This document shows, in pieces, positions 1 through 42,081 of a stretch of 42,081 nt of DNA. The stretch comes from an uncultured Gemmatimonadota bacterium (lineage in GTDB: Bacteria > Gemmatimonadota > Gemmatimonadetes > Gemmatimonadales > GWC2-71-9): NCBI GenBank assembly GCA_946887295.1, contig CAMPKP010000011.1:1-42081 (forward strand), given 5' to 3'. A model generated the notes under the pieces. That model worked only from the letters and a program-made list of their open reading frames with translations. It had not been told where the DNA came from and made no database searches. How positions within the stretch are numbered: position 1 is the first letter of the stretch; the number at the start of each line of letters is the position of its first letter. Made by a program: the position numbers and the translations under genes.

Positions 1-34
1 TGGGCCGGATGGCGGATGTGCTGCATGGGCGCCG

Positions 35-997
35 GTGCTGATCACGCTCTCCTTGCGCGAGCAGCTCCGCCTGGAGCTGCAGTCGGCCGGCCTGCTCCTC
101 GACGCCGCGACCTATCAGGCGGTCCGTTCGGCGGTCTCGGCGGCTGGAGCGACGGAGGTCCGCCGGCTCGAGAGCGCGCTCGGACCCTCGGTCTGGCGTC
201 ACGGCCTGGCCTGCCTCGGTCGCCCCTATCCCGACGGCGATTGCCGCCGGGTGCTCGGATTCGGCCGCGTGTTGAGCGGCTTCGCGGTGGCGCCGCTCGG
301 ACTGGCTGGTGAGGCACGGGAGCGCGTCCTCCGGCTCGGCGCGCTCTGCAACTTCATCGTGGCGACCTACGATCATCTGGTGGACTCGGACCCCGGCCAC
401 CGGTCGGTGTTGCACCGCGGCTCGGTGGCGCCGGCTCGGCATCGCTGGTCCGCGCGGCGCCTGCTCGGGGGAATCTTCCGTCCACCGGCCTCGAGACTGA
501 TGGAGCAGCTCGTCGCCCTGTACTTTGCCGAGCTGCAGCGTCTGCCTCATGCCGGGACCCGCATCCGGCTCCGGGCAGGCATCGAGCGCCTCATCGTTCG
601 CATGTACGACGCCGAGGGTGCATCCCTGACCGGCGCGGCGACGCCTCGCCTGCTGCGCCGCAAGGCCGCGCTGCCCTTCGTGGTGATGGGCCTGCCCGGC
701 TGGCTCGCGGTGGCGGACGAGCAGGGAGGGGAGTACTGGTGGCACCTGCGCTGGCTGTATCGGCTGGGCGATCTCTTCGGGTGGGTCGATGACGCCGTGG
801 ACCTGGAGGAGGATCGGGAAGCCGGCCGGCCGAATCGGCTGCTGACCGATCCCGTGACGGCGTCAGGTATCGCGACCGATGCTGCGTGGCTGCTGAGCGA
901 ATGGCGGGAGCGGGTAGGGTCCGACGACGCGTCACGGCGGGCGGAGCAGGAGGGGTTTCGTGGCTGCCTGGTGTCGTGGCTCGGTGGGGTGGGGTGA
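35..997 (+). CDS. class I isoprenoid synthase-like protein (possibly 5' partial)
   Basis: About 320 residues from a GTG start. Two Asp-rich segments sit where a trans-prenyltransferase or terpene-synthase fold carries its metal-binding motifs: YDHLVD (D113, D117) and GWVDDAVDLEED (D252, D253, D256). Both lie in otherwise all-helical sequence, which fits the class I isoprenoid synthase fold. The first motif is not a classical DDxxD, so the substrate cannot be read from sequence and prenyl transfer or terpene cyclisation are both possible. The frame stays open to the left edge, so the true start may lie outside the window. Another upstream frame ends in TGA at 39-41 and overlaps this GTG, which suggests an upstream operon partner. 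No partner gene follows. Fold call moderate, activity unknown. Confidence 0.55.
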   Translation: MLITLSLREQLRLELQSAGLLLDAATYQAVRSAVSAAGATEVRRLESALGPSVWRHGLACLGRPYPDGDCRRVLGFGRVLSGFAVAPLGLAGEARERVLRLGALCNFIVATYDHLVDSDPGHRSVLHRGSVAPARHRWSARRLLGGIFRPPASRLMEQLVALYFAELQRLPHAGTRIRLRAGIERLIVRMYDAEGASLTGAATPRLLRRKAALPFVVMGLPGWLAVADEQGGEYWWHLRWLYRLGDLFGWVDDAVDLEEDREAGRPNRLLTDPVTASGIATDAAWLLSEWRERVGSDDASRRAEQEGFRGCLVSWLGGVG

Positions 998-1140
998 CTG
1001 CGTGCCGGCACTGGGACCGGCCCAGCCAACGCGATAGTGACCCGCTCCATAAAGCGGATCGAATGTCAACGACGGCCGGTCGACGAAGTTCTGGGCAGGG
1101 GAGCCGTCCGCCGCACCCCTGCCCGCCGGCACCAACCCGG

Positions 1141-1308
1141 CTACTGCGGAGTGAGCGCGCCGATCCTCTGCCACTCCCGGTCCGCCCGCAGCACCACCGC
1201 CAGCACCATGACGTCCCCGTGCTCTCCCACCGCCGCGGCGGCATCGGCGACTACATGTCCGCGATCCGGCCGGCGCTCGAGGAGTCGCTGTTCTGCTGGA
1301 CCAGCCAT
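1141..1308 (-). CDS. possible small ORF, 55 aa, unknown
   Basis: An ATG-to-TAG frame of 55 codons with balanced composition, unlike neighbouring shadow frames. It contains a hydrophobic run (GDVMVLAVVL) followed by RADREWQRIGALTPQ and the stop. The C-terminal part reads like the last strand and helix of a small enzyme domain, so it could be the remnant of a larger gene. There is no clear Shine-Dalgarno sequence and no recognisable family. Treat as speculative. Confidence 0.2.
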   Translation of the reverse strand: MAGPAEQRLLERRPDRGHVVADAAAAVGEHGDVMVLAVVLRADREWQRIGALTPQ

Positions 1309-1336
1309 CGCGGTGACGGGCGGCCATTGATGAGCC

Positions 1337-1403
1337 TGTCACCCTGAACGAAGTGAAGGGGACCATATCCAGCATGGCCCCCTTCGCTGCGCTCAGGGTG
1401 ACA
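1337..1403. repeat. imperfect inverted repeat, likely terminator or dispersed palindromic element
   Basis: Two 30-bp arms (1337-1366 and 1374-1403) match at 26 of 30 positions when one is reverse-complemented, around a 7-bp loop. The left arm begins TGTCACCCTGAACGAAG and the right arm reads out as TGTCACCCTGAGCGCAG. The core resembles a palindromic motif that I recall as widespread in bacterial intergenic DNA. It begins 14 bp beyond the kinase stop codon, so it could end that transcript, although no T-run follows. Confidence 0.7.
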
Positions 1404-1417
1404 AACCCGGGGCGTTC

Positions 1418-4381
1418 CTACTGCGCCGCCACCCGCCCGCTGATCTCCTCCACCAGCGCCCGGTGCCGCTCCGACGGCCGATCGTACCGCTCGAGAAACC
1501 GCCGATAGTGGCCCGCGGCCGCGTCGGCCCGCCCGCGCGCTTCCTCGATGCGGCCGCGCTCGAGGTCCACCAGGGGAGCCAGCATGGCGCTGTAAGAGGT
1601 GCTCGAGTGGAGCAGGAAGGGGCCGTCCACCCACCGCAGCAGCCGCAGCGCCTGCTCGGCATCACCGGCCGCGGCGAGCCAGCGGGCCGCCGCCAGCCGG
1701 TCCACCCCGATGACCAGAGGATGACTGTCGAAGGCCGGCGCGGAGACGGCTGCCTGCTCCCACTCCACCGATGCCATGGCCTTCCCCGCCTGGCGGACGT
1801 CGCCCGCGAGCGCCGTCTCGAAGGCGCCGAGCGAACGGTCGAGCGCGGCCGACGCGGGATCCCCGGACCGCCGCACCGCCCCGGTCGCGGCCGCAAGTCC
1901 GCCGCGGTCGTTCCGGGCGGCCGCCAGGACTCCATCCAGCCACGCGAGCTCGGCCGCACCGGTGGTGCCCGTGCGTGAGGCGGACCCGGCTGCCGCCTCC
2001 CGGCGCGCGAGGGCTACGTCGGGACCGAGCGCGCCGAGCCAGGCGCCGAGCACGGTCAGGCCATAGGCGCGGAGCGGCGCGAGGGAGTCGCCGCCTTCCG
2101 CAGCCATCCGATCCATGCCGGCGGCGACGGAATCCCAGGCCCCCCGTCCACCCCAGGACAGCGTGAGCATCATCCCCTGCGCTCCGCGCCGCGCCGAGGG
2201 CTGTCGAGCGATGACCGCGCGGCTCACGGCGATCTGCTCGGGAAAGAAGCCGTAGTCGAACGGGTCGTAGAAGCTGTCATCCTCGACGGCGGGTGACGCC
2301 ACGTCGCGCGCGATGCTGTCGGTCAGGACGTCCACCGTCGCGCTGTCGGCCCGCTGGATGGCCTGGAGGAACCGGAACTGGAGCATGCGGTCGCCGTAGC
2401 CGTCGGCCGTCAGTGTGGGACCGGCGTCGAGGCGCTCCAGCGAGCCGAGGGCGCGGGCCGCGGCGGCCGTGTCCCCTTCCAGCAGCGCGACCAGCATCAG
2501 GTGCTCCCAGGCGGGAATCAGGCCCTGGTTCAGCTCCAGCGCCCGCTCGAAGGCGCGGCTCGCCTCGTCCCGCGTGCGCCCGACCAGCGGCCCCGCATGG
2601 AGCAGCGCGTCCCCGTAGATCAGCCAGCCGAACCAGGAGCTGGGATAGCGCTCGCCCGCGGCCTGGCCCACCTCGAGCACCCGCACCAGGCTGTCGCGCG
2701 CCAGCAGGGTGATCGCCTCGGTGCTCAGGCGATCCCGCTCCGGCAGCTCGAAGCGGTGGTGCTCGAGCGTGTCCACCACACTGTCGGCGACCGGCCTCAC
2801 CGACCAGTAGCGGGCGTAGATGTGCCGGGCGTAGGCGAGCCAGAACCCGGGGTCGTCGCGGATCGCCCGCTCGTACGAGACGGCGGCCGTGTCCCACTCG
2901 CCGTGGGCCAGCTCGCGCTCTCCCTGGAGGAACTCGCGCAGCGCGGGGACCGAGCGGGTCCGCAGCGCGGCGTCGACACTCGGGGTCGGCGGGGTCCCCC
3001 GCGACCAGATCTGCGCCAGGATCGCCCGCGCGGCCGAATCGGTCAGCGCCGCCACCGAGTCGAGCGGCGCGCCGACGGTCGCGCGCGCCAGCGGCCGGGC
3101 GGCGCTGTCGGTGCCGACGAGCGCCAGGTCCAGCCGCACCCGCTCGCCGTCGCGCACCAGGCTGCCGTGCACCATGCTCCCGGCCCCGAACCGTCGCGCC
3201 AGCGCGGCGCCTTCGTCCAGCGTCGTCACCGTCCCCGGCTCGGCCCGTGCCAGCACCGTGTGGGCGTCCACCACCCGGATCCCGCCCAGCCCGTCGAGCG
3301 CCGCGCTCAGGGTGAACACCAGGTCGCGGCCGAGACGAAGCAGAGCGGTGTCGGAGACGCTGGGCGTGAACGGCAGCACGGCGATGGAGGACGCGGAGCC
3401 CACCACTTCGGCCGGCCCGCCGCGCCGCCAGAGGAGCAGCCCGGCCGCCGCGAGCGCGCCGGCCGTGGCCGCGACGAGGCCCCACCTGATCGCCCGGCCG
3501 CCGCGCGCCGGCTCCGCTGCCTTCCCGACCCTCGCCTCCCCCAGGGCGGCCTCGATCTCCGCGGCGGTGGCGAACCGGTCGGCCGGCGCCTTGGCGAGCG
3601 CGCGGCCGATGATCCGCTCGACCGCCTCGGGAACGGTCGGCCGGATGGATCGGATCGGGGGCACCGGATCCGCCATCGAGCGAGCCACGATGGCCTGCGC
3701 CGAGGGACCGGTGAAGGGCGGCTCGCCGGCGAGCGTCTCGTAGAGAACGCAGCCGAGGGCGTAGACGTCGGTGCGCCCGTCCACCGCCGAGCCCGTCGCC
3801 TGCTCGGGGCTCATGTAGTGCACCGTCCCCAGCGCGAGGCCGGTCGCGGTGAGCCGCTCCCCGCCCGCGAGCGTGAGCGCGCGCGCGACGCCGAAGTCCA
3901 CCAGCACCGCCTGGCCGGCGGAGACCATGATGTTGTCGGGTTTGACGTCGCGGTGGATCACCCCGTGGCCGTGGGCATACGCCAGCGCCGACGCCACGTC
4001 GCCCGCGAGCCGGAGCGCCTCGTCCACCGGGAGCTGCGGGTCGCGCCGCAGCCGGTCCCGCAGCGACTCGCCTTCGACGTAGGGCATGACGTAGAACGGC
4101 AGGGATCCTCCGGGGCCGGTCTCGACGATCCCCGAGTCCAGCAGCGGCAGGATGTGCGGGTGCTGGAGGCGGGCGGTCAGCCGGATCTCCAGCAGGAAGC
4201 GCTCCGCCCCCACGCTCGCGGCGAGCGCCGGGTCGAGGACCTTGAGGGCGACGGGGCGATCGTGCCGGAGGTCGTGGGCCAGGTAGACGGCCGCCATGCC
4301 GCCGCGGCCGAGCTCCCGCTCGACGCGGTAGCGGTCGCCGAGCGCGGCATTCAGCGCGGGCAGGGGATCGGCTGGCGTCAC
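1418..4381 (-). CDS. Ser/Thr protein kinase with TolB-like and TPR C-terminal region
   Basis: 987 residues from a GTG start. The N-terminal Hanks-type kinase domain (about 18-280) has the glycine loop GRGGMAAVY, catalytic Lys47, HRDVKPDN (Asp145), DFG (Asp162) and the GTVHYMSPEQ activation-segment end, so it should be active. A single membrane helix lies near 298-318. After it comes a TolB-N/FlgO-like domain beginning IAVLPFTPSVSD, then a long helical-repeat region with TPR-like character to the end. This architecture places a cytoplasmic kinase on one side of the inner membrane and a periplasmic interaction region on the other. Longer upstream starts lack the kinase N-terminal pattern shared with the three other kinases here. 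The gene is divergent from the M24 peptidase. Substrates are unknown. Confidence 0.9.
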   Translation of the reverse strand: MTPADPLPALNAALGDRYRVERELGRGGMAAVYLAHDLRHDRPVALKVLDPALAASVGAERFLLEIRLTARLQHPHILPLLDSGIVETGPGGSLPFYVMPYVEGESLRDRLRRDPQLPVDEALRLAGDVASALAYAHGHGVIHRDVKPDNIMVSAGQAVLVDFGVARALTLAGGERLTATGLALGTVHYMSPEQATGSAVDGRTDVYALGCVLYETLAGEPPFTGPSAQAIVARSMADPVPPIRSIRPTVPEAVERIIGRALAKAPADRFATAAEIEAALGEARVGKAAEPARGGRAIRWGLVAATAGALAAAGLLLWRRGGPAEVVGSASSIAVLPFTPSVSDTALLRLGRDLVFTLSAALDGLGGIRVVDAHTVLARAEPGTVTTLDEGAALARRFGAGSMVHGSLVRDGERVRLDLALVGTDSAARPLARATVGAPLDSVAALTDSAARAILAQIWSRGTPPTPSVDAALRTRSVPALREFLQGERELAHGEWDTAAVSYERAIRDDPGFWLAYARHIYARYWSVRPVADSVVDTLEHHRFELPERDRLSTEAITLLARDSLVRVLEVGQAAGERYPSSWFGWLIYGDALLHAGPLVGRTRDEASRAFERALELNQGLIPAWEHLMLVALLEGDTAAAARALGSLERLDAGPTLTADGYGDRMLQFRFLQAIQRADSATVDVLTDSIARDVASPAVEDDSFYDPFDYGFFPEQIAVSRAVIARQPSARRGAQGMMLTLSWGGRGAWDSVAAGMDRMAAEGGDSLAPLRAYGLTVLGAWLGALGPDVALARREAAAGSASRTGTTGAAELAWLDGVLAAARNDRGGLAAATGAVRRSGDPASAALDRSLGAFETALAGDVRQAGKAMASVEWEQAAVSAPAFDSHPLVIGVDRLAAARWLAAAGDAEQALRLLRWVDGPFLLHSSTSYSAMLAPLVDLERGRIEEARGRADAAAGHYRRFLERYDRPSERHRALVEEISGRVAAQ

Positions 4382-4467
4382 TCGATGGTGGGAGAAGGAC
4401 TCAGCAAATGTGGCCGGAGCGGAGAGCGAAAGCCAGCCACTGCTGGAGCCGGGGCTCGGGCCGCGGC

Positions 4468-4496
4468 TTGACACTCGTCGGATGCCGCCGTACCCT
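4468..4496 (+). promoter_or_regulatory. sigma70-like promoter of the M24 peptidase gene
   Basis: TTGACA at 4468-4473 and TACCCT at 4491-4496 are separated by 17 bp. The predicted start of transcription is near 4503, about 37 nt before the ATG at 4540, and a GGAAGGA Shine-Dalgarno-like element lies at 4523-4529. The -35 is a perfect consensus. Confidence 0.6.
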
Positions 4497-4539
4497 GGCC
4501 CACTGGATCCCCATCCACACCCGGAAGGACCGAAACTCC

Positions 4540-6069
4540 ATGCGCGCTGACTGTAGCGCCTGTCGTAGCGCGGCCTCCGCCGCGCTGCTGCTCCTCGCCG
4601 GTGCGGTCGCGACGGTCGTGCGCCCCTCGGGCGCGACTGCGCAGATCCCCCCCGCCGAGTACGCTGCCCGCCGCGCCGCACTCGTCTCCAATCTGGATTC
4701 CGGCGTCGTCGTCGCCTTCGGCGCCCCCGATCCGGTCAGCTCCTGGCCTACCTTCTTCCAGACCCCGCATTTCTACTATCTGACCGGCTTCGCCGAGAGC
4801 AACGCCGCGCTGGTGATGGTGAAACGCGGCGGATCCACGGTGGCTACCCTCTTCGTCCCGACCCGTTCGCCGATGCGGGAGCGCTACGACGGCGCCCGGA
4901 TCCGTGCCGCCGAGCTCGAGGCGAAGACCGGCATCCCCGGCGCGGACATCGCCGGCCTGCGGCCGATGGTGGACTCGCTCGCCGCCCTGGGGCTTCCGTT
5001 CTACGTCGTCTCCGACGCCCAGAGCGGCGACTACGTCGCGCTCGACACGCTGACCCGCGGTCGTCGTGTCCTCTCGCAGGTGCGGCAGGCGCACCCGTTC
5101 CTCGTCATGCACTCGCTCGATACCCTGGTGAACCGGCTCCGGGCGAGGAAGACGCCGGCGGAGATCGCCCTGCTGCGCCGGGCCACGGAGATCAGCGGCC
5201 GCGCCCACCGCGAGGCCATGAAGGCGGCGGCGCCGGGTTGCGGCGAGTACGAGATCCAGGCGCTGCTCGAAGGGACCTTCCGGCGCTTCGGCGGCGACCG
5301 GCCCGGCTATGGGAGCATCGTCGGCTCGGGCCCGAATGCCACGATCCTGCACTACATGGAGAACGGTCGCGTGATGCGGGAGGGCGAGCTGCTGCTCATC
5401 GACGCGGCGACCTCCTTCGACCACTACTCGTCCGACATCACCCGCACCATGCCGGTGAGCGGACGGTTCACGCCGCGCCAGCGGGAGCTCTACCAGATCG
5501 TGCGCGACGCGCAGGAGGCGTTCGTGCGTCAGATCCGGCCGGACGTGAGCTACGACGTCGCGAGCGACTCGGGGAAGGCGGTGGTGGCGCGGGGGCTGCT
5601 CCGGCTGGGGCTCATCGAATCCGCCGACGGGACGATCGATCCGCCCGAGGGGATGCGCTGTCCGGACGGCGGCTGCCTCCAGCTCCAGCTCTTCGCCCTG
5701 CACGGATTCGGCGGCCACGGTATCGGGCTGGAGGTCCACGACCCGGCCCGGTACTACCAGGAGATCGACGACCGTTTCGGCGTGGGCGACGTGTTCACCG
5801 TCGAGCCCGGGATCTACGTGAGCCCCGAGCTGCTGGCGAGCCTGCCCGGCACGCCGAAGAACCGCGCATTGCTCGCGCGCATCCGACCGGCGGTCGAGAA
5901 GTACCGGCACCTGGGCGTGCGGATCGAGGACGTCTATGCGCTGACCGACCGCGGCCTCGAATGGCTGTCGAAGGGCTCACCCCGGGAGATCGGGGAGATC
6001 GAGGCGCTCATGCGGGAGCGCGAGCCCGACCTGCCGGGTGGGGGGAGCTGCGGCCGGCCGCGGACCTGA
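4540..6069 (+). CDS. secreted M24 family metallopeptidase (Xaa-Pro aminopeptidase type)
   Basis: 509 residues. An N-terminal signal peptide (hydrophobic run ALLLLAGAVATVV, cleavage near ATAQ) leads into an aminopeptidase P N-terminal domain (HFYYLTGFAE) and a pitta-bread catalytic domain. All five expected metal ligands are present: Asp288, Asp299 (SSDITRT), His393 (GGHGIGLEVHD), Glu422 (TVEPGIYV) and Glu463 (RIEDVY). The protein should release N-terminal residues that precede proline, and the signal peptide places it in the periplasm or envelope. A roughly 20-residue insertion with two Cys (RCPDGGC) precedes the His motif and could form a disulfide after export. The ATG is chosen because the signal peptide starts there. 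The gene is monocistronic and convergent with the next operon. Confidence 0.88.
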   Translation: MRADCSACRSAASAALLLLAGAVATVVRPSGATAQIPPAEYAARRAALVSNLDSGVVVAFGAPDPVSSWPTFFQTPHFYYLTGFAESNAALVMVKRGGSTVATLFVPTRSPMRERYDGARIRAAELEAKTGIPGADIAGLRPMVDSLAALGLPFYVVSDAQSGDYVALDTLTRGRRVLSQVRQAHPFLVMHSLDTLVNRLRARKTPAEIALLRRATEISGRAHREAMKAAAPGCGEYEIQALLEGTFRRFGGDRPGYGSIVGSGPNATILHYMENGRVMREGELLLIDAATSFDHYSSDITRTMPVSGRFTPRQRELYQIVRDAQEAFVRQIRPDVSYDVASDSGKAVVARGLLRLGLIESADGTIDPPEGMRCPDGGCLQLQLFALHGFGGHGIGLEVHDPARYYQEIDDRFGVGDVFTVEPGIYVSPELLASLPGTPKNRALLARIRPAVEKYRHLGVRIEDVYALTDRGLEWLSKGSPREIGEIEALMREREPDLPGGGSCGRPRT

Positions 6070-6095
6070 GCGTGCAGCCGGCGCGGCTCCTCGCA

Positions 6096-6521
6096 TCAGG
6101 TCGCCGGCTTCCGCTCCCGCCCGGACGCGTCGCCCGCGACCGACTCGGTGTGCATCGCGCAGCGCCACGCGTCCCCGCGGCGCACCCAGACGCTGCCGTC
6201 GAACGCGTGCTGCGTGCGCGGCTTCCCCTCGACCGTCATGACCTCGCGCACGCCATAGACGATCACCGCCACGTCGTCGCTGAGCTGCCGGACCTTGGCC
6301 CCCTCCTCGATCTTCACGTCCCGGATCTGCCACGAGGCGTCGGCCATCATCTTCTCGTAGGTCGCCTGGTCCACCGATCGCACCCCGCTCGCGCCGGCGA
6401 CGAGACAGGGAAAATCGGTGAGCGCCATCGCCGTCCGGACGTCGCGCTCGCGCATCGCCTGCCAGTACCGCCGCTCCAGATCGAGGATCTCGGTCTCGAT
6501 CGTCCTGGTCGTGGTCGCCAT
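6096..6521 (-). CDS. NTF2-like / DUF4440 (SnoaL-type) small protein
   Basis: 141 residues with the DUF4440-type layout: an N-terminal helix (ILDLERRYWQAMRERD), the turn MALTDFPCLVAG, and C-terminal strands (KVRQLSDDVAVIVYGV, then GSVWVRRGDAWRCAMH). Proteins of this fold are often small binding or isomerase-like domains, and no catalytic residues can be assigned. A GGAGG five bases before the second ATG favours this start over one 12 bases upstream. It is the last gene of the minus-strand operon with the GTPase and PP2C phosphatase, 24 bp after the phosphatase stop, so it may be an accessory of that system. It has no signal peptide and is probably cytoplasmic. Confidence 0.75.
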   Translation of the reverse strand: MATTTRTIETEILDLERRYWQAMRERDVRTAMALTDFPCLVAGASGVRSVDQATYEKMMADASWQIRDVKIEEGAKVRQLSDDVAVIVYGVREVMTVEGKPRTQHAFDGSVWVRRGDAWRCAMHTESVAGDASGRERKPAT

Positions 6522-6545
6522 TCGTGCCTCCATATCCTTTCCGCG

Positions 6546-7406
6546 CTATGCCGGACCCGCCTGCACCCGCGCGGTGATGACTGTGATGTTGTCGTGCCCC
6601 CCGCCCGCCAGCGCCTCGTCCACCAGCTCGCGGCACGCCGTACCCGCATCGGTGGGACGCCCGAGCAGCTCGGCGATGCGCTCGTCCGGGACGTGACGGG
6701 TGAGGCCGTCGCTGCAGAGCAGCAGCGTGTCGCCCGGCAGGAGATCCACCAGCCCGACCGACGGCGTCATCTCCGGTCCCCCGAGCGCGCTCACCAGCGT
6801 CGCGCCGATGGGCGCCTTGCGCGCCTGCTCCTCGGTCCACGCGCCGGAGTCCACCATGTACTCGCCCGTGGTCTGGTCCCGGGTGAGCTGCCGCAGCCGC
6901 CCCTTCCTCAGGTAGAACGCCCGGCTGTCGCCCACGTGCACGATGTACGCCCGCGGCCAGACCAGCAGCGCCATCGTCAGCGTCGTCGCCGGCCCCGGCT
7001 CCGCGTGCCGGCCTCCGCCACGGCCGTACTGCTCGGTGATCCGCCGGTGGGCCGAGAGGACCGCGCCCTCGAGCTGCTCCAGCAGCTCGTGCTCCCGGTC
7101 CGCGTCGTGCCGGTTGAAGCAGCCCGCCGCGCGGCCGAGATATTCGGCCAGCGTGGTGACCGCACTCTCGCTCGCGAGGGCGCCCCCCGCCTGGCCGCCC
7201 ACGCCGTCGGCGACGACGAAGAGCCAGCCGTCCGGACCCCGCAAGCCGTCGAACACCCGCGGGTCGGGCAGGCTCGTCTCCCGGACCTCGGCCGACTTCC
7301 GCAGGGTCATGACCACGAAGTGATCCTCGTTCGCCGTGCGCTTCTTCCCCACGTCGGTGAGTCCCCGCGCGTCGATCCGCACCGACGTCTCGGCCGTCGC
7401 CGTCAT
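6546..7406 (-). CDS. PP2C-family Ser/Thr protein phosphatase
   Basis: 286 residues. The PP2C motifs occur in order: GKKRTANEDHF, VVADGVGGQAGG, the GPATTLTMALL strand, HVGDSRAFYLR, DQTTGEYM, LLLCSDGLTRHV and GHDNITVI. The metal-binding Asp residues of the binuclear Mn/Mg site are all present. There is no transmembrane segment. A strong Shine-Dalgarno GGAGG lies 7 bases before the ATG, which overlaps the GTPase stop codon by 4 bp (ATGA). Translational coupling to the GTPase suggests that it dephosphorylates a component of the same module or the targets of nearby kinases. No dedicated kinase lies in this operon; several kinases lie elsewhere in the window. Confidence 0.92.
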   Translation of the reverse strand: MTATAETSVRIDARGLTDVGKKRTANEDHFVVMTLRKSAEVRETSLPDPRVFDGLRGPDGWLFVVADGVGGQAGGALASESAVTTLAEYLGRAAGCFNRHDADREHELLEQLEGAVLSAHRRITEQYGRGGGRHAEPGPATTLTMALLVWPRAYIVHVGDSRAFYLRKGRLRQLTRDQTTGEYMVDSGAWTEEQARKAPIGATLVSALGGPEMTPSVGLVDLLPGDTLLLCSDGLTRHVPDERIAELLGRPTDAGTACRELVDEALAGGGHDNITVITARVQAGPA

Positions 7407-7912
7407 GAGCGTGCCTCCCTGGTGGCGAGCATCGCCCGGCCGATCCGCTGGAAGGTCTCCTCCACGCCGGCACCGGTCTTGGCGCTGGTGCGCACCACCT
7501 CCAGCCCGCGGGCCAGCTCCTCCTCGTCGCGCGGGCCGAGCTTCCATTGGTCCACGAGGTCGGTCTTGTTGAGCGCGAGCACTTCGGGGACCTCACCGGC
7601 GGCCTCACGCGCCAGCGCCCGCAGCTCGGGCAACTGGTCGCAGGTCTCCTTCCGCGTCCCGTCCGCGACGTAGAGGATGGCGTGCGCGCCCTTGAGGTAG
7701 CTGGTGGTGATGTCCTCGTGCCCGTCGCGCCCCGCCAGGTCCCAGAGCACCAGGGTGAGCTGGGTGCCGTCCAGCTCGAGGGGCTTGCGGTCGATCTTGA
7801 CGCCCACGGTGGAGAGGTAGCGGTCCGAGAACAGCGAGTGGACGAACCGCTGCACCAGGCTCGTCTTCCCGGTTCCGAACACGCCCACCATGCAGACCTT
7901 CTTCTGGATCAT
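7403..7912 (-). CDS. Rab-like small GTPase
   Basis: 169 residues forming a single Ras-superfamily G domain. G1 is GVFGTGKTS (10-18), switch I contains STVGVK, G3 is WDLAGRDGHED, G4 is LNKTDL and G5 is TSAKTG. In Ras and Rab the switch II reads DTAGQE with a catalytic Gln; here that position is Arg, so intrinsic hydrolysis may be slow or depend on a partner. There is no C-terminal prenylation motif and no membrane segment. The start overlaps the OmpA-like gene stop by 4 bp and the stop overlaps the PP2C start by 4 bp. The upstream partner carries a longin/roadblock-like region, the kind of domain that binds small GTPases elsewhere (for example MglB with MglA). Confidence 0.9.
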   Translation of the reverse strand: MIQKKVCMVGVFGTGKTSLVQRFVHSLFSDRYLSTVGVKIDRKPLELDGTQLTLVLWDLAGRDGHEDITTSYLKGAHAILYVADGTRKETCDQLPELRALAREAAGEVPEVLALNKTDLVDQWKLGPRDEEELARGLEVVRTSAKTGAGVEETFQRIGRAMLATREARS

Positions 7913-9672
7913 CGCGACGACTCCTCCCCGGGTCCCACCTCCAGGCTCACCTGGAACGACACGCTGCGGTTGATTCGCGCTCGCTCCGCCGGGTTGCTGC
8001 TCCCGAGCGGCTGGCCGGTGCCGAGGGCGCGGAGCGAGGCCTTCGACCGGGGCACACCCCGCACGGCGAGCGCCCGCAGCACCGCCTCCGCGCGCTCCTG
8101 GCTGAGCGCCCGGTTGGTCGAGTCGGAGCCGGTCGGGTCGGTGCGGCCCACCAGCTCCAGTGTCGCGCGGGCTCCGAGCGCGGCGGCGCCGGCTTCCATC
8201 CGGCCGAACCCGTCGGCGACGCGGCCGATCGTGCGTCTGTCGATGTCGTCGAGTGCCCCGGAGCCGACCTCGAACAGCACCCGTTCGCGCTCGATCGCCT
8301 CGCGCAGCTCCGCCAGCGCCTCGGGGATCTCGGGCCTCACCTGGTCGAGGTCGAGCACCACCGCCCCGGCCGGGAGCGCGGCGGCCCGCGCCGCCGCCAC
8401 CCAGGCGAGCGGCGCCGCTCCGCCGGCCCGGAGCGTGTCTCCCGCGAGCGACAGCGTCAGGCCCGGCGGCGGCTGCAGCGCGCGTCGCGACCGGGCCAGC
8501 ACCATCTCGGGCCGCAGCGAGAGATACGGCTCCCACCGCTGCTCGACCCGCCCGGTGTCGGCGCCGAGCGCCGCCAACAGCGCCGCGGGCTCCGGCGCCA
8601 GCGGGTCGCGCAGACCCGCGAGCTTCCACGTCCTCCAGCCGCGCTCGGCCCCGGTCACGACGATCCCCGGCTCCGCCTGGAGCCGGGCGACTGCGGCGTT
8701 CCACCGCAGGCGCGACCGCAGGATCAGCCCGCCGACGACCGCCGCCACCGCCAGCGTCGCGAGCGCCAGCGGGAGCCAGCGCCGCCGGGACCTCGTCTCT
8801 GCCGCCCGGTCGGTCGCGACCACCGTCGCGAGGCACTCCTCCAGGAGCGGCTGGGCCGCCGCGAACGGGTCCGTGTCGCCGTCGAACTCGGCGAGAGCGC
8901 CGGCGAACCGGAGGTGGATCGTCTCCAGCGTCGCCTGGAGGAGGAGCAGCAGCTCGTCGGGGGCCACGCCACGCACGACGGCGGCGACCAGCGCCTGCGG
9001 CCCCTGCTCGACCATGACGGTCAGCTCGCCGACGGAGAACCGGCGCAGCCCGCCGGCCTCACGCTCCGGGCTGAAGGAGTCGGCCACGAAGTCGCGGATG
9101 GCGGTGAGCATTCCGGAGATGAGGTCGCCGTCGCTCGCGGGCAGGTCGGGCGCGCGGGCGTGGGCGAGCAGCAGCCCCGTGTCGCGGTGGATCAGGAAGA
9201 CCTGCTCGACTCGATACACCAGCGCGTGCTTGAGCACGACCTGCGCGAAGGGCACGCCGGTGCGCCAGGACTCGAAGCGCCAGCGGAGCCCGCGGGGGGA
9301 GAAGCTGTGCTCCAGCGCGCGGTTGATGCTCGCGGCCAGGCCGGCGAGCGCCTCGGCGATGGCCTTGCGGATCGCGGGGCCGAGGACCGGGAAGATCGCG
9401 GTGGCGATGGGGCGGGGGTTCCGGCGGACCGACTCGCCGATGGCGTTCTCGACCGTCGGCGCGAGCGCCCGCGCGAGCTGGCGGTCGCGCCCGGTGCGAA
9501 GGGCTATGGCTTCCGGGAGCAGCTCGGCCAGGTTCTCGCGGCTGAGCCCGGCGGCGTCCAGCCGGCGCTCCAGCTCGGCCAGCCGCCTGCGCTCGGGGCC
9601 GAGGATCAGCTCGCGCAGCTCCGCGAGGTCGGGCGCTTCGGCCTGCTCCCAGGGTGCCCGCTCGTTGGGCAT
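7909..9672 (-). CDS. membrane protein: longin/roadblock-like region, TM helix, BON-like region, OmpA C-terminal domain
   Basis: 587 residues. Residues 1-140 are helical and begin with the motif LRELILGPERRRLAEL. Residues about 150-275 show a beta-alpha-beta-alpha pattern (VEQVFLIHRDTGLLLAHA, then an amphipathic helix, then GELTVMVEQG) typical of longin or roadblock folds. One transmembrane helix (WLPLALATLAVAAVVGGLIL) lies near 299-320. A BON-like segment (EPGIVVTGAERG) follows, and an OmpA/MotB peptidoglycan-binding domain occupies about 460-575 (VGRTDPTGS, NRALSQERAEAVLRAL, and NPAERARINRSV). With no signal peptide, the N-terminal half should be cytoplasmic and the C-terminal half periplasmic. 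The protein could therefore link peptidoglycan to the GTPase encoded next. I recall this domain order as a conserved but uncharacterised family. Confidence 0.85.
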   Translation of the reverse strand: MPNERAPWEQAEAPDLAELRELILGPERRRLAELERRLDAAGLSRENLAELLPEAIALRTGRDRQLARALAPTVENAIGESVRRNPRPIATAIFPVLGPAIRKAIAEALAGLAASINRALEHSFSPRGLRWRFESWRTGVPFAQVVLKHALVYRVEQVFLIHRDTGLLLAHARAPDLPASDGDLISGMLTAIRDFVADSFSPEREAGGLRRFSVGELTVMVEQGPQALVAAVVRGVAPDELLLLLQATLETIHLRFAGALAEFDGDTDPFAAAQPLLEECLATVVATDRAAETRSRRRWLPLALATLAVAAVVGGLILRSRLRWNAAVARLQAEPGIVVTGAERGWRTWKLAGLRDPLAPEPAALLAALGADTGRVEQRWEPYLSLRPEMVLARSRRALQPPPGLTLSLAGDTLRAGGAAPLAWVAAARAAALPAGAVVLDLDQVRPEIPEALAELREAIERERVLFEVGSGALDDIDRRTIGRVADGFGRMEAGAAALGARATLELVGRTDPTGSDSTNRALSQERAEAVLRALAVRGVPRSKASLRALGTGQPLGSSNPAERARINRSVSFQVSLEVGPGEESSR

Positions 9673-9675
9673 GCC

Positions 9676-10257
9676 CTAGCTCCGGGGGCCGTTCTTCCCC
9701 GGGGGCGACGTCGGCGCGCCGCCCAGCCGGGCGGCCATGTCGGTGAGCATCCCGGCGAGGGCGGTCCGGTCGGTCTTGGCCGAATCGAGCGCCTGGTGCG
9801 ACCGGGCCAGCTCGTTCGAGAGCTGCTCGCCCAGCAGGAGGAGCTCGTCGCGGAGCGTGGCATCGGCAAGGTTGGCGGATTCCTCCAGCTTCACGTGCCG
9901 CTTCTCCAGGGCTCGGATCGCCTCCTTGATCTCGGCGGCGAGCGACTTGAGCTCCTCGGTGCGCTTGGCCCGCTCGGCGGCGAGGCGCTCGTCGAGGGTC
10001 TGGACCTCGCTCCGGATGAAGGCGTCGAGCGACTCGACCTGTCGGGCGAAGTCGCTGCGGAGCGCCTCGTGCTCCTGCCGGAAGCGCTCCTCGATCACCT
10101 GGAGCCGGCTCTCGACCGCGCGCATCTGCCCGCCGAACAGAATGTCGCGAACCTTGTCGAGGCTCTCGGGCTGGGAGTCGGTCACGGGGGACGGGGCGGG
10201 AGGCTCGGCGACTTGAAGCCCGCCGGACTTCCGCTTGTCGGATTCGGTTGGGGGCAT
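9676..10257 (-). CDS. coiled-coil protein of the GTPase operon
   Basis: 193 residues, first gene of the operon. Residues 1-30 are polar and proline-rich. A motif KVRDILFGGQMRAVESRL begins near residue 34, followed by about 130 residues of continuous charged heptad-like helix, ending in a Gly/Pro-rich tail. No enzyme motif or membrane segment is present. The KVRDILFGG motif resembles the LRELILGPE motif at the start of the next protein, suggesting a shared binding surface. The gene ends 3 bp before the OmpA-like start. A promoter-like pair lies 28-57 bp upstream, and there is no clear Shine-Dalgarno. Its likely role is a cytoplasmic scaffold or oligomeriser; this is inference. Confidence 0.8.
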   Translation of the reverse strand: MPPTESDKRKSGGLQVAEPPAPSPVTDSQPESLDKVRDILFGGQMRAVESRLQVIEERFRQEHEALRSDFARQVESLDAFIRSEVQTLDERLAAERAKRTEELKSLAAEIKEAIRALEKRHVKLEESANLADATLRDELLLLGEQLSNELARSHQALDSAKTDRTALAGMLTDMAARLGGAPTSPPGKNGPRS

Positions 10258-10284
10258 GGTCAGCTCGAAGGGGAGGACCGCCCT

Positions 10285-10314
10285 AACGTACAGCGCAGAT
10301 CATGGATTGGCCAA
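10285..10314 (-). promoter_or_regulatory. promoter of the GTPase operon with palindrome at -35
   Basis: On the minus strand, TTGGCC (10314-10309) and TACGTT (10290-10285) are separated by 18 bp and predict a start near 10278, about 21 nt before the first ATG. The -35 lies inside a perfect 10-bp palindrome ATTGGCCAAT (10306-10315) that could be an operator. The hexamers are partial matches only. Confidence 0.4.
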
Positions 10315-10339
10315 TGCCGGGGCGGTCCCCCGACGACTC

Positions 10340-10882
10340 TCAGCCTGCGCGAATGGCGGAAAGTCCGCCGGTCCCGGCCAGTTGCTCCAGCAGGAACGCC
10401 GAGACCTCCCGCGGCGCGCCGAGCTCCAGCCGCCGAACCGGCCGCGCCACGGCGAGCGGCGCATCCGTCGCGACGGCGATCACCATCGGATCGTCCGGCC
10501 AGCGCCGGGGCGGCTCGCCGAGCGCCGGCCGGTAGACCTCGATCTTCGGGTAGGACTCGCGCGCGAAGCCCTCGGCGAGGACGAAGTCCACCCGGGCCGG
10601 GTCGAACCGCTCGAGCAGCTCCCGGAACGGCGGCTCTGCCAGGTCGCCCTCCAGCTCGCCGAGGTGCGCCCACCGGGTGCGGGAGGCGATCAGCACCTCC
10701 GACGCTCCCGCCTCCCGGACCCGGAAGCTGTCCTTGCCCGGGCGGTCCATGTCGAACCCGCAGTGCGCATGCTTGAGCACCGCTACCCGGAGCCCCTCCG
10801 CCCGGAGCAGCGGGAGCACCGCGGTGATGAGCGTGGTCTTGCCGCTGCCGCTCGCCCCGACGAATCCGACGACCGGCGGCAC
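10340..10882 (-). CDS. mobB: molybdopterin-guanine dinucleotide biosynthesis protein MobB
   Basis: 180 residues from a GTG start. The N-terminus has the P-loop GASGSGKTT (9-17), followed by LRVAVLKHAHCGFDMDRPGKDS, the signature segment of MobB (shown in two parts: KHAHCGFDMD and RPGKDS). Later comes VDFVLAEGFARESYPKIEV, equivalent to the family's LVEGFK region. MobB is a GTP-binding accessory to MobA in attaching the nucleotide to molybdopterin. The gene begins 1 bp after the molybdoenzyme stop, so cofactor maturation is coupled to synthesis of its client. Length is normal for stand-alone MobB. No mobA is in the window. It is cytoplasmic. Confidence 0.88.
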   Translation of the reverse strand: MPPVVGFVGASGSGKTTLITAVLPLLRAEGLRVAVLKHAHCGFDMDRPGKDSFRVREAGASEVLIASRTRWAHLGELEGDLAEPPFRELLERFDPARVDFVLAEGFARESYPKIEVYRPALGEPPRRWPDDPMVIAVATDAPLAVARPVRRLELGAPREVSAFLLEQLAGTGGLSAIRAG

Positions 10883-10883
10883 G

Positions 10884-13016
10884 TCAGATCCTCGCGATCT
10901 CGACCCGGTTGTCCGACTGAGTGCCGGCCCCGCCCAGATTGCTGTGCCGCGACGAGGTGGTCGAGTTGACCGCCGACCCGTTCCGGGTCAGGCTGGGCCA
11001 GTAGCCCAGGCTCGCCAGCGCCATGCCCTGCATGACGTCGTCGCTCAGCTCGGCCAGCCCCTCGAAGACGCCACGGTCGTTGAACACCCGCACGTAGTCG
11101 CCTTCCCTGATGCCGCGGGTCGCGGCGTCCGCCGGGTGGATGACGACCCGCTGCTCGCCCTGGCGGCGCTGCTGCCGCGGCTCGTTGGCGTACTGCGAGT
11201 TGAGGAACGCGTGCGGCTTGGGCGACAGCAGGCTGATCGGATACCGGGCCAGCTCGCCGTTCGCCGTCACCTCGACCGGCGGGATGTAGTTGGGCACCGG
11301 ATCCACCGGCTCGCCCGACTGCATCTCGGTATAGCCGTTCCGCCAGACCGGGACGACGAAGTTGCCGTTCGCGGCCGCGCTGGCCTTGAACTCGCACTTT
11401 CCCGACGGCGTCTTGAAGTTGCCCTCCGCGTGCGGCGCCCGCTCGTGGGGCAGCCCCACGTTGAGCCGCATCCACCCCTTCTCCTTGAGCTTCTCCAGCG
11501 TGATCCCCTGCATCGCCGGCGCGCTCCAGTCGTACATCCGCGCGAGCAGCTCGTCGTCGCTCATGGACCAGTAGTCGTCGTCGAAGCCCATGGTCTTCGC
11601 CAGACGGCGGAACATGTCCACGTTGGAGACGCACTCGCCCGGCGCGGCGATGGCCGGCTGGTTGAGCATGACGTAGAGATGGCCCCAGGTGACCTGGAGG
11701 TCGTACTGCTCCGCCTGGAGCGTGGCCGGGAGGATGATGTCGGCGTAGCGCGCGGTGTCGGTCATGAACAGCTCGCTCACCACCGTGAACAGGTCCTCCC
11801 GCTGGAGCCCCCGGACCATGGTGTTCGCGTTCTGCTGCTGGGACACCGGATTGGAGTTGTGGATGAACACCGACATGAGCGGCGGATCGAGGCCCATCTC
11901 GCCGCTCAGCGCGCGGCCGAGGTCGAGCTCGTTGACCACCCGGGTGCCGGGCCGGATCCAGTCGGGCCGCTGGATGAAGTCGAAGTTGAAGGGGAACTCC
12001 CAGATCGGCATCTCGACCGCGCCGCCCCCGACGTGGCGCCAGGCGCCGACCAGCGCGGGCAGTGAGCTGACCAGCCGCACCGCGTCGCCGCCGCCCGGCG
12101 AGCGCTCGATGGCCACGCCCTCGCGGATGGCCGCCGGCTGGGTGGTGGCGTACTCGCGCGCGAGCTTCCTGATGTCGTCGGCCGGGATCCCGGTGATGGC
12201 CGCCACCCGCTCCGGCGGGAACTCCGCGGCCCGCGCCTTCAGCTCCTCGTAGCCGAGCGTGTACTTCGCCACGTAATCGTGATCCACCAGGTCCTCGGCG
12301 ATGATCACGTTCATCATGCCGAGGGCAAGCGCACCGTCGGTCCCGGGGCGAATGGCGACGTGCCAGTCGGCCGCCTTGGCGGTGCGGCTCCGCACCGGGT
12401 CGATCACCACCACCTTGGCGCCCTTCGCCTTCGCCTCCAGGATGAAGGGCCAGCCGTGCAGGTTGGTGCTGATCATGTTCATGCCCCACACGATGATGTA
12501 CTTCGCGTGGGCGAGGCTCTCCACGTCGAGCCCGCCGGTCGGGCCCACGGTCATGATCCAGGCGGTGGAGGAGCCCGACTCGCAGTAGCACTTCTCGCCG
12601 ATGGTGGCGCCGAGCCGGTTGAAGAAGGCGTCGCCGCTGGTGAGGCCGTTGAGCGTGCCCTGGTTGCCCAGGTAGCAGTGGTTCATGATGGCCTGCGGGC
12701 CGTACCGGGCGATGATGTCGGTCCAGCGGCGCTTGATCTCGGCGAGTGCCTCGTCGTACGTGATCTGCTCGAAGCGGCCGCTCCCCTTGGGGCCGGCGCG
12801 CCGGAGCGGGTGCAGCAGCCGGTCGGGGTTGTAGTGGTGCTCCGCGTAGTTGTTGAGCTTCACGCACAGCCCGCCGCGGGTCATCGGGTGATCGGGGTCG
12901 CCGGTCACGTCGACCAGCTTGCCGTCCTGGACGTGATAGAGGAAGGCGCAGGTGTCGGGGCAGTCCTGGGGACAGGCGCCCCTCACGATTCTGGTGCCAA
13001 TAGCAGGTGCGGCCAT
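10884..13016 (-). CDS. molybdopterin-dependent oxidoreductase (DMSO reductase family, Fe4S4-containing)
   Basis: 710 residues. The N-terminal cluster motif uses Cys15, Cys19, Cys23 and Cys51 (CPQDCPDTC, then GGLCVK), which binds one 4Fe-4S. The molybdopterin fold follows, with the pterin-binding stretches IVWGMNMIST, VVVIDPVRSRTA and DTARYADIILPA. A C-terminal molydopterin-dinucleotide domain has HPADAATRGIREGDYVRVFN. The metal ligand is probably a Cys in EKCYCESGSST, but this is not certain. No Tat signal is visible, so the enzyme is probably cytoplasmic. The substrate cannot be predicted; no membrane anchor or electron-transfer subunit is adjacent. A GGAGG Shine-Dalgarno lies 6 bases before the ATG. 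It is followed directly by mobB. Confidence 0.9.
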   Translation of the reverse strand: MAAPAIGTRIVRGACPQDCPDTCAFLYHVQDGKLVDVTGDPDHPMTRGGLCVKLNNYAEHHYNPDRLLHPLRRAGPKGSGRFEQITYDEALAEIKRRWTDIIARYGPQAIMNHCYLGNQGTLNGLTSGDAFFNRLGATIGEKCYCESGSSTAWIMTVGPTGGLDVESLAHAKYIIVWGMNMISTNLHGWPFILEAKAKGAKVVVIDPVRSRTAKAADWHVAIRPGTDGALALGMMNVIIAEDLVDHDYVAKYTLGYEELKARAAEFPPERVAAITGIPADDIRKLAREYATTQPAAIREGVAIERSPGGGDAVRLVSSLPALVGAWRHVGGGAVEMPIWEFPFNFDFIQRPDWIRPGTRVVNELDLGRALSGEMGLDPPLMSVFIHNSNPVSQQQNANTMVRGLQREDLFTVVSELFMTDTARYADIILPATLQAEQYDLQVTWGHLYVMLNQPAIAAPGECVSNVDMFRRLAKTMGFDDDYWSMSDDELLARMYDWSAPAMQGITLEKLKEKGWMRLNVGLPHERAPHAEGNFKTPSGKCEFKASAAANGNFVVPVWRNGYTEMQSGEPVDPVPNYIPPVEVTANGELARYPISLLSPKPHAFLNSQYANEPRQQRRQGEQRVVIHPADAATRGIREGDYVRVFNDRGVFEGLAELSDDVMQGMALASLGYWPSLTRNGSAVNSTTSSRHSNLGGAGTQSDNRVEIARI

Positions 13017-13444
13017 GATGGGCCTCCGACAGCCGGCAGGTCTCGCTGGCGCGAGCGTGGAACGGGAGGGTATCTCGACGATCGCAGGTGGGTCGGCGGC
13101 CGGACGCGTGGCCCGTCAGCACCGGCGCTCGCCGGGCGCGGAGTAATCAGTGCGAGAGACTACGGTAGGATACGGCACAACTCGCGTCAAGAGAGCGCCT
13201 CCGGACGGCTGGACGATGCGCGGCGGGCGTCACCCGCAAATCGCACGCTCCGCTGCGGATCACGCGCAGCCGCCGGCCCGCGCCCCGGACCGCTCTTCCA
13301 AGCAGTTGCGGCGCTTCATGTTCCGGGTCGCGCTCTCGGGCACCGGCCTTGCTCCTCCCGCCGGCAGGTTCCCCCCGATCCCAGTGAGCAGGAGCGTCTA
13401 CGCCCACCCTCGAAGGCCGCCGACGGTTCTTCGGTACCGCCCGC
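13017..13444. other. divergent intergenic region
   Basis: 428 bp between the molybdoenzyme (minus) and the YaiO-like gene (plus). It contains a good minus-strand promoter at 13162-13190. No convincing plus-strand promoter was found. The reading frames crossing it are Arg-rich and run antisense or out of frame into the flanking genes, so I see no gene here. Confidence 0.6.
13162..13190 (-). promoter_or_regulatory. sigma70-like promoter of the molybdoenzyme-mobB operon
   Basis: On the minus strand, TTGACG (13190-13185) and TACCGT (13167-13162) are separated by 17 bp. The predicted transcript starts near 13155 and has a leader of about 140 nt before the ATG at 13016, long enough to hold a regulatory structure. 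Confidence 0.5.
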
Positions 13445-14578
13445 GTGTTCGTCGCGCTCCTCCTCGTCACGGCGGGAGCGCAGCCGGAGGCTGCCGCCCA
13501 GAGTCCGGCACCCGACCTCGCCCCTCTCCGGCGCCAGGCGGAGCAGCTCCGCCTGGAGCGCCGCCTCCCCGAGGCGCTCGCCGCCTACCGCGCACTGACC
13601 GCCGAGGATCCCGGCAGCTTCGAGGACCGCTTCTGGCTCGCCAAGCTTCAAGGCTGGACCGGGGGGCTCCCCGCCGCGGACAGCGGCTTCGTCCGGCTGC
13701 TGGAAGAGCGCCCGCGGGATTACGACAGCCGGATCGGCCTCGCCGACGTCCGCCTCTGGCGGGGCGACACCGCGGCGGCCCGCGAGCTGCTCGGCGGCCT
13801 CCAGCAGGACTACCCCGCCGACCCCGAGGTGCGTCGGCGGGTCGAGACGCTGGCGCGCCAGGTGCGCCCGGCCTATCGCTGGGAGACCGGTCTCGAGTAC
13901 TTCGGCGAGCAGCTCCCGGATGGCGCCGCCGCCAACGGCGGGGCTCTCTCGCTGGCGGCTCGAGCCGGCGACCGCTTCCGGTGGCGCGCCGTCGCGGCAC
14001 TCCAGGAGAAATTCGACCGCACCGAGTCCCGCGCGGGCGGCGAGGTCGGCGTCCGGCTCTCCCCGCCGGTCGAGCTCGTGGCCTCGGCGGCTTTCGCTCC
14101 GGGAGCCGAGGTGCTGCCGCGAGGCAGCTATGGGATCGGCGCGAACGGTCGCATCGCCCGCGGCGTGGTGCTCTACGCCGACTACGCCTTCCTCGACTAC
14201 CAGGACGCCGACGTGCACCAGGCCGGACCCGCGGTCGAGCTGTACGCGGGGCGGTGGCTCTTCGCCGGGCGGGTCCGCTGGACCGCGACCGGCTTCGGCC
14301 CTTCGAGCGAGGCGGTGCACGACGGCGCGGGCTCGCTCTCGGTCGGCTGGCTCTACGGGCCGGGCAACCTGGTCCGCGTCTTCGCGGGCACGGGGAGCGA
14401 GTCGTTCACCGGGCCCTCGCGCGAGCGGATCGGCCGCTTCGATGCTCGCACGATCGGACTCTCCTGGCGCCACTTCCTCACGCCGGGGCTCGGCGTCGAG
14501 GCGGTCTACGCCCATGAGGACCGCTCGGCCGGCGGCGGGAGCGATGCCTGGAGCCTGCGAGTGCTGCGCCGATGGTGA
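13445..14578 (+). CDS. YaiO-like outer-membrane beta-barrel protein with N-terminal TPRs
   Basis: 377 residues from a GTG start. The hydrophobic N-terminus (FVALLLVTAGA, cleavage near AAAQ) is a short signal peptide. Residues about 25-145 form TPR-like helical pairs (LPEALAAYRALTAEDPGS and LADVRLWRGDTAAARELL). From about 150 to the end, alternating strands with aromatic girdles (YRWETGLEYFGEQ, LYADYAFLDYQDAD, ending DAWSLRVLRRW) fit a YaiO-type outer-membrane barrel ending near an aromatic residue. The only in-frame starts after the upstream TGA give this GTG, although basic residues just upstream (RRRFFG) look like a signal n-region, so the start may be non-canonical. It overlaps the HEAT-repeat gene. 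The context suggests a secretion pore for a polysaccharide. Confidence 0.78.
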   Translation: MFVALLLVTAGAQPEAAAQSPAPDLAPLRRQAEQLRLERRLPEALAAYRALTAEDPGSFEDRFWLAKLQGWTGGLPAADSGFVRLLEERPRDYDSRIGLADVRLWRGDTAAARELLGGLQQDYPADPEVRRRVETLARQVRPAYRWETGLEYFGEQLPDGAAANGGALSLAARAGDRFRWRAVAALQEKFDRTESRAGGEVGVRLSPPVELVASAAFAPGAEVLPRGSYGIGANGRIARGVVLYADYAFLDYQDADVHQAGPAVELYAGRWLFAGRVRWTATGFGPSSEAVHDGAGSLSVGWLYGPGNLVRVFAGTGSESFTGPSRERIGRFDARTIGLSWRHFLTPGLGVEAVYAHEDRSAGGGSDAWSLRVLRRW

Positions 14579-15648
14579 GCCGCCCCGGTCTCACGGCGCT
14601 CCTGGGCCTGCTCGCGCTCGCCGCGCTGCTCCTGGCGGCGCTGCTCGTCGTCAATTGGTGGCACCGGCGCCGGGAGGCGCGGGGCGCGGCCCTCCGGCGC
14701 GTGTTGCAGCCGATGCTCATCGCCCGCCCGGTCGAGCCGGACCCGACGCCTTCCGCGCCCCTGTGGATGGACGATCTCTCGAGCGCCGACGGGCGCCTTG
14801 CGCTCGTCACCTGCCTCGAGGCGCTGCCGGGACTCGACCCCGCCGCGGCCGACCGGGTGCGCGTCCTGCTCCGCCGCTCCCGCGCCGCCCGGCGCGAGCT
14901 CGACCGGCTGGGACACCGCTCCGCGGCGCGCCGCATCGAGGCCTGCCGTTTCGCCGGCAGACTGGGTGACGCCGGTGCGGTCCCTCGCCTGGTCCAGCTG
15001 CTCCAGGACCGGGACCGCGCCGTGCGCCGGGAGGCGATCCGGGCGCTCGGCGAGCTTCGCGCGGTGGACGCCGTGCCCGACATCGCCGGCGCGATCGAGA
15101 CCATGGAAGAGTGGGGCAACCTCCTTCTGGTCATGGCGCTGATCCGGATGGGGCCCGCGTGCGCGCCGGCCATCGGCGCCCTGCTCGCCGCGCCCGGTGC
15201 GCGCTCGCAGGCCACCATCAAGGGCCTGCTTCAGGTCACCAGTCGCATCGGCGTGGCGGCGGATCCCGGTGCGATCCGCTCGCTCGCCGCGCATGAGGAC
15301 CTGGAGATCCGGGTGGAGGCCGTGCGGGTCCTGGGCGCCATCGAACCCGATCCCCGCAGCGGCGACGTCTGCCTCGCGGCGATGGACGACGCCGAGTGGC
15401 CGGTACGCGCCATCGCCGCCGCGTCGCTCGGCCGGCTGCAGGACGAGCGCGCCCTTCCGCGGCTGGCGCGGGCCATGGGCGATCCGGCGTACTGGGTCCG
15501 CCACCACGTGGCCGAAGCCATGGCCTCCATGGGCGAGCCCGGAGCCGAGGCGCTGCGGCGCGCGCTGCGCGACGCCAATCCCTTCGTGCGCGACATGGCG
15601 GCCCAGGTGCTCTTCATGCGGGCGCTGGCGGACGGCGAGGCGGCATGA
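14572..15648 (+). CDS. membrane-anchored HEAT-repeat protein
   Basis: 358 residues. One N-terminal membrane helix (LTALLGLLALAALLLAALLV, about 7-29) is followed by a basic stretch and then HEAT or PBS-lyase-type repeats for the rest. Visible repeat units include DRAVRREAIRALGELRAVDA, HEDLEIRVEAVRVLGAIE, DAEWPVRAIAAASLGRLQD and DANPFVRDMAAQVLFMRA. No catalytic motif is seen, so it is best read as an inner-membrane scaffold. The ATG overlaps the YaiO-like stop by 7 bp (a GTG three bases on would give a 4-bp overlap), and the stop overlaps the glycosyltransferase ATG by 4 bp. Strict coupling suggests the three proteins work in one complex across the envelope. Confidence 0.82.
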   Translation: MVSRPGLTALLGLLALAALLLAALLVVNWWHRRREARGAALRRVLQPMLIARPVEPDPTPSAPLWMDDLSSADGRLALVTCLEALPGLDPAAADRVRVLLRRSRAARRELDRLGHRSAARRIEACRFAGRLGDAGAVPRLVQLLQDRDRAVRREAIRALGELRAVDAVPDIAGAIETMEEWGNLLLVMALIRMGPACAPAIGALLAAPGARSQATIKGLLQVTSRIGVAADPGAIRSLAAHEDLEIRVEAVRVLGAIEPDPRSGDVCLAAMDDAEWPVRAIAAASLGRLQDERALPRLARAMGDPAYWVRHHVAEAMASMGEPGAEALRRALRDANPFVRDMAAQVLFMRALADGEAA

Positions 15649-17048
15649 GCGAGCTCGCGGTCTTCGCCCTGGTCGTCACCGGCTACTTCATCGCCGTCAA
15701 CACCATGTATCTGGTCCAGCTGGTGATCGGCTGGCGCGCGGTGCGCCGCCGGCTGCGGTCCCTCACGCTGGAGGACTTCCACGACGTCCGTGAGTCCGGC
15801 CTCGCGCCGCCGGTCTCCATCGTCATGCCGGCCTACAACGAGGGCATCACGATCCTGGAGTCGGTGCGATCGCTGCTCGCTCTGCGATATCCCCGGCTCG
15901 AGCTGGTCGTGGTGAACGACGGCTCCTCGGACGATACGCTCGCCCTGCTGATCGCCGAGTTCGGGCTGCGCCGCACGCCCCGGGTCTACTGGCAGCGGAT
16001 CAAGAGCAAGCCGGTCCACGGCATCTACTGGAGCCCGGCGTACCCCGGCCTCTGGGTGCTGGACAAGGTGAACGGCCGCAAGGCCGACGCGGCGAACGCC
16101 GGGATCAACCTGGCGTCCGCGCCCTACGTCTGCGTCGTGGACGGCGACTGCGTGCTCGAGCGCGACGCGATGGCCGCGATCATGCACGCGGTGCTGCCGC
16201 ACTCGGCGGAGACCGTCGCGGCCGGCGGGACCGTCCGGATCGCGAACGGCTGCGAGATCAGCGGGACCGCCGGCGTGACCCGCGTGGGGGTGCCGCGCAC
16301 CTGGCTGGGGGCGGGGCAGGTGATCGAGTACCTCCGGGCGTTCCTCTTCGGGCGGGCCGCCTGGAGCGAGCTCGGCTCGCTGATGATCGTCTCCGGCGCG
16401 TTCGGCGTGTTCCGGAAGGACGTGGTGGTGGAGATCGGCGGCTTCCGGCACGATACCGTGGGCGAGGACATGGACCTCGTGGTCCGGATGCACCGGCACC
16501 TGCGTGCCGCCGGGCGGGCCTATCGTGTCGCCTTCGCACCGGACCCGGTGTGCTGGACCGAGTGCCCCGAGACGCTCGGGGCGCTCCGCCATCAGCGCGA
16601 GCGGTGGCAGCGGGGGCTGGGGGAGACCCTGGATCACAGTCACGAGATGCTGGCCAGTCCCCGCTACGGGCGGATCGGCCTCGGGGCGATGCCGTACCTC
16701 ATGGGGATCGAGTACCTGGGGCCGCTGCTCGAGGTGGCGGGGTTCGCGATCCTGCCGGCGGGCTGGGCGCTGGGCATGCTGCATCAATCGCTGTTTCTGC
16801 TCTTCGTCGCGGCGGGACTGGTCTACGGATTCTGCCTCTCGCTCGCGACGCTCCTGCTCGAGGAGCTCTCCTTCCGCCGGTACCGCGAGCCGCGGGATCT
16901 GCTGCGCCTCGCCGTGGCGGCCCTGGTGGAGAGCGTCGGCCTTCGCCAGCTGCACAGCTGGTGGCGGCTGGTCGCGCTGCTCACCTGGCGGGGACGCCCG
17001 CAGGTCTGGCACAGCGCACCGCGGCAGGGGTTCTCGGCGCCCACCTAG
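15645..17048 (+). CDS. processive family 2 glycosyltransferase (polysaccharide synthase type)
   Basis: 467 residues. One membrane helix at the N-terminus (VFALVVTGYFIAVNTMYLVQLVI) precedes a GT-A domain (SIVMPAYNEG). Catalytic features are VVNDGSSDD (Asp92), the DxD in VVDGDC (Asp166, Asp168), the acceptor-site ED in VGEDMDL (Asp275) and QRERW (Gln317, Arg320, Trp321). The QxxRW motif marks processive synthases such as those for poly-GlcNAc, cellulose or hyaluronan. Two or three C-terminal membrane helices follow (GPLLEVAGFAILPAGWALG and QSLFLLFVAAGLVYGFCLSL). No PilZ domain is fused. With a HEAT scaffold and a YaiO-like barrel in the same operon, it probably makes and exports an unidentified polysaccharide. 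Confidence 0.9.
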   Translation: MSELAVFALVVTGYFIAVNTMYLVQLVIGWRAVRRRLRSLTLEDFHDVRESGLAPPVSIVMPAYNEGITILESVRSLLALRYPRLELVVVNDGSSDDTLALLIAEFGLRRTPRVYWQRIKSKPVHGIYWSPAYPGLWVLDKVNGRKADAANAGINLASAPYVCVVDGDCVLERDAMAAIMHAVLPHSAETVAAGGTVRIANGCEISGTAGVTRVGVPRTWLGAGQVIEYLRAFLFGRAAWSELGSLMIVSGAFGVFRKDVVVEIGGFRHDTVGEDMDLVVRMHRHLRAAGRAYRVAFAPDPVCWTECPETLGALRHQRERWQRGLGETLDHSHEMLASPRYGRIGLGAMPYLMGIEYLGPLLEVAGFAILPAGWALGMLHQSLFLLFVAAGLVYGFCLSLATLLLEELSFRRYREPRDLLRLAVAALVESVGLRQLHSWWRLVALLTWRGRPQVWHSAPRQGFSAPT

Positions 17049-17061
17049 GCCGCAGCCTCAC

Positions 17062-17090
17062 TTGCCGCGGGAGGCGGTGGGGGACATACT
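17062..17090 (+). promoter_or_regulatory. promoter-like pair before the TPR gene
   Basis: TTGCCG (17062-17067) and CATACT (17085-17090) are 17 bp apart. They predict a start about 20 nt before the ATG at 17117, which would separate the TPR gene from the glycosyltransferase operon. The -10 match is imperfect. Confidence 0.35.
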
Positions 17091-17116
17091 GCAGCACCCC
17101 GCGACCACAGGGCCTC

Positions 17117-18406
17117 ATGAGCCGCCCGGCTTTGTCCGCCGACCGCCTGTTCGCCCCCCAGGTTCCGCCGTACAGCCTGGCTGAACACTCGCCGTTCCTC
17201 GAGCGCGCCGCTCGGGAGCGCGACCCCGGCCGCGCCGCCCTGGCGTTGGCCGCGTATGCCAGCGGCCGGCTCCTGCATCGCTGGCTTGCCGGGCCGAGCG
17301 CGCCGGCGTCCGACGAGCTGGGCGCGGAGCTGGAGAGCCTCCGAACCCATCTGTACGAGCTTCCCCGGGAAGATCCGGAAACCGCCTGCCTGTCGCGGAT
17401 AGTCGGGGAGATCGATCTCGAGTCGGCGGCGGCACCCGGCCTGGGCAGGGAGCTCCTTGGGTATGCCGCCTTCCTGGAACAGCAGGGACGCTTCGACGAG
17501 GCGCTCGAGGCGACCGCGCTCGCGGGCCGCGCGTTCGGTCCGGACATCGAGCCCGGCGACTTCGCCGGTTGCGCGCTCACGGCGGGGCGGCTGAACCGAC
17601 TCCTCGCTCGCTGGTCGGCGGCCGTCACCTGCTACGAGGCCGCCGAGCGTACCGGCCGCGAGTGGGGCGATCCCGTCGCCGCGCTCCGCGGGCGGCTCGG
17701 TTGCGGAGCGGTGGCGCGCGGGCGGGGCAACCTGCCCGCCGCCCGTGAGATCGCTGAAGCCGTCAGGGCAGAAGCTCGCGCCCTCGACCTGCCGCAGGTG
17801 CAGGCGCTCGCCTGTGCCGATCTCGCGGCGGCCTGCTCCGAGCTGGGACAGCCGGTCGAAGCCCTCCAGGCCGATTACGAGATGTTTCGCCTTCACCCCG
17901 ATCCCGATCACCGGATGCGGACCCTCGGCAATGTGGGCCTCGACCTGCTTCAGCTCGGCTGGTACGATGTGGCCCGCACCGCGTTCACGATCGTGCTTCG
18001 CTCGGAGACCGCGGTCACCGTGCGGCTCAACGCACGGCTCGAGCTGATGGCGCTCGAATCCGCCGTCGGCGACTCGACCGCGTTCGAGCGGCACCACCGC
18101 GCCGCGGAAACCTGCCGCGACCAGATGCCGCCCAGCATGCAGGTGGATTTCCTGTTCAAGACCGCATCCGGACGACGGCGGTTCGGCCAGCCGGCTGCTG
18201 CGAAGGCCGCATTGGCCGAGGCGCAGGCGATCGCCGCGGCGCACGGCCTGCACGCCTGGTCATACCGGGTCGAGCAGGTTCTCCGGGACCTCACGGCCGC
18301 GGGTGAGCTGGCTCTCCCCGAGCCGCCCGCCACTCCCCGGCGCGACTCGCCGGTCGTGCGGGAAGTGGCAGCCGGGCTGGAGGAGTACGCGGCAGCGACT
18401 CGCTAG
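17117..18406 (+). CDS. cytoplasmic TPR-rich protein of unknown function
   Basis: 429 residues with neither signal peptide nor membrane helix. Repeated helix pairs of TPR character span about 110-400, for example GYAAFLEQQGRFDEALEATA, LARWSAAVTCYEAAERTGRE, GNLPAAREIAEAVRAEARAL and GRRRFGQPAAAKAALAEAQA. There is no N-terminal DNA-binding domain of the kind found in some TPR regulators. It lies 68 bp after the glycosyltransferase operon and has its own promoter-like pair. Downstream is a convergent small lipoprotein gene of the AraC mini-regulon. The role is probably protein-protein interaction; no partner can be named. Confidence 0.75.
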   Translation: MSRPALSADRLFAPQVPPYSLAEHSPFLERAARERDPGRAALALAAYASGRLLHRWLAGPSAPASDELGAELESLRTHLYELPREDPETACLSRIVGEIDLESAAAPGLGRELLGYAAFLEQQGRFDEALEATALAGRAFGPDIEPGDFAGCALTAGRLNRLLARWSAAVTCYEAAERTGREWGDPVAALRGRLGCGAVARGRGNLPAAREIAEAVRAEARALDLPQVQALACADLAAACSELGQPVEALQADYEMFRLHPDPDHRMRTLGNVGLDLLQLGWYDVARTAFTIVLRSETAVTVRLNARLELMALESAVGDSTAFERHHRAAETCRDQMPPSMQVDFLFKTASGRRRFGQPAAAKAALAEAQAIAAAHGLHAWSYRVEQVLRDLTAAGELALPEPPATPRRDSPVVREVAAGLEEYAAATR

Positions 18407-18411
18407 GCGCG

Positions 18412-18552
18412 TCAGTTGTTGGCGCCCTGGTGCTCATCGAGGGAAGGCGGAGGCAGCTCGGACGGCGCGGTGGAATCGTTGCGCGTGCAGCCGGCGGCGA
18501 GAGCGATGGAAGCGATTAGCAGGAGAGCGGTCGAGCTCTTCGTGCGTGACAT
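18412..18552 (-). CDS. small lipoprotein, 46 aa
   Basis: A short ORF with a textbook lipoprotein signal: basic start MSRTKSS, hydrophobic run TALLLIASIALAAG and the lipobox LAAGC with Cys22. The mature part is only about 25 residues, polar and proline-rich (TRNDSTAPSELPPPSLDE). A GGGGG lies 6 bases before the ATG. It is transcribed divergently from the AraC-type regulator, and a two-box operator-like element lies 79-109 bp upstream of its start. The element is oriented toward this gene exactly as its twin is toward the 19539 gene. The product is probably anchored in the envelope. Function unknown; it resembles entericidin-like or other small stress lipoproteins only in general form. Confidence 0.7.
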   Translation of the reverse strand: MSRTKSSTALLLIASIALAAGCTRNDSTAPSELPPPSLDEHQGANN

Positions 18553-18610
18553 AGCAGACCCCCGGAGAGAGTGGCGCGTTGGACGAACGACGCCAATCTG
18601 AGGGTCGGCC

Positions 18611-19450
18611 GTGCGCGCTTTCAGAACCGGTTTGCGTCACGTAAGGCCCCATTTGCGACATCTGCTTCTTGCCGCGGTGACCGGACCTCGCCTGGACCGG
18701 CTGCGCGCCCTCGATCCCACCCGCTACGCCTGGATCCCCGCCGACACGTGGGCCCAGGCGCTGAATTTGATCCGTAGCAGGCCGGTCGAGCTGGCGGTCG
18801 TCGATCCGCTGCTCGGCGACGAGCCGCGGCCGCACGCGATCGAGCGGCTGCGCCTGCTCTTCCCATCGCTTCCCTTACTGGTTTATACCGAGCTCTCGCC
18901 GGTCACCGCGGCGGCGCTCCTCAAGCTGGGGCGCGCCGGCATCCAGCGGGCGGTGTTCCAGCGGTTCGAGGATGGCCCCAAGGCGTTGCGCGCGGTGCTC
19001 GAGGCGGAGCTGGAGCACAGCGTCTCGCGGCAGGTAGCGACGGCGCTTCAGGAGCGGCTGCGGGAGTTGCCGGAGTCGATCCGCAACGCGTTGGAGATGA
19101 TGCTGTACGATCCGGGAGCGGGCCTCACCGTCTCCGAGCTGGCCATGCGCGCTCTCCTCTCCCGGCGCACCTGCGAGCGGTTCTTCACCAAGCTGGGCCT
19201 GCCCTCACCCAAGTCGGTCATGCTGCTCATGCGCCTGCTCTACGCCCACCGCCTGCTGCTGGATCCGGGTCACACCGTCGAGGACGTGGCGATCAAGCTG
19301 GGGTACGGCAAGGTGCGGACGCTCCAGCGGCACCTGCGCTCCGTGTTTCACCTGAGCGCGGGGGAGATCCGGGCCTCGATGAGCTTCGAGGAGGCGCGGG
19401 CCCTGGTCTCCCAGCGTTTCTTCGAGGGCCGGCGCGCGGCGGTCTTGTGA
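18611..19450 (+). CDS. AraC-type transcription regulator with atypical N-terminal domain
   Basis: 279 residues from a GTG start preceded by an in-frame stop. Residues about 18-130 look like a degenerate receiver-like alpha/beta domain (VELAVVDPLLGDEPRPHAIE, LPLLVYTELSPVTAAALLK) lacking a clear phosphorylation pocket. Residues about 170-265 form the double helix-turn-helix of AraC proteins: LTVSELAMRALLSRRTCERF and TVEDVAIKLGYGKVRTLQRHL, then FHLSAGEIRA. The operator-like element at 18631-18661 lies inside the first codons, so either the true start is downstream (TTG 18653 or GTG 18677) or the site is intragenic. It is flanked by two putative targets. The twin sites, with half-sites 21 bp apart, match the way AraC-family monomers occupy direct repeats. 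Confidence 0.85.
   Translation: MRAFRTGLRHVRPHLRHLLLAAVTGPRLDRLRALDPTRYAWIPADTWAQALNLIRSRPVELAVVDPLLGDEPRPHAIERLRLLFPSLPLLVYTELSPVTAAALLKLGRAGIQRAVFQRFEDGPKALRAVLEAELEHSVSRQVATALQERLRELPESIRNALEMMLYDPGAGLTVSELAMRALLSRRTCERFFTKLGLPSPKSVMLLMRLLYAHRLLLDPGHTVEDVAIKLGYGKVRTLQRHLRSVFHLSAGEIRASMSFEEARALVSQRFFEGRRAAVL
18631..18661 (-). promoter_or_regulatory. putative AraC-regulator operator, site 1 (toward the lipoprotein gene)
   Basis: Read on the minus strand, the boxes ATGTCGCAAA (18661-18652) and GTGACGCAAA (18640-18631) repeat directly at 21-bp spacing, two helical turns. The element faces the lipoprotein gene. A CAGATT -10-like hexamer begins 31 bp past its end, at 18600-18595. It overlaps the regulator's own first codons, which would also permit autoregulation. 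Confidence 0.6.
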
Positions 19451-19465
19451 GGCGTCGGCCTGGTG

Positions 19466-19496
19466 ATGTCGCAAATTGACGCCCCGGTGTCGCAAA
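19466..19496 (+). promoter_or_regulatory. putative AraC-regulator operator, site 2 (toward the 19539 operon)
   Basis: Boxes ATGTCGCAAA (19466-19475) and GTGTCGCAAA (19487-19496) repeat directly at 21-bp spacing. Aligned with site 1, the first 11 bases are identical and the second box differs at one base, while the spacer between them differs. A TAACGT -10-like hexamer begins 31 bp past the element (19527-19532), the same distance as at site 1. Confidence 0.62.
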
Positions 19497-19538
19497 ACGG
19501 ACCTGCTGGCCAGCCAGTCGGATGGCTAACGTGAGTCG

Positions 19539-19955
19539 ATGCGTTCTGCGGCAGAGCGACCCGCCCCCGGCTGCCGCCGGGTGGGAAGAGTCCTGGCCCT
19601 GGACCGACGCTTCCGCGACGGCGGCTCGGCGCCGGCGCTTCGCCATGTACTCTGCGTTGCGGTGCTGCTCTGTGCGCCGGCAGGCCTTTCGGCACAGGAT
19701 TCGGGCCGGCCCGCCGTGGCTTTCGTCCTCGACAGCAACTGGGCGACCCGTGCTGCGTGCAAGGTCGTCCAATCGTTGCGGCAGGAACCCCGGCGCTACC
19801 GCTGCTACGTCGAGTCCTTCAAGGAGACTCCTACCGAGTACGTGATGCGGGTGCGTGAGGTGCCCCTGGATGGTACTCTGCCTCCGCCTTTTCACCGCTC
19901 CACGGTGCGGCTACGGAAGCCCTCGGTCACCGTGATCCGAGTGCCGGATATCTGA
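19539..19955 (+). CDS. small secreted protein of unknown function
   Basis: 138 residues. A long basic N-terminal stretch precedes a signal-peptide core (VLCVAVLLCAPAGLSAQ, cleavage after SAQ or near it). The mature domain of about 80 residues has strand-like stretches (AVAFVLDSNW, YRCYVESF, YVMRVREVPLD, TVRLRKPSVTVIRVPDI) and contains two Cys (AACKVV, YRCYV) able to form a disulfide after export. ATG 19539 is used, but GTG 19581 is an alternative that shortens the n-region. If the -10-like box at 19527 is real, transcription begins almost at this ATG, so the message would be nearly leaderless or the later start is correct. The next gene follows after 1 bp. No family recognised. Confidence 0.65.
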   Translation: MRSAAERPAPGCRRVGRVLALDRRFRDGGSAPALRHVLCVAVLLCAPAGLSAQDSGRPAVAFVLDSNWATRAACKVVQSLRQEPRRYRCYVESFKETPTEYVMRVREVPLDGTLPPPFHRSTVRLRKPSVTVIRVPDI

Positions 19956-19956
19956 C

Positions 19957-20475
19957 GTGCCTCAGATACCGGAGAGAGCCGTGGCGTCTCGGCCCCGGCT
20001 TCGCAAAGTCCCTGTCGATGCATTGACCGGCCTCGGCTGGCTCAATGGCACGCTCCACGTGCCCAGCCACCTGGCCCTCTCGGAATTCCTGGCGCTCGGC
20101 TCCCAGCCGCTCAAGCTCACCCAGACCCAGTTGCCCAGTGAGGCGGACCGCCTGGCGTTCGTGGCACTCCGGCGCGACGCGGTGATGCTCGTCGCTCCCG
20201 CCCTCGCCGAGGAAGGCGAGGCCGCCGAGGCCTCCGCCTACACCACCGATCTCGAGGTGGCGTGCCTGCTGCCGATGGGCATTCTTCGCGGGACCCTGCG
20301 AGTGATCTACAACCTGCGCCTCTCCGACCATCTCCAGCAGACGGGCCATCTGCTGTCGCTCCAGCGGTGTCTGCTGGCCCCCTATGGCGGAACGGCGAAC
20401 TCCCCCGGGGCGCGGGGGCTCCACTCGGCGATCGTCAATCTGAATCATGCCCTGGGCATCTCGGAGTGCGGCTGA
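19957..20475 (+). CDS. conserved hypothetical protein with GTLHVP-type beta domain
   Basis: 172 residues from a GTG that begins 1 bp after the preceding stop, so the two genes form an operon. The N-terminal part contains GWLNGTLHVPSHLALSEFLA, then LPSEADRLAFVALRRDAVMLVAPA. This resembles small proteins with a GxLHVP...LSDFLN pattern that I know only as uncharacterised domains. A similar half (GILRGTLRVIYNLRLSDHLQQ) recurs at about 108-130, so the protein looks like two copies of one motif. No signal peptide, membrane helix or catalytic motif is seen. It is probably a cytoplasmic partner of the regulator-controlled secreted protein. Confidence 0.65.
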   Translation: MPQIPERAVASRPRLRKVPVDALTGLGWLNGTLHVPSHLALSEFLALGSQPLKLTQTQLPSEADRLAFVALRRDAVMLVAPALAEEGEAAEASAYTTDLEVACLLPMGILRGTLRVIYNLRLSDHLQQTGHLLSLQRCLLAPYGGTANSPGARGLHSAIVNLNHALGISECG

Positions 20476-20727
20476 TGGCCGGCTTCCGATGCCTCGGGCT
20501 GCACCTCACCTGACCGTAGCCGGTCGGCTGCTGTGGCGCCGCCACATCGCGTGCAAGGAACTTCGCTCAGCCGGCCAGGCCGCATCTCCTTCTCCCTCCG
20601 GCACATTCAACTCCGGCCCCGCCTAGCCCGGGACCTGCCTCTCCAGCTGCCCAGCGGCGCCAGGCCACGCTGGCCAGTGCAAATTCCTGTTGCCGCCAGG
20701 TTCTGCATCCCTCGCACGGGAGAGATC

Positions 20728-21462
20728 ATGCGCATCGCGGCCGGCTGGAGCACGGTGAAGTGCGGCGAGCACACGGTGGCGGGCCTGCTGGGCATTCTGC
20801 TGATGACCGGGGCCGGCACGCCGGCCTCGGGGGAGGTCTCCCGAGGCGCGGCGGCCGCCGACAGCGCGGCCGTGGACTCGATCGAGACGCCGGCCGCGCC
20901 GGCGCGCCGGCACACCCTGCTCGACAGCGTGCGCGCGGAGACGGCGCTACCGGCTGCGGCGGTGCGGCGGCCCATAGAGGCGTATCTCGGCCGGTTCAGT
21001 GACGACCGGCTGCTCGTGCGACGAATCAGCGGGGCGGTCCTCCGCGAGTCGCGCCGCCAGCAGGTGCCGCCCTCGCTCATCGTCGCGGTGCTGCTGACGG
21101 AGAACACGACGCTCCGTCCCGAGGCCGAGAGCTCCGTCGGGGCCCGGGGGCTGATGCAGGTGATGCCGTTCCACGCCGGGGCCCGCCTCTGCGACTCCGA
21201 GGACCTGGTGGACGTGGACAGCAACATCTGCCACGGCACTCTCATTCTCGCCCGGAACCTGCGCGCGACCAGCAGCTCCGCCGCGGCACTGCTGCGCTAC
21301 AACGGCTGCGTGCGGGGGACCAACACCCCCGACTGCCATCGGTATCCGGGGCGCGTGCTCGCGCGGGCGAGCCGGGTGCGGCGCGAGATCCTCGCCGGCA
21401 GCGACGCCTGGAAACTGATTCCCGCCGACTCGGCGGCCGCGGTGCAGCTCGCCGTGCGCTGA
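20728..21462 (+). CDS. lytic transglycosylase, SLT family
   Basis: 244 residues. A hydrophobic N-terminal segment (VAGLLGILLMTGAGTPASG) is a likely signal peptide. The SLT domain spans about 105-220 with the catalytic Glu125 in LLTENTTLRPEAES, then SSVGARGLMQVMP and a YNGC segment in place of the usual AYN motif. Two extra Cys pairs (ARLCDSEDLVDVDSNIC and NGCVRGTNTPDC) could form disulfides in the periplasm. The enzyme should cleave peptidoglycan glycan strands with 1,6-anhydro ring formation. The start is chosen because GGGAGAG lies just before the ATG and the signal peptide begins there. It is monocistronic and convergent with the AI-2E-type gene. Confidence 0.85.
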   Translation: MRIAAGWSTVKCGEHTVAGLLGILLMTGAGTPASGEVSRGAAAADSAAVDSIETPAAPARRHTLLDSVRAETALPAAAVRRPIEAYLGRFSDDRLLVRRISGAVLRESRRQQVPPSLIVAVLLTENTTLRPEAESSVGARGLMQVMPFHAGARLCDSEDLVDVDSNICHGTLILARNLRATSSSAAALLRYNGCVRGTNTPDCHRYPGRVLARASRVRREILAGSDAWKLIPADSAAAVQLAVR

Positions 21463-21487
21463 GCCGGCAGCCGGAGCCTGCCCCCTC

Positions 21488-22507
21488 TCACTCCTCCACC
21501 GGCGCCGAACCGGACGCCTCGAGCCCGAGCCCCGGCACCGCCACGTCGGCGTCCTGGAGCACCCGGCGGAGCGCGATGGTCAGCGGCAGCGCGAGCAGCG
21601 CCCCGATCGGCCCCAGCAGGTAGGCCCAGATGACCAGCGAGAGCAGGCCCACCAGCGGAGGCACGTCCAGCCCGCTCTGCATGAAGCGCGGCTTGATCAG
21701 GTTGTCCACCACGAAGTTGAGCACCAGGAACCCCGCGAGCACGATCAGCGCCCGCTGCCAGCCCAGCTCCAGCAGGGTGAGGATGACCGGCGGGATCACC
21801 GAGAGGATGATCCCGACGTTGGGGACGTAGTTCATGATGAAGGCGAGCACCGCCCATACCAGAGCGAGATCGGTCCCCACCGCCAGCATGAGGACGTAGA
21901 CCACGATCGCGAAGCCGAGCCCCGTCAGCGCGGTGATGATCAGGTACTGCCGGACGTCCAGCGCCACCCGGGCCACCGTTCCGCCGGGCTGAAAGGTGTG
22001 GTCCCTGATGCCCCGCTCGGCCAGGAAGAAGGCCACGATCAGGATCAGCAGCAGCGCCTGGCTCAGCACGGTGCCCAGACCCGCGAGGAATCCCGCGGCG
22101 AGCCCGAGCAGGCGGTTCGGGGCCACCAGCTCGAGCGAGAACACCCGCTCGGGATGAATGCCCCGGCTCACCATCAGCTGCTCGAGCGAGTGCTGCAGTG
22201 CCTGGGCCCGCTCCTGGTAGTCCGGAAGCACCTGGATGAGTCGGGTGCCGGAGAGGCCGAGCACCCCGAGCAGCACGACCAGCACGCCCGCGAGGAGGAG
22301 GCTGGTGAGCACGACGGCCAGGCCCTTCGGCACGCCCCGGCGGCGCAGGGCGTCGAACGCCGGGACTACCGTCACCGTCAGCAGCATGGCGAGGAAGATG
22401 CTGTTGAGCACCTCCGCCGCCTCGCGGATGCCGGCCGCGACGATGACGAAGGCGGCGGTACCGATCAGGAGACGGTAGTGCCGGTCGGACGGATCGCGGG
22501 CGACTAT
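21488..22507 (-). CDS. AI-2E family (PerM/TqsA-type) membrane protein, start unresolved
   Basis: About 340 residues of AI-2E transporter-superfamily sequence with seven or eight predicted helices, including LLIGTAAFVIVAAGI, LAVVLTSLLLAGVLVVLLGVL, LALVWAVLAFIMNYVPNVG and PIGALLALPLTIALRR. The FIMNYVPNVG segment and the C-terminal helix pair are family signatures. Members move small molecules or ions and their substrates are often unknown. The homologous sequence starts at about 22500, where no ATG, GTG or TTG exists in frame: the codon at 22507 is ATA, a CTG lies at 22468 and the first GTG at 22411 would remove helix 1. The gene therefore may use a non-standard start or overlap the upstream gene more. 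It follows the DUF4142 gene directly. Confidence 0.75.
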   Translation of the reverse strand: MVARDPSDRHYRLLIGTAAFVIVAAGIREAAEVLNSIFLAMLLTVTVVPAFDALRRRGVPKGLAVVLTSLLLAGVLVVLLGVLGLSGTRLIQVLPDYQERAQALQHSLEQLMVSRGIHPERVFSLELVAPNRLLGLAAGFLAGLGTVLSQALLLILIVAFFLAERGIRDHTFQPGGTVARVALDVRQYLIITALTGLGFAIVVYVLMLAVGTDLALVWAVLAFIMNYVPNVGIILSVIPPVILTLLELGWQRALIVLAGFLVLNFVVDNLIKPRFMQSGLDVPPLVGLLSLVIWAYLLGPIGALLALPLTIALRRVLQDADVAVPGLGLEASGSAPVEE

Positions 22508-23679
22508 TTGAGAGCCTCTGCCCGCTGACTGGCCTGCTCGTGAAGGCGCCGCGCGAGCGCCAGGTCCTTGCGGATGACCGGAAGCTCCTCCTCCACCAGC
22601 CCGCGCAGCCCCGCGGACCGGGCCTCGTCGCCCTTCCTCCGGAACTCCTGCAGCAGCGCCTCGAGGCGCTGGACCACGATGGCGGCGTAGGTGCGGTCGA
22701 CGCCTCCCTTCGACGCCTCCTCGAGCCTGTCGATCTTCCGCCTGTCCATGCGCTCCAGGTGAGCGTCCATCTCCGCGTCGTGTCGGGCGGCGACCTTCTG
22801 CCAGCGCTGCAGCCACTCGGTGAAGTCCTTCTCGATTCGCTCCGCCAGCCGGCGGGTCTCGTCCCTTTTCGCCTCGCGCTGGGCCCGCTTGGCCAGGCGG
22901 ATCTGCAGCAGGTGGTCGCTCAGGACCGCCTCGACGAACATGCGGTCCTCGGCACTGAGCGGGCGGCGATCGTTCTGGACGTCACGCGCGTCCTGGCGCG
23001 CACTGTCCGCGGCGGTGCGCGGCCGGGCCGTGTCGGAGGGCACCGGAGCCGGGAGGGGGACAGGTACGCCTCCCGGGCGTGCGGCCGTGGTCGCGACGCC
23101 GACGCGGCTGCCGACCTGCTGGGCGAGCGCCAGGTGCGATCGGATCGTGGACGCTCCGCTCTGCGCCAGCTGCCGCACCTCGGGCGAGCGGGCCGACGTC
23201 GACATGCGCTGGTAGGCGGCCAGGTCCTGCTGATGCGCCTGGATCATCTCCCTCATGTAGGCCTGGTCGAACGCGGCACCGGAGAGGTCCTCGAGCCGTT
23301 CGATCGCGTCCTGTCCGGCGGGACCGAAATCCACCTCGGTCTTCATGCGATTGTTCCGCGCGAGCGTGCCCCACTGCTGATTCATGGCGTTGTGCTCCGA
23401 GATCATGCGCCGGGCGAACTCCTTCACCGCGGAGTCGGCGGCGCGCGACTCCGCCAGCCGGCCCAGCGCCACCTCGGTGAAGTTGCCCGCCATGGCCTGG
23501 CGGATGTAGGCGCTGTCGGCGAGAGCGCCCGTGTCGGAGGGCACTGTCGGGGTGGGACGGACGTTCGCCCAAGGCGAGCCGGTGGTGTCCTGACCGGCAC
23601 GTACCTGGGCGAGCACGCCGGGCGCGGCGGCGAGCATGACCGCCGTCAGAGCGCCGGTCATGGGCATGACTCTCGACAT
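22504..23679 (-). CDS. secreted protein with two DUF4142-like domains
   Basis: 391 residues. Signal peptide: MSRVMPMTGALTAVMLAA, cleavage near VLAQ. The first DUF4142-type bundle (about 55-190) has DSAYIRQAMAGNFTEVALGR, EFARRMISEHNAMNQQ and AYMREMIQAHQQDL. A Pro/Thr linker (GVPVPLPAPVPSDTARP) follows. A second, more diverged and more charged copy (about 238-385) begins EDRMFVEAVLSDHLLQIRLA and contains VDRTYAAIVVQRLEALLQEF. The fold is a ferritin-like four-helix bundle of unknown role, often envelope or stress associated. A strong GAGGAGAA Shine-Dalgarno precedes the ATG. It overlaps or abuts the AI-2E gene, forming an operon. Confidence 0.8.
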   Translation of the reverse strand: MSRVMPMTGALTAVMLAAAPGVLAQVRAGQDTTGSPWANVRPTPTVPSDTGALADSAYIRQAMAGNFTEVALGRLAESRAADSAVKEFARRMISEHNAMNQQWGTLARNNRMKTEVDFGPAGQDAIERLEDLSGAAFDQAYMREMIQAHQQDLAAYQRMSTSARSPEVRQLAQSGASTIRSHLALAQQVGSRVGVATTAARPGGVPVPLPAPVPSDTARPRTAADSARQDARDVQNDRRPLSAEDRMFVEAVLSDHLLQIRLAKRAQREAKRDETRRLAERIEKDFTEWLQRWQKVAARHDAEMDAHLERMDRRKIDRLEEASKGGVDRTYAAIVVQRLEALLQEFRRKGDEARSAGLRGLVEEELPVIRKDLALARRLHEQASQRAEALK

Positions 23680-24039
23680 ATGACTTCTCCTCTTTCAGCA
23701 AAGGCGTGCTGGTCCGCACGCGGGCTGCTCCGATCGTAAGACCGTTGCCCTCCATGCGGATGTGACCCCCGGCACGGGTGAGGGGTGCGCTCGCGCGGTG
23801 TGGCGACGGCGCCAGCCTGGCGGGTGTCGAACCGTCCCGACAACTGCGCGGAGCGCCCCGGGGCCAGGCTCGCAAGCCTCGCTCATAACAGGGTTTGCGA
23901 TGGATAGCGGAAGTGCAATGGATGGCACGTCTCTCGCAGCTAAGTACCGCGACCCCACCTCAACGAACCAACCGGTCCGGCTGGTCGCCGGCACCCGACT
24001 CGATCCCGTATTCCAACCCGCCGCACGCGAGGGTCTTTC
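23680..24039. other. divergent intergenic region
   Basis: 360 bp between the DUF4142 gene (minus) and the copper-oxidase gene (plus). No ORF here shows protein-like composition and no consensus promoter was identified. A lone TTTGCGAT matches half of the AraC operator box near 23895, but it has no partner 21 bp away. Confidence 0.5.
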
Positions 24040-26097
24040 ATGCGCTACCCGCTCCGTACCGCTGTGGGCCTCGCCGCCGGTCTGCTCCTCGCCGTCGGCC
24101 TCGCCGTCCAGGGCTGCCAGGACCAGACGGCCATGGAGCCTTTCGGCCCTGACCTGGCCTCTGTCGTCCGGCGCACCTTGAAGGTCAGCGGCGGCGGCAC
24201 CGGCAGCGGCAGCGTCACCGCGCCGGCGGTCGGCGGGGCGGCGGCGCTGGACTGCGGGATCTCCGGCGGCACCTACGATCCGTTGGACTGCACCCTCCGG
24301 TACGCGAACAACACCGCCGTGCGCCTCACCGCCACGCCGAGCCCGGGGAGCAGGTTCAAGGAGTGGCGGAACGGGTGCACCGGCACCAGCACGTCCTGCA
24401 CCGTGCGCATGGATCAGAACAGGTCCGTCCGGGCCGTTTTCCAGCGGACCACGGCGTCGTCGTTCCGGCTCAGCGTCACCGGAGGCGGCGACGGCAGCGG
24501 CACGGTGACGAGCCAGGCCGGCCTCGCTCCGGCGATCGACTGCAGCGTGACCGGCGGCGCCCCGGCCGGCACCTGCAGCGGCACCTACCCGGGAGCAACC
24601 AGCGTGACCCTGACCGCCGCCTCCGCTGCCGGCCACACCTTCACCGGTTGGAGCGGCGACTGCAGCGGCAGCGGGACCTGTGCCGTCGCGATGAGCGCGA
24701 ACCGCTCGGTGACTGCCAACTTCTCGGCGCCCCTGGGCGCGGAGGCCCAGGTGGGCCGCTGGTCCTCACCCCGGTCCACGCCCATCGTCGGCCTCCACCT
24801 GAGCCTGCTGCCGAGCGGGAACGCGCTGCTGTGGGGTCACAGCGGCGAGCCGCAGGTGTGGAACGAGCAGTCCGGAAGCTTCACGCAGGTGGCCAACACC
24901 AACTGCACCGATCCGCGGGGATGCGAGCTCTTCTGCTCCGGGCATACCGTTATGGCCGACGGGCGCCTCATGGTCGCCGGCGGGCACGACGAGGCGCTGG
25001 GCAACAGCTACGGGCTCACCCAGGCGAGCATATTCGACGGCGACGGATGGCAGCCCGTCGCGCGCATGACCTACGCCCGCTGGTACCCGACCCTGGTGTC
25101 CCTGGCGGATGGGAAGGTGGTGGTGCTCTCCGGGACCCGCGTACCGGGCCAGAACGCGTCCATCCCCGAGCGCTGGGACGGGAACACGTGGACCGCTCTC
25201 ACCGGCGCGGATCTGAAGCTGCCGATCTATCCCCGGGCCTTCGTCGAGCCGAAGAGCGGGCGCGTGTTCGTCGCGGGACACCTGGAGGTCAAGTTCCTCG
25301 ACCCCAACGGGAGCGGCTCGTGGTCCAACGGCCCCGCCCGACAGGTTGCCGACCGCAGCTATGGCGGCGCCGTCATGCTGGACAGCAGGATCCTGTACGC
25401 CGGCGGCGGCGGAAAGACCTGTCCCGTCGCGCCCGAGCGGAGCGCCGAGATCATCGACCTGGCCGACGCTGCGCCGTCATGGACGCCCACCGGGTCCATG
25501 GCCGTGGGCCGCCGGCACATCAACCTCACCATTCTGCCCGACGGCACGGCGCTGGCGACCGGCGGGACCAGCACCTGCGGAGCGAGCGACGAGGCCGGCG
25601 CCGTCTTCTCGGCCGAGCTGTGGGATCCGGGGACCGGGCAGTGGAGGACCCTCGCGAGCGCGGGTGTGGTGCGCGTGTACCACTCGACCGCGATGCTGCT
25701 GCCCGACGGCCGCGTGCTGTCCACCGGCAGCGGCGACGGCGGCGGCGTGGCGGCGCAGCGCACCTACGAGATCTTCTCGCCGCCCTACCTGTTCAAGGGC
25801 AACCGACCGTCCTACGACCTGGCGGCCACGAACATGCGCTACGGGCAGCCGTTCGCCGTGAGCACCTCCGACGCGGCGTCGATCCGGAAGGTCACCATCA
25901 TCCGCCTGCCTTCCACCACGCACGCCTTCAACATGAGCCAGCGGCTCAACACGCTCCAATTCGAGGTCGCGGGTGGCGGACTGACGGTCACGCCACCCGC
26001 GGACGGGCGGATCGCGCCGCCGGGGCCGTACCTGCTGTTCCTGGTGAACGAGGCGGGGGTGCCCTCGGTGGCCCAGACGGTGATGCTCTCGAACTGA
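24040..26097 (+). CDS. copper-radical oxidase (galactose-oxidase-like) lipoprotein with two InlB-type repeats
   Basis: 685 residues. The N-terminus is a lipoprotein signal with Cys26 after AVGLAVQG. Two Cys-containing repeats of the bacterial InlB-B type follow (about 46-132 and 143-230; LKVSGGGTGSGSV and LSVTGGGDGSGTV mark their starts, and FKEWRNGC/FTGWSGDC their cores). A seven-bladed kelch-like catalytic region then runs to a C-terminal DUF1929-type immunoglobulin-like domain. All copper and radical-cofactor residues of galactose oxidase can be placed: Cys299 (FCSGH) and Tyr349 (ARWYPTL) for the thioether link, axial Tyr547 and His548 (VYHST), and His628 (TTHAFN). It should be an active alcohol or aldehyde oxidase on the outer envelope. 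The substrate is unknown. No neighbour is obviously coupled. Confidence 0.88.
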   Translation: MRYPLRTAVGLAAGLLLAVGLAVQGCQDQTAMEPFGPDLASVVRRTLKVSGGGTGSGSVTAPAVGGAAALDCGISGGTYDPLDCTLRYANNTAVRLTATPSPGSRFKEWRNGCTGTSTSCTVRMDQNRSVRAVFQRTTASSFRLSVTGGGDGSGTVTSQAGLAPAIDCSVTGGAPAGTCSGTYPGATSVTLTAASAAGHTFTGWSGDCSGSGTCAVAMSANRSVTANFSAPLGAEAQVGRWSSPRSTPIVGLHLSLLPSGNALLWGHSGEPQVWNEQSGSFTQVANTNCTDPRGCELFCSGHTVMADGRLMVAGGHDEALGNSYGLTQASIFDGDGWQPVARMTYARWYPTLVSLADGKVVVLSGTRVPGQNASIPERWDGNTWTALTGADLKLPIYPRAFVEPKSGRVFVAGHLEVKFLDPNGSGSWSNGPARQVADRSYGGAVMLDSRILYAGGGGKTCPVAPERSAEIIDLADAAPSWTPTGSMAVGRRHINLTILPDGTALATGGTSTCGASDEAGAVFSAELWDPGTGQWRTLASAGVVRVYHSTAMLLPDGRVLSTGSGDGGGVAAQRTYEIFSPPYLFKGNRPSYDLAATNMRYGQPFAVSTSDAASIRKVTIIRLPSTTHAFNMSQRLNTLQFEVAGGGLTVTPPADGRIAPPGPYLLFLVNEAGVPSVAQTVMLSN

Positions 26098-26122
26098 GGA
26101 AGCGTCGCGACGCGGGTGCGGA

Positions 26123-26665
26123 CTACGGCTCCCCCCGCATCGCCATCCGCATCGCGTCCGGGACCCGGTCGATCCGCCGAAGGATCGCCTCGCGGTCGGC
26201 CGCACTCAGCAGCGGCGAGTCCGCCAGCATCTCGGCCCGATGCCCCAGCTCCCAGACCTGCCGCGGGTCCTTCTGTTCCTGCGCGATCCACGCGGCGTCG
26301 AGGTAGGCCAGCGACGCGGCCCGGAGATCTCCCCGCGCCAGGGCCTGACCTGCCGCCTTGGCCATGTCGCCCCGGGCTGCCGAGCGGTCACCGGTGGCGT
26401 AGGCGAGGGCCGCGGCCTCGCTCAGGCAGCGGAAGCCGAGCGGATCGTCCGCGGCGCGCAGATCCGCCGAGCGGCGATGCAGGCGGGCGGCGTCGCGCCA
26501 GCGGTGCGCCGCGACCAGGGCGGCCGCGGCCTCATGCAGGCTGTCCGCCCGCACCGAGCTGACCAGGGTGGGCAACCGGTATTGGGCCGCGACGGCGCCG
26601 GGCAGACCGGCAGTGGCGAGCAGCACGCCGGCGATGGTGAGGCGGCTGGCGATCATGACCTTCAT
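26123..26665 (-). CDS. secreted helical-repeat protein, unknown
   Basis: 180 residues. Signal peptide: MIASRLTIAGVLLATAGLPGAVAAQ, with cleavage after AAQ likely. The rest is helical and TPR-like: HEAAAALVAAHRWRDAARLH, AAALAYATGDRSAARGD, QALARGDLRAASLAYLDAAW. There is no catalytic motif. GGGGGT lies 5 bases before the ATG. It ends 25 bp from the convergent copper-oxidase gene. Small periplasmic proteins of this kind were noticed elsewhere in the window only as longer TPR proteins. No function can be assigned. Confidence 0.72.
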   Translation of the reverse strand: MKVMIASRLTIAGVLLATAGLPGAVAAQYRLPTLVSSVRADSLHEAAAALVAAHRWRDAARLHRRSADLRAADDPLGFRCLSEAAALAYATGDRSAARGDMAKAAGQALARGDLRAASLAYLDAAWIAQEQKDPRQVWELGHRAEMLADSPLLSAADREAILRRIDRVPDAMRMAMRGEP

Positions 26666-26863
26666 CGGGCACCCCCTGAGTGCGAAGCGGATCGTTCTTC
26701 ATGCTGTGCGTGCGAGACCAGGCGCTAAGCTGGATGTCGCGGCGGAACGGCGCAGGGGACGTTCGTCCCATGATTTTGCCTGCTCGGGGAGCGATATCGA
26801 ATCACGGAAACTTCACGCGGGGCCGGAAGCGTAGTGGGGTGATCCCGCGGAGGTTTCTGGATC

Positions 26864-27772
26864 ATGGATCTGGCACCACTGGTTCGAGCAGTCGACGTCC
26901 TCATGTCACCCCTGGAATGGGGCAGTGAGGACGGCTGGCTCGCCGAGAGCCTGCAGCGGGTCCGAGAGGTCCGCGGAGTCCCCGATTTCCCTGCAGCGGC
27001 GACCGCGCTGGGCGGCCTCGAGGAGCTGCTTCGGCTGGAGGGCGACGAACCGGGCTGGCTCCGGGCCGCGCTCGACTCACCTGGCGAGTCGCGGCGGGGC
27101 AGCGGGCTACCGGCCATGGTCGTTGCTCCGGGGGAGGATCTCCTGCCCGTGGTGTCCCTCCGCTGCGCCCTCGCCGCCGGCCTCGCGACGCTCCAGCGGC
27201 TGCACGGGTGGAGGTGCACGCTGGGGCAGGCCTTCGACGACGTGGATACCGGCATGGCGATCTTCAGGAGCGACGGGCTCCGCGAGATGGCGCGCAACGC
27301 GCGGTGGGGCGAGCTGCTCGATGAGGAGCCCGAGTGCAACAGCCTGCTCGAGCTGGTCACGCAGCAGGCCCGGCAGGCCGCGGCGTCAGGGGATTGCCTC
27401 CGGGAGGGCGACGAGGAGGTGGAAGTGGGCGGGCGGAGCTACCGGCTGGTCGTGAGCCGCACGCTGGCCGGGACGCTGCTCCCCGAGGCCGCCGTGCTCG
27501 TCCTGATGGAGCGCCTGAGCCCGGGGCTGCCGACCACTCAGGAGCTGCGGATCTCCTTCGGGCTTCGGGGCCGCGAGCCGCAGGTCGCGCTGCTTGCGGC
27601 GGAAGGGCTCTCCAACGCGGACATCGCCCGGCGGCTGCGGCTGAGCGCCCATACCGTCCGCCACTACCTCGAGCGGGTGCTCGACCGGCTCGGCCTCCAT
27701 TCGCGCAAGGCGCTCGCCCTGCGGCTCATGGTCTCCGGCGGCGAGCGCCCGCAGCCGCCGGACCGCAGGTAA
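26864..27772 (+). CDS. LuxR-type transcription regulator
   Basis: 302 residues. The C-terminal LuxR helix-turn-helix is unmistakable at about 230-290: LRGREPQVALLAAEGLSNAD, IARRLRLSAHTVRHYLERVL and DRLGLHSRK. Residues 1-220 have no clear receiver, PAS or autoinducer domain. A stretch GQAFDDVDTGMAIFRSDGLR resembles a PAS-like edge, and ELLDEEPECN is charged. There is no Asp phosphorylation pocket in the receiver pattern. It is monocistronic in front of the csp leader. Targets cannot be named from sequence. Confidence 0.85.
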   Translation: MDLAPLVRAVDVLMSPLEWGSEDGWLAESLQRVREVRGVPDFPAAATALGGLEELLRLEGDEPGWLRAALDSPGESRRGSGLPAMVVAPGEDLLPVVSLRCALAAGLATLQRLHGWRCTLGQAFDDVDTGMAIFRSDGLREMARNARWGELLDEEPECNSLLELVTQQARQAAASGDCLREGDEEVEVGGRSYRLVVSRTLAGTLLPEAAVLVLMERLSPGLPTTQELRISFGLRGREPQVALLAAEGLSNADIARRLRLSAHTVRHYLERVLDRLGLHSRKALALRLMVSGGERPQPPDRR

Positions 27773-27818
27773 GCGCTTCTCCCCGCCGCGATCACGAGGT
27801 GCGAACCGGCAAGGCCGC

Positions 27819-27847
27819 TTGCCGCTTCCGGCTCGCTCGGGTACATT
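27819..27847 (+). promoter_or_regulatory. sigma70-like promoter of the csp leader
   Basis: TTGCCG (27819-27824) and TACATT (27842-27847) are exactly 17 bp apart. Transcription from it would start near 27854 and meet a terminator hairpin about 42 nt later, well upstream of the cold-shock gene. Confidence 0.5.
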
Positions 27848-27895
27848 GTCACCGTGTTCGGAGGCGCTCGCGCACCGAATCCAACGTGATCAGAA

Positions 27896-27926
27896 GGGGC
27901 TGGCGTTGACGCCGGCCCCTTTTTTT
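27896..27926 (+). terminator. intrinsic terminator within the csp leader
   Basis: A 10-bp GC-rich stem (27896-27905 with 27910-27919, one G-T pair, loop TTGA) is followed at once by seven T residues (27920-27926). It could end the LuxR-gene transcript from upstream, or act as an attenuator in a transcript started at 27854, giving an RNA of about 70 nt. Confidence 0.8.
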
Positions 27927-28060
27927 CGGGGTTGTCGTTCCTGGCGCAGAGCTGCGCCGCGGCAACCGCGCCCCGCGTGGAGGCGTGATCCACGCAACCC
28001 GTAGTCGGCCGTGCGGCATGTCCTCACTCCGATTACATCATTACGCAAGGAGTAGGAACA

Positions 28061-28273
28061 ATGCGCACCACTGGCACGGTCAAGTGGTTCAACGACGCCA
28101 AGGGCTTCGGTTTCATCACGCCCGAGGACGGTCAGAAGGACTGCTTCGTCCATCATTCGGCGATCCAGGCCCAGGGCTTCAAGAGCCTGGCCGAGGGTGA
28201 CCGGGTAGAGTTCGACGTCGTGCAGGGTCAGAAGGGCCCGGCGGCGGAGAACGTCTCGAAGCTCGCGCAGTAA
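28061..28273 (+). CDS. cold-shock domain protein
   Basis: 70 residues, the usual size of a CspA-family protein. Nucleic-acid-binding motifs are RNP1 KGFGFIT (16-22) and RNP2 VHHSAI (30-35), and the N-terminus [15 protein letters not shown] is diagnostic. These proteins bind single-stranded RNA and DNA and melt secondary structure. AAGGAG lies 8 bases before the ATG. The leader is about 200 nt and contains a terminator, in keeping with post-transcriptional control of csp genes. A 7-bp stem (28279-28296) follows the stop, and a longer terminator comes at 28316. Confidence 0.96.
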
Positions 28274-28315
28274 GCGGCGTGCGGCACCAGCCGCACGATG
28301 CATCGGGATGTAATC

Positions 28316-28353
28316 GCGACGGCCGGCTCCTCTTCGGAGGAGCCGGCCGTCGC
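28316..28353. terminator. bidirectional terminator with UUCG loop
   Basis: A perfect 17-bp stem (28316-28332 with 28337-28353) closes on the extra-stable loop TTCG. It stands between the convergent cold-shock gene and the kinase gene ending at 28370, so it probably separates both. T-runs are weak on either side. Confidence 0.7.
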
Positions 28354-28369
28354 CGTCTCTACCCCCAGG

Positions 28370-31051
28370 TCAGCGCTGCGCCCGCGCCTTCATCTCCTCA
28401 ACCCAGTTCTGCACCACGATCAGCTCGTTGCGATCCGTCGGCGTGGTCTCCCTGAGCATCAGGAACCGCTTGTCGTCGGGGCTCACGTCGAAAGCCGGCA
28501 CCGCGGGTACCGGCGAGTAGGGCGCGGTGGAGAAGAGCCGCCTGGGCGGGCTGATCGTGAACGACGCACCCGGCGCGACCTGCACGCTCATCATCTCGTT
28601 CTGCGTGCTGCGATAGAAGAGCTCCCGCCCGCTTCGCGACCACACCGGATCGGTGCCCCCCGCCGCCGAGACCTGCCACCGCGCGGATGCGGCGTCGGGG
28701 AACGGACGCACGTAGATCTCGAACACCCCCGACTCCTCCGACGCGTACGCCAGCCAGCGCCCGTCGGGCGAGACAGCCGCGTCGGCTTCGACAGCGGGGC
28801 TCGCGGCGAGCGACACCAGCGTGGTGTCTCCCATCCGGGTGGCGAGGATGTTGCCCCTCCCCGGGCCACCGATCGTGCTCCGCAGCACCAGCCAGCGGGC
28901 GTCACGCGTCTGGAGGACCTGTCCCCAGGTGGATGCGCCAGGCAGGAGGGTCTGCTCGCTGCCGGTGCCGTCGGCCCGGCGCATCGCGGGCACCCCGCCG
29001 ATGTTGCTCACCCTCGCCAGGTAGAGGACGGACCGCCCGTCGGCCGACCAGGTCGGGCGCATGCTGCCGGTGTCCCCGAAGGTGAGCCGGGAGTAGGGAC
29101 CCTCCGGGAGCTGCTTGACCCACACGGTGCTGAGCCCGTTCTGAACCACGTCCACCGCCAGCGCCTTGCCGTCGGGGGAGAGGGCGAAGTTGGAGATGAT
29201 CCCCTGCGGCTGCCAGGCGGGATCGACGGGGCTTTCGGCTCCGTCCCGGCTGACCCAGACCGGCCGGCGCGACCCGGTGGCGCCCCCCGTCGTGTACATC
29301 AGGGTGCCGTTCTCCGACAGGTCGAGGTTGATGGAGAACCCGCTGCCCTCGACTCCGATTCCCTCGAGCAGTCCGATCGGGGAGCCGTTCGCTTCCAGCT
29401 TCTCGGGGTCGAACGGCAGCGCGAGGAGCTTCCCCTCCGCGGTCGCGACCAGGAGGTGTCCGGTCGGCGAGTACCGCGCGAACACGCCGCGCATGATCAC
29501 TTTCGGCTCGCCCTTCGGCAGCTTCATCGCGACGATCTGGTAGTCCGCGGCCGACTGGCTCGGGCGCCGGGTCCGGAAGACCAGTCCGCCGCCTTCGGGC
29601 AGAAGCACGGGCCACTCCGCGCCTTCCTCCTTCCGCGCCAGCGCATTGTACACCAGCTCGGCGGGTCCGCCCGACGACCGCATGCGGATGATCCCCGAGT
29701 CCCCTTCGACGTAGATGTACCCGTCCGGCCCCCAGGTGCCGCCGGTCGAGTTCACGCTGTCGCTGAGCGTGAGCACGGGGCCGCCGTCGAGCGAGACCGT
29801 CCGGAGCGTCGTGCCGTTGATCAGGAACCCCACGTGGCGACCGTCGGGCGAGAAGAATGGCGTCCCGGCGTTCTCGGTTCCCGCGATCGGAGCCGAGGTC
29901 AGCTGGTCGTGCTCCCGGAGCCACAGCTTGCCGCCGCGCTCCGCGGGTCCCACGTACACGATCCGCTTTCCGTCCGGCGAGAGCGCGACCCGGTTGCCCG
30001 ACTGGGTCACCGGCTGGAGCGCCTGCTCCGGCGGCATGAAGAGACTGAACCGGTTGACTGTCGGCGAGGGGGCCGGCCGGAGCCAGGCCCAGAGCGCCGC
30101 GGCGGTGGCTGCGAGGGCGACGCCGGCGAGCGCGAGGGTGATGGGATCGCGGCGCCTCGCGGCCACGGACGCGGCGGGGCCCGGCGCGGCCGCCGTCGAG
30201 GCCACGGTCGGCACGTAGTTCCGCCCCGCCAACGCCTCGGCGAACTCCGCGGCGGTGGCGAACCGGTCGGCCGGCAGCTTCTCCAGGGCGGTCCGTACCG
30301 CGGCTTCCACGTGCGGCGGGATGGTGTGGCGCTGGGGGAGCATGGCGCGCGGCGCCTCGGTGAGCACCCGGGCCACGACCGCCTGCGCGGTGGAGCCGGT
30401 GAACGGAGGGTCGCCGGTGAGCATCTCGTAGAGCATCGCGCCGAGCGCGTAGACGTCCGAGCGGGCGGTGATCTCCCGCTCGCCCATGGCCTGCTCCGGG
30501 CTCATGTAGTGCGGCGTGCCGAGCGACATGCCGGTCTCGGTCATCCGCTGGCCGCTGGCCTTGCTCGCCGCCAGCGCGATACCGAAGTCGGCCACCAGCG
30601 CCTGGCCGTCGTGGAGCAGGATGTTCTCCGGCTTGATGTCGCGGTGGACCACGCCGTGGCGGTGGGCGTAGTCGAGCGCCGAGGCCACCTCGGTGGCGAT
30701 GCGCACCGCGTCGGCCACCGGGAGCTGCTTCTCACGGGTGAGCCGGTCGCGCAGCGTCTCCCCCTCGACGAACGGCATCACGTAGAAGAGGTAGGAGTCG
30801 GCCTCGCCGGAGTCGAACAGCGGCAGGATGTGCGGATGCTGGAGATTGGCGGTGAGCTTGATCTCGGCGAGGAACCGCTCGGCGCCGATGACCGCGGCCA
30901 GCTCGGGCCGCAGCACCTTGAGCGCGACCCTGCGGTCGTGCCGGACGTCCTGCGCCAGGTACACCGTCGCCATGCCCCCCGCGCCGACCTCGCGCTCGAG
31001 CCGGTAGCGGTCCTCGAGGGCGGACTGGAGACGGCTCAGCAGCTCGGGCAT
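28370..31051 (-). CDS. Ser/Thr protein kinase with C-terminal TolB-type beta-propeller
   Basis: 893 residues. The kinase domain (16-275) has GAGGMATVY, Lys45, HRDIKPEN (Asp138), DFG (Asp155) and GTPHYMSPEQ. A membrane helix lies near 300-322 (ITLALAGVALAATAAALWAW). The remainder has repeated WD40/PD40 blades with the recurring SPDGR or SPDGK turn, for example LSPDGKRIVYVG, FSPDGRHVGFL, LSPDGKALAVD and WSADGRSVLYLA. The kinase should therefore be cytoplasmic and the propeller periplasmic. Its N-terminus MPELLSRLQSALEDRYRLER closely matches the kinase at 41915. Upstream of the start no consensus promoter stands out. A terminator separates it from the cold-shock gene. Confidence 0.93.
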   Translation of the reverse strand: MPELLSRLQSALEDRYRLEREVGAGGMATVYLAQDVRHDRRVALKVLRPELAAVIGAERFLAEIKLTANLQHPHILPLFDSGEADSYLFYVMPFVEGETLRDRLTREKQLPVADAVRIATEVASALDYAHRHGVVHRDIKPENILLHDGQALVADFGIALAASKASGQRMTETGMSLGTPHYMSPEQAMGEREITARSDVYALGAMLYEMLTGDPPFTGSTAQAVVARVLTEAPRAMLPQRHTIPPHVEAAVRTALEKLPADRFATAAEFAEALAGRNYVPTVASTAAAPGPAASVAARRRDPITLALAGVALAATAAALWAWLRPAPSPTVNRFSLFMPPEQALQPVTQSGNRVALSPDGKRIVYVGPAERGGKLWLREHDQLTSAPIAGTENAGTPFFSPDGRHVGFLINGTTLRTVSLDGGPVLTLSDSVNSTGGTWGPDGYIYVEGDSGIIRMRSSGGPAELVYNALARKEEGAEWPVLLPEGGGLVFRTRRPSQSAADYQIVAMKLPKGEPKVIMRGVFARYSPTGHLLVATAEGKLLALPFDPEKLEANGSPIGLLEGIGVEGSGFSINLDLSENGTLMYTTGGATGSRRPVWVSRDGAESPVDPAWQPQGIISNFALSPDGKALAVDVVQNGLSTVWVKQLPEGPYSRLTFGDTGSMRPTWSADGRSVLYLARVSNIGGVPAMRRADGTGSEQTLLPGASTWGQVLQTRDARWLVLRSTIGGPGRGNILATRMGDTTLVSLAASPAVEADAAVSPDGRWLAYASEESGVFEIYVRPFPDAASARWQVSAAGGTDPVWSRSGRELFYRSTQNEMMSVQVAPGASFTISPPRRLFSTAPYSPVPAVPAFDVSPDDKRFLMLRETTPTDRNELIVVQNWVEEMKARAQR

Positions 31052-31199
31052 ACGCCTGCTCCTGGGGTGATTGCCTTCGAGGATGGCGGTGGGGTGCGCC
31101 TGAAGCTACAGCCCGGGCCCCGCTCAGGCCAGATTCGGGGCGCATTTCAACCTGGGTGCATGTCCCGCGTCCGCGACCCGAGCCGCGGCGCGGCGCTCG

Positions 31200-31745
31200 T
31201 CACCCCTGGAACAGCAGCCGCACCGTCCACACCGCGATGATCATCGCGGCGGCGTCCGCCAGCAGCCCCGCCGGCACCGCGTGGCGCGTCTTCTTGATGC
31301 CTACCGCCCCGAAGTACACCGCGATCACGTAGAAGGTGGTCTCGCTGGAGCCGTACATGACGGCCGCCATCTTCACGAGGATCGAGTCCTCGCCGTACTG
31401 GTTGATCATGTCCACCACCAGCGCCGCCGAGCCCGAGCCCGAGAGCGAGCGGATGATGGCCATCGGAAGCAGCTCCGCGGGGAAGCCGATCACCCCCAGC
31501 ACCGGATCGAGCGCGCGGGTCAGGGCCTCCATCGCGCCGCTGGCCCGGAACATCGCGATGGCGAAGAGGATCGCCACCAGATAGGGAATGATGCGAACCG
31601 CGACCTGGAACCCGTCCTTCGCCCCCTCGACGAAGCTCTCGTAGACCGGCACCCGCTTGTAGAGGCCGTACAGCGGGAAGCCCACCAGAATGAGCGGAAG
31701 GACGAAGTAGGAGAGGAGGCTGACGACGTTGCGCACGGTCTCCAT
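31200..31745 (-). CDS. spmB: spore maturation protein B-like membrane protein
   Basis: 181 residues of SpmB / nucleoside-recognition-domain sequence with about five helices: LLSYFVLPLILVGFPLYGLY, VRIIPYLVAILFAIAMFRAS, the reentrant-looking ELLPMAIIRSLSGSGSAALV, VMYGSSETTFYVIAVYFGAV and ADAAAMIIAVWTVRLLF. RSLSGSGS and GSSETTFY are conserved motifs in this family. In spore formers SpmA and SpmB affect spore-core dehydration; elsewhere they occur as a pair of unknown transport role. It starts 7 bp after spmA, so the two form an operon. Confidence 0.88.
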   Translation of the reverse strand: METVRNVVSLLSYFVLPLILVGFPLYGLYKRVPVYESFVEGAKDGFQVAVRIIPYLVAILFAIAMFRASGAMEALTRALDPVLGVIGFPAELLPMAIIRSLSGSGSAALVVDMINQYGEDSILVKMAAVMYGSSETTFYVIAVYFGAVGIKKTRHAVPAGLLADAAAMIIAVWTVRLLFQG

Positions 31746-31752
31746 GGCGGCC

Positions 31753-32736
31753 TCAGCCCTCCGCCGCCGCGGGCGGCGGCGGGTTCCGGTTGGGGTCGGA
31801 CTCGCGGTAGCCCCGGAGACGTCCGAGCAGCTTGGCCGCCGCGATGGCGACGATGAGCCCCAGCAGCGTCGTCGTCAGAATCGGGAAGATCAGCGTGTTG
31901 ATCTCCGTGCCCATGAGCGCCAGGAGCAGCACCGGCGGGACGAGCTGCAGACTGGCCGTGTTGATGGCCAGGAGCATGACCATCGAGTTGGTGGCGGTGT
32001 CCTTTGAGGGGTTGAGCTTCTGCAGCTCCTCCATGGCCTTGATGCCGAAGGGCGTCGCGGCGTTGCCCAGCCCGAAGGCGGTCGCCGTGAGGTTGAGCGC
32101 GATCATGCCGAGCGCCGGGTGGTCGGGCGGCACCTCGGGAAAGAGCGGGCGGAGTATGGGCCGGACCAGCTTGACGAGCGCGTACACGATCCCCGCGTCC
32201 TCCGCGATCTTGAGGATGCCGAGGAAGAGCGCCAGCACGCCGATGAGACCGAGCGAGATCTCCGCGCCCGTCCTGGCGAAGTCGATGGCCGCGGTGGCGA
32301 TGGCGTTCAGCTTCACGAAGCGCACCGGCTCGAAGACCACACCCGCGGTCGCGGCCGGCGGCGTGAATCCGACCAGCCGGCCCTGGAGCTCGTCGTCGCG
32401 CGACTTGGAGATCTTGCCGATCGTGGCGAGCGGCTCGGGGAGCCTGGCCTTCGCGTCGAAGCGGAGCTGGGCTCCCTCCTGCGTCTGCACCAGGTAGCCG
32501 GGGTAGCTGGCGGCAGGCGTCTGCTCGGTGCGGTAGAAATCGGCGTACTCGCGGGGCCCGATCCGGATCTCGACCGGGACGCGGCGGGCGGCCGGGTCGT
32601 AGCCCTCGGGAAAGGTCAGCTCCACCGGGAGCGGCCGGCCGTTGCGGTACCTGTCGCTCGCGAGGTCGCGGACGTCGTAGCCGATGGCGAAGAGGAAGCT
32701 GGAGACGATCAGGCCCGCCCAGATGTAGTTCAGCAT
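31753..32736 (-). CDS. spmA: spore maturation protein A-like membrane protein with large extracytoplasmic insert
   Basis: 327 residues, longer than a typical SpmA of about 200. The N-terminal helix (MLNYIWAGLIVSSFLFAIGY) and the C-terminal part (ISLGLIGVLALFLGILKIAE, GLGNAATPFGIKAMEEL, NTASLQLVPPVLLLALMG) are SpmA. Between them about 110 residues (roughly 22-140) form a soluble beta-rich insert with VPVEIRIGPREYADFYRTEQ and SYPGYLVQTQEGAQLRFDAK. GLGNAATPFGIKAM is the family's conserved membrane motif. Paired with spmB in an operon. No other sporulation gene is present in the window. Confidence 0.85.
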   Translation of the reverse strand: MLNYIWAGLIVSSFLFAIGYDVRDLASDRYRNGRPLPVELTFPEGYDPAARRVPVEIRIGPREYADFYRTEQTPAASYPGYLVQTQEGAQLRFDAKARLPEPLATIGKISKSRDDELQGRLVGFTPPAATAGVVFEPVRFVKLNAIATAAIDFARTGAEISLGLIGVLALFLGILKIAEDAGIVYALVKLVRPILRPLFPEVPPDHPALGMIALNLTATAFGLGNAATPFGIKAMEELQKLNPSKDTATNSMVMLLAINTASLQLVPPVLLLALMGTEINTLIFPILTTTLLGLIVAIAAAKLLGRLRGYRESDPNRNPPPPAAAEG

Positions 32737-33016
32737 CGACCGGCCATGTTGTGGTGGAGTGTTCGGGGGATGGGAACGAATACGAGGGGGGAGCGGGGTC
32801 TCGCAAGCTCGATGTGAGCGCCGTCGTTTCAGTCAGCCTGACGAAAGCTGCACGGCGCGACCCGCGATTCGGGCCGCGAAGCGCGATGGCGTGACTTGCA
32901 CCGGCGGAGCGTCACTGCCCGGGACACGCGCATAACCGGCCGTCCGCCGCTGGTACGACAAATGCCGCCCCAGCCGGTACCGGAAGCACTGCAAGCCCTC
33001 GCCTATCCCGGGACCC

Positions 33017-33547
33017 ATGGCCAACACCCCGCGCGAGCACCGGCCCGACCCGATGGAGCGGGAAGTAGATCGTCTCCTCGCGCAGCTCGCCACCGTCGGC
33101 TCCCCACCGGCGCCGGATCGAGTTCCGCACGGCAGGGCTCCGGCTCGGCACCCGATCGCGAGGCCCGGATCGAGCGGCGCCACGCCCTCGATCCCCGCCA
33201 GGTCACACCGCGTGATCGCCGCCCTCTGGGCTCGCGTGCTGCTCGGCGCGGCGCTCGGCGGCTCGATGACCCAGTGGCCCTATGGCCATGAATGCGACCT
33301 GCGGCTCCTCGCCTACCTGGGCGCGGTGCTGGCGGTGCTGCTCGCCGGCGGGTGGATCGCGCTTGCTTCCTGGAAGCTGCGCAGCAGCGTCACCCACGTG
33401 CTGTCGCTCGTTCTGTTCTTCTGGGGGCTCGTGCTGGCCGCCGAGCAGGTGCTGCCGCGCATCGGGTACGCCGCGGACCGGGAGAGCTGGCGCTGCTCCG
33501 GCCGGGCGGTGGCGCCGCCGTCCACCATCCTGCCGGCATCTCCCTAG
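33017..33547 (+). CDS. small membrane protein, unknown
   Basis: 176 residues. A polar, Pro/Arg-rich N-terminal 65 residues with the short helix MEREVDRLLAQLATVG is followed by three predicted helices: IAALWARVLLGAALGGSM, LLAYLGAVLAVLLAGGWIAL and VTHVLSLVLFFWGLVLAAEQ. A PYGHECDL turn between helices 1 and 2 carries a Cys, and another Cys lies near the C-terminus (SWRCSG). No family is recognised. The gene is separated by 134 bp from the kinase downstream on the same strand, so linkage is possible but not shown. Confidence 0.65.
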   Translation: MANTPREHRPDPMEREVDRLLAQLATVGSPPAPDRVPHGRAPARHPIARPGSSGATPSIPARSHRVIAALWARVLLGAALGGSMTQWPYGHECDLRLLAYLGAVLAVLLAGGWIALASWKLRSSVTHVLSLVLFFWGLVLAAEQVLPRIGYAADRESWRCSGRAVAPPSTILPASP

Positions 33548-33681
33548 GATCCGACAGGCCGCCGAGGTCGGACCACCCGCACCACCTCGATGCGCATGGT
33601 AATCTCCGCGGTCCAACTGGCCCCCTGCCGTAATCCCTGCGATATTGCCCCCATCTCCAACGACATCTCCGGTTCCGCCGA

Positions 33682-36381
33682 ATGACCAGCCCTTCAGCCC
33701 GCCTCACGTCGGCACTGGCCGACCGGTATCGCCTCGGGCACGAGGTGGGCCAGGGCGGCATGGCGACGGTCTACCTCGCCGAAGACCTCCGGCACGGCCG
33801 CAAGGTCGCGATCAAGGTCCTGCACCCGGAGCTCTCCGCCGTCATCGGCAGCGAGCGCTTCCTGGCCGAGATCAAGGTCACGGCCAATCTCCAGCACCCG
33901 CACATCCTGGGGCTGATCGACTCGGGCGAGGCCGACGGTCTGCTCTACTACGTGATGCCCTACGTCGCCGGCGAATCGCTGCGCGCGCGGCTGCACCGCG
34001 AGAAGCAGCTCCCGGTGGACGACGCCCTGCGGCTCGCCCGGGAGGTCGCCTCGGCGCTCGACTACGCTCATCGCCAGGGCGTGGTCCATCGAGACATCAA
34101 GCCGGAGAACACGCTGCTGCAGGACGGGGCGGCCCTCGTCGCCGACTTCGGCATCGCGCTCGCGGTCGAGCAGGCCGGGGGTCACCGCATGACCCAGACC
34201 GGGATGTCGCTGGGCACCCCCGCCTACATGTCCCCCGAGCAGGCGATGGGCGAGCGGGAGATCGGCCCCCGGAGCGACGTGTACGCGCTCGGCGCCATGA
34301 CCTACGAGATGCTCGCCGGCGAGCCGCCCTTCACCGGGCCCACTTCGCAGGCCATCGTCGCCAAGGTGCTCACCGAGCAGGCGCCTCCGCTCCGGACCAA
34401 GCGGCCCAGCGTACCTCCGGCTGCGGAGAGCGCGATCCATACCGCCCTTCAGAAGATCCCCGCCGATCGCTGGGGCTCCGCCCGGGAGTTCAGCGACGCG
34501 CTGGCCGGAGCCGGACCGCCGCGCGCTGCGGCCGCCCCGACCATCCCGCTGGCCGCCCCCCGTGCTCCGGCCGCCGGAGGCACCCGCTCGGCAGTGCCGT
34601 GGCTGGGCTGGGTGGCGGCCGGACTCGCCGCCGCCTTCGCCGTGTGGTCGCTGCGACGCCCCCGTCCCGACCTGCCCCCGTCCCGCCTGGCGATCCTCGC
34701 GCCGGGGCTCGGCGGGAGCGGCGCGGGCTCGTCACAGCGGCACCTGGCGTTCCTGCCCGACGGCCAGGCAGTGGTGTACTCCCTGATGGGCGGCGACGGC
34801 GTGATGCACCTGGTCCGCCAGCCGCTCGATGCGGAGGGCCCGTCGCCGATTCCGGGCGCCGCCGGCATGGGCAGTCCGCTGATCTCCCCCGACGGCCGGT
34901 ACCTGGCCGGGACCCAGGCCGTGAAGAGCCAGGTGCTCCGCCTGCCCATGGATGGCGGCAGCCCCGAGCTGCTGGTTCGCGGGACCCTCAGAACGGACGA
35001 CGCCGCGTGGGCGCCGAATGGAAGACTCTGGCTCACCGGGGCCGGGGCCATCGCGGAGGTCGTAGGGGACTCGCTCGTCGCCCGAGTCCCGGGAGACCAG
35101 TACGCGCTGCAGCAGATCCTGCCGGACGGCCGCACCGCGCTGGTCATTCGGACCCGGGTCGGCACCACCGGCGGGCCGGTTCTCCTGGTGGATCTCGAGA
35201 CCCGGGCGGAGACCGCGCTCCTCGGCACACCGGTCGTCGAGGCGCGGGTCACGCGGGGCTTTCTGGTGTTCGTGCTGCAGGGCGGGATCCTGCAGGCCGC
35301 GCCCTTCGATCAGGACGGCGGCCGGCTGACGGGGCCCCCGGTGACGGTGGGCACCAACGTGGCCGTCACCGGGACTTCGATAGTCCAGTTCGCCGTGGCG
35401 GCCAACGGCAACGTGGCATACGTGCCGGAGGAACCGACCTCCCTGGTGTTCGTAGACCGGACCGGGTCGAGCCGGTCGGTCCTCGACGAGCGGCGCAACT
35501 ACCACCATCCGCTGTTCTCGCCCGACGGCCGCCGGCTGCTGCTCGACTTCACCTCGATCGAAGGGCGCAACGTCTGGGTCATGGCGCTGGAGGAGGGCAC
35601 CCTCTCCCGCGCCAGCTTCGATCGCGACGGGCACGACGCCACCTGGACCCCTGACGGCCGCTTCATCACGTACATCGTTCCGGTGAGCGGGCCTGATGGC
35701 GTCACGCTGGTCCTCATGCGCAAGCCTCCGGGAAGCGCCGAGCCGCCCGACACGCTGCTGGCCTCGCGCCTGCTGTCCTATACCGGTGTCTGGCTGCGGG
35801 ACGGCAGCGCCCTGGTCACCACCGCCACCAACCTGCGCCGCGATCCGCGCCGGCCGGATTCGGTCCAGGCCGACTCCCGCACCGATGCCGCCATCGTGCG
35901 CAACGCGGGCAAAGGGCCCATCGAGCCCCTCGTCGCCAGCGCGTTCTCGGAGCAGTACGTCGGCGTCTCGCCCGACGGCCGCTGGATCTCGTTCGTCTCC
36001 GACCAGTCGGGACGCGACGAGGTCTACGTGCGCGACATCAAGGGCGAGGCAGACCAGGTGCTGGTCTCCATCGACGGGGGGAACGAGCCGGTCTGGAGCC
36101 GCGATGGGAAGGAGCTCTTCTACCGCGAGACCAAGGACGCCGATCCCTACCTCGTCGCCGCCGCCATCGCGACGGAGCCGCTCCTGCAGGTGGCCGGCCG
36201 AAAGCGGCTCTTCCCCATCGGGGACATCGTGGGCACCGCGCCGCACGCCAACTACGACATCTCGCCCGACGGGAAGACCTTCGTCATGGTGCGCCGGAGC
36301 CCGGCGGCCCGCATCGTCGTCATCCAGAACCTGCCCGCCCTCGTGCGGCGGCTCCAGGGCGAGCGGCCGGCGACGCAGTAA
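33682..36381 (+). CDS. Ser/Thr protein kinase with C-terminal TolB-type beta-propeller (second copy)
   Basis: 899 residues with the same layout as the kinase at 28370. The kinase domain has GQGGMATVY, Lys45, HRDIKPEN (Asp138), DFG (Asp155) and GTPAYMSPEQ. A membrane helix near 310-330 (VPWLGWVAAGLAAAFAVWSL) leads to PD40-like repeats: LISPDGRYLAG, WAPNGRLWLTG, FSPDGRRLLLD, WTPDGRFITYI, VSPDGRWISFV and ISPDGKTFVMV. The C-terminus IVVIQNLPALVRRLQGE parallels the IVVQNWVEEMKAR end of the other. It is probably a sensor kinase reading envelope signals through the periplasmic propeller, and a paralog by duplication. Confidence 0.93.
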   Translation: MTSPSARLTSALADRYRLGHEVGQGGMATVYLAEDLRHGRKVAIKVLHPELSAVIGSERFLAEIKVTANLQHPHILGLIDSGEADGLLYYVMPYVAGESLRARLHREKQLPVDDALRLAREVASALDYAHRQGVVHRDIKPENTLLQDGAALVADFGIALAVEQAGGHRMTQTGMSLGTPAYMSPEQAMGEREIGPRSDVYALGAMTYEMLAGEPPFTGPTSQAIVAKVLTEQAPPLRTKRPSVPPAAESAIHTALQKIPADRWGSAREFSDALAGAGPPRAAAAPTIPLAAPRAPAAGGTRSAVPWLGWVAAGLAAAFAVWSLRRPRPDLPPSRLAILAPGLGGSGAGSSQRHLAFLPDGQAVVYSLMGGDGVMHLVRQPLDAEGPSPIPGAAGMGSPLISPDGRYLAGTQAVKSQVLRLPMDGGSPELLVRGTLRTDDAAWAPNGRLWLTGAGAIAEVVGDSLVARVPGDQYALQQILPDGRTALVIRTRVGTTGGPVLLVDLETRAETALLGTPVVEARVTRGFLVFVLQGGILQAAPFDQDGGRLTGPPVTVGTNVAVTGTSIVQFAVAANGNVAYVPEEPTSLVFVDRTGSSRSVLDERRNYHHPLFSPDGRRLLLDFTSIEGRNVWVMALEEGTLSRASFDRDGHDATWTPDGRFITYIVPVSGPDGVTLVLMRKPPGSAEPPDTLLASRLLSYTGVWLRDGSALVTTATNLRRDPRRPDSVQADSRTDAAIVRNAGKGPIEPLVASAFSEQYVGVSPDGRWISFVSDQSGRDEVYVRDIKGEADQVLVSIDGGNEPVWSRDGKELFYRETKDADPYLVAAAIATEPLLQVAGRKRLFPIGDIVGTAPHANYDISPDGKTFVMVRRSPAARIVVIQNLPALVRRLQGERPATQ

Positions 36382-36421
36382 GCCGTGCGCTGTCGCTCAA
36401 CTCATTCGCCCTGGGGCAACC

Positions 36422-38074
36422 TCATCGCCCGGTGTAGGAGCGGGCCTCCCGGACCACCGATGCCCTCGACCCCCCGCCCGCCTGCTCGACCACCTGTCGA
36501 TAGAACGCCGCCGCGGCGCTCTTCTCCCCGGCGTCACGCGCCGCCCGGGCGGCGCCCAGCAGGCTGTTGAGTCGCCTGGGATAGAGCTCCAGCGAGCGCC
36601 GGTATTCCGCGAGCGCATCGGCCGGACGCTTCTGCGCCATGAGCAGATCGCCGAGCAGCTCGTGCGCGGGCAGCGTGGGCCCGGGCGTGACCGCCGGCTT
36701 CGGCGTGCCGGCCTCGAGATCGGCTGCCCTCCGCAGCAGTACCACGCCCGAGTCCGGATGCCCCGCCGCCTGGGCCAGCCATCCCTGTACCCCCAGCCGC
36801 AGCACGCCGATCTGCCGGGTGAAGACTGGCTCGGCCGACCGGCCGGATGCGGCCTCCAGCTCCTCGAGCCGCGCGACGGCGGCGCGAGCCTGGTCCAGCC
36901 GCCCCGAGCGCGAGGCGCCGAGCCCGCGCGCGAACCACGTCACCGCCTCCGGCCAGGCGAACCTGTCCCAGTCGAGCGAAGAGGGCTCGCGCGGCACCAG
37001 CGCCATCGCCTCACCCCAGGCGTGCCGCTCCAGCGCATACCGCGCATCGGTGGACGACCGGTGAAAGGCGGTCTTGAACGTGGGCTCCAGAGGCCCCGTC
37101 CTGCGCAGGCGCTGAATCTGGGCGAGCGCCTCGGCGTCCGCGCCGATCTGCAGGTACGCGTACACCAGGTACTCGATGGCATGGGGGAACTCGTCCCACA
37201 CCAGCCGGCCACCCTCCCCTGCCGGGTGCTCCAGCGCCGCGTCCGCCGCCCGCAGGTTCCCGGCGATGACCGGCTTCCACTCTCCGAGGCGGGTGTAGAT
37301 GTGCGTCGGCATGTGGAGCGCGTGAGGGTTCCCCGGCGCCACCGCCACGTACCGTGGGAGCACCTCCGGCGACTCCCGCTCCCTGCCGGGCACGTCGTCG
37401 GCATGGATCAGGTAGTGCATCGCCCCCGGGTGGTCGGGATATCGCCGATACACGTCCAGCAGCAGCTCGGCCGCGCGGTCGGCCTGGCGCCGGGCATTCC
37501 CCGCGGGCGGCGTGACCGCGAGCGTCGCGAGCGCGAGCCACACTTCCGCCTCCGGGTCCCGCGGAAAGGCCGCGTGGACCCGTTCCATCCCCTGTTCCCA
37601 CCCTGCCACGCGCTGCTGGTATGTGATCGAGTCCGGCTCGCGAAAGAAGGCCGCACCCGATTCGAGGAAGAGCCGCTCGCGCCTGGTCGGCGTGCCGAGC
37701 GCACGCGCTTTCCTTATCTCGTCGCGGCCGCGACGGATGTCGTCGGGGCCCGGCCGGGTGGGCCACAGCGGCTGGAACAGCGTCATCGCGACACCCCAGT
37801 GGGCCATGGCGCACCTGGGATCGATCTCCGCCACCTGCCCGAACCCAGCTCTCGCCTCGGGATAGGTCATGTGATGCAGCAGCGCCATCGCGCGGTCGAA
37901 GGCGCCCTGCGCCTGGCCGGAGCAGGAGATAGGAAAGTGGACCGTCCCGAGGCTGTCGGCGTGGGCGTGCGCTTCCTGCGCGGCCGTCGCGGGGGCTCGG
38001 CTCACGACTGCGAGGGTCGCGAGCGCAACCGAGCAGCACGCAGGGGCGACGCGTCGCCTTACCGTCTTCGCCAT
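36422..38074 (-). CDS. secreted TPR protein
   Basis: 550 residues. Signal peptide: basic MAKTVRRRVAP, a hydrophobic stretch with two Cys (ACCSVALATLAVVS), and cleavage near TAAQ. TPR-like units begin with the signature FDRAMALLHHMTYPEARAGF and EIDPRCAMAHWGVAMTLFQP, and continue to ALAEYRRSLELYPRRLNSLL near the end. His-rich stretches (LLHHMTY, HPGAMHYLIHADD, HALHMPTHIY) are regularly placed and could bind metal, though that is inference. GGAGAGG lies 8 bases before the ATG. I have seen this as a large family of secreted TPR proteins; the biochemical role is unknown to me. It is convergent with the kinase. Confidence 0.82.
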   Translation of the reverse strand: MAKTVRRRVAPACCSVALATLAVVSRAPATAAQEAHAHADSLGTVHFPISCSGQAQGAFDRAMALLHHMTYPEARAGFGQVAEIDPRCAMAHWGVAMTLFQPLWPTRPGPDDIRRGRDEIRKARALGTPTRRERLFLESGAAFFREPDSITYQQRVAGWEQGMERVHAAFPRDPEAEVWLALATLAVTPPAGNARRQADRAAELLLDVYRRYPDHPGAMHYLIHADDVPGRERESPEVLPRYVAVAPGNPHALHMPTHIYTRLGEWKPVIAGNLRAADAALEHPAGEGGRLVWDEFPHAIEYLVYAYLQIGADAEALAQIQRLRRTGPLEPTFKTAFHRSSTDARYALERHAWGEAMALVPREPSSLDWDRFAWPEAVTWFARGLGASRSGRLDQARAAVARLEELEAASGRSAEPVFTRQIGVLRLGVQGWLAQAAGHPDSGVVLLRRAADLEAGTPKPAVTPGPTLPAHELLGDLLMAQKRPADALAEYRRSLELYPRRLNSLLGAARAARDAGEKSAAAAFYRQVVEQAGGGSRASVVREARSYTGR

Positions 38075-38287
38075 CGCTGTGTCCTCTCCGAAGCCAAGGC
38101 AGCGGATCGAGCACCGACCCGCACCGTAGAAACGACGGTGTCGCCGGGTCAGCCCGAGGAATCTCGGCCGGCTGCCGGGACGTCGAGTGGGTCTGTGCTG
38201 GAAAATGGCTGCGTCAGGGGCGGCGTGCGCAAGAGGGCGGCGGCGCGGCCAGCCTCCACGCTTCACCTCGTGGAGGCAGGGATTCGA

Positions 38288-38321
38288 CGATCGGATCAGG
38301 TTCGGCGATCGGGTCAGGTTC
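38288..38321. repeat. 18-bp tandem repeat, two copies
   Basis: Units CGATCGGATCAGGTTCGG (38288) and CGATCGGGTCAGGTTCCC (38306) match at 15 of 18 positions. The second unit covers the stop codon of the HtrA-type gene. Possibly the result of a small duplication. Confidence 0.6.
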
Positions 38322-39372
38322 CCGGTGCGTCCACCAGACGCACCCGGGTCGTGACTCTTTCCGACCCGCGTTGCACCGACAGGGTCACTTCGGTCCCCGG
38401 CGATCGATCCCGAAGCGCGCGGCGGAGGTCGCCGCCCCCGGCGATCGGCTCGTCGTCCACCCGGGTGATGATGTCGCCACGCCTGAGCCCCGCGCGCTCT
38501 GCCGGGCTCCCCGGACTCACGGCCGCCACGATCACGCCCTGCTTCACCGGCAGCCCGAACGTGCTCGCGACCTCGGGCTCGAGGTCGCGGTATTCGATCC
38601 CGAGGAACGCGCGACGCACTCGCCCCGTGGTGAGCACCTGCTGCGCCACGTCATTGGCCAGGTTGATCGGAATGGCGAAGCCCAGCCCCTCGGATCCCGG
38701 GGCGCGGATGACGGCGGTGTTGATGCCGATCACGCGTCCCCGCGAATCCAACAATGGACCGCCCGAGTTCCCCGGGCTGATGGCCGCGTCGGTCTGGATG
38801 AGCTGATCCAGGCCGAAGCCCGGCGGCGCGCGATTCACGGCGGACACCACCCCGCTGGTGACCGTGCGCTCGAGCCCCAGCGGATTGCCTATCGCCACGG
38901 CGCGCTGGCCCACCTCGAGCGAGTCGGAGTCGCCCAACTTCGCCGCCGGCAGGCCGCTGCCCCGTACCCGTACCACCGCCACGTCCACCGTCGGGTCTCG
39001 TCCGATCACGGTGCCTTCCAGCGTTCGGCCGTCGGCCAGGCCGACTCGAACCTGCTTGACCGAGCCCACCACGTGCGCGTTGGTCAGGAGGATCCCGTCG
39101 CTCCGAATCATCACCCCGGAACCCGAGCCGTCCGGGCGAACCACGCTCACCACCGCAGGCGACACCTGACGGGCGACCCCGATGATGGTCCGCTCCTCGG
39201 CCGTGAGGCCGGCCCGCACCGCCGCCGGCCCCGCCGCTGCAGCCGCCTCCTGGCTCTCGCGTTCCATCACCGGGGACGGCCCGGGCGACCCGGCGCTCGT
39301 CTGTCCCAGGACAAAACCGATCCCGCCCGCCAGCAGCGTCGCCAGCAGCACCACAGCGTTCGCGGCTCTCAT
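38314..39372 (-). CDS. HtrA/DegP-type serine protease with PDZ domain
   Basis: 352 residues. The N-terminal hydrophobic stretch (AVVLLATLLAGGIGFVLG) is an uncleaved anchor or signal. The trypsin-like domain has His100 (TNAHVV), Asp130 (TVDVAVV) and Ser203 (GNSGGPL), so the catalytic triad is complete. One PDZ domain follows (about 255-345) with FLGIEYRDL and GSPAERAGLRRGDIITRVDD. The single PDZ and membrane anchor resemble DegS-type proteases, which sense misfolded envelope proteins, but only in general layout. GGAGG lies 8 bases before the ATG. The leader contains the palindrome GTGACGTCAC (39397-39406) and an 18-bp tandem repeat. No anti-sigma target gene is adjacent. Confidence 0.93.
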   Translation of the reverse strand: MRAANAVVLLATLLAGGIGFVLGQTSAGSPGPSPVMERESQEAAAAAGPAAVRAGLTAEERTIIGVARQVSPAVVSVVRPDGSGSGVMIRSDGILLTNAHVVGSVKQVRVGLADGRTLEGTVIGRDPTVDVAVVRVRGSGLPAAKLGDSDSLEVGQRAVAIGNPLGLERTVTSGVVSAVNRAPPGFGLDQLIQTDAAISPGNSGGPLLDSRGRVIGINTAVIRAPGSEGLGFAIPINLANDVAQQVLTTGRVRRAFLGIEYRDLEPEVASTFGLPVKQGVIVAAVSPGSPAERAGLRRGDIITRVDDEPIAGGGDLRRALRDRSPGTEVTLSVQRGSERVTTRVRLVDAPGT

Positions 39373-39427
39373 GCGGCGGTTCCTCCGGCCTGCACAGTGA
39401 CGTCACCCCGGTCCACCGGACCTTCCA

Positions 39428-39465
39428 TCACAGAATACCGGGCTGTCACAGGATACCGGGCTGTC
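39428..39465. repeat. 18-bp tandem repeat, two copies, upstream of the HtrA gene
   Basis: Units beginning TCACAGAATACCGGG (39428) and TCACAGGATACCGGG (39446) match at 17 of 18 positions. On the minus strand each unit contains a -10-like TATTCT or TATCCT. The repeat lies 56-93 bp upstream of the protease ATG, so it may carry promoter or operator copies. Confidence 0.6.
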
Positions 39466-39615
39466 GCCGGCTCGCCGTCGGGAAAGCCCCACCCGCCGAC
39501 TCACGACTTCCCCGACACCGCAGACATGCCCAGGGGCCACGTTACAGGTCAGGCTCAGCCGGCGCCGGGTTCGGACGGCTGTCCCAACGAGGAAACCGAC
39601 GGAGGCATACCGGCC

Positions 39616-40113
39616 ATGAAAGCTCGACCCAGCTCGCAGGAGCTCGCCCGGCTGGCCTTCTTCACCCAGGCGGTCCACCAGCTCCCGGATCTCTACGCTC
39701 TCGTCAAGCCGCTGCTCACGGGCTATGAGACGGCGGGCGAGCTGATGCCCGGCGAGCTGACCGCGGAAGACGTGATCGACGAGGTGGTGCTGCAGGCCTA
39801 CCGCCAGTTCGTCCAGGATCCGGACCGGCGAAGGCCGGGAGACTGGCTCGAGCGAATGGCCCGGGAGCGGCTCGAGAGTGAAGTCCGGCGGCTCAGGGCC
39901 GAGCGGGAGCGCTCGGTCCACATCGAGGAGGACATCCCCGAGACCCCTCCGGCCGAAGAGGCCTCCACCCTGGGCGAGGAGATCCTTTACTTCCACCAGC
40001 CGGACGAGGATCTCAAGCTGGAGGACGTCATGCCCGCGGTGTCGCCGCGGGACACGCCCGAGTCGCCCCGGAAGCCGCGGCGACGGGCCAGGCGGCCCGG
40101 TCGGCGCCGCTGA
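39616..40113 (+). CDS. small protein resembling sigma factor region 2, with charged tail
   Basis: 165 residues. GELMPGELTAEDVIDEVVLQAYRQF followed by DWLERMARERLESEVRRLRAER (both shown only in part here: LTAEDVIDEVVLQAYRQF and WLERMARERLESEVRRL) reads like sigma-70 region 2 of ECF-type proteins, but no region 4 helix-turn-helix follows. Instead come an acidic stretch EDIPETPPAEEAST, the segment LGEEILYFHQPDEDLKLEDV and a very basic tail (RKPRRRARRPGRRR). I recall similar sequences fused to HPF-type ribosome-associated domains. GGAGG lies 10 bases before the ATG. It is divergent from the HtrA gene and convergent with the next gene by 3 bp. Function not assignable. Confidence 0.6.
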   Translation: MKARPSSQELARLAFFTQAVHQLPDLYALVKPLLTGYETAGELMPGELTAEDVIDEVVLQAYRQFVQDPDRRRPGDWLERMARERLESEVRRLRAERERSVHIEEDIPETPPAEEASTLGEEILYFHQPDEDLKLEDVMPAVSPRDTPESPRKPRRRARRPGRRR

Positions 40114-40116
40114 GCC

Positions 40117-41070
40117 CTACGCCGTCGGCTCCAGCTCTCCCCGCGCTCTCCGCTCCAGCGGGAGCAGGGCCGCGTAGATCTCCCGATGCACCGGCACCGC
40201 GACGCCCAGCCGCTCGCCGATCCTTATGACGGCGCCCACCTGCGCCTCGAGCTCCGAGGGTCGGCCCTGCATGATGTCCCTCTGCATGGAAGCGGTGCCG
40301 TCCGCCGGCAGGCCGTCGATGAACGCCAGAGTCTTCTCCACCGTGTCGGCCGGCAGCGCGACCCGATTGCGGAGCGCCACCTCGTAGATCTCCTGGAGCG
40401 CCCGGCGCAGCAGCTCCCGTGATCTCGGCTCGCTCCGGATCGCGCCGATCGGCATCCGGGTCAGCGCGCCGACACCGCTCAATGCCGCGATGAACAGGAA
40501 CTTGCTCCACATCGCGGCCCGGATGTCCGGCGGCACCTCGACGGTCACTCCACGCGACCGGGAGAACGCCCGGCGAAGCGCCTCGACCCGCGCGCTGCTC
40601 GAGCCATCCAGCTCGCCGAAGGCGACGTATGGCGTGACACCCGCGTGACGGATGTGTCCGGGGCCTTCTATGAAGGAGAGGATCTGACAGAGCCCGCCGA
40701 GCACGCGCCCCGGGCCGAGCACGGCGGCGAGCTGGTCAGGGACTTCGATGCCGTTCTGAAGGGAGACGACGAACGTCCGCTCGCCGACGAGCGGGCGCAT
40801 GGCCTCCGCGGCCTCGGGGACCTGCCAGGCCTTCACGCCGAGGAGGACGACGTCCACTGGTCCGAGGGCGGCGGGATCGTCGCTGACCTGGGCGGGGGAC
40901 ACCACGAAGTCGCCATCGACACTGCTGACCCGGAGACCATGCTCCCGGATCGCGGCCAGGTGCCGTCCCCGGGCGACGAAGCGGACGTCCTCTCCAGCCT
41001 CGGCCAGCCGCCCGCCGAAGTAGCCACCGACCCCGCCGGTGCCGAAGACGGCGAATGTGAGATTGTCCAT
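40117..41070 (-). CDS. panE: 2-dehydropantoate 2-reductase-like enzyme
   Basis: 317 residues. The N-terminal Rossmann domain has FAVFGTGGVGGYFGG for NADPH, then FVARGRHLAAIREHGL and VDVVLLGVKAWQ. The segment VVSLQNGIEVPDQL is the family's ALQNG motif. The C-terminal helical domain has the Lys region AAMWSKFLFIAAL and the Glu region MQRDIMQGRPSELE, where ketopantoate reductases keep their catalytic Lys and Glu. The reaction would be ketopantoate to pantoate in coenzyme A synthesis, but many paralogs act on other keto-acids. It is divergent from the zinc-ribbon gene. No panB or panC is in the window. Cytoplasmic. Confidence 0.87.
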   Translation of the reverse strand: MDNLTFAVFGTGGVGGYFGGRLAEAGEDVRFVARGRHLAAIREHGLRVSSVDGDFVVSPAQVSDDPAALGPVDVVLLGVKAWQVPEAAEAMRPLVGERTFVVSLQNGIEVPDQLAAVLGPGRVLGGLCQILSFIEGPGHIRHAGVTPYVAFGELDGSSSARVEALRRAFSRSRGVTVEVPPDIRAAMWSKFLFIAALSGVGALTRMPIGAIRSEPRSRELLRRALQEIYEVALRNRVALPADTVEKTLAFIDGLPADGTASMQRDIMQGRPSELEAQVGAVIRIGERLGVAVPVHREIYAALLPLERRARGELEPTA

Positions 41071-41268
41071 GGCTGATTGTGCTGGGAGAGGACCTCGAAG
41101 GCAATCGCGTCGCCCCACGGCCCGCCGGTGGCACCCGACTTGCCACTCCGGCCCCCACCGAGCAGCCTTCAGAGTCCAACGAACCCACGGCCGGGCACCT
41201 GCGCCCGGCCGTTCGAGCCGGCGCGGGGTGACAGCGTCGGCCACGCAACAGGAGCGGGAGCAGCGTTG

Positions 41269-41835
41269 ATGGGTGGGTCCTACAGGCAGTGTAGCGAGTG
41301 CGGCAAGCGGGCCTTGAGCATCGCCACCCGGTGCCCCGGCTGCGGCCGCGAGCTCCCTGCCCCGGAAGTCCCGGAGCGCGGTCCGGACCTCGGCCGTTTC
41401 CTGTCGCCGGGCCTGGTGGCGGGGGTACTCGCAGTCGCGGCGATCATGTCGGCGGCGGAGCTGGGGCTGACGAGCTCGCCTTCGGATCGGCCCTCCTCCC
41501 TCGCCGCGGACTCCGCGGCCGCTCTTCCCGAGGTCGGGTACGCCCCAGGGCCGGACCGGCTGAGCACGGCCGGCGCCGCCGCGCGGCCGGCCGAGAACGT
41601 GAGCGAGCTGCTCGTCGCGCGGACCTGGACCCATGTACGCAGATCGCGCAGCAGGCGCGCCGACCTCGAGGCCGTGCTCACGCCCGGCGACACGGTCCTG
41701 GCCGACTCGCTCCAGCGGGACTGGTACCGCGTAGCGCTGGACGGAGAGGTGCTCGGGTACGTCCATCGGTCCACGCTCACGCTGCCGGCGGCACGGACCG
41801 AGCGGCCGGAGGCGAGAGAAGGCCCGGGGACCTGA
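41269..41835 (+). CDS. zinc-ribbon, single-TM, SH3-like protein
   Basis: 188 residues. An N-terminal zinc ribbon (CSECGKRALSIATRCPGCG, four Cys in two CxxC pairs) is followed by one membrane helix (LVAGVLAVAAIMSAAELGL). After a low-complexity linker comes an SH3-type domain (about 118-173) with TWTHVRRSRS, VLTPGDTVLADSLQRDWYRV and LGYVHRSTL. The zinc ribbon should be cytoplasmic and the SH3 domain periplasmic, which could contact peptidoglycan or another envelope partner. It precedes the fourth kinase by 79 bp on the same strand and may be transcribed with it. Start chosen because upstream in-frame sequence is Arg/Pro-rich and unlike protein. Confidence 0.72.
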   Translation: MGGSYRQCSECGKRALSIATRCPGCGRELPAPEVPERGPDLGRFLSPGLVAGVLAVAAIMSAAELGLTSSPSDRPSSLAADSAAALPEVGYAPGPDRLSTAGAAARPAENVSELLVARTWTHVRRSRSRRADLEAVLTPGDTVLADSLQRDWYRVALDGEVLGYVHRSTLTLPAARTERPEAREGPGT

Positions 41836-41914
41836 GGGGTCATCAGGGCCGCCCGCACTGGCCCGCGCGGGCACGCAGATGCATCTTTGAGCCTTCCCCT
41901 CACAGAAAACCCAC

Positions 41915-42081
41915 ATGCCCGAGCTCCTCGGCCGCCTCCAGGGGGCGCTGTCGGACCGCTACCGGATCGAGCGCGAGATCGGCGCCGGCGGAATGGCGAC
42001 GGTGTACCTGGCGCAGGACCTCAAGCACGACCGCAAGGTCGCGCTGAAGCTCATGCGGCCCGAGCTGAGCGCCGTGATCGG
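41915..42081 (+). CDS. Ser/Thr protein kinase, N-terminal fragment cut by window end
   Basis: Only about 55 residues are in the window. They include DRYRIEREIGAGGMATVYLA and the Lys45 region HDRKVALKLMRPELSAVIG, which align with residues 14-56 of the kinases at 28370 and 33682. The remainder, including catalytic residues and any sensor domain, lies outside. Confidence 0.85.
   Translation, partial: MPELLGRLQGALSDRYRIEREIGAGGMATVYLAQDLKHDRKVALKLMRPELSAVI

Follow-up and report, generated by a model that had tools for sequence, protein, structure and literature searches.

A probable Group 1 Rup signalling unit of Gemmatimonadota, a variant with a predicted longin domain and a PP2C phosphatase in the output slot

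A run of closely packed genes in an uncultured Gemmatimonadota bacterium, coding for a coiled-coil protein, an OmpA-like membrane protein, a small GTPase, a PP2C phosphatase and an NTF2-like protein, raises the question of which signalling unit is encoded here and how its GTPase is connected to the cell envelope. The genes are located in a stretch of 42,081 nucleotides (contig CAMPKP010000011.1), which is referred to as the window. The original prediction treated them as an unreported module. However, the neighbourhood of the Group 1 Rup GTPases has been in print since 2014 (Wuichet and Sogaard-Andersen, PMC4316618). In the part of that paper on Rup, it is described as consisting of a coiled-coil protein, a protein in which an unknown domain is followed by a transmembrane (TM) segment and an OmpA domain, a Rab/Ras-like GTPase without the Gln of the G3 motif, and a signalling output protein in fourth position, a composition to which the window is similar. 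According to that paper, experimental characterisation was lacking for all Rup proteins, in agreement with the predicted conservation of the three core families without an assigned function. The window codes for a G domain with the motifs G1 to G5 and without the G3 Gln, adjacent to genes for a coiled coil and a TM-OmpA protein (Table 1). We consider it probable that the module in the window is a variant, from Gemmatimonadota, of the Group 1 Rup unit, with a longin platform and a PP2C output. Gemmatimonadetes are not among the Rup taxa named in section 16 of PMC4316618.

Table 1. Features of the locus in the window.
Feature	Position	Strand	Remarks
Coiled-coil gene	9676-10257	minus	193 aa; family present in 75 of 84 loci
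OmpA-like (longin-TM-OmpA) gene	7909-9672	minus	587 aa
Predicted longin domain (OmpA-like protein, residues 151-286)	8815-9222	minus	
Rup-type (Rab-like) small GTPase gene	7403-7912	minus	169 aa
PP2C Ser/Thr phosphatase gene	6546-7406	minus	286 aa; lacks an N-terminal PAS-like domain (bare); output slot
DUF4440/NTF2-like gene	6096-6533	minus	145 aa; probably a neighbour outside the conserved unit
Palindrome ATTGGCCAAT	10306-10315		gap before the coiled-coil gene

The presence of five minus-strand genes and their tight packing were confirmed in the sequence. The OmpA-like gene overlaps with the GTPase gene, and the GTPase gene with the PP2C gene, by 4 bp (ATGA) in each case, and the coiled-coil gene is separated from the OmpA-like gene by 3 bp. 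The gap of 24 bp predicted for the NTF2-like gene results when an internal ATG at 6521, located behind a GGAGG, is taken as its start. Pfam matches above the cut-off of the respective family were obtained for Ras (PF00071, 7.4e-28), PP2C_2 (9e-16), OmpA (9e-09) and DUF4440 (1.8e-11). Wherever an organism was given, the homologues listed for the OmpA-like protein and for the PP2C are named as Gemmatimonadales. Of the proposed five-gene module, the coiled-coil, OmpA-like, GTPase and PP2C genes were retained, and these four form the tight unit. The NTF2-like gene was dropped, since the lists of its homologues and of those of the OmpA-like protein have only 2 contig sizes in common, both below 3 kb (mean of the shifted control 0.8, maximum 3), and since no relative was identified by tblastn (E 1e-3) in 220 fetched loci, many of which comprise just 2-4 kb. 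The perfect palindrome predicted upstream is present; as a candidate operator it was rejected and carries no weight, because the window contains 108 perfect 10-bp palindromes.

A MobB gene is located 82 bases upstream of the module on the same strand, and a gene for a molybdopterin oxidoreductase lies further upstream (both within window 10340-13016, minus); a cotranscription of these genes with the module is possible. Two genes for proteins with protein kinase domains (window 1418-4681, minus; 33682-36381, plus) might code for counterparts of the PP2C. An open reading frame of 980 aa (window 28298-31240, plus) had no Pfam match at E 1e-5.

The assignment of the small GTPase as Rab-like was borne out by the Ras match and by a PDB search with 748 matches; of the 60 displayed, 59 bear the name Rab or YPT1, and 4rke_A carries only the name GH01619p. 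The motifs G1 (GVFGTGKTS), G3 (WDLAGR), G4 (NKTD) and G5 (TSAK) were identified, and G1 to G5 are conserved in the 84 loci analysed below. At the G3 position of the catalytic Gln, the window protein contains Arg and the protein of locus L003, from a Nostoc plasmid, contains Ser, while Glu is present in 82 of the 84 loci. Since Arg takes the place of the catalytic Gln of Ras proteins, slow intrinsic GTP hydrolysis is expected for the window protein by inference from Ras. In a tree of 109 GTPases, drawn from the fetched loci and containing neither a reference set of Rup proteins nor other Ras families, the window protein falls into the main set with a support of 87, and none of the starred branches includes it. 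In the phylum of Myxococcales, five loci (L202-L206) contain a lone related GTPase without genes for the coiled coil, the longin-OmpA protein or a PAS-like domain. Four of these five GTPases (L165 and L167-L169 in the tree, with the fifth, near-identical one omitted) form a branch of their own with a support of 100.

The gene order was analysed in 84 loci, namely the window, three loci from plasmids and 80 loci retrieved by scanning genome contigs with the GTPase. The 80 loci are the best of 558 confirmed ones, and 24 of them are rhizobial, with a rhizobial sequence standing first in the query. By their titles, these best 80 of 558 derive from Alpha-, Beta-, Gamma- and Zetaproteobacteria, Desulfobacterota, Myxococcota, Cyanobacteria, Acidobacteriota, Nitrospirota and Bacteroidota, and none is titled Gemmatimonadota. 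A scan of viral contigs revealed no relative. In 72 of the 84 loci, which represent roughly ten phyla or classes of Proteobacteria, the genes for coiled coil, longin-OmpA protein and GTPase follow each other in this order on one strand (the OmpA-like frame is visible only in part in L008 and L009). The gene order is thus conserved across phyla, and a restriction to close relatives, which had been named as a refuting outcome, was not observed. The coiled-coil/longin-OmpA pair lies beside the GTPase gene on the opposite strand in L041, L044 and L050; six further loci are cut by the contig end, L029 and L053 have no such pair nearby, and L052 contains a partial OmpA-like frame, with no accompanying coiled coil found. 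Overall, the GTPase gene is adjoined by a complete longin-OmpA family gene or by the end of one in 81 of the 84 loci. A plasmid search returned four records, and the order is the same in all three loci fetched from them (Rhizobium, Mesorhizobium and Nostoc); the Mesorhizobium plasmid is annotated with a hypothetical protein, an OmpA family protein, a Rab family GTPase and an adenylate/guanylate cyclase. A further 20, mostly divergent neighbourhoods of at most 13 kb include 15 with all three genes (OmpA-like frame partial in L207 and L216) and the five myxococcal loci with a lone GTPase. In sampled genomes, GTPase relatives at E 1e-25, a count which takes in lone GTPases, were identified in 8/149 for the phylum of the Acidobacteria-titled locus L037, 26/194 for the cyanobacterial phylum, 12/296 for the Bacteroidetes-titled one, 21/148 for that of Nitrospira, 8/188 for that of Myxococcales and 49/398 for that of Variovorax. 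The module is also present in L035, a record of a metagenome-assembled genome titled Klebsiella pneumoniae, a title which may be a mislabel.

The coiled-coil protein was found as predicted. Its family contains a conserved head motif, LDKVRDILFGGQ, and a tail motif, KTDRTALAGMLTDMAARL, and no Pfam family matched it above cut-off. The head motif has a counterpart in the OmpA-like protein (LAELRELILGPE), as would be the case if both used the same docking element. This similarity was not significant in searches with single profiles (best E 0.26). In profile-profile comparisons, windows chosen by a regular expression, which is a biased choice, gave a score of 21.7, where 100 shuffles reached at most 13.5, and without this choice the score was 20.8, where 200 shuffles reached at most 18.8, with an HH probability of only 5.9%; the shared head motif is suggestive only. 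The N-termini of rhizobial OmpA-like proteins seem to repeat the tail motif of the coiled coil. In the OmpA homologue P0118, an N-terminal extension resembles this tail, as if the coiled-coil gene adjoined upstream there as well.

The OmpA-like protein consists of a helical region (residues ~14-150), the predicted longin, the TM segment (~300-318), a periplasmic region (~336-445) and the OmpA domain (467-569). The predicted single membrane helix agrees with one clear TM segment, LPLALATLAVAAVVGGLIL, starting at residue 300, which is the most hydrophobic segment of the protein (residues 300-318, mean 2.41) and is flanked by Arg-rich stretches on both sides; a second hydrophobic stretch (1.75 at residue 227) lies within the predicted longin. 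The C-terminal domain scored 36 bits with PF00691 (cut-off 27.2), and D512 and R527, which we take to be the Asp/Arg motif for DAP binding, are invariant in 16 alignment rows, so that the proposed peptidoglycan-type OmpA domain was upheld. The helical region at ~61-125 contains repeated 'APxIxxAI' segments, which are expanded in the Nostoc copy (L003:8233-10524), and it is of low confidence in the structure models of both the window and the Nostoc L003 protein. Two rhizobial proteins (L001:6761-9826 and L002:6698-9763) carry, by eye, four near-identical tandem periplasmic repeats. Other rhizobial frames, leaving aside L008, L009 and loci at contig edges, range from 749 to 1021 aa, as if the copy number of these repeats varied.

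For the cytoplasmic residues 151-286, a longin or roadblock-like region had been proposed, and structure prediction supported a longin, with the order b-b-a-b-b-b-a-a and two C-terminal helices. A short helix (142-150) precedes b1 in the model, and in the roadblock topology a helix is located before b1 and one helix after b5. By sequence, no longin family was seen among the matches displayed: the window fragment matched none in a Pfam profile search, none is among the 25 families shown of 46 that matched 53 family members, and in profile searches for the longin part against Pfam and PDB, the matches displayed were OmpA-type and scattered weak ones. None of the 60 PDB matches shown, of 68, spans the cytoplasmic half of the protein. 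In Foldseek searches with the model, the target TM-score was 0.75 for the Sec22b longin and 0.43-0.50 for MglB. By E-value, a chain of MglB from the MglA-MglB complex ranks third (4.3e-4) and Sec22b 24th (3.2e-3), and this precedence of MglB roadblock chains counts against our favoured reading. SNARE longins head the VIA list, and MglB is absent from its 50 rows.

This ranking by E-value speaks for an MglAB-like reading, in which the longin supplies GTP hydrolysis and the OmpA anchor limits where the GTPase is GTP-bound, resulting in a positional device and not in a sensor of the wall. The GTPase without the G3 Gln would need such help in hydrolysis, and MglB is described as a GAP for MglA which also acts as a GEF (in the part of PMC11016934 on this pair). 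However, the TM-scores favour the Sec22b longin over MglB, which is absent from the VIA rows, and in the part of PMC4316618 on Rup it was speculated that the missing Gln is supplied by the N-terminal domain of the output protein, a domain absent here. We consider this reading unlikely, though it is the strongest of the alternatives.

Some eukaryotic longins, like those of SNAREs and of AP sigma, do not act on GTPases, which also counts against the favoured reading, and SNARE longins autoregulate. The longin of the window might likewise be inactive on the GTPase and serve to dimerise or autoregulate the OmpA anchor, with the coiled coil and the output as the sole partners of the GTPase. The SNARE longins among the best VIA rows are consistent with this, and fold similarity shows no function. 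However, the adjacency of the longin-OmpA and GTPase genes in nearly all loci, across several phyla, argues against it, as does the high conservation of the central helix a1, which is the most conserved element of the longin; the corresponding region serves dimerisation in related roadblock proteins, according to the part of PMC10933270 on these. It appears to us the least probable of the alternatives.

The predicted identity of the PP2C was supported by PF13672 (58.5 bits, cut-off 24) and by motifs legible in the sequence (NED, ADGVGG, GDSR, SDG and GGHDN), presumably the metal-binding ones; for the Stp1/IreP equivalog NF033484, its 165 bits are below the curated cut-off of 230. The proteins encoded after the GTPase in 20 loci were identified as eight histidine kinases, several of them hybrid, five class III nucleotide cyclases, three HD proteins, which we take to be of the HD-GYP type, one SpoIIE phosphatase (Variovorax), one sigma-54 activator and two without a match; in further loci, a GGDEF-EAL protein, additional sigma-54 activators, kinases and a cyclase occupy this position. 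The position behind the GTPase gene is therefore a slot in which output genes are exchanged. Because the PP2C occupies the slot of output enzymes in other phyla, it is more likely an output than the proposed reset of the switch by dephosphorylation. In two loci from the phylum of Nitrospira, a TIR-NB-ARC/NACHT-like ATPase-TPR protein comes after the GTPase and a PAS-B domain (L217:7504-10449, 981 aa; L218:2698-5622, 974 aa), so that an architecture like that of immune receptors is found behind the output slot. A cyanobacterial locus (L219:6338-10934) has two outputs after the GTPase, a histidine kinase and then a nucleotide cyclase.

Two N-terminal domains of the output proteins, named PAS-A and PAS-B from their look, were detected with HMMs built for this work. 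One or the other is present in 82 of the 84 loci, followed by a near-invariant Gln (99% and 95%, respectively). No significant match to either was found in any frame of the window (best E 1.1), and an N-terminal domain with the invariant Gln is thus missing from the bare PP2C. A covariation of this domain with the G3 residue was considered as independent evidence and dropped. The two of 84 loci without PAS-A or PAS-B, the window and L003, are the same two without the G3 Glu, and among 199 loci the domain is present in 157/157 with the Glu and in 7/42 without it. However, the Glu forms nearly one clade in the GTPase tree (3 changes, 109 rows), and divergent outputs, for instance those of L003 and L214, resemble by eye diverged versions of this domain; 115 of the 199 loci comprise only 2-4 kb, and the absence of the longin gene there carries no meaning.

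The bare PP2C could also be a passenger, unrelated, like the NTF2-like gene, to a core of three genes upstream. The lack of the usual N-terminal output domain fits with this, as does the tblastn search (E 1e-3) of the 220 loci, many of only 2-4 kb, which retrieved no relative of the PP2C either. Against this stand the overlap with the GTPase gene, the position in the output slot, and the SpoIIE phosphatase in the equivalent slot of Variovorax. In addition, the PP2C gene is linked to the OmpA-like gene in Gemmatimonadales, as judged from matching contig sizes and not from read neighbourhoods: 12 longest-contig sizes in the PP2C list recur in the OmpA list (120 rows each), compared to a mean of 1.1 and a maximum of 5 in the shifted control, and for sizes of at least 5 kb the number is 10 (32 PP2C and 71 OmpA contigs), compared to a mean of 0.14 and a maximum of 2. 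The passenger reading is rated as improbable, slightly below the MglAB-like one.

For the favoured Rup unit, the following mechanism is proposed. The longin, probably as a dimer, would serve as the membrane platform of the GTPase, either as an exchange factor or as a docking site, the OmpA domain would tie this platform to the peptidoglycan, and the coiled coil would organise the assembly. The loading of the GTPase by the longin might respond to the state of the wall or to periplasmic width, and the GTP form would recruit or switch on the output, here the PP2C, which would dephosphorylate Ser/Thr proteins. From this arrangement we infer a GTP-dependent reading of the wall. The longin as platform of the GTPase and the OmpA domain as wall tether are suggested by the predicted fold and by co-conservation, and the position in the slot suggests that the GTP state governs Ser/Thr dephosphorylation. 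The PP2C may be coupled to the GTPase, although the absence of the PAS-like domain found in nearly all other loci counts against this.

In the open full-text literature, a scope outside which subscription papers and most preprints fall, no paper was found which relevantly links a longin with Rup, or with OmpA and a GTPase; in the searched text of PMC8743551, longin, OmpA and GTPase occur once each. As far as searched, the assignment of the unknown domain as a longin and the variant with a PP2C output are new. The domain of 2014 thereby gains a predicted fold and a first mechanistic hypothesis, within a GTPase module in which the output enzyme has been exchanged repeatedly. A bacterial Rab-like GTPase genetically tied to a longin also bears on the origin of the Rab-longin pairing of eukaryotes, and a longin beside the Rup GTPase across many phyla would make this question testable with purified bacterial proteins. 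In passages of earlier work, an origin of longins from roadblock domains or GAPs of prokaryotes was proposed (PMC3521125), roadblock and longin proteins of Asgard archaea were described, with a conserved orientation of the GTPase on such dimers (PMC10933270), and longins of Loki were reported together with a table giving Longin/Roadblock as present in bacteria (PMC4917890); a passage of PMC4915359 provides background alongside these. It is conceivable, though doubtful, that Rab-type GTPases and longin platforms were already paired in bacteria before eukaryotes, that Rup-longin-OmpA is the living bacterial form of this pair, a Rab-longin exchange device anchored to the wall and equipped with exchangeable outputs, and that eukaryotes took both partners together from a relative. 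Against this, a match of a predicted fold does not show descent, and the bacterial and eukaryotic longins could have been derived in parallel from roadblock or PAS-like domains.

Compared to Group 1 Rup as described in the part of PMC4316618 on this group, the fourth gene codes here for a PP2C that lacks the N-terminal domain with its invariant Gln, and the unknown domain is assigned as a predicted longin. With MglA/MglB and the actinobacterial conservons, the unit shares a prokaryotic small GTPase, a partner of the roadblock/longin superfamily and a signalling output; however, the GTPase is of the Rup/Rab-like type, and the partner is a predicted longin fused to a TM segment and OmpA instead of a soluble roadblock protein. 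The similarity to Rv0899/OmpATb (ArfA), for which PDB 2l26 matches the family profile at 398-574 (E 6e-8), is confined to the periplasmic half. With the eukaryotic Rab-longin platforms TRAPP, Mon1-Ccz1 and Fuzzy-Inturned, to which no sequence similarity was found in Pfam and PDB profile searches, it has in common a predicted longin beside a Rab-like GTPase, whereas the bacterial protein, known here from sequence and model, is single-pass, wall-anchored and encoded in an operon.
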